Part shown: piece after piece, positions 1-34,297 of the stretch
Layout: each line of letters opens with the position of its first letter
Position numbering within the stretch: the first letter of the stretch is position 1
Origin: Tsukamurella asaccharolytica
GTDB lineage: Bacteria; Actinomycetota; Actinomycetes; Mycobacteriales; Mycobacteriaceae
Length of the DNA stretch: 34,297 nucleotides
Assembly (NCBI RefSeq): GCF_007858435.1
Contig: NZ_VIGW01000020.1
Coordinates: 1-34,297, forward strand
Direction of reading: 5' to 3'
The notes under the pieces: generated by a model
What the model saw: the letters and a program-made list of their open reading frames with translations, nothing else
Database searches by the model: none
What the model was told of the DNA's origin: nothing
Program-made: the position numbers and the translations under genes

Positions 1-1093
1 CGCCGACACGCCCGTCGTGCGGGACGACGGTGCCGCCCACGCGGGCGGCGAGGCGCTCCGCGCGGCGGCGCAGGTCCTCGGGGTCGGCGTGCAGGTAGGC
101 GAGGACGGGCGCCTCGGGTCCGCCGACGGTGGCCTCCAGCGCGGCGAGCACGAGCTTGTCGGCGCGGACGGCCCGCGCGAGGGGGTGTTTCGCGAGCCGG
201 GAGACGAGTTCCGCGCGGCCGAGCAGGATCCCGGCCTGGGGACCGCCGAGGAGCTTGTCGCCGCTCGCGGTCACCACGTCGGCGCCCGCCGCGAGGGCGG
301 AGGCGGCGTCGGGCTCGCCGGGCAGGGCCGGGTCGGCGGCGAGGAGCCCGCTGCCGAGGTCCATCACCAGCGGGACGTCGCCGCACACCGTGCGCAGCTC
401 GGCGAGGGGCACGTCGGCCGTGAAGCCCTCGACGCGGAAGTTGCTGGGGTGCACCTTGAGTACGCACCCGGTCTCCGGCCCGATCGCCTCCGCGTAGTCC
501 CGCGCGTGGGTGCGGTTCGTGGTGCCGACCTCGCGCAGGCGGGCGCCCGTGGAGGCGATGAGGTCCGGCAGCCGGAAGCCCGCGCCGATCTCGATCAGCT
601 CGCCCCGGCTGATGACCACCTCGCGGCCCGCGGCGAGCGCGGTGGTGGCGAGGACGAGGGCCGCGGCGCCGTTGTTGACCACGAGTGCTTCCTCCGCGGC
701 GGGGCACGCGGCGAGCAGTGCCGCGCGGGCGGCGACGCCGCGCTTGCTCCGCGCGCCGGTGCCCAGGTCGAGCTCGACGTCGGTGTATCCGGCGGCGTCG
801 ACAAGGGCCGCGACCGCCGCGCCCGACAGCGGAGCCCGGCCGAGGTTGGTGTGCACCACGACGCCGGTGGCGTTGAGCACCGGCCGCAGCGAGGCGGGCG
901 ACGCGCCCGCCAGCTGACGCTCGACGGAGCCCGCGACCTCCTCCGGCGCGAGCTCGCCGCGGCGCGCCGCCTCCTGCGCGGCGACGACGGCGGCGCGGAC
1001 CCTACGCTCGCCGAGCCGATCCGCGGCGGCGACCATCGCGGGCGCGGCGAGGAGGTGGTCGGTGCGGGGAATCCGACTGCGGGGGTCCGTCAT
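1..1093 (-). CDS. selA: L-seryl-tRNA(Sec) selenium transferase, C-terminus cut by window edge
   Basis: This PLP enzyme converts Ser-tRNA(Sec) to Sec-tRNA(Sec) in the cytoplasm, using selenophosphate from SelD. Seen: 364 codons run from an ATG at 1093 to the window edge without a stop. The conserved stretch LNATGVVVHTNLGRAPLS lies at about residues 73-90, and SGDKLLGGPQAG at about 277-288 holds the probable PLP lysine, Lys280. SelA proteins are usually 430-470 residues, so roughly 70-100 residues are missing to the left. The start is supported by an AGGAGG-type ribosome binding site about 6 nt upstream. The selenocysteine tRNA gene lies 48 nt upstream on the same strand, so the two are probably co-transcribed. 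SelB, which often follows selA, would be outside the window. The family call is secure; only the missing C-terminus limits it. Confidence 0.97.
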   Translation of the reverse strand, partial: MTDPRSRIPRTDHLLAAPAMVAAADRLGERRVRAAVVAAQEAARRGELAPEEVAGSVERQLAGASPASLRPVLNATGVVVHTNLGRAPLSGAAVAALVDAAGYTDVELDLGTGARSKRGVAARAALLAACPAAEEALVVNNGAAALVLATTALAAGREVVISRGELIEIGAGFRLPDLIASTGARLREVGTTNRTHARDYAEAIGPETGCVLKVHPSNFRVEGFTADVPLAELRTVCGDVPLVMDLGSGLLAADPALPGEPDAASALAAGADVVTASGDKLLGGPQAGILLGRAELVSRLAKHPLARAVRADKLVLAALEATVGGPEAPVLAYLHADPEDLRRRAERLAARVGGTVVPHDGRVG

Positions 1094-1141
1094 CCGCCCT
1101 CCTCCGGGGGTCTCGCCGTGGTCCGCCGCGCCGGCGGAGTG

Positions 1142-1237
1142 TGGCGGAGGTGGACGGGAATCGAACCCGCCAGGCCGAGATACTCGACCTCACCGGTTTT
1201 GAAGACCGGGGGGCCCACCAGGAACCCGGACACCTCC
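1142..1237 (-). tRNA. selC: Selenocysteine tRNA (anticodon UCA)
   Basis: This tRNA decodes UGA as selenocysteine. On the minus strand the 96-nt gene has an acceptor GGAGGUG pairing with CACCUCC, a discriminator G, and an encoded CCA at 1144-1142. The anticodon arm is CCGGU-CUUCAAA-ACCGG, with anticodon UCA at 1202-1200. The variable arm has an 8-bp stem (AGGUCGAG/CUCGGCCU) closed by a UAU loop, and the T arm is GCGGG-UUCGAUU-CCCGU. The long variable arm, UCA anticodon, extended length and neighbouring selA and selD all point to tRNA-Sec rather than a suppressor tRNA or tRNA-Ser. Confidence 0.97.
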
Positions 1238-1244
1238 GTCGACC

Positions 1245-1250
1245 AACATA
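1245..1250 (-). promoter_or_regulatory. -10 box (TATGTT) for selC-selA
   Basis: TATGTT on the minus strand sits 7 nt before the mature 5' G of tRNA-Sec at 1237, so transcription may start at or next to the mature tRNA end. No good -35 hexamer is visible. Inferred from spacing only. Confidence 0.5.
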
Positions 1251-1287
1251 GACCTCCGTCCCGGGCCTCGGGCCGGACCGGTCGGGA

Positions 1288-1293
1288 TAGCGT
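1288..1293 (+). promoter_or_regulatory. -10 box (TAGCGT) for leaderless selD
   Basis: TAGCGT is followed by 6 nt and then the selD ATG at 1300, and no Shine-Dalgarno sequence is placed to serve this start. This is the mycobacterial leaderless arrangement. The selC and selD promoters face away from each other within the 62-bp gap. Confidence 0.55.
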
Positions 1294-1299
1294 GGGAGC

Positions 1300-2289
1300 A
1301 TGACCGCAGACCTCGCCCGGCTCACGTCCTTCGCGCACGGCGGCGGCTGCGCCTGCAAGATCCCGCCGGGCGAGCTGGAGGAGGCCGTGCGGGGCCTGCA
1401 GGGGCAGATCGCGCCGGACGTGCTCGTCGGGCTGGACGACGGGGACGACGCCGCGGCGGTCCGGCTCTCGGACGACCTGGCCGTGCTCTCCACCGCGGAC
1501 TTCTTCACGCCGGTGGTCGACAGCGCCTACGACTGGGGGCGCATCGCCGCGGCCAACGCCCTCTCGGACGTCTACGCGATGGGCGGGCGGCCGGTGATGG
1601 CGATCAACCTCGTGGGCTGGCCTCGCGAGCAGCTGCCGATGGAACTCATGACCGAGGTGCTGCGCGGCGGTGCGGCCGTTGCGCAGGAGGCCGGGTGCCC
1701 GGTGATCGGCGGGCACAGCATCGACGATCCCGAGCCCAAGTACGGCATGGCGGTGACCGGCGTCGCGCACCCGGACCGGCTGCTGCGCAACGACTCCGCC
1801 GCCGTCGGTCTGCCCCTCACTCTGACCAAGCCGATCGGCGTGGGCCTGCTCAACAACCGGCACAAGCGCACCGGCGAGGTCTTCGAGGCCGCGATCACGA
1901 CCATGACGGCGCTCAACCGCGACGCCGCGGCCGCGGCCCTCGCGGCGGGCGCCCGCGCGGCCACCGACGTCACCGGGTTCGGCCTGCTCGGGCACCTGTA
2001 CAAGATGTGCCGGGCGTCGGGCGTCGCGGCGGAGATCGACGCCGCGGCGGTGCCGCTGGTCGACGGCGCGCGCGAGGCCCTGCGGGACGGCTTCGTCTCG
2101 GGCGGCACGCGCCGGAACCTCGACTGGGTGGCGCCGCACCTGGACGCCGACGGCGCCGCAGAGGACGACCTGCTGCTTCTCGCCGACGCGCAGACCTCCG
2201 GCGGGCTGCTGATCGTGGGCGAGGTGCCGGGCTACCCGGTTGTCGGCCGGACCGTCGCCGGGCCGGCGGGCCGCATGGTCATCCGGTGA
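1300..2289 (+). CDS. selD: Selenide, water dikinase (selenophosphate synthetase)
   Basis: This enzyme makes selenophosphate, the selenium donor for SelA, from selenide and ATP. It has 329 residues. Seen: the N-terminal active-site loop HGGGCACK at residues 13-20, with Cys17 and Lys20 at the positions known to be essential in E. coli SelD; an Asp-rich ATP/Mg region (LDDGDDAAAV, about 45-54); and DVTGFGLLGHL further in, typical of the AIR-synthase-like fold. The residue-17 position, which is selenocysteine in some organisms, is an ordinary TGC cysteine here. The gene is divergent from selC-selA. Its last 11 bases overlap, on the opposite strand, the end of the NrfD gene of the formate dehydrogenase operon, so the Sec machinery and its client are back to back. 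The ATG at 1300 looks leaderless. Confidence 0.97.
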   Translation: MTADLARLTSFAHGGGCACKIPPGELEEAVRGLQGQIAPDVLVGLDDGDDAAAVRLSDDLAVLSTADFFTPVVDSAYDWGRIAAANALSDVYAMGGRPVMAINLVGWPREQLPMELMTEVLRGGAAVAQEAGCPVIGGHSIDDPEPKYGMAVTGVAHPDRLLRNDSAAVGLPLTLTKPIGVGLLNNRHKRTGEVFEAAITTMTALNRDAAAAALAAGARAATDVTGFGLLGHLYKMCRASGVAAEIDAAAVPLVDGAREALRDGFVSGGTRRNLDWVAPHLDADGAAEDDLLLLADAQTSGGLLIVGEVPGYPVVGRTVAGPAGRMVIR

Positions 2290-3367
2290 TCGAGTCGCCC
2301 GTGTTCCCGGCTGCGCGGCGCGCGGCGAGGCGCCGCTTCTGGGGCTCGATCGTGTAGCGCGGATCCTTCGCAGATTCGAGGCCGGCCTCGAAGACGCCGA
2401 ACCGCGTGCACGCCGAGGCCGCGACGAGCGCCCCGCCGGACAGGGCGGCGAGGCCCCGTCGGACCCGGCCCCGGCGACCTCCCGTGAGCAGTGCGCCCAC
2501 GCCCCCGGCGATGGCGAGCCGCTCGGCCCAGCGCATGAGCTTCCCCGGCGTGCCGTGGTGCAGGGGCTCGGCGGCCACGGGGTCCATGCGGGCCTCCATG
2601 ATCCGGGTCGCGGCGACGTCGCCGATCACGCCGAGCACCGCAAGGTTCCGGGCCGGCGCCGCCTCCGCGGCCGGCGTGGTGACCAACGCCAGGCCGCCGG
2701 CCGCAAGGCTCGCGGAGCTGACGAAGACGAACGGCAGGTCCCGGTAGGCGGCGTTCCACGTGGGCATCGCCGTATCCGCGAGCAGGACCGCGGTGTACGC
2801 CGCCAGCGGCGCGGCGACGACAGCCGCACCGAGCCCGGCGGGCGCCTCCCCGAGTCGCAGCACCGTCCGCAGCGGGCCGAGCGGGAGCCGCTCGCCGAGG
2901 AGACGGTCGACCTCCACCGCCGCGGCGACGCCGATCATGCCGCTGTAGCCGGAGAGGATCCAGGAGCCGACGCTCATGGGCGAGGTCACCTTGAACGTGC
3001 GCATCATGTGCAGGAAGCGTTCCGGGCGGCCGAGGTCCGCGACCAGTGCGAGCGCGCCGACGCCCGCGGCGCCCAGGCCGGCGAGGCGGGCGTTGCGCCG
3101 CAGCGCGGGATACCCGGCGAGCTGCGCCCCCGCGGCGAGCAGGCCGGATCCGCCCGCGATACCGCCGAGGACGAGGTACGCGCCGACGGGCGCCTCCCAC
3201 GGCGGCGGCTTCACGATCGGGTGGCCGTAGTAGCTGTCGACGTGCTCGATCACGGCCTCGGGCACCACGACGTCGTCGGGCCGGCGCCGCTTCGGCGCGC
3301 CGTCGCCGCGCGTGCCGCGGCGCTCGGGCCGGGGCGGTCGGAACTGGTCGAACTCGGAGCTGGTCAC
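2279..3367 (-). CDS. Formate dehydrogenase membrane anchor, NrfD-like
   Basis: Probable integral membrane subunit that anchors the formate dehydrogenase and passes electrons to quinone (inferred from the NrfD/PsrC family). It has 362 residues. About the first 60 are polar and basic. They are followed by a series of hydrophobic segments (about 62-82, 95-112, 131-150 and further pairs toward the C-terminus), with the family-like PTWNAAYRDLPFVFVSSA stretch in the middle. It is not the cytochrome b556 type of anchor (FdnI/FdoI). The start is the GTG at 3367, which overlaps the beta-subunit stop as GTGA, so the two are translationally coupled. The C-terminal end overlaps selD by 11 bases in a convergent arrangement. 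A GC-rich tail of about 40 basic residues follows the last hydrophobic stretch. Confidence 0.85.
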   Translation of the reverse strand: MTSSEFDQFRPPRPERRGTRGDGAPKRRRPDDVVVPEAVIEHVDSYYGHPIVKPPPWEAPVGAYLVLGGIAGGSGLLAAGAQLAGYPALRRNARLAGLGAAGVGALALVADLGRPERFLHMMRTFKVTSPMSVGSWILSGYSGMIGVAAAVEVDRLLGERLPLGPLRTVLRLGEAPAGLGAAVVAAPLAAYTAVLLADTAMPTWNAAYRDLPFVFVSSASLAAGGLALVTTPAAEAAPARNLAVLGVIGDVAATRIMEARMDPVAAEPLHHGTPGKLMRWAERLAIAGGVGALLTGGRRGRVRRGLAALSGGALVAASACTRFGVFEAGLESAKDPRYTIEPQKRRLAARRAAGNTGDSITG

Positions 3368-4386
3368 CGGCGGCCCTTCTTCCGCGCCGAGAGGAACGAG
3401 ACCGCGGCCGCGGCGATCATGCCCGCGGCGGCGGTGCCGGCGCGCTTGTACATGGCCATGAGGTCGGCGGTGCACACCCTCGGGTCGGGCGGCAGCCCGT
3501 AGACCTCGGGCTCGTCGAGCAGCAGGAACACCGAGCCGGTGCCGCCCACGCCGTCGTCGTCGTTGGCGCCGTAGAGCCGCGCCTCGGTCATGCCCTGGGC
3601 GTGCAGCTGCGCGACGCGCTCGCGGGCCGTCGCCACCATCTCCTCGCGCTCGCCGAACTTGATCGACGTGGTGGGACAGGTCTTGGCGCAGGCCGGCGTC
3701 TCGTCGTCGCGGAGCCGGTCGTAGCAGAGGGTGCACTTCTGGGCGATGCCGCGGTTGTCGACCGGGGGCTGCTCGCCCTTGCGGTGGCCTTCGCGCACCG
3801 TCGGGGCGACGGTGCCGTCGCTACGCCGCTCGACCACGCCGAAAGGGCAGCCGGCGACGCAGGTGCCGCAGCCGTTGCAGATGTCGTTCTGCACCACGAC
3901 GGTGCCGAATTCGGTGCGCATCATGGCGCCCGTCGGGCACACGTCGAGACAGCCCGCGTGCGTGCAGTGCTTGCACACGTCGGAGGACATGAGCCAACGG
4001 AACTCCGGGGTGTCCGGCGGCGTGACGTCGGCCTCGCCCCAGGCCGGCATCTCCTCGCTCGCCGGGGCGGCGCCGCGGATCGCGGGCATGCCGAGACCGA
4101 CGAGGGCGCGGCCGGACTCGCGGGCCCGCTCGATGCGCTCGCGGTCCTGTTCGATGAAGGCCACATGCCGCCACGTGCTGGCGCCGAGCGCGACGGTGTT
4201 GTCGTAGGACATGCCCGTGAGCTCGAGGTCCCCGTCGCGCGGGTTGCGGTTCCACTCCTTGCACGCCACCTCGCACGCCTTGCAGCCGATGCAGATGGAC
4301 GTGTCCGTGAAGAAGCCGCGCCGCGCCTCGTGCACGTGCCAGTGCGCGTCGGCACTCGGGTCGGTGGGGCCGGTCAGCTGTCCCAT
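3364..4386 (-). CDS. Formate dehydrogenase beta subunit, four [4Fe-4S] clusters
   Basis: Electron-transfer subunit linking the catalytic alpha subunit to the membrane anchor. It has 340 residues and sixteen cysteines in four ferredoxin-type sets: 32/35/38/42, 138/141/146/150, 170/173/176/180 and 218/221/233/237. This is the FdnH/FdoH layout. A hydrophobic helix at about 316-332, followed by a basic tail (SARKKGRR), resembles the single C-terminal anchor helix of FdnH. The ATG at 4386 overlaps the alpha-subunit stop by 13 bases, and the stop overlaps the NrfD GTG, so all three genes form one tightly coupled operon. There is no signal peptide. fdoH or fdnH would be the closest E. coli name, but the different membrane anchor makes me withhold a symbol. 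Confidence 0.93.
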   Translation of the reverse strand: MGQLTGPTDPSADAHWHVHEARRGFFTDTSICIGCKACEVACKEWNRNPRDGDLELTGMSYDNTVALGASTWRHVAFIEQDRERIERARESGRALVGLGMPAIRGAAPASEEMPAWGEADVTPPDTPEFRWLMSSDVCKHCTHAGCLDVCPTGAMMRTEFGTVVVQNDICNGCGTCVAGCPFGVVERRSDGTVAPTVREGHRKGEQPPVDNRGIAQKCTLCYDRLRDDETPACAKTCPTTSIKFGEREEMVATARERVAQLHAQGMTEARLYGANDDDGVGGTGSVFLLLDEPEVYGLPPDPRVCTADLMAMYKRAGTAAAGMIAAAAVSFLSARKKGRR

Positions 4387-7300
4387 CGGGCCTCCCTCGG
4401 CGGCGTGAGCCGCACGTTGTCCGTCGACGTGGTGACGCCCGCCCGGTCGCGGTAGCTCTGCACCAGTTCCTCCAGCGCCGCGCCGCGCGGCCGCCGGCCC
4501 GCGATGACGGTGCAGGAACCCACCTTCGACTCCTGGATCTGCGTGTTCGGGTCGAGCGTGACCCCGATGAGGTCGTTGGCGGCGTCGCCCGTGACCACGG
4601 CGTCGCTGCCGACGCCCCAGTGGTAGGGCAGGCCGACCTGGTGCACGGTGCGCCCGCCGATCGTCAACGGCCGCATCCGCTCGGTGACCAGCACGCGGCA
4701 CTCGATCGCGGCGCGCGGCGAGATGATCGTGGCCCAGCCCTCGTTCTCGAGCCCGCACTCCGCGGCGAGCCCCGGGGAGACCTCGCAGAACATCTCCGGC
4801 TGCAGCTCCGCCAGGTACGGCGACCAGCGGCTCATGCCGCCGGCGGTGTGGTGCTCGGTGAGCCGGTAGGTGGTGAAGACGTACGGGTAGACGTCCGCGC
4901 CCGGATCACCCGCGCTGGGCGCGTCGAGGTTGTCCTCGCGCGGGAACATCACCCGCGCAGGCGCCTGCTGCTGCGGGTAGATCGCATTGCGCACCGGCGA
5001 CTCCTGCGCCTCGTAGTGGGTCGGCAGCGGACCGTCGACGAGGCCCGTCGGCGCGAAGAGCCAGCCCTTGCCGTCGGACTGCATGATGAACGGGTCGTCG
5101 CCGGCGAGGGCGCCGACCCCCGTCGCCCCGGGTTCGGGGACGGTGCCGGGGGCGAGCGTGGCCGGGAAGTCGGGGACGTCGGGCCCGGCCCACCGGCCCG
5201 CGGCCTCGTCCCACCACAGGTACTTCTTGCGCTCGCTCCACGGGCGCCCCTGCGGGTCCGCCGAGGCGCGGTTGTAGAGGATCCGCCGGTCGGCGGGCCA
5301 AACCCAGCCCCATTCGGACTGCGTGATGCCGCCACCGCCCTGCGGGACGCGGCGCGCGGAGTGATTGGCACCGTCGGCGTAGACGCCCGTGTAGATCCAG
5401 CAGCCCGCGATCGTCGAGCCGTCCGCCGTCAACTGCGTGTACGAAGTGAGATTCTTTCCCGCGTCGGGCCCGGAGACGAAGCGGCCGTTGATCTCCGAGA
5501 GCACCGCCTCGGGATCGGGGTTGCCGTGCGCGTCGGGCGGGTAGTCCCAGGTGAGATCCAGCAGCGGGCGGTCGCGCTCATCGGTCGAACCGGCGAGCCG
5601 CTGCCGGATCCGGAGGCCGAGGTCGTAGAAGAAGTCGAGCTCGCTCTGGGCCTGACCCGGCGGCTGCACGGCCTGGTGGCGCCACTGCAGCATCCGCTGG
5701 GTCTGCGTGAACGAGCCGGCCTTCTCGACGTGCGTGGCGGCCGGCATGAAGAAGACCTCGGTGCCGATGTCCTCGGTGCGCAGCTCGCCCGAGGCGATCT
5801 CGGGGCCGTCCTTCCACCACGTCGCCGACTCGATCATGTTGAGGTCGCGCACCACGAGCCACTTGAGCTTCGCCATACCCATGCGCTGCTGTCGCCCGTT
5901 CGCGGATCCGACCGCGGGGTTCTGGCCGAGCACGAAGTACCCGTCGACCTTCCCGTCCAGCATGGCGACGGCGGTCTGGTAGGTGCCCGCCGGTCCGTCG
6001 AGCTTCGGCAGGTAGTCGTAGGCGAAGTCGTTCTCCGCGGTCGCGGCCTCGCCGAACCAGGCCTTGAGCAAGCTGATCATGTACGTGTCGGCGTACTGCC
6101 AGTACCCCTTGCCGGTCTCCGGGCGGACCGACGCGATGTAGTCGGCGAGGGAGTCGTGCTTGCCCACCGAGGGCATCGGCAGGTAGCCGGGCAGCAGATT
6201 GAACAGCGTGGGGATGTCGGTCGAGCCCTGGATGCTGGCGTGCCCGCGCAAGGCCATGATGCCGCTGCCCGGCCGCCCGACGTTGCCCAGCAGCAACTGA
6301 AGGATGGCCGCGGTGCGGATGAACTGCGCGCCCATCGTGTGCTGCGTCCACCCGGTGGCGTAGCCGAAGCACGTCGTGCGCTCGCGACCGGAATTGCTCG
6401 TGATCGAGTCCGCCAGGTAGGTGAACTCGGCCGGCGAGATGCCGCACATGTCGGCAACGACCTCCGGGGTGTAGCGCGCGTAGTGGCGGCGCAGCACCTG
6501 GAAGACGGTCCGCGGGTCCTGCAGCGTCTCGTCGCGCCCGTCGGCGTACCGCCACGTCGACTGGTCGTACTTGCCGGTCTCCGGGTCGAACCCCGAGAAC
6601 AGTCCGTCGAGGTCCTCCGTGTCGCGGTAGTCCTCGCCGACCATCTCCGCCGCGTTGGTGTACGCCACGACGTAGTCGTGGAAGTACGCGTCGGTGGCGA
6701 GCACGTGGTTGATGAGCCCACCGAGCAGCACGATGTCCGAGCCCGCGCGGATCGGCACGTGCCGGTCCGCCACGGCGGAGGTCCGCGTGAACCGCGGGTC
6801 CACGTGGATCACCCGCGCCCCGCGGGCCTTCGCTTCAGCGACCCACTGGAACCCGACGGGGTGCGCCTCCGCCATGTTGCCACCCATGAGCACGATGCAA
6901 TCCGCGTTGGCCATGTCCTGTAGGGACTGGGTGGCGCCGCCGCGCCCGAACGAGGCTCCCAGACCGGGAACCGTGGCGGAGTGTCATATGCGGGCCTGGT
7001 TCTCGATCTGGATGGCGCCCGCGGCAGTGAACAGCTTCTTGATGAGGTAGTTCTCCTCATTGTCGAGCGTGGCGCCGCCGAGCGAGGCGATGCCCATGGT
7101 GCGGCGCAGCGGCCGCCCGTGCTCGTCGTAGTCCTGCCAGCCGTGCCGCCGAGCCTCGATGAACCGGTCGGCGATCATGTCGATCGCGGTGTCCCGGTCG
7201 AGGTCCTGCCACTCCGTGGCGTAGGGCGCGCGGTAGCGGATCTTCGTCTGCCGCAGCGGGTTGTTCACCAGCTGCTCGCTGGACGAGCCCTTGGGGCACA

Positions 7301-7550
7301 GGCGGCCGCGCGAGATGGGCGAATCCGGGTCGCCCTCGATCTGGATGACCTTCTCGTCCTTGACGTAGACCTTCTGGCCGCAGCCGACGGCGCAGAACGG
7401 GCAGACGCTCTGCACCACGCGGTCGGCGGTCTTCGTGCGCGGCTCGAGCGCACGGGTACGCGCGGACTCGACGGCCGGGCCGCGGCCGAAGACGTCGCCG
7501 GAACGGAGCTGCCGCAGTACCGGCCATTCGAGGGGGCTGAACCTCGTCAT
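4374..7550 (-). CDS. Formate dehydrogenase alpha subunit, selenocysteine-containing (UGA recoded at codon 189)
   Basis: Catalytic molybdopterin (bis-MGD) subunit oxidising formate to CO2. It is read as 1058 residues through an in-frame TGA at 6986-6984. Residues before the TGA end NQARI and those after begin HSATVPGLG, the motif that surrounds the metal-ligating Sec or Cys in FdnG/FdoG-type enzymes; this Sec is residue 189. An N-terminal [4Fe-4S] site is formed by Cys50, Cys53, Cys57 and Cys85. Then follow the large MGD-binding region (VLMGGNMAEAHPVGFQW; GYATGWTQHTMGAQ) and a C-terminal molydopterin dinucleotide-binding domain. The N-terminus has no twin-arginine signal, unlike E. coli FdnG, so a cytoplasmic-facing enzyme is inferred. 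The ATG at 7550 was chosen because a TAGGCT -10 box ends 7 nt before it; an in-frame ATG at 7616 would add 22 Arg/Pro-rich residues. Reading the TGA as a stop would split the gene in two. Confidence 0.96.
6954..6986 (-). promoter_or_regulatory. Selenocysteine UGA and SECIS hairpin
   Basis: On the minus strand the UGA (6986-6984) is followed by 11 nt and then a 7-bp stem, GGUUCCC (6972-6966) with GGGAGCC (6960-6954), closed by a GGUCU loop (6965-6961). One pair is U-G. The loop starts 18 nt after the UGA. The E. coli fdhF SECIS, from memory, has the same GGUCU loop sequence and the same 18-nt distance. SelB should bind this loop. Confidence 0.93.
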
Positions 7551-7557
7551 GCCCCTG

Positions 7558-7563
7558 AGCCTA
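7558..7563 (-). promoter_or_regulatory. -10 box (TAGGCT) for the formate dehydrogenase operon
   Basis: TAGGCT lies 7 nt upstream of the chosen alpha-subunit ATG at 7550, consistent with a leaderless transcript. No strong -35 element is visible. Confidence 0.5.
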
Positions 7564-7711
7564 GTCCCGCGCCGCGGGCGCCGCTCCGGAATCCGCGGTC
7601 GCCGCCGTGGATCCACGGGTGAGGCGCGCAGGAGTGCGTATTCGGCTTCCTGCCGACGTGGTCGGACGGTACGTATCGTGGTGCGTACACGCTCATCCGA
7701 GGAGGACCTGC

Positions 7712-7897
7712 ATGCAAACCGGTCGCGCTCTGCTGCTGGACATGGACGGCACGCTGGTGGATTCGCTCGACGGTGCCCCGCACGCGCTGGTGACGTCCGC
7801 CGACTGCATCGCCTTCGAGGACTCCGAGTCCGGCATCGCCGCGGCGAAGACCGCCGGAATGCGCGTCGACGGCGAGGGCATCCACCTGACCTTCTGA
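7712..7897 (+). pseudogene. Internally deleted HAD-superfamily phosphatase remnant (61 codons, open frame)
   Basis: The 61-residue product starts like a complete HAD sugar-phosphatase, with motif I LLLDMDGTLVDS at residues 7-18. It then jumps to a motif-II-like PHALVTSAD and straight on to the motif-IV region CIAFEDSESGIAAAKTAGM. Normal members are over 200 residues. The cap domain and the stretch carrying the motif-III lysine are absent, yet the reading frame is intact across both joins. A strong ribosome binding site (GAGGAGG, 7699-7705) precedes the ATG, and TATCGT about 35 nt upstream could be its -10 box. It cannot fold as a normal HAD enzyme. I call it a decayed gene, but expression as a mini-protein is possible. 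Confidence 0.75.
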
Positions 7898-7954
7898 CCC
7901 GGCACCGTCGGATCCAGATGAGACGGTCGGCCGCCCCGGCGACATAGAGGGGGT

Positions 7955-8533
7955 GTGACGTCCACGATGAGAACCGACGAATCCGCGGACCGGACCCTCC
8001 TCGCCCGCGCCGCGGGCGGCGACGGCTCGGCGTTCGCGGCGATCCACGACCGCCACGTGCGCCCCGTCTACTGGCAGGCGTACACCGTCCTGCGCGACGC
8101 CGACGCCGCGCAGGAAGTCGCGCAGGACACCTTCCTCACGCTCTGGCGCCGCATCGCCTCCGTGCGGATCGTGGACGAGTCGGTGCTCCCGTGGCTGCTC
8201 ACCACCGCGCGGTACACCGCGCTGAACGCGGGCAGGCGCCTCTCGGCGGTCCGCGACAGAGCGGCGCCGCTCGACGACGCCGAACCGCCGGGCGCCGCAC
8301 CGTCGCCCGAGGACGAGGTGCTCGCCGCAGAGATCCGCGCGCTCATCGCCGCCGCGGTGAGTTCCCTGTCGCCCACCGACCAGCGTCTCTACCGCCTGTG
8401 CGTGGAAGACGACCAGACCTACGAGCGGGCCGCGGCCGAGGTGGGCGTCACCCACGCCGCCGTGCGCAACCGCGTCTCCAGGCTGCGCAGCCGCCTGCGC
8501 GCCGACCTGAGCACCCTGAGGGAGCAGTCATGA
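7955..8533 (+). CDS. ECF-type RNA polymerase sigma factor
   Basis: A group-4 sigma factor of 192 residues that would redirect RNA polymerase to a small regulon. Sigma region 2 covers about residues 25-95 (AFAAIHDRHVRPVYWQAYTV, then AQEVAQDTFLTLWRR). Region 4, with its helix-turn-helix, covers about 136-182 (LSPTDQRLYRLC... AAAEVGVTHAAVRNRVSRL). The GTG at 7955 is close to a purine-rich GAGGGGG stretch; an ATG at 7967 in the same frame is an alternative start. Its stop overlaps the ATG of the DUF4349 gene as ATGA, so the two are co-translated, the usual layout for a sigma factor and its membrane regulator. The target promoter is unknown. Confidence 0.9.
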   Translation: MTSTMRTDESADRTLLARAAGGDGSAFAAIHDRHVRPVYWQAYTVLRDADAAQEVAQDTFLTLWRRIASVRIVDESVLPWLLTTARYTALNAGRRLSAVRDRAAPLDDAEPPGAAPSPEDEVLAAEIRALIAAAVSSLSPTDQRLYRLCVEDDQTYERAAAEVGVTHAAVRNRVSRLRSRLRADLSTLREQS

Positions 8534-9525
8534 CCACCCGGATCACCCCCGACGACATCCTCACCGACGACCGGCTCGCCGCGATGCGGTCCGCGGTGCT
8601 GACCGAGGTGAACGACGACCTCCGGACCCGTCGGCGTAGCCGCCGGCGTCGGACGATGGGCATCGCCGCGGCCGCCGCCGTCGCGGTCGTCGCCGTGGGC
8701 GGAGGCGTCGTCGCGACCCAGCTCCAAGGCGACAAGACCGAGTCCGCGTACTCCGCCCCCGCTCCGCAGACAGGGGCGCGCGGGGCCGCGGAGTCCGCGC
8801 CCACAGGCGGCCGGGCCGCCGTGGCCCCCGCCCCGAAGGCCGCGCCGGACGCGCCGTCGACCCCGGTGAACGCGCCGGCGAACCGGCAGGTGATCACGAC
8901 CGGCACCGTCGACGTGACGAACGCGGACCCGGCCTCGGCGGCCAAGGAGCTGGCCGCGACCGCGGAGCGCCTCGGCGGCCGCGTCGACGCGCGCACCGAA
9001 TCCGGCGGGGAGAAGGCCCGGGCGACGCTGACGCTCCGAGTGCCGAACGACAAGGTGAACGAGCTCGTGGAGAAGGTCGGCGGCCTCGGCGAGGTCGGCT
9101 CCGTCCGGCTCGAGCACGAGGACGTGACCGGCACCGTCGTGGACCTCGAGGCGCGGATCCGCGCGACGCAGGTCTCCGTCGACCGGCTGACGGCGATCCT
9201 CGCGAGGGCCGAGACCACCGACCAGGTGATCGCGGCGGAGTCCGCGCTCACGTCGCGCCAGCAGGAGCTCGAATCCCTGCAGTCGCGGCGCGCGGCGATC
9301 GGGGACCAGGTCGCACTCTCGACGGTGACGGTGACGGTCGAGAAGCCGACGGTGACCGTCGACCGGTCCGGGTTCACGGGCGGGCTGCGGGACGGCTGGG
9401 ACGCGCTGCTCGGTGCCGGGCGGTGGTTGCTGGTGATCGCGGGCGCGGTGCTGCCGTGGGCCGCGGTGCTGCTGGTGCTCTACGGGGTCTACCGGGCGGT
9501 GCGCCGCTTCCGGCCCCGCCCGTGA
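8530..9525 (+). CDS. DUF4349 membrane protein, possible anti-sigma partner
   Basis: A 331-residue protein. A charged cytoplasmic N-terminus of about 42 residues, very rich in arginine near the membrane, leads to a transmembrane helix at about 43-63. After an Ala/Pro-rich linker (about 70-115) comes the DUF4349 domain (about 118-285), with helical, coiled-coil-like segments around LEARIRATQVSVDRL and ALTSRQQELESLQSRR. A second hydrophobic helix lies at about 297-320, followed by a basic tail. The bulk of the protein should lie outside the membrane between the two helices. It is translationally coupled to the upstream ECF sigma factor, so it may sense an envelope signal and hold the sigma factor. 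However, no zinc-binding anti-sigma motif (HxxxCxxC) is present, so that role is inferred from context only. Confidence 0.82.
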   Translation: MTTRITPDDILTDDRLAAMRSAVLTEVNDDLRTRRRSRRRRTMGIAAAAAVAVVAVGGGVVATQLQGDKTESAYSAPAPQTGARGAAESAPTGGRAAVAPAPKAAPDAPSTPVNAPANRQVITTGTVDVTNADPASAAKELAATAERLGGRVDARTESGGEKARATLTLRVPNDKVNELVEKVGGLGEVGSVRLEHEDVTGTVVDLEARIRATQVSVDRLTAILARAETTDQVIAAESALTSRQQELESLQSRRAAIGDQVALSTVTVTVEKPTVTVDRSGFTGGLRDGWDALLGAGRWLLVIAGAVLPWAAVLLVLYGVYRAVRRFRPRP

Positions 9526-9545
9526 CCGCCTGGAACGCGGGCCTC

Positions 9546-9572
9546 AGCGCGGCGCCGCAACGGTGCCGCGCT
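9546..9572. terminator. Bidirectional hairpin between convergent genes
   Basis: A 12-bp inverted repeat (9546-9557 with 9561-9572, one G-U wobble) with a CAA loop lies in the 70-bp gap between the converging DUF4349 and flavoprotein genes. It has no T-tract, as is common for actinobacterial terminators. Confidence 0.7.
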
Positions 9573-9595
9573 CGCCGGCGGGGGCAACACGAGTG

Positions 9596-10789
9596 TTAGA
9601 CCTGCGCGAGCGGGACGCCGGGATCGGCGAGACGCGCGGCGTCGACCACCCGGCGGGACGTGATCAGCGCACGCACATCGTCGCCCACGTCCCACACGTT
9701 CACGTTCATACCGGCCAGAACGCGCCCCTCCGCCAGCCAGAAGGCGACGAACTCGAGGGCGTCCAGGTCGCCGCGGATCACCACGTGGTCGTACCCGGTC
9801 GACAGGCCCAGGTATTCCATGCCGAGCTGGTATTGGTCGGTGAAGAAGTACGGGAGACGGTCGTAGACCTCGGACCCGCCGAGGATGTTGGCGGCGGCGA
9901 CGCGCGGCTGGTTGAGGGCATTGGCCCAGTGCTCGACGCGCACGCGCCGTCCGACCGTCGGGTTCTCGGCGGCGGCGATGTCACCGACGGCGAAGACGTG
10001 CGGGTCGGAGGTGCGCAGCCCCGCGTCGACGGCCACGCCGCCCTCCGCGGTCTCCAGGCCGGCCGCCTCGGCCAGCTCGATGTTCGGCATCGCCCCGATC
10101 CCGACGAGCACGGCGTCGGTCTCGATCGTGGTCCCGTCCTCGAGGACCAGTCCCTTCCCGCCGGGCTCGACGGCCTGCACGCCGACGCCGGTACGCAGGT
10201 CGACGCCGTGCGAGCGGTGCAGGTCGGCGAAGACCGTGCCGAGCTCGGGGCCGAGGGCGCCGAGGAGCGGCTGTTCGGCGGGTTCGATGACGGTGACCCC
10301 CAGGCCGGCCTCGCGGGCCGCGGCGGCCGCCTCGAGCCCGATCCAGCCGCCGCCGACGACGCCCAGGCGACCGCCCTTGTCGAAGGCGGCTCGCAGGGCG
10401 TCGCTGTCGTCGAGGGTGCGCAAGTAGTGCACCCCGTCGGCCCCCGGCAGCGGCCGCGCGCGAGACCCCGTGGCCAGCACCAGGTCGTCATAGGCCAGCG
10501 ACTCCCCCGTATCCAGGCCGACGGTGCGCGCCTCCCGGTCGAGGGACGTCGCGCGGACGCCGGTCCGCAGGGTGACGTCGTGGTCGGCGTACCAGGCGGC
10601 GTCGAAGGTGAAGACGCTGTCGCGCTCGGCCTTGCCCTGCAAGTAGTCCTTGGACAGCGGGGGTCGCTCGTACGGCGGATGGGATTCGGCGCCGATCAGC
10701 GTGATCGAGCCGTCGTGGCCCAGATCCCGTAGCGCCTCGGCCGCTTTCGCGGCCGCCAGTCCTGCTCCGACGATGACGATCGCACCCAT
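9596..10789 (-). CDS. FAD/NAD(P)-dependent ferredoxin reductase-like oxidoreductase
   Basis: A 397-residue flavoprotein of the BphA4/ThcD-type ferredoxin reductase family, expected to move electrons from NAD(P)H to a ferredoxin or rubredoxin partner. Seen: an N-terminal FAD Rossmann motif (VGAGLAAAKAA, 7-17), the flavin-site ERPPLSK (41-47), a second dinucleotide motif GGGWIGLEAA (146-155), and the second FAD contact VFAVGDIAA (265-273). A C-terminal reductase domain starts at about 320. The ATG at 10789 directly precedes the first beta strand and is 7 nt after a TACGGT -10 box; an upstream in-frame ATG would add 21 unrelated residues. No ferredoxin or P450 gene is adjacent, so the electron acceptor is unknown. 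Confidence 0.92.
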   Translation of the reverse strand: MGAIVIVGAGLAAAKAAEALRDLGHDGSITLIGAESHPPYERPPLSKDYLQGKAERDSVFTFDAAWYADHDVTLRTGVRATSLDREARTVGLDTGESLAYDDLVLATGSRARPLPGADGVHYLRTLDDSDALRAAFDKGGRLGVVGGGWIGLEAAAAAREAGLGVTVIEPAEQPLLGALGPELGTVFADLHRSHGVDLRTGVGVQAVEPGGKGLVLEDGTTIETDAVLVGIGAMPNIELAEAAGLETAEGGVAVDAGLRTSDPHVFAVGDIAAAENPTVGRRVRVEHWANALNQPRVAAANILGGSEVYDRLPYFFTDQYQLGMEYLGLSTGYDHVVIRGDLDALEFVAFWLAEGRVLAGMNVNVWDVGDDVRALITSRRVVDAARLADPGVPLAQV

Positions 10790-10796
10790 GCCCTCG

Positions 10797-10802
10797 ACCG
10801 TA
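10797..10802 (-). promoter_or_regulatory. -10 box (TACGGT), leaderless flavoprotein gene
   Basis: TACGGT is followed by 7 nt and the ATG at 10789, and no Shine-Dalgarno fits this start. Inferred leaderless promoter. Confidence 0.5.
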
Positions 10803-10868
10803 GACCCGTCCGTCGACGAGGGGAACCCCTCGCATCGACGTATCGGATGCACGATTCGTCCGGTTCGC

Positions 10869-10874
10869 TACGCT
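10869..10874 (+). promoter_or_regulatory. -10 box (TACGCT), leaderless small membrane protein gene
   Basis: TACGCT is followed by CGGATC (6 nt) and the ATG at 10881. Confidence 0.5.
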
Positions 10875-10880
10875 CGGATC

Positions 10881-11234
10881 ATGGAAATACTACGCAACGT
10901 AATAGTTCTGGTGCACATCGTGGGTTTCGCCGTCACGTTCGGCAGCTGGGTCGCCTCGGCGGCAGCGGGCCGGTTCCGGTTCGAACGGGTCATGGACTAC
11001 GGACTGCTGGTCTCGCTCGTCACCGGGCTTGCGCTCGCCGCACCGTGGCCTGCGGGGATCGAGCTGAACTACCCGAAGATCGGGATCAAACTGGTCATCC
11101 TGCTCGCGCTCGGCGGCCTGCTCGGGATGGGGAGCGCGCGGCAGAAGCGAACCGGCGAGGCCGTCCCGCGCGGGATGTTCTACGCCGCGGGCGTGCTGTC
11201 GCTGATCGCCGCGGGGCTCGCCGTCATCTGGTGA
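10881..11234 (+). CDS. Small four-helix membrane protein, function unknown
   Basis: A 117-residue, almost wholly hydrophobic protein with four predicted transmembrane helices at about 4-25, 38-54, 66-84 and 98-116. Short positively charged loops separate them (GRFRFERVMDY, SARQKRTGEAVPR). It resembles the small actinobacterial integral membrane proteins annotated only as 'hypothetical membrane protein', and I recognise no functional family. The start is the ATG 6 nt after a TACGCT -10 box. Divergent from the flavoprotein gene, with 91 bp between the two starts, so the two may share regulation. Its last few codons overlap the 3' end of the MerR remnant on the other strand. Confidence 0.8.
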   Translation: MEILRNVIVLVHIVGFAVTFGSWVASAAAGRFRFERVMDYGLLVSLVTGLALAAPWPAGIELNYPKIGIKLVILLALGGLLGMGSARQKRTGEAVPRGMFYAAGVLSLIAAGLAVIW

Positions 11235-11434
11235 CGCCGATGTCCACCAGCTCTGCCGTCTCCGTCGCCGATAGCTCGGCCTCGATGCGCCAGACGCGTC
11301 GGAGACAGTACGTCCTCCTTCGGTGAACACCCGATAGCCGCCGCCCCGGTGCGACGCCCCCTGTTCTCGTAGTGCCGGACCTGCCGCGTCGCCCGAGATG
11401 CGTCAATCAACAGTTGACAACCCGCCTTCGTCAA
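11224..11434 (-). pseudogene. MerR-family regulator remnant, broken by frameshifts
   Basis: No single frame is coding, but pieces of a MerR protein appear in order on the minus strand in different frames. They are ATRQVRHYENRG (the DNA-binding helix and RHYE motif), then GGGYRVFTE (the wing of the winged helix) in a second frame, then EDV back in the first frame, then CLRRVWRIEAELSATETAEL in the third frame, ending at a TGA at 11226-11224. At least three frame changes are needed within about 110 bp. Only the N-terminal third of a MerR protein is represented. This is a decayed regulator gene that was once divergent from the Clp_N gene. Confidence 0.72.
11402..11418. promoter_or_regulatory. Palindromic operator 1 (GTCAA-N7-TTGAC)
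   Basis: A 17-bp inverted repeat with 5-bp arms. Its right arm is part of the TTGACA -35 hexamer (11414-11419) of the Clp_N gene, so a bound protein would block the promoter. Confidence 0.65.
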
Positions 11435-11442
11435 CTCATGAT
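11414..11442 (+). promoter_or_regulatory. Promoter of the Clp_N/HTH gene
   Basis: A consensus -35 TTGACA (11414-11419), a 17-bp spacer, and a -10 CATGAT (11437-11442), followed by 6 nt and the ATG at 11449. This is the best-formed promoter in the window and predicts a leaderless transcript. Confidence 0.65.
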
Positions 11443-11446
11443 TGAC
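11430..11446. promoter_or_regulatory. Palindromic operator 2 (GTCAA-N7-TTGAC)
   Basis: A second 17-bp copy of the same palindrome, 28 bp from the first. It covers the -10 box and nearly reaches the transcription start of the Clp_N/HTH gene. Confidence 0.65.
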
Positions 11447-11448
11447 AC

Positions 11449-12186
11449 ATGTCCTCGAACAGCCCCGTCAGCCTCGACGCCCTCATCCGCACCGTGCACG
11501 CGCTCCACCCGGACGGCGACGCACTCGACCACCTGGGCGACGCCGTCGCGGTCGCGGCGCACCTCGGCGAGACCGCCGACCACCTCGTCGGGCACTTCGT
11601 CGACCAGGCGCGGCGCAGCGGCGCCACCTGGACCTCGATCGGCGAGTCCATGGGGATGACGAAGCAGGCGGCGCAGCAGCGCTCGGCGCCGCCGAGCATC
11701 GACCCGTCGGCGCTGATCGACGCGACCGGCTCGCCGTACTCGCGGTTCACGCCGCGGGCGCGGAGTGTCGTGGTGGCGGCGCAGGACGAGGCGCGCGAGG
11801 TGGGGAGCCCGGTGATCGACACCGACCACATGCTGCTGGGTCTGTTCCGCGAGCCCGAGGGAATCGCTGCCCGCCTACTCCTCGGTCGGGGAATCACTGA
11901 GGAGGCGGTCACCGAAGCCGTCCTGCACCGGCAGAGTTCGACGCCGGACTCCCAGGAGAGCCCGGAGCTCATTCCCTTCTCACCGGCGGCGAAGAAGGTC
12001 GTGGAGATGGTGCTGCGCGAGGCGCTCCGACTGGGCCACAACTACGTCGGCACCGAGCACATCCTGCTCGGCATCCTGGCGGAGGGCACCGGCCCCGGCG
12101 CGGCCTTCCTGATCGAGCGCGACGTGGACCACGCGACGATCGACGCCGCGGTACGCGAGGTCCTTTCGGCGTACCAACCCGAGTGA
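11449..12186 (+). CDS. HTH protein with duplicated Clp_N (ClpC N-domain) repeats
   Basis: A 245-residue protein that joins a helix-turn-helix-like segment (about 57-79, ending GMTKQAAQQR) to two copies of the Clp_N repeat. The first repeat is at about 99-160 (FTPRARSVVVAAQDEA... TDHMLLGLF) and the second at about 176-240 (FSPAAKKVVEMVLREA... GTEHILLGIL). Each carries the family's (T/G)(D/T)(E/D)H-x-LLG signature. In ClpC/ClpA this double repeat binds adaptors and substrates, but here there is no ATPase domain. A plausible role, inferred, is a DNA-binding protein that shares ligands with ClpC, or a decoy or adaptor for the Clp protease. Two palindromes over its own promoter suggest autoregulation. 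The ATG lies 6 nt after a -10 box. Confidence 0.87.
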   Translation: MSSNSPVSLDALIRTVHALHPDGDALDHLGDAVAVAAHLGETADHLVGHFVDQARRSGATWTSIGESMGMTKQAAQQRSAPPSIDPSALIDATGSPYSRFTPRARSVVVAAQDEAREVGSPVIDTDHMLLGLFREPEGIAARLLLGRGITEEAVTEAVLHRQSSTPDSQESPELIPFSPAAKKVVEMVLREALRLGHNYVGTEHILLGILAEGTGPGAAFLIERDVDHATIDAAVREVLSAYQPE

Positions 12187-12198
12187 GGTGGCGCGCGG

Positions 12199-12204
12199 TA
12201 CCGT
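12199..12204 (+). promoter_or_regulatory. -10 box (TACCGT), leaderless secreted-protein gene
   Basis: TACCGT is followed by AAGCCC (6 nt) and the ATG at 12211. Confidence 0.5.
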
Positions 12205-12210
12205 AAGCCC

Positions 12211-12675
12211 ATGGCCTCCATCGCACGCCTCACGCCAGCCCTGATCCTCGCTCTCGTGTCCGCCGCGATCGCCGCGCCTGCGACGGCCGCGAGCTGCACT
12301 CCCGCGCGGCAGCTCGCCGCGGCGGACGCCTACCTCGCCGCCCTCAGCGATCGCACGAAGGCCGGCGCGGTACCGTTCGCGCCGAACGCCGTCCGGTTCG
12401 AGAACGGTCTTCAGACCGGGTTCTCCGGCGAGCAGTTGCGCCGGGACCTGGACCGCCACCTGCAGTACTCGGTCATGGACGCTCCACGGGTCACCGCACG
12501 GACGGTCGCCCCGGGCGGCGACCGCGACCTGCTCAACTACCGTTTCATCGTGCCCGTCCGGATCGCGGGGCAGCGCATCGTGGACGCCCCGACCGACGAG
12601 GACTTCCGGATTCCGCGGAGCACCTGCCTCATCACCCGCATCGACGCGCGAATCACGGTCGCGCCGCCGCGCTGA
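12211..12675 (+). CDS. Secreted protein of unknown function
   Basis: A 154-residue protein with a clear Sec signal peptide: Arg6, a hydrophobic core at about 8-22, and likely cleavage near ATA-A at about residue 27. The mature part has two cysteines (Cys29 and Cys139) that could form a disulphide. A helix followed by strands (AADAYLAALSDR... VRFENG... NYRFIVPVRI) resembles the NTF2/SnoaL-like cone fold in layout, but no catalytic residues can be identified and this is only a fold guess. There is no lipobox: Cys29 is preceded by AAS, not the L-A-G type. It follows the Clp_N gene by 24 nt but has its own -10 box. It ends 3 nt from the convergent mycothiol-type gene. Confidence 0.75.
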   Translation: MASIARLTPALILALVSAAIAAPATAASCTPARQLAAADAYLAALSDRTKAGAVPFAPNAVRFENGLQTGFSGEQLRRDLDRHLQYSVMDAPRVTARTVAPGGDRDLLNYRFIVPVRIAGQRIVDAPTDEDFRIPRSTCLITRIDARITVAPPR

Positions 12676-12678
12676 GCG

Positions 12679-13302
12679 TCACCCGACGCGGTCGGCAAGG
12701 GTGGGCAGGCCCTGCCCGCCTAGCTCCTCCAGGCCGACGGTGCGCCCGCTCACGGCGAGCAGCAGGGCGAGCAGCGGACCGGTGACCTCCGGGCCGTCGC
12801 CGAGCGTGACGTCCGCGTCGGTGGCGCGCAACCGCAGCCCCGCGACGTGCTCCTTCGCACCGCCCATGCCCTTCCCGGTACGGGCCTGCAGGCGCAGGGC
12901 CCGCTCCACCGCCTCCGTCGGGTACTCGCCGACGGCGCCCAGCGGACGCCGGATGTCCTCGCCGTGCACGACGGCTTCGACGAGCCGGGTATCGAGCGGA
13001 GCGGGCGGGCCCGAGGTGCGGTCGACGAGCGCGCGGAACCGGTCGAGCATCTGCGCCGCCGGGCCGAGCTCGCGGTCGACCCCGTTCTGGTTGTCACGGT
13101 CGAAGTCGAAACGAGCGAGGATCATTCCCTTGACGAAGCCCAGGCGCGTGGTATTCGCGGTGGAGATCTGATGGGCGACGACGTCGCGCACGCGCCACCC
13201 CGGGCAGAGGGACGGCGTGTCCCAGCGCGCATCGTCGACGCCCTCGAGGTAGGCGATCAGGGCGCGGCGCTCCGCGTGGACCAACTGCCAGGCATCGGAC
13301 AT
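12679..13302 (-). CDS. Maleylpyruvate isomerase-family, mycothiol-dependent (DinB-fold) protein
   Basis: A 207-residue member of the actinobacterial family described as mycothiol-dependent maleylpyruvate-isomerase-like (DinB four-helix fold). Seen: the opening helix with HAERRALIAYLEG, the family signature PSLCPGWRVRDVVAH at 30-44 with a probable metal-binding His44, and the second signature VVHGEDIRRPLG at 111-122 with His113. Members bind a divalent metal and are thought to use mycothiol; the actual substrate of this one is unknown. A ribosome binding site, AAGGAG, precedes the ATG at 13302. It probably has its own short leader, with a TACGGT -10 box about 20 nt upstream. The presence of the family supports an actinobacterial host that makes mycothiol. 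Confidence 0.85.
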   Translation of the reverse strand: MSDAWQLVHAERRALIAYLEGVDDARWDTPSLCPGWRVRDVVAHQISTANTTRLGFVKGMILARFDFDRDNQNGVDRELGPAAQMLDRFRALVDRTSGPPAPLDTRLVEAVVHGEDIRRPLGAVGEYPTEAVERALRLQARTGKGMGGAKEHVAGLRLRATDADVTLGDGPEVTGPLLALLLAVSGRTVGLEELGGQGLPTLADRVG

Positions 13303-13340
13303 GGCACTCCTTCGTCCCGCTCACCGTAACGCGGAACACC

Positions 13341-13901
13341 TCAGCGGCGGAGCTGGATCGAACTCCCCGCCGCGGCGGACCCTCGCAGCACGACCAGCGG
13401 CCCGGCGGCACCGTCGGGAGGACCGGCCTTGTCCTTGAGCGAGCTCCATCCCGAGTACTCCATGCCGGTCGCATCCACGCGCATCGTCGGCGGGAGTCGC
13501 AGCTTGAGCGTGCTCCACGAGATCTGCACCTCGATCTCGACACCGCCGTAGGGGAGGTCGGCGCTGCGGAAGTCGAGCTTCGCGGTTCCCATCGATCCCG
13601 TGATCCGCAGACGCGCGGGCACCGCCCACACACCTCTGCGGCGCACCGTCGTCCATTCCAGGTCGAGGGCCTCGACCGATCGGTCCGCAGCGTCCGGCAC
13701 CGACGGGAACAGCCTGTCGCGTATCGGAAGATCGTTCACGAGGCCCTGCAACTCACCACGATTGGCGGCGCTGTAAGCCGCATGCGTACGCTGGTCGAAC
13801 TCCTGGACGGTCAGGTACCCGGTGGCCATCGCCTCGCCGAGCAGCTCGACCGCCCGCTGTCGTTCGGGGTCACCCACCCGGATTCCATCGCTGTCCGCCA
13901 T
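13341..13901 (-). CDS. DUF1707 (SHOCT-like) domain protein
   Basis: A 186-residue protein. The N-terminal DUF1707 domain (about 7-59) has the typical opening IRVGDPERQRAVELLGEAMATGYLTV and continues with EFDQR and the conserved ELQGLVNDLP. The C-terminal part (about 85-186) is a beta-rich segment resembling the LiaF-like cell-wall stress domain often attached to DUF1707. There is no transmembrane helix, unlike many relatives. The ATG at 13901 lies 6 nt after a TAGGGT -10 box and there is no ribosome binding site. It sits downstream of, and in the same direction as, the ECF42 sigma gene with a 35-nt gap, but the -10 box suggests separate transcription. Function unknown; an envelope link is inferred from the LiaF-like part. 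Confidence 0.85.
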   Translation of the reverse strand: MADSDGIRVGDPERQRAVELLGEAMATGYLTVQEFDQRTHAAYSAANRGELQGLVNDLPIRDRLFPSVPDAADRSVEALDLEWTTVRRRGVWAVPARLRITGSMGTAKLDFRSADLPYGGVEIEVQISWSTLKLRLPPTMRVDATGMEYSGWSSLKDKAGPPDGAAGPLVVLRGSAAAGSSIQLRR

Positions 13902-13907
13902 GGCCCG

Positions 13908-13913
13908 ACCCTA
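13908..13913 (-). promoter_or_regulatory. -10 box (TAGGGT), leaderless DUF1707 gene
   Basis: TAGGGT is followed by CGGGCC (6 nt) and the ATG at 13901. Confidence 0.5.
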
Positions 13914-13936
13914 ACGATTCCGCCCTGATTCCGCCG

Positions 13937-15124
13937 CTATCGCCCGGTTCCGCGGGCGCGGCGCCCCAGGTACTCCCGCTCGGCGGGATCGGTGGTGAGC
14001 GAGATCGCCTTCGCGTAGGCCGCATCGGCGGCGGGATCGCCGAGACGATCGAGCAGCGATGCGCGCAGGGCCCACGCGGACTGCAGCCGCTCCACGCCGT
14101 CGAGGGCGTCGAGCGCGCCCAGTCCCGCACGCGCACCGTCGGTCTCGGCCACGACGGCGGCGCGGGCGACGGCCGCGCCGCGGGTGGGAGCGAGGCTGAG
14201 GAGCGCGTCGTAGAGGCGCCGAAGGTGGGCCCAGTCCGGCGGCTCGCCGGCGCCCCGGGCGCAGTGCACGGCGCCTACAGCGGCCTCCAGTTGGAACCGG
14301 CCGACGGAGCCGAGCGCGTGGGCGGTGCGCAGGTGCCGGTGCCCCGCCGCGACGAAGTTCCGGTCCCACCGCCGGGGATCCTGCTGTGCGAGGGGGACGT
14401 AGCGTCCGTCCTCGTCGACGCGGGCCGGCAGTCGGGCGCTGGAGAGGTACAGCAGAGCGGCGAGGCCGTGCGCCTCGGCGACTGACGGCGCCGCGTCGGC
14501 GATGGTGCCGGCGAGCCCGAGAAGCAGAGCGTGCCGTTCGCGCGGCGGGGTGGGCCACTCCATCGCGTACGAGCCGTAGACGGCCTCGAGGACGGGAGCG
14601 AGTCGGTCGGGGAGCTCCGCGGGTCCGGGGACTTCGAACGGGATCCGCTCCCGCTCGATGCGCTTCTTCGCCCGCGTCAGGCGGGCGGCCATCGTGGCGG
14701 TCGGGACCAGGAACGCCGCCCCGATCTGCGCGGCGGTGAACCCCAGGACGGTGTTGAGCATGAGCGGCACGCTCGCGCCCGCGAGATCGGGGTGGGCGCA
14801 GACGAGGAGCAGTTCGAGCCGCCGGTCGCGACCGGCCTCCGGCGCCGCCCCGTCGTGCTCGGCCTCGTCGAAAGGCACGGTGGTGCGCTCGGCCGCGGAC
14901 TTCCACCGGTCCCGCTGCCGATTCCGCGCGACGGTGAGCAGCCAGGCGTCCGGGTCGTCGGGCACACCGTCGAGCGGCCAGCGCGTCAGGGCCCGCTCGA
15001 AGGCGTCGGCGAGCGCGTCCTCGGCGGAGGCCACATCGTGCGTGCGGGCGGCGAGCAGCGCGAGGAGCCGCCCGTACGAGGTGCGGGCGGCGTTCTCCGC
15101 CCGCACCTGCGCATCGGTGTCCAC
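13937..15124 (-). CDS. ECF42-type sigma factor with C-terminal extension (DUF6596)
   Basis: A 395-residue sigma factor, about twice the length of a normal ECF. Region 2 is at about 10-78 (SAEDALADAFERALTRWP... WLLTVARNRQRDRW). The LLLVCAHPDL stretch at about 106-115 and region 4 at about 116-157 (GFTAAQIGAAFLVPTATMAARLTRAKKRI) follow. A large helical C-terminal domain (about 175-385) replaces a separate anti-sigma factor in this group. The gene lies 12 nt downstream of a YCII/DGPF gene, the standard partner of ECF42 sigma factors, and no anti-sigma gene is present. The GTG at 15124 is the start; its ribosome binding site is weak, so translation may depend on the upstream gene. The promoter upstream of the pair matches the reported ECF42 target motif, implying autoregulation. 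Confidence 0.92.
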   Translation of the reverse strand: MDTDAQVRAENAARTSYGRLLALLAARTHDVASAEDALADAFERALTRWPLDGVPDDPDAWLLTVARNRQRDRWKSAAERTTVPFDEAEHDGAAPEAGRDRRLELLLVCAHPDLAGASVPLMLNTVLGFTAAQIGAAFLVPTATMAARLTRAKKRIERERIPFEVPGPAELPDRLAPVLEAVYGSYAMEWPTPPRERHALLLGLAGTIADAAPSVAEAHGLAALLYLSSARLPARVDEDGRYVPLAQQDPRRWDRNFVAAGHRHLRTAHALGSVGRFQLEAAVGAVHCARGAGEPPDWAHLRRLYDALLSLAPTRGAAVARAAVVAETDGARAGLGALDALDGVERLQSAWALRASLLDRLGDPAADAAYAKAISLTTDPAEREYLGRRARGTGR

Positions 15125-15136
15125 CGCTCGTGCCCG

Positions 15137-15523
15137 TCAGTCCGTGCAGGCCGCGGCGTTCCAGATGCCCTCGTCGCAGGCGGCGGCGACCTTGCGGACC
15201 TCGATCACCGCGTATTGGGTGGCGGGGTGCCTCTCCGCCCAGGCGAGCGCGGCGTCGCGGTCCGGCACGTCGAGCAGGAAGACGCCGGCGAGCGCCTCGC
15301 GGGTGTCCGCGAAGGGTCCGTCCTCGATCCGGAGGTCACCGTCGCGCCGCGTGACGGTGACCGTCTGCGCCTGCGGTTCCAGGATCTCGGCACCGATCAG
15401 CACGCCCGCGGCCTGCAGGGCGGCGGTGTAGTCGGCCATCGCCTGCTGCATCTGCAGCAGGGCCTCCTCCGGGATCTCGCCCTCGGCGGGCTCGGCGTTG
15501 TTGAGCAGCAGTGCGTAATGCAT
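15137..15523 (-). CDS. YCII-family (DGPF) protein, ECF42 partner
   Basis: A 128-residue YCII-related protein with the DGPF motif (RIEDGPFADTREALAGVF, about 72-89) and the following DVPDRDAALAWAERHPA segment, which form the ferredoxin-like core. DGPF proteins are almost always next to ECF42 sigma factors and are their main targets. Their biochemical activity is not established; YCII relatives suggest a small-molecule enzyme. The ATG at 15523 has a strong AGGAGG ribosome binding site 5 nt upstream. The C-terminus carries an extra Cys-containing stretch (ACDEGIWNAAACTD) that I do not recognise. It is probably the first gene of a two-gene operon with the sigma factor. Confidence 0.9.
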   Translation of the reverse strand: MHYALLLNNAEPAEGEIPEEALLQMQQAMADYTAALQAAGVLIGAEILEPQAQTVTVTRRDGDLRIEDGPFADTREALAGVFLLDVPDRDAALAWAERHPATQYAVIEVRKVAAACDEGIWNAAACTD

Positions 15524-15539
15524 GATTCCTCCTGATGTC

Positions 15540-15567
15540 CACTGTGCCCCAGGGGCGGGGCACAGTG
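15540..15567. repeat. 11-bp perfect inverted repeat upstream of the YCII gene
   Basis: CACTGTGCCCC (15540-15550) and GGGGCACAGTG (15557-15567) around a 6-nt spacer. It lies 16 nt before the YCII ATG and 48 nt after the DJ-1 stop. There is no T-tract. It would overlap the transcription start predicted from the ECF42-type promoter, so it could be an operator, a 5'-leader hairpin, or the terminator of the DJ-1-like gene. Confidence 0.7.
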
Positions 15568-15569
15568 AT

Positions 15570-15596
15570 GACGATCGAGGCGACGCGGAATCGACA
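15570..15596 (-). promoter_or_regulatory. ECF42-type promoter (TGTCGA-N17-CGTC)
   Basis: On the minus strand TGTCGA (15596-15591), 17 nt, and CGTC (15573-15570) match the published ECF42 target pattern (TGTCGA at -35, CG(A/T)C at -10) as I recall it. It lies directly upstream of the YCII-ECF42 gene pair. Confidence 0.65.
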
Positions 15597-15615
15597 GTTC
15601 CCCGGGGAGGATCTT

Positions 15616-16308
15616 CTAGCGGTCGGCGAGCAGTGCCAGGACACCCTCGGCGACGGCGTGCGCGCTGGCCGGGTTCTGCCCGGTCACGACGGTGCCGTCG
15701 GTGACGGCGAACGGGGCCCACGCCTCGTCGGCCTGCACGTAGGTGGCGCCGCGCTCGGCGATCTTCTCCTCCAGGTTGAAGGGGACGATGGCGTCGACTC
15801 CGGCGAGCACCTCCTCGTTCCAGGAGAAGCCGGCGATGCGGCGGCCCGCGATGAGCGGCGCACCGTCGGCCTTCGTGGCGCCGAGGAGTCCGGCGGTGCC
15901 GTGGCAGACGGTGGAGACGACCTTGCCGGCCCCGTCGAAGTCGCGGAGCAGGGCCGCGAGTCGCTCGTCGGTCGGGAAGTCGAACATGACGCCGTGGCCG
16001 CCCGTGAGGTAGATCGCGTCGAAGTCGGCGGCGTCCACGTCCCGCAGCGACGGGGTGTTCCGGAGGCGATCCATGAAGGCGGGATCGTCGTAGCGTTCGC
16101 GCGTGCCGCCCTGCGCGAGCACCTCGTGGCTGAGGGATTCGGGGTCGATGGGGACGAAGCCACCGTCGATGCTGGCGATGACGGTGGTGTGCCCGGCGGC
16201 CTCGACGGCGTCGACGAAGTGGGTCAGCTCGCCGAGCCAGAGGCCGGTGCGGCGGCCGCTCACGGCGTAGGACGGGACGCTGGTGGCGACGACCAGGATG
16301 CGGCTCAT
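15616..16308 (-). CDS. DJ-1/PfpI-family type 1 glutamine amidotransferase-like protein
   Basis: A 230-residue protein of the DJ-1/PfpI superfamily, closest in layout to the Hsp31-like group (chaperone or glyoxalase III/deglycase activities are reported for relatives). Seen: the nucleophile elbow VSTVCHGTAGLL with Cys135-His136, the oxyanion-region motif YLTGGHGVMFDFP (100-112), and the early GLWLGEL with Glu27, which in relatives lies next to the active cysteine. The ATG at 16308 has a GAGGAG ribosome binding site. A TACCGT sequence at 16351-16346 would give a leader of about 30 nt. The substrate cannot be told from sequence. It is followed by a strong hairpin and the ECF42 cluster on the same strand. 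Confidence 0.88.
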   Translation of the reverse strand: MSRILVVATSVPSYAVSGRRTGLWLGELTHFVDAVEAAGHTTVIASIDGGFVPIDPESLSHEVLAQGGTRERYDDPAFMDRLRNTPSLRDVDAADFDAIYLTGGHGVMFDFPTDERLAALLRDFDGAGKVVSTVCHGTAGLLGATKADGAPLIAGRRIAGFSWNEEVLAGVDAIVPFNLEEKIAERGATYVQADEAWAPFAVTDGTVVTGQNPASAHAVAEGVLALLADR

Positions 16309-16366
16309 GACGTTCTCCTCACGATGGGTGTGCGTGCCACCTTGAACGGTACCGAGGCGCGCGTCA

Positions 16367-16813
16367 CTACCTCGTCAGCGCGAGGTGCAGCAGCGGGTAC
16401 GGGCGGCCCTCGCCGTCGGTCTCGCTGCGCCCCGTCACGGTGAAGCCGCTGTGGTCGTAGAAGCCGACGGCCTGCTCGTTCTGTTCGTTGACGTCGACGG
16501 TGCGCACCCCGAGTTCCCGGACCGCGTGACCGAGGAGCGCGCGCCCGACGCCCCGGCCTCGACTGTCGGCGTGCACGAAGAGCATCGCGAGGTCCTCGCC
16601 GGCCGTTCCGGCGAAGCCGGCCACGGCACCGTCGACCTCCGCGACGGTGAGCCGGACCTGCGGGAAGTAGTCGCTCGCCAGGCGCGCCTCGATGGCGTCG
16701 CGGTCGTCGTCGGCGAGGAAGTCGTGGGTGGCGTCGACGGAGCTGCGCCACACCCGCACGAGCACGGGGTACTCCTCCCGTCCGCGGCAGTCGCGCAGCA
16801 GAACGTCGGTCAC
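16367..16813 (-). CDS. GNAT-family N-acetyltransferase (YjaB-like)
   Basis: A 148-residue single-domain GNAT acyltransferase. The N-terminal helix region VWRSSVDATHDFLADDD matches the YjaB-type subgroup. The acetyl-CoA site is LFVHADSRGRGVGRALLGHAV (about 78-98), containing the R-G-x-G-x-G/A loop. The C-terminal NEQNEQAVGFYDHSGF is the usual GNAT end motif. The GTG start overlaps the bcp stop (GTGA), so it is translated together with the peroxiredoxin. The acceptor substrate is unknown. The pairing suggests a stress-response role, but this is only context. Confidence 0.88.
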   Translation of the reverse strand: MTDVLLRDCRGREEYPVLVRVWRSSVDATHDFLADDDRDAIEARLASDYFPQVRLTVAEVDGAVAGFAGTAGEDLAMLFVHADSRGRGVGRALLGHAVRELGVRTVDVNEQNEQAVGFYDHSGFTVTGRSETDGEGRPYPLLHLALTR

Positions 16814-17268
16814 CCGCGGAGTGCGGCGAGAGCGCGGTCGGCGTGGACCTGCATGTTCACCTCGGAGGCGATGACATCGGCGACGGTGCCGTCGGCGCGG
16901 ATCGCGAAGGTGGTGCGCTTGGTGGGCATGCCGGCGAGCTTGAGCAGGCCGCCGCGACCCACCCCGTAGGCCGCCGCGACGGTGCCGTCGACGTCCGAGA
17001 GCAGCGGGTAGTCGAGACCGTGCTTGGCGGTCCAGTCCTGCTGCTTGGCGACGGCGTCACGGCTGATCCCGACGCGCTGCACGCCCGCCTCCCCGAACTC
17101 GGCCGCGAGGTCGCGGAAGTGGCACGCCTCCTTGGTGCAGCCCGGTGTGAACGCCGCCGGGTAGAAGAACAGCGCGACGGGGCCGGCGGCGAGCAGGTCG
17201 CTCAGCTTCCGCGGCGTGCCGTCCTGATCGGGCAGTTCGAAGTCGGGTGCCTTGTCGCCGGGTTTCAT
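16810..17268 (-). CDS. bcp: Thiol peroxidase, peroxiredoxin Q/BCP family
   Basis: A 152-residue peroxiredoxin reducing hydrogen peroxide and organic peroxides with electrons from thioredoxin. The active site AAFTPGCTKEACHFRD has the peroxidatic Cys44 and, five residues on, the resolving Cys49 of the two-cysteine BCP type. Both are ordinary cysteines; no selenocysteine replaces Cys44. The length is standard. The ATG at 17268 lies 7 nt after a TAGCCT -10 box, which overlaps the -10 box of the divergent DUF2461 gene. The downstream GNAT gene is coupled by a 4-base overlap. Confidence 0.95.
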   Translation of the reverse strand: MKPGDKAPDFELPDQDGTPRKLSDLLAAGPVALFFYPAAFTPGCTKEACHFRDLAAEFGEAGVQRVGISRDAVAKQQDWTAKHGLDYPLLSDVDGTVAAAYGVGRGGLLKLAGMPTKRTTFAIRADGTVADVIASEVNMQVHADRALAALRG

Positions 17269-17275
17269 GCCGACA

Positions 17276-17285
17276 AGGCTAGCCT
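17276..17285. promoter_or_regulatory. Shared palindromic -10 region (AGGCTAGCCT) for two divergent genes
   Basis: The 10-bp palindrome holds TAGCCT on both strands (minus 17281-17276, plus 17280-17285), the two hexamers sharing the central TA. bcp begins 7 nt to the left and the DUF2461 gene 6 nt to the right. Two RNA polymerases could not occupy both at once. Confidence 0.65.
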
Positions 17286-17291
17286 GGCGGC

Positions 17292-17924
17292 ATGAGCTTC
17301 ACCGGATTCCCCGAGGCGGCGCTGGACTTCTACGACGACCTGGAAGCCGACAACTCCAAGGTCTTCTGGGAGGCGCACAAGGAGGTCTACACGACCGCCG
17401 TCGCCCGGCCGATGGCGGCGCTGACCGAGGAGCTGGCCGACGAGTTCGGCACCGCGAAGATCTTCCGGCCCTACCGCGACGTCCGCTTCTCCAAGGACAA
17501 GACCCCGTACAAGACGCACCAGGGCGCGTTCGTCGGCGTCGGGCCGGCCACCGGCTACTACGTGCAGATCGGCGCGCCCGGGGTGCGGGTGGGCGCCGGC
17601 TTCTACGACGCGAGCCCCACGCGACTCGCCGCCTTCCGGAAGGCGATCGACAATGAACTGTACGGACCGGCGCTGGAGCAGGTGATCGCGAAGCTGCGTC
17701 GCACGGGCTGGGAAATCGGCGGCGAGACGCTCAAGACCGCGCCGCGCGGTTGGGACGCCGACCACCCGCGGATCGAGCTGCTGCGACACAAGTCGCTCAC
17801 CGCGATGCGCGACTACGGGTTCGAGGAGATCATCCACACGCCGAAGCTGGTGCCGCGGATCCGCAAGCACTGGCGCGAGACCACGGCGCTGCTCGATTGG
17901 CTGGTCGAGCACGGCGATGCCTGA
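17292..17924 (+). CDS. DUF2461 (TIGR02453) family protein
   Basis: A 210-residue protein of a widespread family of unknown function. Seen: the N-terminal FPEAALDFYDDLEADNSKVFWEAHK, the conserved FRPYRDVRFSKDKTPYKTHQGAF (about 56-78), and the central GYYVQI...VGAGFYDASP. The C-terminal RHKSLTAMRDYGFEE is also characteristic. It is short and soluble, with no signal or membrane segment. The ATG is 6 nt after a TAGCCT -10 box in a palindrome shared with bcp. The last 8 bases overlap the start of the DUF454 gene, so these two are co-transcribed. No activity is known for the family. Confidence 0.9.
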   Translation: MSFTGFPEAALDFYDDLEADNSKVFWEAHKEVYTTAVARPMAALTEELADEFGTAKIFRPYRDVRFSKDKTPYKTHQGAFVGVGPATGYYVQIGAPGVRVGAGFYDASPTRLAAFRKAIDNELYGPALEQVIAKLRRTGWEIGGETLKTAPRGWDADHPRIELLRHKSLTAMRDYGFEEIIHTPKLVPRIRKHWRETTALLDWLVEHGDA

Positions 17925-18357
17925 CCCCGCACCCGCTCCCCGCACTGGGAGCACGGCCGAGCGATCTCGATGGCGATGGCTCTGGTGGGTCTGCGCCTAC
18001 CTCGCGCTCGGCCTCGGCATCGTCGGCGCCGTGGTGCCCCTGATGCCGACCACCGTGTTCATCCTCATCGCGGCGTACTGCGCAGCCCGTGGTTCGGACA
18101 CCCTGCACCGCAAACTCCTGGATCATCGAGTTTTCGGCCCGATGATCCGCGATTGGCAGGCCACCGGCGCGGTGAGCCGCAAGGCCAAATACATGGCCCT
18201 CGGCAGCATGGCGGTGTGCGCGGTGATCCTGTTCCTCGCCACTCCGCACTGGTGGATCGCCACGATCGGCACCGCCATCATGGCGGTCATCGGCATCTGG
18301 CTCTGGCTCCGCCCGGAGCCCGAGGGCACCGACGCAGTCAGTCGTCCAGAGCGGTGA
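17917..18357 (+). CDS. DUF454 (YbaN) inner-membrane protein
   Basis: A 146-residue membrane protein of the YbaN/DUF454 family. The signature LGIVGAVVPLMPTTVFILIAA spans about 33-53, followed by CAARGSDTLHRKLLDHRVFGPMIRDW (about 55-80), the family's cytoplasmic loop. Hydrophobic helices lie at about 22-54, split around the PLMPTT kink, then at 93-110 and 112-131. Function is unknown. The ATG at 17917 lies inside the end of the DUF2461 gene. The C-terminal codons overlap the convergent gene on the other strand by 20 bases. Confidence 0.88.
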   Translation: MPDPAPAPRTGSTAERSRWRWLWWVCAYLALGLGIVGAVVPLMPTTVFILIAAYCAARGSDTLHRKLLDHRVFGPMIRDWQATGAVSRKAKYMALGSMAVCAVILFLATPHWWIATIGTAIMAVIGIWLWLRPEPEGTDAVSRPER

Positions 18358-18688
18358 CCGCGATGCCGTAGGGCAGGAACCGCACCCTCCGGGTGGAGTC
18401 GGTGTTGTGCTGGTTGGAGCGCAGCGCGTCGATCTCGGTGGCGTAGACCTGCTCGACGCGGGCGCTGCCGTCCTCGGCGGTGGCCACGATCGCCCACACG
18501 CCGTCGCCGCTCTCGCCCGTCGTCTCCGGCTGACGGTGCGGGCGGCGCCCGGCATCGTCGAACAGCCCGGAGAACGCCTCCCGGCCAGCGGTGCCGCCGA
18601 CGAGTCGGCCGATCATGTCCCGGGCCTCGCGGGCGAGGTCGTCGAACTCGCCCGGACCGAACCCGAACGGGTTGTCTTTACCTGCCAT
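18338..18688 (-). CDS. Hypothetical actinobacterial protein
   Basis: A 116-residue protein I do not recognise. The N-terminal part (GKDNPFGFGPGEFDDLAREARDMIGRLVG) looks like an amphipathic helix after a Gly/Phe/Pro-rich start. The C-terminal half (VWAIVATAEDGSARVEQVYATEIDALRSNQHNTDSTRRVRFLPYGI) reads as a small alpha-beta domain. There is no signal or membrane segment. The ATG at 18688 was chosen because a GAGGAG ribosome binding site lies 5 nt upstream; an in-frame ATG at 18754 would add 22 residues without such support. It overlaps the end of DUF454 by 20 bases. Coding is supported by the open frame, the ribosome binding site and the codon use. Confidence 0.72.
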   Translation of the reverse strand: MAGKDNPFGFGPGEFDDLAREARDMIGRLVGGTAGREAFSGLFDDAGRRPHRQPETTGESGDGVWAIVATAEDGSARVEQVYATEIDALRSNQHNTDSTRRVRFLPYGIAVTALDD

Positions 18689-18778
18689 GCTGACTCCTCG
18701 AGCCGTAGGAACCCACTTGACTCCAGTGTCCATGCCCGGCGAGCCCGTGGCCACCCCGTTCTTCCTGGGCGAACCGCG

Positions 18779-19210
18779 TCAGTCGAGGCAGAACTCGTTG
18801 CCCTCGACGTCGGCCATCGTGAGACAGGACTCATTCGCGCCATCGGCCTCCTGCAGGTAGAGACGGGTCGCGCCCAGCTTCTCCAGCCGCGCGCCCTCCG
18901 CCTCCAGCGCCGCGAGACGCTCGGCGCCCACCATCCCGGTGCCGACGCGGACGTCGAGGTGCACGCGGTTCTTGACCGTCTTGCCCTCGGGGACCCGCTG
19001 GAAGAACAGGCGCGGGCCGACGCCGTTCGGATCGACGCACGCGAAGGCGGAGCCGTGCACCTCCGCCGGCAACGACGCCTCGAAGGCGTCCCAGTCGTCG
19101 AATCCCGGCGGGGGCGGCGGCACGACGTAGCCGAGCGCCTCGCACCAGAAGAGCGCGACGCGCTTCGGGTCCGCACAATCGAAGGTGACCTGGATCTGCC
19201 TGACAGTCAT
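18779..19210 (-). CDS. Glyoxalase-like VOC-superfamily protein
   Basis: A 143-residue vicinal-oxygen-chelate protein (glyoxalase/bleomycin-resistance fold). It has the two-repeat layout: an opening strand QIQVTFDCADPKRVALFWCEALGY, a middle SAFACVDPNGVGPRLFFQRVPEGKTVKNRVHLDV, and the end LTMADVEGNEFCLD. This matches the subgroup often annotated as 'VOC family protein' or 'glyoxalase-like domain' in actinobacteria. The substrate is unknown, and the metal ligands cannot be fixed with confidence. The ATG at 19210 lies 6 nt after a TACGGT -10 box and is part of a larger inverted repeat. Confidence 0.85.
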   Translation of the reverse strand: MTVRQIQVTFDCADPKRVALFWCEALGYVVPPPPPGFDDWDAFEASLPAEVHGSAFACVDPNGVGPRLFFQRVPEGKTVKNRVHLDVRVGTGMVGAERLAALEAEGARLEKLGATRLYLQEADGANESCLTMADVEGNEFCLD

Positions 19211-19212
19211 GG

Positions 19213-19240
19213 ACCGACCGTAGTCAGCACTGCGGTCGGT
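19213..19240. repeat. Inverted repeat around the VOC gene promoter (ACCGACCG-N12-CGGTCGGT)
   Basis: Perfect 8-bp arms at 19213-19220 and 19233-19240. The left arm overlaps the minus-strand -10 box TACGGT (19222-19217) of the VOC gene at 19210. It may be an operator, or a terminator for the acuI-like gene that ends at 19263. Confidence 0.55.
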
Positions 19241-19262
19241 TCACGACCTGATTTCGCAGGAG

Positions 19263-20261
19263 TCACCAGCCGCGGCCGAGGTCGACGACGGCGCGGCCGG
19301 TGTACTCGCCCGCCCGGAGGGCCTCGACGACGGCACCGACACCGTCGATCCCGATGTCGTTGGCGACGAGATCCAGGTGCCGCGGCCGCAGGTCCGTCTC
19401 GATGCGCTGCCACAGGGCACGCCGCTGCGCGATCGGCAGGAGCACCGACTCGATGCCGGCGAGGGTGACGCCGCGGAGGATGAAGGGCATCACGGTGGTC
19501 TTGATCCCCGCGCCGCCGGTGAGACCGCTGGCGGCGACGACGCCGCCGTAATTGAGGGTGCTGATCACGTCGGCGAGCGCGGCGCCGCCCACGCAGTCGA
19601 CGGCCGCGGCCCAGCGGCTCTTCCCGAGCGGCCGGGGCTTGGCTTCCGGGTCGAGCGGAAGCCGGCCGATGACGTCGGCGGCGCCCAGTTCGCGCAGCCG
19701 GTCCGCCGCAGCGGGCTTGCCCGACGAGGCGACGACCTCGTAGCCGAGGCCCGCCAGGAGGTCGATGCTGGTGGAACCGACGCCGCCGGTCGCGCCGGTG
19801 ACCACGACGGGGCCGTCGGCGGGCGCGATCCCCGCATCGACGATCGCGGCCACGCTCATGGCCGCCGTGAAACCCGCGGTGCCGACCGCGGCGGCCTCGC
19901 GCGTGCTCAGCGAGGCGAGCTTCACGGCCCACTCGGCCGGGACGACGGCCTGTTCGGCGTAGCCGCCGTCGCGGGCGGTGCCGATCTCGTAGCCGTGCGC
20001 GATGACGCGGTCGCCCGCGGCGAACTCGTCGGAGGTGGACTCCACGACGGTGCCGGCGACGTCGATGCCCGGGACGATCGGGTACTGGCGCACCACGCCG
20101 CCGCCGGGCGTGAGCGCGAGCGCGTCCTTGAAGTTGACGCCGGAGAACTCGACGGCGATCCGCAGCTGCCCGGGTTCGAGCGGTGCCGGGTCGCGGGTCT
20201 CGACGCGAGTGGTCACCGCGTCGTCGGCGAATTCGGCGATCAGGGCCCGGAACTGGGTCAT
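19263..20261 (-). CDS. Quinone oxidoreductase YhdH/YhfP family (acryloyl-CoA reductase-like)
   Basis: A 332-residue zinc-free medium-chain dehydrogenase/reductase of the YhdH/AcuI group, whose characterised members reduce acryloyl-CoA with NADPH. Seen: the substrate-domain SGVNFKDALAL (about 40-50) and VPGIDVAGTVVES (about 63-75), the nucleotide-binding VTGATGGVGSTSIDLLAGLGYEV (about 154-176), and the family's late LAGIESVLLPIAQR. The start chosen is the ATG at 20261, with an AGGAG ribosome binding site 8 nt upstream; a GTG three codons earlier is the alternative. It lies 40 nt after the DUF1905 gene on the same strand and may be read through from the MFS operon. Confidence 0.9.
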   Translation of the reverse strand: MTQFRALIAEFADDAVTTRVETRDPAPLEPGQLRIAVEFSGVNFKDALALTPGGGVVRQYPIVPGIDVAGTVVESTSDEFAAGDRVIAHGYEIGTARDGGYAEQAVVPAEWAVKLASLSTREAAAVGTAGFTAAMSVAAIVDAGIAPADGPVVVTGATGGVGSTSIDLLAGLGYEVVASSGKPAAADRLRELGAADVIGRLPLDPEAKPRPLGKSRWAAAVDCVGGAALADVISTLNYGGVVAASGLTGGAGIKTTVMPFILRGVTLAGIESVLLPIAQRRALWQRIETDLRPRHLDLVANDIGIDGVGAVVEALRAGEYTGRAVVDLGRGW

Positions 20262-20301
20262 CGTGGTCACTCCTGGAGGTCTCGGCGGGTTTCCCGCGAT
20301 C

Positions 20302-20733
20302 CTAGAGGGAGTCGACCACGGCGGCGATGCGTCGCTCGCGGGTCTCGGCCCGCTTCGCCTCGGCCACGCCGCGCGCCGCTTCCTTACGGCGGGTGTGGCT
20401 CAGCGCGTCGAAGGCCTCGCGCACGCCGGCGGCCTGGAGTGCGGCCGCGAGATCGTCCGGTACCTCGACGGTGCGTTCCGCCTCGTCGAGCTCGACGACG
20501 ACGTCGACGGTGTCGCCGATCTCGACCTCGAGTTCCTTCCGCGCAGCCTTCGACAGGCCGATCAGGTTGGAGCCGCCCATGGCCGCGAGCCGCAGCCGCG
20601 CGGTGCGGTCGCCGATGGTGACCCGCACCGCCGCCCGCTTCCCTCCGCCGAGCTCGTCGACCTGGGCGTCGGTCAGTTCGATCGCGGTGGCAGGTCCGAC
20701 GGGTTCCAGCGTCGTGCGTACGTGCAGTGCCAT
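20302..20733 (-). CDS. DUF1905 / YdeI-OmdA domain protein
   Basis: A 143-residue protein. The N-terminal DUF1905 beta-barrel-like domain is at about 2-80 (TTLEPVGPATAIELTDAQVDELGGGKRAAVRVTIGD... LIGLSKAARKELEVEIGDTV). A YdeI/OmdA helical domain follows at about 92-143 (PDDLAAALQAAGVREAFDALSHTRRKEAARGVAEAKRAETRERRI). Such fused proteins are common and of unknown function. The ATG at 20733 has an AAGGAG ribosome binding site. It starts 19 nt after the MFS stop, so the two are likely one operon. Confidence 0.9.
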   Translation of the reverse strand: MALHVRTTLEPVGPATAIELTDAQVDELGGGKRAAVRVTIGDRTARLRLAAMGGSNLIGLSKAARKELEVEIGDTVDVVVELDEAERTVEVPDDLAAALQAAGVREAFDALSHTRRKEAARGVAEAKRAETRERRIAAVVDSL

Positions 20734-20752
20734 GCGTACTCCTTCTCTTCGT

Positions 20753-22246
20753 TCAGTGATGCACCGGGCCGGACGGGGCGGCACCGTCGGGCTTGGCCGG
20801 CAGGAGCAGGGCGCACACGACGACCACGAGACCCATGAGCGCGGCGGCGGCGAAGGCCCACTGCAGTCCGCCGACGAACGCCTCGGGCTGCGACGCGCCC
20901 GCCTCGGCGAGGTGGGTGGAGCGGTTGGACATGACGACGATGAGCGCCGCAGTGCCGATCGCGCCCGCCACCTGCTGGAGCGTGCCGAGCAGCGAGGACC
21001 CGTGCGCGTACAGGTGCTCGGGCAGGTCGCCCAGTCCGACGGTGAAGACCGGGGTGAAAACGGCGGCCAGCGACGCCATGAGCCCGATGTGCACCGCGAC
21101 GATGACCGCGTACGGGGTGGTCGGGCCGATCCGGCTCAGCGCCGCCAGGGCGACGACGATCCCGATGGCGCCGGGGATCACCAGCGGGCGTGCGCCGACG
21201 CGGTCATAGAGCTTGCCGACCTGCGGGCCGAGCAGACCCATCGCGAGCCCGCCCGGCATCACGAGCAGGCCGGTCTGCAGTTCGGACAGGCCACGGAGGT
21301 CCTGCAGGTACAGAGGCAGCAGGATCATTGAGCCGAGGAAGGCCATGAATCCGGCGGTCATCAGGAGCAGGGAAACCGTGAAGGTGCGGTGCCGCAGGGC
21401 GCGCAGGTCCAGGAGCGGCATCTCGCGCTGCTGGAGTCGCACCTGATAGGCGGCGAACGCGGAGATCAGGAGGACACCCGCGACGACGATGAGCACGGGC
21501 CCGGTGACATCTCCCGTGCCGATCTCGCTGAGCCCGTAGACGAGGCTGCCGAAGCCGCCCGCCGCGAGCGCGACGCTGAGCCAGCTGATCGGGGTGCTCT
21601 CGGTCTCGCCGACGTTCTCCAGCTGCCGCATCCCGGCGACGCCGACGAGCACCGCGATCGGCAGCACGAAGACGAAGATCAGGCGCCATGAGCCGAGGTG
21701 AAGGATCATGCCGGACACCGCCGGGCCGAGGGCGGGCGCGCACGACATGGCCAGGGTGACCTGCCCCATCACGCGGCCACGGTCGCCCTCGGGGACGACG
21801 GTCATCAGCGTCGTCATGAGCAGCGGCATCATCACGGCGGTGCCGCCCGCCTGGACGACGCGCGCCGCCAGCAGCACTTCGAAGGTCGGGGCGATCGCAG
21901 CGAGGGCGGTGCCGGCGCTGAACGTCGCCATGGCCACCGCGTACGCCGTGCGGGTGCTGACGCGCTGCAGGAACCAGCCCGTCACCGGGATCACTGCGGC
22001 CATGGTGAGCATGAAGACGGTGGAGAGCCACTGGGCCGCCCGGGCGTCGACGTGGAAGTCGGTCATGAGGCGCGGGATCGCGTTGATCATGATCGTCTCG
22101 TTGAGGATCACGACGAAGGTGGCCGCGACCAGCAGCTTGATCACCAGCGGCGTGCGCCCTGGCTTGTCGGTCCGCTCGATCTGCTCGCCGGCGGGCTTCG
22201 TCAGGTCGGCCGGGGGATGGTCCATCTGTTCAGTGTGCGTTGCCAT
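20753..22246 (-). CDS. MFS transporter, DHA2 (EmrB/QacA-like) drug:H+ antiporter family
   Basis: A 497-residue transporter with a run of hydrophobic helices consistent with the 14-helix DHA2 family. The polar N-terminus (about 32 residues, EQIERTDKPGRTP) precedes the first helix. Motif-A-like features (FLQRVSTRTAYAVAMATF) and the antiporter motif C (CAPALGPAVSGMI, about 169-181) support proton-driven export, probably of drugs or other small hydrophobic compounds. The exact substrate is unknown. The ATG at 22246 is preceded by a GAGGAAG ribosome binding site. Upstream lie two copies of CGGCGACCTGT (22273 and 22334) that may be regulatory. No regulator gene is adjacent. Confidence 0.92.
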   Translation of the reverse strand: MATHTEQMDHPPADLTKPAGEQIERTDKPGRTPLVIKLLVAATFVVILNETIMINAIPRLMTDFHVDARAAQWLSTVFMLTMAAVIPVTGWFLQRVSTRTAYAVAMATFSAGTALAAIAPTFEVLLAARVVQAGGTAVMMPLLMTTLMTVVPEGDRGRVMGQVTLAMSCAPALGPAVSGMILHLGSWRLIFVFVLPIAVLVGVAGMRQLENVGETESTPISWLSVALAAGGFGSLVYGLSEIGTGDVTGPVLIVVAGVLLISAFAAYQVRLQQREMPLLDLRALRHRTFTVSLLLMTAGFMAFLGSMILLPLYLQDLRGLSELQTGLLVMPGGLAMGLLGPQVGKLYDRVGARPLVIPGAIGIVVALAALSRIGPTTPYAVIVAVHIGLMASLAAVFTPVFTVGLGDLPEHLYAHGSSLLGTLQQVAGAIGTAALIVVMSNRSTHLAEAGASQPEAFVGGLQWAFAAAALMGLVVVVCALLLPAKPDGAAPSGPVHH

Positions 22247-22378
22247 GGTGGCTTCCTCATAGTCGTTTTCCGCGGCGACCTGTCGATCACCTCATGAATA
22301 CGACGACCCGCTGACAAGTTTTTCGACATCGCCCGGCGACCTGTTCTGTGAATTCCGCGTTCTGCTGGCCTACGAGGC

Positions 22379-22407
22379 CGGATTCGGTCTCGTGTGCCCG
22401 AATTCCG
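22379..22407. terminator. Hairpin after the GNAT gene
   Basis: An imperfect inverted repeat (CGGATTCGG, 22379-22387, with CCGAATTCCG, 22398-22407; 9 pairs and one bulged base) starts 7 nt after the GNAT stop at 22414. It probably ends the NAD(P)-binding/GNAT operon. The rest of the gap down to 22247 holds the MFS promoter region. Confidence 0.5.
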
Positions 22408-22413
22408 CGGTTT

Positions 22414-23004
22414 TCACAAGCTCCGCCACATCGGCCACAGCGGTGGCGCGGCCGGGGCGGCGACGATCGGCGCGCCGATATCGACGAATCCGTTCCGCCT
22501 GTACAGGCGGCGATTGTCCTGCGAGGACGCCTCCAGATAGCAGGGCAGTCCGCGTGCGGCGGCGCGACACCAGCCCTCCTCGAGCATCATCGCGCCGATC
22601 CCCTCCCCGCGCCGCGCCGGAAGGACTGCCATCGACGCCAGGTGCACGTGCGGTGCGACGGGCCGCACGGCATCCGTGGCTTCCTGCACGGCGCGCATCC
22701 TGCGCGCGAGGGGATCGTCGCCGGGAATGCCTACCGCGGATTCCACGCGGGGCTCGAGCCAGATCGAGACGCCGACGAGGGCCGCGTCGGGATCGAGCGC
22801 CGCGAGGACGCCACCCATCGGTATCGCCTCGGAGAGTGTCGCCGCGAACATGTGCTCCAGGACGACCTCGCGTGCGGCGCCGTCGGGGTGCATCCAGCGG
22901 GTGAAGGCATCGTCCGCGAAGGCGGTCGAACACAGCCGCGCCAGAGAGGCGAGGTCGTCGGTCGCCGCCGGGCCGATGTGGATCGCCGCGCCGCCGGTAC
23001 TCAT
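22414..23004 (-). CDS. GNAT-family N-acetyltransferase
   Basis: A 196-residue GNAT acyltransferase. The acetyl-CoA pyrophosphate-binding loop is in LASMAVLPARRGEGIGAMMLEEGW (about 122-145, RRGEGIG at 131-137). The late YLEASSQDNRRLYRRNGFVDIG is the usual motif-B end, with the conserved Tyr. The N-terminal DDAFTRWMHPDG resembles a subgroup of actinobacterial GNATs. The substrate is unknown. The ATG overlaps the stop of the upstream NAD(P)-binding gene as ATGA. Both are likely controlled by the divergent TetR regulator. Confidence 0.9.
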   Translation of the reverse strand: MSTGGAAIHIGPAATDDLASLARLCSTAFADDAFTRWMHPDGAAREVVLEHMFAATLSEAIPMGGVLAALDPDAALVGVSIWLEPRVESAVGIPGDDPLARRMRAVQEATDAVRPVAPHVHLASMAVLPARRGEGIGAMMLEEGWCRAAARGLPCYLEASSQDNRRLYRRNGFVDIGAPIVAAPAAPPLWPMWRSL

Positions 23005-23699
23005 CGACGGCCCGCGAGTGCGCTGGGAGCGGCGCAGCCGACGATGGCCGGCGCCTTCCGAATCAGGGTGTCGTCGGTGAGAGCTTCGACCATGTACAGC
23101 GCGTAGTCGACCCGCCGCGTCCGGTCGCTCGCGAGGACCGGGTCGCCCACGTGGGCACCCGCGATCGGCAGTCCCTGGCTCGGGCCCTCCTCGAGCGAGC
23201 TCGCCCGCACGAGCGTCCACGCCGTGGTGCTCGCGTAGATCCGTCGCGCCGCCTCGACCTGGTCGTCGATGTCCATGACCCGCACCGCCCTCATCACCTT
23301 AGTGACCGCGGACTGCATCATCACGGTCCGCTTCGAGTACCGATCCGTGGCGTCGTAGGGCACGTGCCAGCCGCACGAGAAGATCAGCCTGGCATCGGGT
23401 TCCGCGGCATCCAGGACGGCCTGTGCCGTCCCGGACGAGTAGCCGCGGACTCCCCACGGCACGAGCACGGTGAGCACCCCGTCGCACCCCGCGACGGCGC
23501 GCCGGATGACCTCCGCATCGTTGGTGTCACCGGGTACCACCGTGATCCGGTCCGCGCGATCAGCGAGCTTGCCGACGCTGCGCTCCCGGCACACCCCGAC
23601 GACCTCGTAGCCGCGGCGCAACGCCTCGTCGACCATGTACCGGCCGAGCTTCCCCGACGCGCCCACGATGCAGACCCGTCGAATCCCTTGTTCCTTCAT
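23001..23699 (-). CDS. NAD(P)-binding NmrA/SDR-like protein
   Basis: A 232-residue Rossmann-fold protein of the NAD(P)H-binding/atypical SDR group. The nucleotide-binding glycine motif is VGASGKLGRYMVDEALRRGYEVVGVCR (about 12-38). The sequence VVPGDTNDAEVIRRAVAGCDGVLTVL follows in the usual position. It ends with a C-terminal binding domain (DIDDQVEAARRIYASTTAWTLVRAS). It may act on a substrate or as a redox sensor, and the sequence does not settle which. The ATG at 23699 has a GAGGAGGAG ribosome binding site. The intergenic region to the divergent TetR gene has two perfect operators, so it is almost certainly the TetR target. Confidence 0.9.
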   Translation of the reverse strand: MKEQGIRRVCIVGASGKLGRYMVDEALRRGYEVVGVCRERSVGKLADRADRITVVPGDTNDAEVIRRAVAGCDGVLTVLVPWGVRGYSSGTAQAVLDAAEPDARLIFSCGWHVPYDATDRYSKRTVMMQSAVTKVMRAVRVMDIDDQVEAARRIYASTTAWTLVRASSLEEGPSQGLPIAGAHVGDPVLASDRTRRVDYALYMVEALTDDTLIRKAPAIVGCAAPSALAGRR

Positions 23700-23721
23700 G
23701 GCATCTCCTCCTCATCTCGAG

Positions 23722-23736
23722 ACTTACGATGTAAGT
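23722..23736. promoter_or_regulatory. TetR operator 1 (ACTTAC-GAT-GTAAGT)
   Basis: A 15-bp palindrome with 6-bp arms around 3 bp, lying between the divergent NAD(P)-binding and TetR genes. Confidence 0.82.
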
Positions 23737-23743
23737 AAGATAG

Positions 23744-23758
23744 ACTTACGCGGTAAGT
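23744..23758. promoter_or_regulatory. TetR operator 2 (ACTTAC-GCG-GTAAGT)
   Basis: A second palindrome with identical 6-bp arms and a different 3-bp centre. The centres are 22 bp apart, about two helical turns, so two dimers would sit on the same face. The -10 region of the NAD(P)-binding gene lies close by in the AT-richer stretch. Confidence 0.82.
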
Positions 23759-23783
23759 TTCCGCAAGGGCCGAGAGGAATTCC

Positions 23784-24437
23784 GTGCGTAAGGACCGTCC
23801 GCCGCTGACGCGCGACCGCGTCGTCGCTGCCGCAGTGGAACTCGCGGACGCGACGGGGTTGGCCGCCGTGACGATGCGAGCCGTTGCCGGCACCCTCGCC
23901 GTGGAGGCGATGTCCCTGTACAACCACGTGAAGAATCGGGAGGACCTGCTGGACGGCATGGTCGACGCGGTCTTCGCGGAGATACCGATTCCGGCGCCCT
24001 CGCCGCAGTGGCGACCCGCCCTGCACGCGATCGCCGGACAGACCCGGGCCGCCCTCCAGCGGCACCCCTGGGCGATCGGCATGCTCGATTCGCGTGCCAC
24101 GCCCGGCTCCGCGACGTTGCGTCGACAGGACTTCGTCCTTGGAGTCCTGCTCGAGGCGGGCTTCTCCGCCGCGGGAGCGGTCCGCGCCGTGGCGGTCCTC
24201 GACAGCTACGTCTACGGCAGCGCGCTCACCGAGAAGAGCCTTGCGCTGGCGGGTGATCGCACCGTTGCCGAGGCGGCCGAAGAGCTCATATCGACGGTGT
24301 CCGCGTCCGAGTATCCGAACCTCCTCGCCGTCGCGCGCGAACGGGCGGGCGGCACCGCCACCGATTCCTACGACGCGGAGTTCGAGTTCGGCCTCACGCT
24401 TCTCCTCGACGGGCTCCGGCCCGGCGCACGCGGCTGA
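23784..24437 (+). CDS. TetR-family transcriptional repressor
   Basis: A 217-residue regulator. The DNA-binding helix-turn-helix lies at about 12-58 (DRVVAAAVELADATGLAAVTMRAVAGTLAVEAMSLYNHVKNREDLLDGMVDAVF). The C-terminal domain is of the tetracycline-repressor-like type (PQWRPALHAIAGQTRAALQRHPWAIGMLDS). The ligand is unknown. The GTG at 23784 has an AGAGGA ribosome binding site. It is divergent from the NAD(P)-binding/GNAT genes across two perfect palindromes, so it most likely represses both that operon and itself. Confidence 0.92.
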   Translation: MRKDRPPLTRDRVVAAAVELADATGLAAVTMRAVAGTLAVEAMSLYNHVKNREDLLDGMVDAVFAEIPIPAPSPQWRPALHAIAGQTRAALQRHPWAIGMLDSRATPGSATLRRQDFVLGVLLEAGFSAAGAVRAVAVLDSYVYGSALTEKSLALAGDRTVAEAAEELISTVSASEYPNLLAVARERAGGTATDSYDAEFEFGLTLLLDGLRPGARG

Positions 24438-24476
24438 CGGTCGGCGCCGAACGACCGGCCCGCAGCGCGCGATCGG

Positions 24477-24482
24477 TACGCT
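24477..24482 (+). promoter_or_regulatory. -10 box (TACGCT), leaderless YdcF-like gene
   Basis: TACGCT is followed by 7 nt and the GTG at 24490. Confidence 0.5.
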
Positions 24483-24489
24483 CGGTCCA

Positions 24490-25098
24490 GTGTTCGCCAT
24501 CCTGCGCCGCCTGATCCGATACCTCGTGATCGCGGTCATCCTCGCCATGGCGGCCTCGAGCGCCTGGGTGCAGTGGGAGAGCCGATCGCGCATCGCGCAC
24601 GACGCCGCCCGGCCGTGGGTCATCGTCCTGGGCGATCGCGTGCACGACGGCGAACCCTCGGTCTATCTGCGCGAACGACTCGACACCGCGCTGACGGTCC
24701 TCCGCGCGAATCGCGCTCAGCGCGTACTGGTCTCCGGACACGCGGCGTCGACGAAGGGCGACGAGGTCGCCGCCATGCGGAAGTACCTGGTCGATCGCGG
24801 CATCGACGGAGCGAGGATCGTCGACGACCGATTCGGCGTCACGACCTACAACACCTGCGCCCGCGCGGAATCGGTGTTCGGGATCGACAGTGCGGTACTC
24901 GTGACGCAGGACTTCCACCTGCGCCGCGCCGTGGCATTGTGCCGCGCGCAGGGCATCGACGCCGCAGGGGTGGAAGCCGGGTCCGACGCCGGCGTCTACT
25001 TGACGGTGCGGAACTGGGTCCGCGAGATCGGCCTCTCCCGCCCGAAGGCGGCGTTGGACGCCCTGCGTGACCCAGGCCCCGGCACCGTCGAGCGCTAG
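24490..25098 (+). CDS. YdcF/SanA-like DUF218 membrane-anchored protein
   Basis: A 202-residue protein. One N-terminal transmembrane helix (about 8-27, IRYLVIAVILAMAASSAWV) is followed by an outside-facing DUF218 domain. Seen: PWVIVLGDRVHDGEPSVYLRERLDTALTV (about 42-70), RVLVSGHAASTKGDEVAAMRKYLVDRGI (about 78-105), DDRFGVTTYNTCARA (about 112-126) and VLVTQDFHLRRAVALCRAQGIDAAGV. This is the order of SanA/YdcF conserved blocks, including the S-G and T-Q-x-F-H-x-x-R motifs. Relatives are linked to envelope barrier function. The GTG start follows a TACGCT -10 box by 7 nt. Its stop codon and the convergent ychF stop overlap in one CTAG. Confidence 0.88.
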   Translation: MFAILRRLIRYLVIAVILAMAASSAWVQWESRSRIAHDAARPWVIVLGDRVHDGEPSVYLRERLDTALTVLRANRAQRVLVSGHAASTKGDEVAAMRKYLVDRGIDGARIVDDRFGVTTYNTCARAESVFGIDSAVLVTQDFHLRRAVALCRAQGIDAAGVEAGSDAGVYLTVRNWVREIGLSRPKAALDALRDPGPGTVER

Positions 25099-26168
25099 AC
25101 GTTGAAGCGGAACTCGACCACGTCACCGTCGGACATGACGTAGTCCTTGCCCTCCATGCGCACCTTGCCGGCGGCCTTCGCCGCGGCCATGGTGCCGTGG
25201 GCGTCGAGGTCGGCGAAGGAGACGATCTCGGCCTTGATGAAGCCCTTCTCGAAGTCGGTGTGGATCACGCCGGCGGCCCTGGGGGCGGTGTCGCCCTTGC
25301 GGATCGTCCAGGCGCGCGACTCCTTGGGGCCGGCGGTGAGGTAGGTCTGCAGCCCCAGCGTGTGGAAGCCGGCGCGGGCGAGCGAGTCGAGACCCGGCTC
25401 GTCCTGGCCGATGGACTCGAGCATCTCGGCCTGGTCCTCAGGGTCGAGCTCCAGCAGCTCGGACTCGATCTTGGCGTCGAGGAACACCGCGTCGGCGGGG
25501 GCGACGGCGGCGGCTAGCTCCGCCCGGCGCGCAGCGTCGGTGAGCACGCCCTCGTCGGCGTTGAAGACGTACAGGAAGGGCTTCGCGGTCATCAGGTGCA
25601 GCTCGCGGATCGGCGTGGTGTCGAAGCCGGCGCCGAACAGCGTCTTGCCGTCGGTGAGGATCGCCTCCGCGGCCTTCACGGCCTCGAGCGTCTCGACCAG
25701 TTCCTTGTTCTTGCGTGCGTCCTTCTCCAGCCGGGGCAGGGCCTTCTCGATGGTCTGCAGGTCGGCGAGGATCAGCTCGGTGGCGACGGTCTCGATGTCG
25801 GCGAGCGGATCGACCTTGCCGGCGACGTGCACGACGTCCTCGTCGGAGAAGACGCGCACCACCTGGCAGATCGCGTCGGCCTCGCGGATGTTCGAGAGGA
25901 ACTGATTGCCCATGCCCTCGCCCTCGGAGGCGCCCTTGACGATGCCGGCGATGTCGACGAAGGACACCGTCGCGGGGAGGATGCGCTCGGAGCCGAAGAT
26001 CTCCGCCAGGCGGTTCAGGCGCGGGTCCGGCAGGTTCACCACGCCGACGTTCGGCTCGATGGTGGCGAACGGGTAGTTCGCCGCCTCCACCTCACTGTTG
26101 GTGAGGGCGTTGAACAGGGTGGACTTGCCGACATTGGGCAGTCCGACGATTCCGAGGGTAAGGCTCAC
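25095..26168 (-). CDS. ychF: Ribosome-binding ATPase/GTPase YchF (OLA1 family)
   Basis: A 357-residue P-loop protein of the Obg-like ATPase group; E. coli YchF binds ribosomes and hydrolyses ATP, and is linked to oxidative-stress control. Seen: the G1 motif GLPNVGKST (9-17), the G2 region YPFATIEPNVGVV (about 32-44), G3 DIAG (72-75) with GASEGEGMGNQFL after it, and FNADE as the G4-like motif. A TGS domain lies at the C-terminus (QTYLTAGPKESRAWTIRKGDTAPRAAGVIHTDFEKGFIKAEIVSF). The length is standard. The GTG at 26168 lies 8 nt after a TAGAAT -10 box. Divergent from cstA. Confidence 0.96.
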   Translation of the reverse strand: MSLTLGIVGLPNVGKSTLFNALTNSEVEAANYPFATIEPNVGVVNLPDPRLNRLAEIFGSERILPATVSFVDIAGIVKGASEGEGMGNQFLSNIREADAICQVVRVFSDEDVVHVAGKVDPLADIETVATELILADLQTIEKALPRLEKDARKNKELVETLEAVKAAEAILTDGKTLFGAGFDTTPIRELHLMTAKPFLYVFNADEGVLTDAARRAELAAAVAPADAVFLDAKIESELLELDPEDQAEMLESIGQDEPGLDSLARAGFHTLGLQTYLTAGPKESRAWTIRKGDTAPRAAGVIHTDFEKGFIKAEIVSFADLDAHGTMAAAKAAGKVRMEGKDYVMSDGDVVEFRFNV

Positions 26169-26176
26169 GGGGCCTG

Positions 26177-26182
26177 ATTCTA
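26177..26182 (-). promoter_or_regulatory. -10 box (TAGAAT) of ychF
   Basis: TAGAAT is followed by 8 nt and the GTG at 26168, giving a leaderless or nearly leaderless transcript. Confidence 0.5.
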
Positions 26183-26212
26183 CGTGCCACGATCCCGCGC
26201 GAATCCCCCACG

Positions 26213-26227
26213 CCCGCGGCCCGCGGG
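26213..26227. promoter_or_regulatory. GC-rich palindrome in the ychF-cstA gap (CCCGCGG-C-CCGCGGG)
   Basis: A 15-bp near-perfect palindrome 6 bp upstream of a TATGAC sequence (26234-26239) that is a possible -10 box for cstA. Possible operator. Confidence 0.4.
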
Positions 26228-26245
26228 TGGAACTATGACGCTTGC

Positions 26246-26263
26246 GAACCACCACTGTGGTTC
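26246..26263. promoter_or_regulatory. Hairpin in the cstA leader (GAACCAC-CACT-GTGGTTC)
   Basis: Perfect 7-bp arms around 4 nt, just 20 nt before the cstA GTG at 26284. It would lie at the 5' end of the mRNA if the TATGAC box is used. It could be an operator or an RNA hairpin. Confidence 0.5.
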
Positions 26264-26283
26264 CCGACCTTCGAGGAGGCAGC

Positions 26284-28554
26284 GTGTCAGCTCCCATCGC
26301 TCCGTCGACCACGGAGACCGACCGCGACATCACCTACGTCCGGACGGACCCGAGCCTGCCGCCCGTCGCGGTCATCGATCGCAGCCCGATCACCACCAAA
26401 CACAAGGTGATCTTCGGCGTGATCGCCGTCGTCGGCGCCATCGCCTGGGCCATGATCGCCCTGGCGCGCGGCGAATCCGTGAACGCGGTCTGGTTCGTCC
26501 TCGCGGCGATCTGCACGTACGTGGTGGGCTACCGGTTCTACGCCCGCCTCATCGAGCTCAAGGTCGTGCGCCCGCGCGACGATCACGCCACCCCGGCCGA
26601 GGTGCTGGAGAACGGCACCGATTACCTCCCCACCGACCGGCGGGTGCTGTTCGGCCACCACTTCGCCGCGATCGCCGGCGCCGGGCCGCTCGTCGGGCCC
26701 GTGCTCGCCGCGCAGATGGGGTACCTGCCCGGCACGATCTGGATCATCGTCGGCGCCCTGGTCGCCGGCTGCGTCCAGGACTACCTGGTGCTCTGGGTCG
26801 CCACCCGCCGCCGCGGCCGGTCGCTCGGGCAGATGATCCGCGACGAGCTCGGCCCCGTCGGCGGCACCGCCGCGATCATCGGCATCGCGGCGATCATGAC
26901 CATCCTCATCGCTGTGCTCGCACTCGTCGTGGTGCAGGCGCTCGGGCACAGCCCGTGGGGCGTCTTCTCCATCGCCGCCACGATCCCCATCGCCCTCTTC
27001 ATGGGCGTCTACCTGCGCTTCCTCCGGCCCGGACGAGTCTCCGAGGTCTCGCTGATCGGCTGCGTCCTGCTGCTCGCCGCGGTGATCGGGGGCCGCTACG
27101 TGGGCGAGAGCAGTTGGGGCAAGGACCTGTTCACGCTCACGCCCGTCCAGCTGAGCTGGGCGATCATCATTTACGGCTTCGCCGCGTCCGTGCTCCCGGT
27201 GTGGCTGCTGCTCGCGCCCCGCGACTACCTCTCGACGTTCATGAAGGTCGGCACCATCGCCCTGCTGGCCGTGGGCATCATCGTCGCCCGCCCGCTCATG
27301 GAGGCCCCCGCGGTCTCCGACTTCGCGACCCGCGGCGACGGCCCCGTCTTCGCCGGATCCCTGTTCCCGTTCCTGTTCATCACCATCGCGTGCGGCGCCC
27401 TCTCCGGCTTCCACTCCCTGGTCAGCTCCGGCACCACGCCGAAGCTGCTGGAGAAGGAGGGGCAGATGCGGCTGATCGGCTACGGCGGAATGCTCACCGA
27501 GTCCTTCGTCGCGATCATGGCCCTGGTGACCGCCTCGATCATCAACCAGCACTTCTACTTCGCCATGAACGCGCCGATCGCGAAGACCGGCGGCACCGCG
27601 GAGACCGCGGCGACCTACGTCAATTCGCTGGGCCTGAGCGGCGATCCGATCACCGGGGAGCAACTCTCCCAGGCGGCGAAGGACATCGGCGAGGAATCGA
27701 TCGTCTCCCGCACCGGCGGCGCCCCGACGCTCGCCTTCGGCATGTCCGAGGTGCTGCACCAGGTCTTCGGCGGGTCCGGCATGAAATCCTTCTGGTACCA
27801 CTTCGCGATCATGTTCGAGGCGCTGTTCATCCTCACCACCGTCGACGCCGGCACCCGCGTCGCCCGGTTCCTCGTCTCGGACGCGCTGAGCAACCTCGGC
27901 GGGCCGTTCCAGCGGCTCAAGGATCCGAGCTGGCGCGTGGGCGCCTGGGTCGCCTCGCTGCTGGTCGTGGCGGGGTGGGGCAGCATCCTGCTCATGGGCG
28001 TGACGGACCCGCTCGGCGGCATCAACACCCTCTTCCCGCTGTTCGGCATCGCCAACCAGCTGCTCGCTGCGATGGCGCTCACCCTGGTGGTCGTCGTGGT
28101 GGTCAAGAAGGGCTACTACAAGTGGGTGTGGATACCCGCGATCCCGCTGGTCTGGGATCTCATCGTGACGATGACGGCGTCGTGGCAGAAGATCTTCAGC
28201 TCCGACCCGGCGGTCGGTTACTGGAAGCAGCACAGCAACTTCAAGGCGGCGGCCGAGTCCGGCGCGTCGTCGTTCGGCTCCGCCAAGACGCCGGAGGCGA
28301 TCGACGCGGTGGTGCGCAACACCTTCATCCAGGGCACCCTCTCGATCGTCTTCGCGCTCATGGTGATCATCGTCGTGGTGGTGGGCGTGTGGACCATCTA
28401 CCGCACGGTGTCCGGCAACGGCCGCCCGCTCACCGAGGAGGAGCCGGTGCCGAGCAGGCTGTTCGCGCCGAGCGGCCTCCTCCCGACCCCCGCAGAGAGG
28501 AAGGTGCAGGAGCAATGGGACGCGCTGGGAACGCCCCGATCGTCCGGGCACTGA
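26284..28554 (+). CDS. cstA: Carbon starvation protein CstA, pyruvate/peptide transporter family
   Basis: A 756-residue multi-spanning membrane protein of the CstA/BtsT family; E. coli members import pyruvate with protons. The N-terminal CstA domain (about 40-470) has the signature block LFGHHFAAIAGAGPLVGPVLAAQMGYLPG (about 128-156), followed by GALVAGCVQDYLVLW. The five-helix C-terminal domain (about 490-700) includes VDAGTRVARFLVSD and GGINTLFPLFGIANQLLAAMAL. The GTG at 26284 was chosen because GAGGAGG lies just upstream. The last 40 bases overlap the ybdD gene, its usual partner. Carbon-starvation control is expected from the family but is not visible here. Confidence 0.95.
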   Translation: MSAPIAPSTTETDRDITYVRTDPSLPPVAVIDRSPITTKHKVIFGVIAVVGAIAWAMIALARGESVNAVWFVLAAICTYVVGYRFYARLIELKVVRPRDDHATPAEVLENGTDYLPTDRRVLFGHHFAAIAGAGPLVGPVLAAQMGYLPGTIWIIVGALVAGCVQDYLVLWVATRRRGRSLGQMIRDELGPVGGTAAIIGIAAIMTILIAVLALVVVQALGHSPWGVFSIAATIPIALFMGVYLRFLRPGRVSEVSLIGCVLLLAAVIGGRYVGESSWGKDLFTLTPVQLSWAIIIYGFAASVLPVWLLLAPRDYLSTFMKVGTIALLAVGIIVARPLMEAPAVSDFATRGDGPVFAGSLFPFLFITIACGALSGFHSLVSSGTTPKLLEKEGQMRLIGYGGMLTESFVAIMALVTASIINQHFYFAMNAPIAKTGGTAETAATYVNSLGLSGDPITGEQLSQAAKDIGEESIVSRTGGAPTLAFGMSEVLHQVFGGSGMKSFWYHFAIMFEALFILTTVDAGTRVARFLVSDALSNLGGPFQRLKDPSWRVGAWVASLLVVAGWGSILLMGVTDPLGGINTLFPLFGIANQLLAAMALTLVVVVVVKKGYYKWVWIPAIPLVWDLIVTMTASWQKIFSSDPAVGYWKQHSNFKAAAESGASSFGSAKTPEAIDAVVRNTFIQGTLSIVFALMVIIVVVVGVWTIYRTVSGNGRPLTEEEPVPSRLFAPSGLLPTPAERKVQEQWDALGTPRSSGH

Positions 28555-28715
28555 AGGCGGTCCGCTGGTACGTGGGCTCGGTGATGGGCGATAACCACTA
28601 CCAGCGGTACGTCGAGCACCGTCGCGCGACGCATCCGGGCGAGCCCGTGATGACCGAGCGGGAGTACTGGAAGGCCCGGCACGACGGGGCGACGGTGACC
28701 GCACGCTGCTGCTGA
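28515..28715 (+). CDS. YbdD/YjiX (DUF466) small protein, CstA partner
   Basis: A 66-residue protein of the YbdD/YjiX family, nearly always next to CstA. Seen: VRWYVGSVMGDNHYQRYVEHRRATHPGEPVMTEREYWKARHDG with the family's YxxYVEHxRxxHP pattern, and the terminal Cys-Cys typical of the family. The start overlaps the cstA end by 40 bases in a different frame, with GGTGCAGGAGCA as the ribosome binding site inside cstA. It is thought to assist the transporter. The closing TGA is a real stop, not selenocysteine. Confidence 0.92.
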   Translation: MGRAGNAPIVRALKAVRWYVGSVMGDNHYQRYVEHRRATHPGEPVMTEREYWKARHDGATVTARCC

Positions 28716-28716
28716 G

Positions 28717-28734
28717 CAGCACCTGGACGTGCTG
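28717..28734. terminator. Short hairpin after cstA-ybdD
   Basis: CAGCAC-N6-GTGCTG begins 2 nt after the ybdD stop. There is no T-tract. Weak terminator candidate. Confidence 0.4.
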
Positions 28735-28782
28735 TCCGAAAGCCGCTAGCGCCCGCCGCCGTGCGATGCCAGAGTCGATGGG

Positions 28783-30255
28783 GTGACCACCAGCTCACCC
28801 CACCTCGACTTCGACCGGTGCTACCGGGCGATCGCCGGCCGCGACCCTCGGTTCGACGGCCAGTTCTACACCGCCGTCGCCACTACCGGCATCTACTGCC
28901 GCCCGTCGTGCCCCGCCACCACGCCCAAGCCGCAGAACGTGAGCTTCCACGTCACGGCCGCCGCGGCGCAGGCCGCCGGGTACCGCGCGTGCCGGCGGTG
29001 CCTTCCCGACGCCGTGCCCGGTTCACCCCGGTGGAACGTCGAGTCCGACCTCGCCGCGCGGGCCATGCGCCTCATCGCCGACGGGGTGGTCGACCGGTCC
29101 GGCGTGGCGGGCCTCGCCGACGGGCTGGGCTACAGCACCCGGCAGCTCACCCGGGTGCTCACCGCGGAACTCGGCGCCGGCCCGCTCGCGCTGGCGCGGG
29201 CCCACCGCGCCACCACCGCGCGCATCCTCATCACCAGCTCGGCGCTGCCCTTCTCCGACATCGCCTTCGCCGCGGGATTCACCTCGATCCGCCAGTTCAA
29301 CGACACGATCCGAGAGGTCTTCGCGCGGACGCCGTCGGAGTTGCGGGCCCAGCGCGGCCCCGCCCCCGCGGCACCGTCGACCGGTGAGCTGAGCCTGCGG
29401 CTCGCGCTGCGGGGACCCTACGCGACCGGCTGGGTGCAGTGGTTCCTCGCCGCGCACGCCGTGGCGGGCCTCGAGCACGCCGACGGTGACCGCTACGCCC
29501 GGATCCTGAGCCTGCCGGGCGGGAACGGGATCGCAAGCGTCGACTTGGGTTCCGTGTCCGACGGGTACATCCGGGCCAGCCTCTCGCTCGCCGCGATGAG
29601 CGACCTGTCGACCGCTGTGGCCCGCCTGCGACACCTCCTGGACCTGGACGCGGATCCCACCGCCGTGGACGAGGCACTCGCCGCCGATCCGCAGCTCGCC
29701 CCGCTGGTGGCGAGAACCCCTGGCATTCGGCTGTTCGGCTGCGTCGATCCCGCGGAGCTACTGCTGCGCACCATGATCGGCCAACAGATCTCCATCGCCG
29801 CGGCGGCCACCCACCAGGCCCGACTCGTGGCCGCGCTCGGCGCCGAGGTCGACGACCCGTCCGGCCGGCTCACCCACGCCTTTCCCACCCCTGCCTCCGT
29901 CGCAGAGCGCGGCGCCGAGGTGCTCACCGGACCACGAACCAGGATCGCCGCGATCCTCGGCGTGGCCGCCGAGCTCGCCGAGGGTCGGCTCACGCTGCAC
30001 GCGGGCATGACCCGGGCGGAGGCCCGCACGGAACTCCTGCGCCTGCGCGGCGTCGGACCCTGGACCGCCGACTACGTTGCGATGCGCCTGCTCGCCGACC
30101 CCGACACGCTCCTCGCCTCCGACCTCGTGGTGGCGAGGGGCGCCGAGCGGCTCGGGCTCGACATCGCGCGCAACCGCTGGAGCCCGTGGGGCAGTTACGT
30201 CTCGCTGCACCTGTGGAACCATTCGCTCACCACCGACCGGAGGATCACCCCGTGA
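28783..30255 (+). CDS. alkA: Ada regulator fused to AlkA 3-methyladenine DNA glycosylase
   Basis: A 490-residue fusion as in mycobacteria. The N-terminal Ada metal site has Cys39, Cys43, Cys70 and Cys73 (TTGIYCRPSC and YRACRRC); Cys39 is the methyl acceptor. An AraC-type DNA-binding domain follows at about 85-185 (GVAGLADGLGYSTRQLTRVLTAELG). The AlkA glycosylase part is at about 200-480, with the N-terminal AlkA fold, LLRTMIGQQISIAAAATHQ and the helix-hairpin-helix LRLRGVGPWTADYVAMR before the catalytic Asp447 (ASDLVVARG). It senses methyl-phosphotriester damage, activates the adaptive response, and excises alkylated bases. The GTG at 28783 is the start. The stop overlaps ogt as GTGA. Confidence 0.95.
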   Translation: MTTSSPHLDFDRCYRAIAGRDPRFDGQFYTAVATTGIYCRPSCPATTPKPQNVSFHVTAAAAQAAGYRACRRCLPDAVPGSPRWNVESDLAARAMRLIADGVVDRSGVAGLADGLGYSTRQLTRVLTAELGAGPLALARAHRATTARILITSSALPFSDIAFAAGFTSIRQFNDTIREVFARTPSELRAQRGPAPAAPSTGELSLRLALRGPYATGWVQWFLAAHAVAGLEHADGDRYARILSLPGGNGIASVDLGSVSDGYIRASLSLAAMSDLSTAVARLRHLLDLDADPTAVDEALAADPQLAPLVARTPGIRLFGCVDPAELLLRTMIGQQISIAAAATHQARLVAALGAEVDDPSGRLTHAFPTPASVAERGAEVLTGPRTRIAAILGVAAELAEGRLTLHAGMTRAEARTELLRLRGVGPWTADYVAMRLLADPDTLLASDLVVARGAERLGLDIARNRWSPWGSYVSLHLWNHSLTTDRRITP

Positions 30256-30761
30256 CTGCCCACTACGCCACCACCGCAACGCCCGCCGGGCCGTTCACCG
30301 CCGTCGTCGACACCGACGGTGCCGTGCTGGCGTCCGGCTGGACCGCCGACCTCGGCGACCTGCTTCCCGTCATCCACTCCACCCTGCGGCCGACCGCGGT
30401 CGAGGAGCGCGCCGAACTCGGCGCCGTCACCCGTGCCGTCGCGGACTTCCACGTCGGCGAACTCACCGCGATCGACGACATCGTGGTGCGGCAGCGTTCC
30501 GGCCCGTTCGTCGAGCACGCCTGGGACGTACTTCGCACCGTCGAACCCGGAAAGCCCTTGACGTACACGGAGTACGCCGATCTGTCCGGCCGCCCCGCGG
30601 CAGTACGGGCCGCAGCGATGGCCTGCGCCCGCAACGCTGCGGCGTTGTTCGTGCCGTGCCACCGGGTGCTCCGATTGGACAAATCGCTCGGCGGATTCCG
30701 ATGGGGACTCGGGGTGAAGGAGTGGCTGTTGGCGCACGAAGCACATACGATCGCGTCGTGA
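30252..30761 (+). CDS. ogt: Methylated-DNA--[protein]-cysteine S-methyltransferase
   Basis: A 169-residue O6-alkylguanine-DNA alkyltransferase. The suicidal methyl acceptor is Cys136 in VPCHRVL (134-140). Around it lie the DNA-binding region PLTYTEYADLSGRPAAVRAAAMACARN and the closing SLGGFRWGLGVKEWLL. It removes O6-methylguanine in a single turnover. The GTG overlaps the stop of the ada-alkA fusion and its own stop overlaps the next GTG. Part of the ada adaptive-response operon. Confidence 0.95.
   Translation: MTAHYATTATPAGPFTAVVDTDGAVLASGWTADLGDLLPVIHSTLRPTAVEERAELGAVTRAVADFHVGELTAIDDIVVRQRSGPFVEHAWDVLRTVEPGKPLTYTEYADLSGRPAAVRAAAMACARNAAALFVPCHRVLRLDKSLGGFRWGLGVKEWLLAHEAHTIAS
30746..30751 (+). 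promoter_or_regulatory. -10 box (TACGAT) inside the end of ogt
   Basis: TACGAT is followed by CGCGTC (6 nt) and the GTG at 30758. It could allow the AI-2E-family gene to be transcribed separately from the repair operon. Confidence 0.45.
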
Positions 30762-31966
30762 GCGATGAGATGACGAACCCGCCGCCGGGCACGAAGACTC
30801 GCAGCGAGGTCTACGGCGAGGCAGGCCGGTGGCTCGCCACGTGGAGCTTCCGGGCCGTCGCGGTCGCGGCGATGCTGTTCGTGGTCACCTGGCTGATCGG
30901 CGAGTTCTGGTCGATCCTGCTGCCGGTGCTGCTGGCCATCCTGCTGTGCACGGTCCTGTGGCCGCCGGTCCGCTGGCTGCGCTCCAAGGGCCTGCCGTCG
31001 GCGCTGGCGACCACCCTCGTGCTGCTGATGTCATTGGGTCTGCTCGCCGGCGTCATCGGCGCCATCGCACCGTCGATCGGCTCGCAGTCGAAGGAGATCG
31101 CCGACCGCGCGGTCGAGGGCCTCGGCCAGGTGCAGAAGTGGGCACAGGGGCCGCCGCTGAATCTGCAGGACGAGCAGATCAGCAAGTTCGTCACGTCGAT
31201 CACCAGCAAGCTGCAGGAGAGCGCCGAGTCGATCGCGACGGGCGTCTTCACCGGCGTGAGCGCCGCCGGCTCGTTCGTGGTCGCGATCGTCATGGTCGGG
31301 ATGCTCACGTTCTTCTTCCTCAAGGACGGCGACAAGTTCATGCCGTGGCTCAAGCGGCACACCGGTACGCCGGTCGCGGAGCACTGCGCCGAACTGCTCA
31401 GTCGCCTGTGGACCACGCTCGGCGGCTTCATTCGCACCCAGGCCGTGGTCAGCTTCATCGACGCGTTCTTCATCGGCATCGGCTTGGTGATCCTGCAGGT
31501 GCCCCTTGCCGGCGCGCTCGCGGTGATCACCTTCCTCGGCGGCTTCATCCCGATCGTCGGCGCCTTCGTGGCGGGCGCACTCGCCGTGATCGTCGCGCTG
31601 GTGACCAACGGATTCGGCACGGCGCTCGCCGTGCTCGTGGTGGTCGTCGCGGTGCAACAGCTCGAGGGCAACGTGCTCTCCCCGATCCTGCAGTCGCGCT
31701 CCATGCAGCTGCACCCCGCGATCGTGCTGCTCGCCATCGCCTTCGGTGGCACCCAGTTCGGCATCGTGGGCGCCTTCCTCGCCGTGCCCGTCGCCGCCGC
31801 GATCGCGGTGGTCTTCCGGTACTTCGGCGAGCTCGTCGACGAGGAGACCGGCGAGACGCCGCCGCCCGAGACCAAGCCGAAGCCGGGCTTCTGGGACAGG
31901 TTCCGGCGCAAGTCCACTTCTCCGTCGCCGAAGCCGGCGAAGGACGCCCCGGCCGAGACCGCCTGA
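30758..31966 (+). CDS. AI-2E-family (PerM/TqsA-like) membrane protein
   Basis: A 402-residue protein of the AI-2E transporter family, first named for AI-2 export but including transporters of other small compounds. Helices begin at about 27 (AVAVAAMLFVVTWLIGEFWSILLPVLLAILLCTVLWPPV); the central soluble part is at about 85-165. The family signature block FFFLKDGDKFMPWL and later PLAGALAVITFLGGFIPIVGAFVAGALAVIVAL and LQSRSMQLHPAIVLLAIAFGGTQFGIVGAFLAVPVAAAI are clear. A charged Pro/Lys-rich C-terminal tail (about 360-402) lies in the cytoplasm. The GTG overlaps the ogt stop (GTGA), but a -10 box inside ogt may give it its own transcript. Confidence 0.92.
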   Translation: MSDEMTNPPPGTKTRSEVYGEAGRWLATWSFRAVAVAAMLFVVTWLIGEFWSILLPVLLAILLCTVLWPPVRWLRSKGLPSALATTLVLLMSLGLLAGVIGAIAPSIGSQSKEIADRAVEGLGQVQKWAQGPPLNLQDEQISKFVTSITSKLQESAESIATGVFTGVSAAGSFVVAIVMVGMLTFFFLKDGDKFMPWLKRHTGTPVAEHCAELLSRLWTTLGGFIRTQAVVSFIDAFFIGIGLVILQVPLAGALAVITFLGGFIPIVGAFVAGALAVIVALVTNGFGTALAVLVVVVAVQQLEGNVLSPILQSRSMQLHPAIVLLAIAFGGTQFGIVGAFLAVPVAAAIAVVFRYFGELVDEETGETPPPETKPKPGFWDRFRRKSTSPSPKPAKDAPAETA

Positions 31967-31985
31967 ACTTGTCAGTGGGTGCGGC

Positions 31986-31991
31986 CATGCT
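31986..31991 (+). promoter_or_regulatory. Possible -10 box (CATGCT) of rmuC
   Basis: CATGCT is 6 nt before the ATG at 31998. It departs from TANNNT in the first base, so this is a weaker case than the others. Confidence 0.3.
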
Positions 31992-31997
31992 GGGGGC

Positions 31998-33083
31998 ATG
32001 GATCTCTCGCATCTGATCGTCGCGCTGCTCGCGCTGCTGGTCGGCGGCGCCGTGGGGATCATCCTGGCCCGGTCACTGCCCGAGACGCAGGGCCGGGCCG
32101 ACGGTGCCGGGCCCGCCCCCGACGCGGTGGCCGGGCCGGTGAACGCGCTGCTCGCGCCGCTCCGGCAGACGCTCGACGCACTCGGTCACGAGTTCGCGGT
32201 CGCCGAGCGCAGCCGCGTGGCGGCGTTCGCCGGGCTCCGGGAGCAGATCAGCACCGTCGCGCGGACGAGCGAAGCGCTGCGCGCCGAGACCGCCACGCTC
32301 CGGTCGGCGATGAAGTCGCCCACGGTGCGCGGACGCTGGGGGGAGCTGCAGCTCGAGCGCGTGGCGGAGCTGGCCGGGCTGAGCCGGCACTGCGACTTCT
32401 CCACGCAGGTGAGTGGCGCGGTCGGGGACGCGCGGGTGCGGCCGGACCTCGTGGTGCATCTCGCGGGCGGCCGTGACCTGGCGGTGGACGCGAAGGTGCC
32501 GCTCGACGCCTACCTTCAGCTGCTGGAGGCTCCGCCCGCCGAACACGCCGCGCTACTCTCCGATCACGCGCGACGGTTCCGCTCCCACGTCGTGCAGTTG
32601 GCGGGCAAGCGCTACTGGGACGCGGTGGGTTCGCCCGAGCTGGTGGTGATGTTCGTGCCGGCCGAGGCCTTCCTCGACGCCGCCCTGCAGGCGGATCCGG
32701 AGCTGCTCGAGTTCGCACTGGACCGGAATGTGGTGCTCGCCACACCGACCACCCTTGTCGCGATGCTGCGCGCCGTCGCGCTCAGCTGGCGCCAGCACGC
32801 GCTCGGTGAGGACGCGGCTCGCATCCAGGCCCTCGGTCGAGAACTGAACGAACGGTTCGACGTCCTGAACAGCCACTTCTCCGCACTGGGTACGGCGCTG
32901 GGGAAGACGGTTGAGGCGTTCAACGCCACCGTCGGCTCGTACAACGCGCGGGTCGGGGTCACCGCCCGGCGCCTGGCGGACCTCGATTCCATGCCCGGCG
33001 GCTCCCGCGACGATCCGCAGGAACTCGATCGCGCGCCGCGAGCCGTCCCCACGGCGGCAGATTCTCGGTTCTCTCAGCGTTAA
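31998..33083 (+). CDS. rmuC: DNA recombination protein RmuC
   Basis: A 361-residue RmuC-family protein. It has an N-terminal transmembrane helix (about 5-25, HLIVALLALLVGGAVGIILA), a coiled-coil-like region (about 50-105, LLAPLRQTLDALGHEFAVAERSRVAAF and QISTVARTSEALRAETATL), and the RmuC nuclease-like domain (about 108-300). The domain includes RGRWGELQLERVAELAGL, RPDLVVHLAGGRDLAVDAKVPLDAYL and SPELVVMFVPAEAFLDAAL. The D-x-K element (VDAKVPLDAY) matches the PD-(D/E)XK-like core of the family. The role in DNA recombination and genome stability is known from E. coli. The gene has few or no upstream Shine-Dalgarno features. Confidence 0.94.
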   Translation: MDLSHLIVALLALLVGGAVGIILARSLPETQGRADGAGPAPDAVAGPVNALLAPLRQTLDALGHEFAVAERSRVAAFAGLREQISTVARTSEALRAETATLRSAMKSPTVRGRWGELQLERVAELAGLSRHCDFSTQVSGAVGDARVRPDLVVHLAGGRDLAVDAKVPLDAYLQLLEAPPAEHAALLSDHARRFRSHVVQLAGKRYWDAVGSPELVVMFVPAEAFLDAALQADPELLEFALDRNVVLATPTTLVAMLRAVALSWRQHALGEDAARIQALGRELNERFDVLNSHFSALGTALGKTVEAFNATVGSYNARVGVTARRLADLDSMPGGSRDDPQELDRAPRAVPTAADSRFSQR

Positions 33084-33087
33084 CCGG

Positions 33088-33093
33088 TACGGT
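33088..33093 (+). promoter_or_regulatory. -10 box (TACGGT) for the DUF6542 gene
   Basis: TACGGT is followed by TCACCT (6 nt) and the GTG at 33100. Confidence 0.5.
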
Positions 33094-33099
33094 TCACCT

Positions 33100-34297
33100 G
33101 TGTCGAAGTTCCAACCGTCCCGCTCCCAGGTGCCGGTCGACGAGCGCTCCGTGCTCGCGACGGTCCCCGGTTTGCCGTGGTGGGGCGCCGTCCTGACCAT
33201 GGTGGTCTTCACCGCGGTGGGCGCATTCGCGTCCGGCGAGTTCGCGGGCGCGAACGCCGGCGTCCTGGCGATGGCGGTGGGTGCGGTGGTCGCCGTGCTG
33301 GCCGTGCGTAACCGCGCGCTGTTCACGGCGATGGTCCAGCCCCCGCTCATCATCGCCACCGCGATCCCGCTGTACCGCTGGTTCTCACTGCCCAGCCCCC
33401 GCAAGACGAGCCAGATCCTCACCGACGTGCTGTTCCCGATGATCTCGCTGTTTCCTTGGATGTTCTGGACCACAGTGGTCGTGCTGGTCATCGGCGGCGT
33501 GAGGCTGCTGCAGTACCGGGCTCTCACGGCGAACGCCCGCATCGCGCAGCGCAGCGCGACATCGGGCGGCAAGGCGTCCGGTACCAAGACCGCCGTGCAC
33601 GCCGGCTCTGCGAAGCCGGGCACCGCCAAGTCCGCGGCCGGTGCGACGAAGTCCGCGGCCGCCGCGGCGACCGCGAGCACAGCGACGAAGGAGCCCGCCG
33701 AGTCCGCCGGGCTGCCGCTCGGCGACCGGATCCGGGCCGCGCTCGCCCGCCTGCGCCCGGGGCCCGCCGCCGGAGCAGTCGGTGCCGCGTCCCTCGCCGG
33801 CGAGGGAAACAGCCGGTCCGAGCGGCACCAGAGCCGCGCGACCCAGCACCGTTCCAGCCGCGCCGTCCGGGACCGCACCGACCGCCGTGAATCCGGTCCG
33901 GCCCAGGCCGACGTGGCACCGCGGGGTCGCAGCTCGGCCGCGCGCCGCGAGGATCCCCGTCGCGAGCTCCGCCGGGACGAGGCGATGAGGGACGAGCAGC
34001 GTCGGGACTCCGCGGCACGACTCGCGCGCACCCGCGAGAAGATCGCCGAGCGTGACGCCGGCGCCCCCGCCACCCGGGTCAACCGCGTGGTCCGGCCCGA
34101 CTCCGGTCAGGCGCCGCGGCCGCCCCTGCCGCGCCGCCCCGTCGACGACGATCGCGCCGTGCCCCGCGGCGCCCGGCCCCGTCCCGCCGTCGCACAGGGC
34201 GATCGGCCGCGCCCCGGCACGCACGACCCGCGGGAACTGCGACCCGATGAGGACCGGCGCCGGGGCGGCGAACCGCAGCCTCGCTGGCGCACCCCGC
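33100..34297 (+). CDS. DUF6542 membrane protein with long disordered tail, cut by window edge
   Basis: An open reading frame of 399 codons with no stop before the edge. The N-terminal part (about 1-150) has four hydrophobic helices (about 27-45, 50-68, 78-92 and 115-140), with LPWWGAVLTMVVFTAVGAFASGEF near the start and PSPRKTSQILTDVLFPMISLFPWMFWTTVVVLV later. The rest is low-complexity: an Ala/Lys/Ser-rich stretch (about 165-205), then a strongly Arg/Asp/Pro-rich tail (about 250-399) with no visible domain. This matches the DUF6542 protein found beside ychF in mycobacteria (Rv1111c region), from memory. Function is unknown. The GTG lies 6 nt after a -10 box. Confidence 0.85.
   Translation, partial: MSKFQPSRSQVPVDERSVLATVPGLPWWGAVLTMVVFTAVGAFASGEFAGANAGVLAMAVGAVVAVLAVRNRALFTAMVQPPLIIATAIPLYRWFSLPSPRKTSQILTDVLFPMISLFPWMFWTTVVVLVIGGVRLLQYRALTANARIAQRSATSGGKASGTKTAVHAGSAKPGTAKSAAGATKSAAAAATASTATKEPAESAGLPLGDRIRAALARLRPGPAAGAVGAASLAGEGNSRSERHQSRATQHRSSRAVRDRTDRRESGPAQADVAPRGRSSAARREDPRRELRRDEAMRDEQRRDSAARLARTREKIAERDAGAPATRVNRVVRPDSGQAPRPPLPRRPVDDDRAVPRGARPRPAVAQGDRPRPGTHDPRELRPDEDRRRGGEPQPRWRTP

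Follow-up and report, generated by a model that had tools for sequence, protein, structure and literature searches.

A single TGA interrupts a long minus-strand reading frame in the 34,297-nucleotide stretch of Tsukamurella asaccharolytica DNA analysed here (hereafter the window), raising the question of whether this codon ends a protein or is read as selenocysteine (Sec). Between positions 7550 and 4377 the frame holds 1058 codons and is open save for this one TGA, at codon 189. The product scores 1886.1 bits against the NCBIfam family NF041513 (formate_DH_Act, alpha subunit of actinobacterial formate dehydrogenase; cut-off 1400; profile length 1067), which places it in that family. We are highly confident that the gene, fdhA, encodes the catalytic subunit of a formate dehydrogenase of this family, an enzyme that is membrane-bound and depends on molybdopterin, and that UGA 189 is read as Sec. 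A preliminary description of the locus had proposed a Sec-containing formate dehydrogenase with an E. coli-like SECIS; this proposal is supported by the homologues, by covariation in the hairpin, by alignment to a protein of known structure and by a full set of Sec genes. The features are collected in Table 1.

Table 1. Features of the fdhA locus and of the neighbouring Sec genes, in window coordinates.
Feature	Position	Strand	Basis or remark
fdhA, formate dehydrogenase alpha subunit, 1058 residues with predicted Sec at 189	4374..7550	-	open frame with TGA taken as Sec; NF041513 score
fdhA stop TGA	4376-4374	-	
Predicted Sec codon UGA, codon 189	6984..6986	-	homologous sites; alignment to 1h0h_A
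Codon before Sec, ATA (Ile), rare codon	6987..6989	-	skew across family
SECIS hairpin GGUUCCC-GGUCU-GGGAGCC	6954..6972	-	7 bp, 5-nt loop; UGA-to-loop gap 18 nt
fdhB, iron-sulphur subunit, 340 residues	3364..4386	-	Fer4 domains on residues 1-299
nrfD-type membrane anchor, 362 residues, GTG start overlapping the fdhB stop	2279..3367	-	Pfam NrfD 64.6 bits, cut-off 25.8
selD, selenide water dikinase, no internal stop (Cys form), convergent with nrfD	1300..2289	+	TIGR00476 394.9 bits, cut-off 125
tRNA-Sec, anticodon TCA	1142..1237	-	Rfam RF01852 75.5 bits (1146-1237), gathering score 47; ARAGORN 1142-1237
selA, cut by contig end	2..1093	-	TIGR00474 386.3 bits, cut-off 267.9

Residue 189 aligns opposite the non-standard residue X in the segment QARI-X-HSATV of PDB chain 1h0h_A, a residue that we take to be Sec. 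By this alignment the only TGA in the frame falls at the metal-ligating position, as had been claimed.

The hairpin downstream of the TGA, said to have a 7-bp stem, a GGUCU loop and the spacing of E. coli fdhF, was found as described; the same count made on the E. coli K-12 sequence also gives 18 nt for fdhF. Searching the window on both strands for a 7-bp stem that closes an [AG]GT[CT]T loop yields a single case, and that one has a TGA 18 nt before it. The stem alone is nevertheless weak evidence in such GC-rich sequence, because a 7-bp stem survives in 10.5% of 200,000 variants in which the 17 codons of this stretch were replaced at random by synonymous ones (stem and loop both survive in 1.2%). 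Folding stability was likewise discarded as evidence for a SECIS, because GC-rich shuffles fold equally well: the stability of the 54-nt fold is close to that of its shuffles (z 0.12) and unexceptional for its GC content. The pairing probability of the hairpin is 0.998 when folding starts 12 nt after the first base of the UGA; once 30 nt of upstream sequence is added a competing fold wins in silico, the probability being 0.0 for fdhA here and at least 0.5 at 80 of 179 sites.

Comparison across homologues was more informative. Every one of 116 Sec sites keeps six or seven of the seven hairpin pairs (six in 13, seven in 103), whereas three Cys homologues keep only three to four and are without the hairpin; its probability is 0.0 in all four Cys homologues that were folded. 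Among 74 distinct rows, 13 cells have both sides of a pair changed and the covariation score is 0.171, values that none of 500 shuffles attained, while two coarser covariation measures are weaker (reached by 38 and 93 of 500). Pair 18-30, for example, is seen as UA, UG, CG and GU. Codon choice within the hairpin is extreme: V194 is GTT in 96 of 109 sites (GTT accounts for 189 of 2458 Val codons overall, these included), P195 is CCC in 109 of 109, G196 is GGT in all 70 sites with Gly, and G198 is GGA in 83 of 109. Covariation and skewed codon choice together support a real SECIS conserved downstream of the UGA, and it is this comparative evidence, rather than the stem or the stability of the fold, that decides the case. 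Ten distant homologues (43-50% identity) retain the UGA but not the 7-bp register (2-4 of 7 pairs). A SECIS model built with the fdhA site included, and applied to 150 of 8388 first-look candidates in a search that SECIS elements of another shape would escape, gave 80.9 bits for the fdhA site and none above 19.6 bits elsewhere in the genome.

The genes needed for Sec incorporation are present in the genome. In addition to tRNA-Sec, selD and the truncated selA of the window, contig C3 carries at its end a second SelA piece (95856-96125, 38.3 bits), adjoining selB. SelB itself, whose absence had been named in advance as an argument against Sec, is encoded on this other contig (286.9 bits; cut-off 242.25) and carries the C-terminal winged-helix domain. 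Among the matches listed, 62 of the 64 genomes with the Sec enzyme have a tRNA-Sec scoring over 60 bits; in the genus, the 9 genomes out of 16 with such a tRNA are exactly those that have the enzyme. The block fdhA-fdhB-nrfD-selD-tRNA-Sec-selA-selB behaves as a unit with a patchy distribution within the genus, and we infer that it has been transferred as one. One draft genome, that of Gordonia hirsuta, keeps the UGA gene with no SelA, SelB, SelD or tRNA-Sec over the cut-offs. An apparent lack of SelB in Tsukamurella sp. PLM1 was rejected, SelB being present there and split into pieces.

Taken in isolation, a lone stop in an otherwise open frame resembles a nonsense mutation, and the TGA could be the mark of a pseudogene or a sequencing error, with a truncated protein being made. 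The homologous sites make this exceedingly improbable. Codon 189 is readable at 119 of 121 homologous loci (all but L040 and L041), where it is TGA in 110, TAG in 6 and TGC in 3, counts that are not frequencies because the TAG and TGC loci were picked on purpose and the remainder are best matches. In a phylum-wide set, with 72 of 73 loci read (all but L244), TGA stands at 71 sites and TGT at one. Moreover, the six TAG genomes have a matching tRNA with anticodon CTA, which Rfam scores as tRNA-Sec and ARAGORN calls tRNA-Pyl.

Suppression of the UGA by a near-cognate tRNA, such as that for Trp, would be compatible with evidence drawn from sequence, as ours is, and would require no Sec at all. Against it stand the SECIS, the presence of tRNA-Sec, SelA, SelB and SelD, the co-occurrence of tRNA-Sec with the enzyme described above and the active-site position of residue 189 in the 1h0h_A alignment, so that we regard such suppression as very improbable. 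A further alternative is that the UGA acts as a selenium-dependent switch, giving Sec when selenium is available and a short product otherwise. A published study does describe an actinobacterium that accumulates formate without selenite (PMC7176365); such behaviour, however, would follow from any Sec gene without a special feature, and the window shows no function for a 188-residue product. We consider a switch unlikely, though less so than the two preceding explanations.

If UGA 189 is read as Sec, SelA and SelD would make Sec on tRNA-Sec, and SelB would bring the charged tRNA while binding the hairpin just 3' of the UGA through its C-terminal winged helix, so that Sec-tRNA would compete with the release factor. 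Sec 189 would then be a metal ligand, and electrons from formate would reach the quinone pool by way of the iron-sulphur subunit FdhB and the NrfD anchor. The identities of the genes, the position of Sec, the conservation of the hairpin, the co-occurrence and the order of the genes are computed results; we infer the insertion of Sec itself, the metal, the electron acceptor and the side of the membrane. From its genome, T. asaccharolytica is predicted to have one or more selenoproteins and to be able to oxidise formate by a route that depends on selenium.

Such enzymes had been called uncommon among well-studied actinobacteria. As a general statement this does not stand: among 151 genomes, those of the window and of 150 relatives, at least 64 encode a Sec formate dehydrogenase with TGA or TAG, and a phylum-wide sample of 296 genomes gives a match at E <= 1e-100 in 85, counts that are not restricted to well-studied species. 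The actinobacterial Sec formate dehydrogenase of this type is widespread.

The choice of codon directly before the Sec codon is also strongly skewed. Of 179 distinct actinobacterial Sec sites, 174 have ATT or ATA at this place and 3 have ATC, while ATC makes up 88% of the other isoleucine codons nearby (183 distinct sites, 179 Sec and 4 Cys, were counted after removal of identical stretches). The same skew is absent from Sec-SelD, where Gly GGC precedes the Sec codon at 17 of 40 sites (all 40 Sec-SelD and all 20 Cys-SelD loci were read). In a second Sec formate dehydrogenase subfamily (35 of 40 loci read; L346 and L376-L379, which lack a clear motif, left out) 6 of the 8 sites with Thr use ACC as the preceding codon, and 4 of the 5 with Ala use GCC. 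GGC in Sec-SelD and ACC or GCC in this subfamily led us to reject a general rule of no C before the Sec codon. A pairing partner for the base just before the UGA was sought between 60 nt upstream and 90 nt downstream, and this idea was also rejected (best partner 65%). An overlapping gene running from that nucleotide is unsupported, because its frame runs into a stop after 52 codons (median over the 166 of 179 loci in which the stop was seen; 50 in the window).

It seems quite possible, if short of probable, that selection maintains this codon as part of the recoding signal in actinobacterial formate dehydrogenases, with uncommon Ile, Leu and Val codons (AUA/AUU, UUA/UUG, GUU) replacing common ones. 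Such codons would possibly work via the P-site tRNA, by influencing how SelB competes with the release factor. Since the proteobacterial formate dehydrogenases read have GUC (GTC in the DNA) at this place, the upstream rule that operates besides the SECIS may differ from lineage to lineage. To our knowledge, bacterial SECIS searches look solely downstream of the UGA. A codon under selection before the UGA in one phylum, and different in another, would aid the prediction of Sec genes, and if it is selected, reporters could be used to test how the P-site codon influences the insertion of Sec.

The neighbouring genes fit an NrfD-anchored molybdoenzyme, with the molybdopterin subunit, the 4Fe-4S subunit and NrfD encoded side by side; the NrfD-type anchor and the lack of a Tat signal, both noted previously, were borne out. 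FdhB has one C-terminal hydrophobic segment by hydropathy (316-334). The twin-arginine motif is absent from the fdhA product and was found in 0 of 80 named actinobacterial loci, the control proteins of E. coli fdnG and fdoG having it; its absence is a family trait. After its last helix FdhB ends in the tail RKKGRR, whose charges would favour an outside-facing iron-sulphur domain, a prediction that fits badly with the missing Tat motif.

A close known counterpart is in Tsukamurella tyrosinosolvens NCTC13231 (NZ_LR134459.1), whose alpha subunit is 97.2% identical over its whole length and whose genes fdnG, 4Fe-4S, nrfD, selD, selA and selB follow the order of the window. The Sec codon, the preceding ATA and the SECIS are all present there as well. 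This orthologue is annotated as one CDS of 3165 nt, so the expectation that annotation gives two truncated genes fails as a general rule. Window bases 1-13876 align piecewise to this record at 78-93% identity; fdnG there has a gene for an alpha-hydroxy acid oxidase and a complete HAD hydrolase gene as neighbours, whereas HAD remnants are all that is seen in the window. Although labelled plasmid 17, the record aligns with the window over 1-13876; we therefore doubt a plasmid location, and the label is likely, though not proven, to be a mislabelling.

Like the window gene, E. coli fdhF, fdnG and fdoG have UGA followed by CAC and the 18-nt spacing, with the loop GGUCU (fdhF) or AGUCU (fdnG, fdoG). 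They differ in having GTC before the Sec codon, where the actinobacterial genes have ATA or ATT, and fdnG and fdoG have the Tat motif that fdhA lacks. In E. coli FdnGHI and FdoGHI the gamma subunit is a cytochrome b. The window complex departs from these on both counts, having no Tat signal and NrfD rather than cytochrome b as its third gene.

Among actinobacteria, PMC7176365 describes an FDH1 of Actinomycetospora chiangmaiensis with a Sec alpha subunit of 1078 residues, its beta and gamma subunits, SelA and SelB lying in one cluster; it was seen at low abundance in the proteome, and formate removal needed selenite. For Geodermatophilaceae, PMC5330540 describes UAG-Sec formate dehydrogenases, with TAG and a CTA tRNA-Sec. 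This pairing, unlike the TGA and TCA tRNA-Sec of the window, was found here in the six TAG genomes together with the same enzyme and hairpin, and our guess is that these six are Geodermatophilaceae. The reading of fdhA as a Sec formate dehydrogenase holds but is not new: it joins the NF041513 family, an annotated T. tyrosinosolvens orthologue, and the published selenium-dependent formate dehydrogenases of actinobacteria with their TAG variants.

The window begins at base 1 of contig C12 of a genome of 4.12 Mb in 81 contigs, and the genes next to this end are clearly identified as those of a formate dehydrogenase and of selenocysteine (Sec) synthesis. The whole selB gene, with a further SelA piece, lies at the end of another contig, C3. 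SelB, whose absence the preliminary description had named as an argument against its reading, is encoded in this genome (286.9 bits in a profile search, cut-off 242.25) and ends C-terminally in the winged-helix domain SelB-wing_3. The genome's closest named relatives, as judged from the alpha subunit, are T. tyrosinosolvens (97.2% identical over the full-length protein) and, among the best 80 of 589 matches, Tsukamurella sp. PLM1 (97%, best segment) and T. pseudospumae (94%).

Coordinates of the formate dehydrogenase and Sec features in the window
Feature	Position	Strand	Remark
fdhA	7550-4374	-	
Codon before Sec	6989-6987	-	
Sec codon (TGA, codon 189)	6986-6984	-	
SECIS hairpin	6972-6954	-	
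fdhB	4386-3364	-	
NrfD anchor gene	3367-2279	-	
selD	1300-2289	+	convergent with the fdhA-fdhB-NrfD gene group
tRNA-Sec	1237-1142	-	next after selD
selA	1093-2	-	incomplete, cut at contig end

Adjoining fdhA, a HAD hydrolase gene survives as remnants alone (7607-7897) and an alpha-hydroxy acid oxidase gene is absent, whereas both are whole in T. tyrosinosolvens; we read this as the loss of a short segment beside the operon. The T. tyrosinosolvens copy (NZ_LR134459.1, locus L199), which aligns with window bases 1-13876, is filed as 'plasmid 17' (239 kb, non-mobilizable), a label that may be an artefact. A long frame at 26184-28715 ends in a stretch of Pfam PF04328, 'Selenoprotein, putative', presumably a historical name for a family that is not a selenoprotein.

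The in-frame TGA proposed at codon 189 is indeed the only one in fdhA ahead of its end. Residue 189 aligns with the non-standard residue X (QARI-X-HSATV) of the solved formate dehydrogenase alpha subunit 1h0h_A, a residue that we take to be Sec in the enzyme of Desulfovibrio gigas. Codon 189 was readable at 119 of 121 loci in a first set (TGA 110, TAG 6, TGC 3), composed of the best 80 of 589 matches in named genomes and of further relatives, with TAG and Cys loci picked deliberately and some loci representing one genome reached twice. A second, phylum-wide set was readable at 72 of 73 loci, with TGA in 71 and TGT in one.

Downstream lies the hairpin GGUUCCC-GGUCU-GGGAGCC, with 18 nt between UGA and loop; this spacing, previously likened to that of E. 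coli fdhF, is the same in fdhF, fdnG and fdoG of the K-12 genome. In the first set, every one of the 116 Sec sites retains 6 (13 sites) or 7 (103 sites) of the 7 pairs, and the three Cys homologues retain 3 or 4. Across 74 distinct rows, 97.9% of stem cells pair, and the covariation score of 0.171 (shuffled mean 0.118) was reached by none of 500 shuffles; slid registers scored at most 0.082. Two pairs changed on both sides and six further pair types were counted; 38 and 93 of 500 shuffles, respectively, equal these numbers. The strongest pair, 18-30, joins two synonymous third positions and is seen as UA, UG, CG and GU. Codon choice also sets the hairpin apart from the remainder of the gene: divergence averaged 1.73 bits over the four codons scored within 194-199 and 0.18 over 158 other codons. 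Among the 71 phylum-wide TGA sites, 60 have 6-7 pairs, one has 5 and ten have 2-4 (L270-L279, loci at 43-50% identity). Folding stability showed no excess over shuffles (z 0.12), and folding alone is not telling as SECIS evidence. The hairpin dominates when the fold starts 12 nt after (0.998) or 15 nt before (0.98) the first base of UGA, and falls to 0.0 when 30 nt of upstream sequence is included.

During codon scoring, a regularity surfaced at the codon before Sec. Of 179 distinct Sec sites in actinobacterial formate dehydrogenases, 174 have ATT or ATA here (ATT 108, ATA 66, ATC 3, ATG 1, TTA 1); the other Ile codons of the same stretches are ATC in 1875 of 2122 cases (88%). At the 48 sites with GC3 of at least 0.92 it is ATA 22, ATT 22, ATC 3 and ATG 1, and the other Ile codons there are ATC 510 and ATA 6. 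A FastTree tree of 182 rows, in which 71 of 177 inner branches are weakly supported, requires 21 changes at this position, and it is therefore not one inherited codon. At 29 Sec sites from a second subfamily of formate dehydrogenases, Leu before Sec is TTA 7 and TTG 6, four of these 13 in genes with GC3 below 0.65; elsewhere TTA or TTG makes up 25 of 248 Leu codons. Val before Sec is GTT in 3 of 3 cases (2 of 59 elsewhere), Thr is ACC 6 and ACT 2, and Ala is GCC 4 and GCT 1.

The ten readable actinobacterial Cys homologues carry common C- or G-ending codons at the equivalent position (first group GTC 2, GTG 1, ATC 1; second-subfamily group GTC 3, CTG 2, CTC 1). A general rule for the codon before Sec is countered by Sec-SelD of the same phylum (n=40), in which Gly is GGC 17, GGG 12 and GGT 11, near background and without skew. 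In proteobacterial Sec-formate dehydrogenases the codon is GTC in 12 of 12 (three E. coli genes, nine plasmid records), which may be plain codon preference, since two of three Cys homologues among the plasmid records have GTC too. We were not able to find a pairing partner for this codon. A literature search that covered few subscription papers, and included PMC4513850 and PMC8659212, returned nothing on it. Selection likely acts at this codon, which may have a role in recoding.

The co-occurrence of enzyme and Sec machinery is clear among relatives (151 genomes, the window's own included; tallied by hand among the matches listed). The enzyme has TGA in at least 58 genomes, TAG in 6 and TGC in the 3 with neither; in one more, G055, the codon was unreadable. 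A tRNA-Sec above 60 bits accompanies the enzyme in 62 of the 64 genomes with a Sec form among the matches listed, the exceptions being G102 (82% complete) and G070 (Gordonia hirsuta). Within the genus, the same 9 of 16 genomes hold both, again among the matches listed, and phylum-wide a match at E <= 1e-100 was obtained in 85 of 296 genomes. Among the best 80 of 589 loci, 46 share the window's order, in which an oppositely oriented selD is followed by selA and selB, all downstream of fdhA. In 16 loci selB-selA and selD flank fdhA on its other side, 10 show one of these orders in part only, and at 8 none of the three sel genes is seen, several times because the contig ends. These orders agree with the published view (PMC1794560) that the capacity for Sec decoding is transferred as a selA-selB-selC cluster along with fdhA.

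Several genomes depart from this pattern. The G. hirsuta draft has a UGA-type fdhA on a contig that ends in nrfD (L170, 1-10000), with SelA, SelB, SelD and tRNA-Sec all absent above cut-offs, which may reflect either an assembly gap or a real loss. Two other Gordonia contigs (L054, L056) end at nrfD or shortly beyond. G095 (L168, L180, L190) has a Cys (TGC) enzyme, yet selA, selD and tRNA-Sec are present, so another selenoprotein probably maintains its Sec system. Other selenoproteins are possible in G098, G100, G119, G121 and G130, which have tRNA-Sec above 60 bits and no Sec-type enzyme relative among the matches listed. In Tsukamurella sp. PLM1 (L051/L169; 83% completeness), selB and selA match as several separate pieces, a fragmentation that suggests sequencing error.

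The sequences themselves establish which genes are present, where Sec lies, the hairpin and the co-occurrence; for the insertion of Sec, the metal, the acceptor and the side of the membrane we rely on the protein families. By this analogy, SelA and SelD would make Sec-tRNA, SelB would bring it and bind the hairpin, Sec would be the metal ligand, and electrons would exit via FdhB to NrfD. The proposed lack of a Tat signal was borne out: no twin-arginine motif precedes the first iron-sulphur cysteine at any of the 80 loci (best 80 of 589 matches), in contrast to the controls E. coli fdnG and fdoG. FdhB has one terminal hydrophobic segment followed by RKKGRR, a strongly positive tail that would favour an outside-facing cluster domain; that reading is at odds with an alpha subunit without Tat motif.

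The six TAG genomes have a matching CTA tRNA, called tRNA-Sec by Rfam (64.2-67.7 bits) and tRNA-Pyl by ARAGORN. Earlier work on UAG-Sec formate dehydrogenases is reportedly that of Mukai and co-workers in 2016. Such enzymes, with CUA tRNA-Sec, are noted for Geodermatophilaceae in PMC5330540 (citing earlier work), and tRNA-Sec(TCA) is predicted in 103 mycobacteria in PMC9569102. The actinobacterium Actinomycetospora chiangmaiensis, according to PMC7176365, has three Sec-formate dehydrogenases; its FDH1 cluster includes SelA and SelB, FDH1 was detected at low abundance in the proteome, and selenite is needed for formate removal. The expectation that automatic annotation would yield two truncated genes did not hold for the T. 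tyrosinosolvens orthologue, which is annotated as one gene. In the light of these published enzymes and this single-gene annotation, reading the window's enzyme as a Sec-formate dehydrogenase is correct, and the enzyme is of an already known kind.
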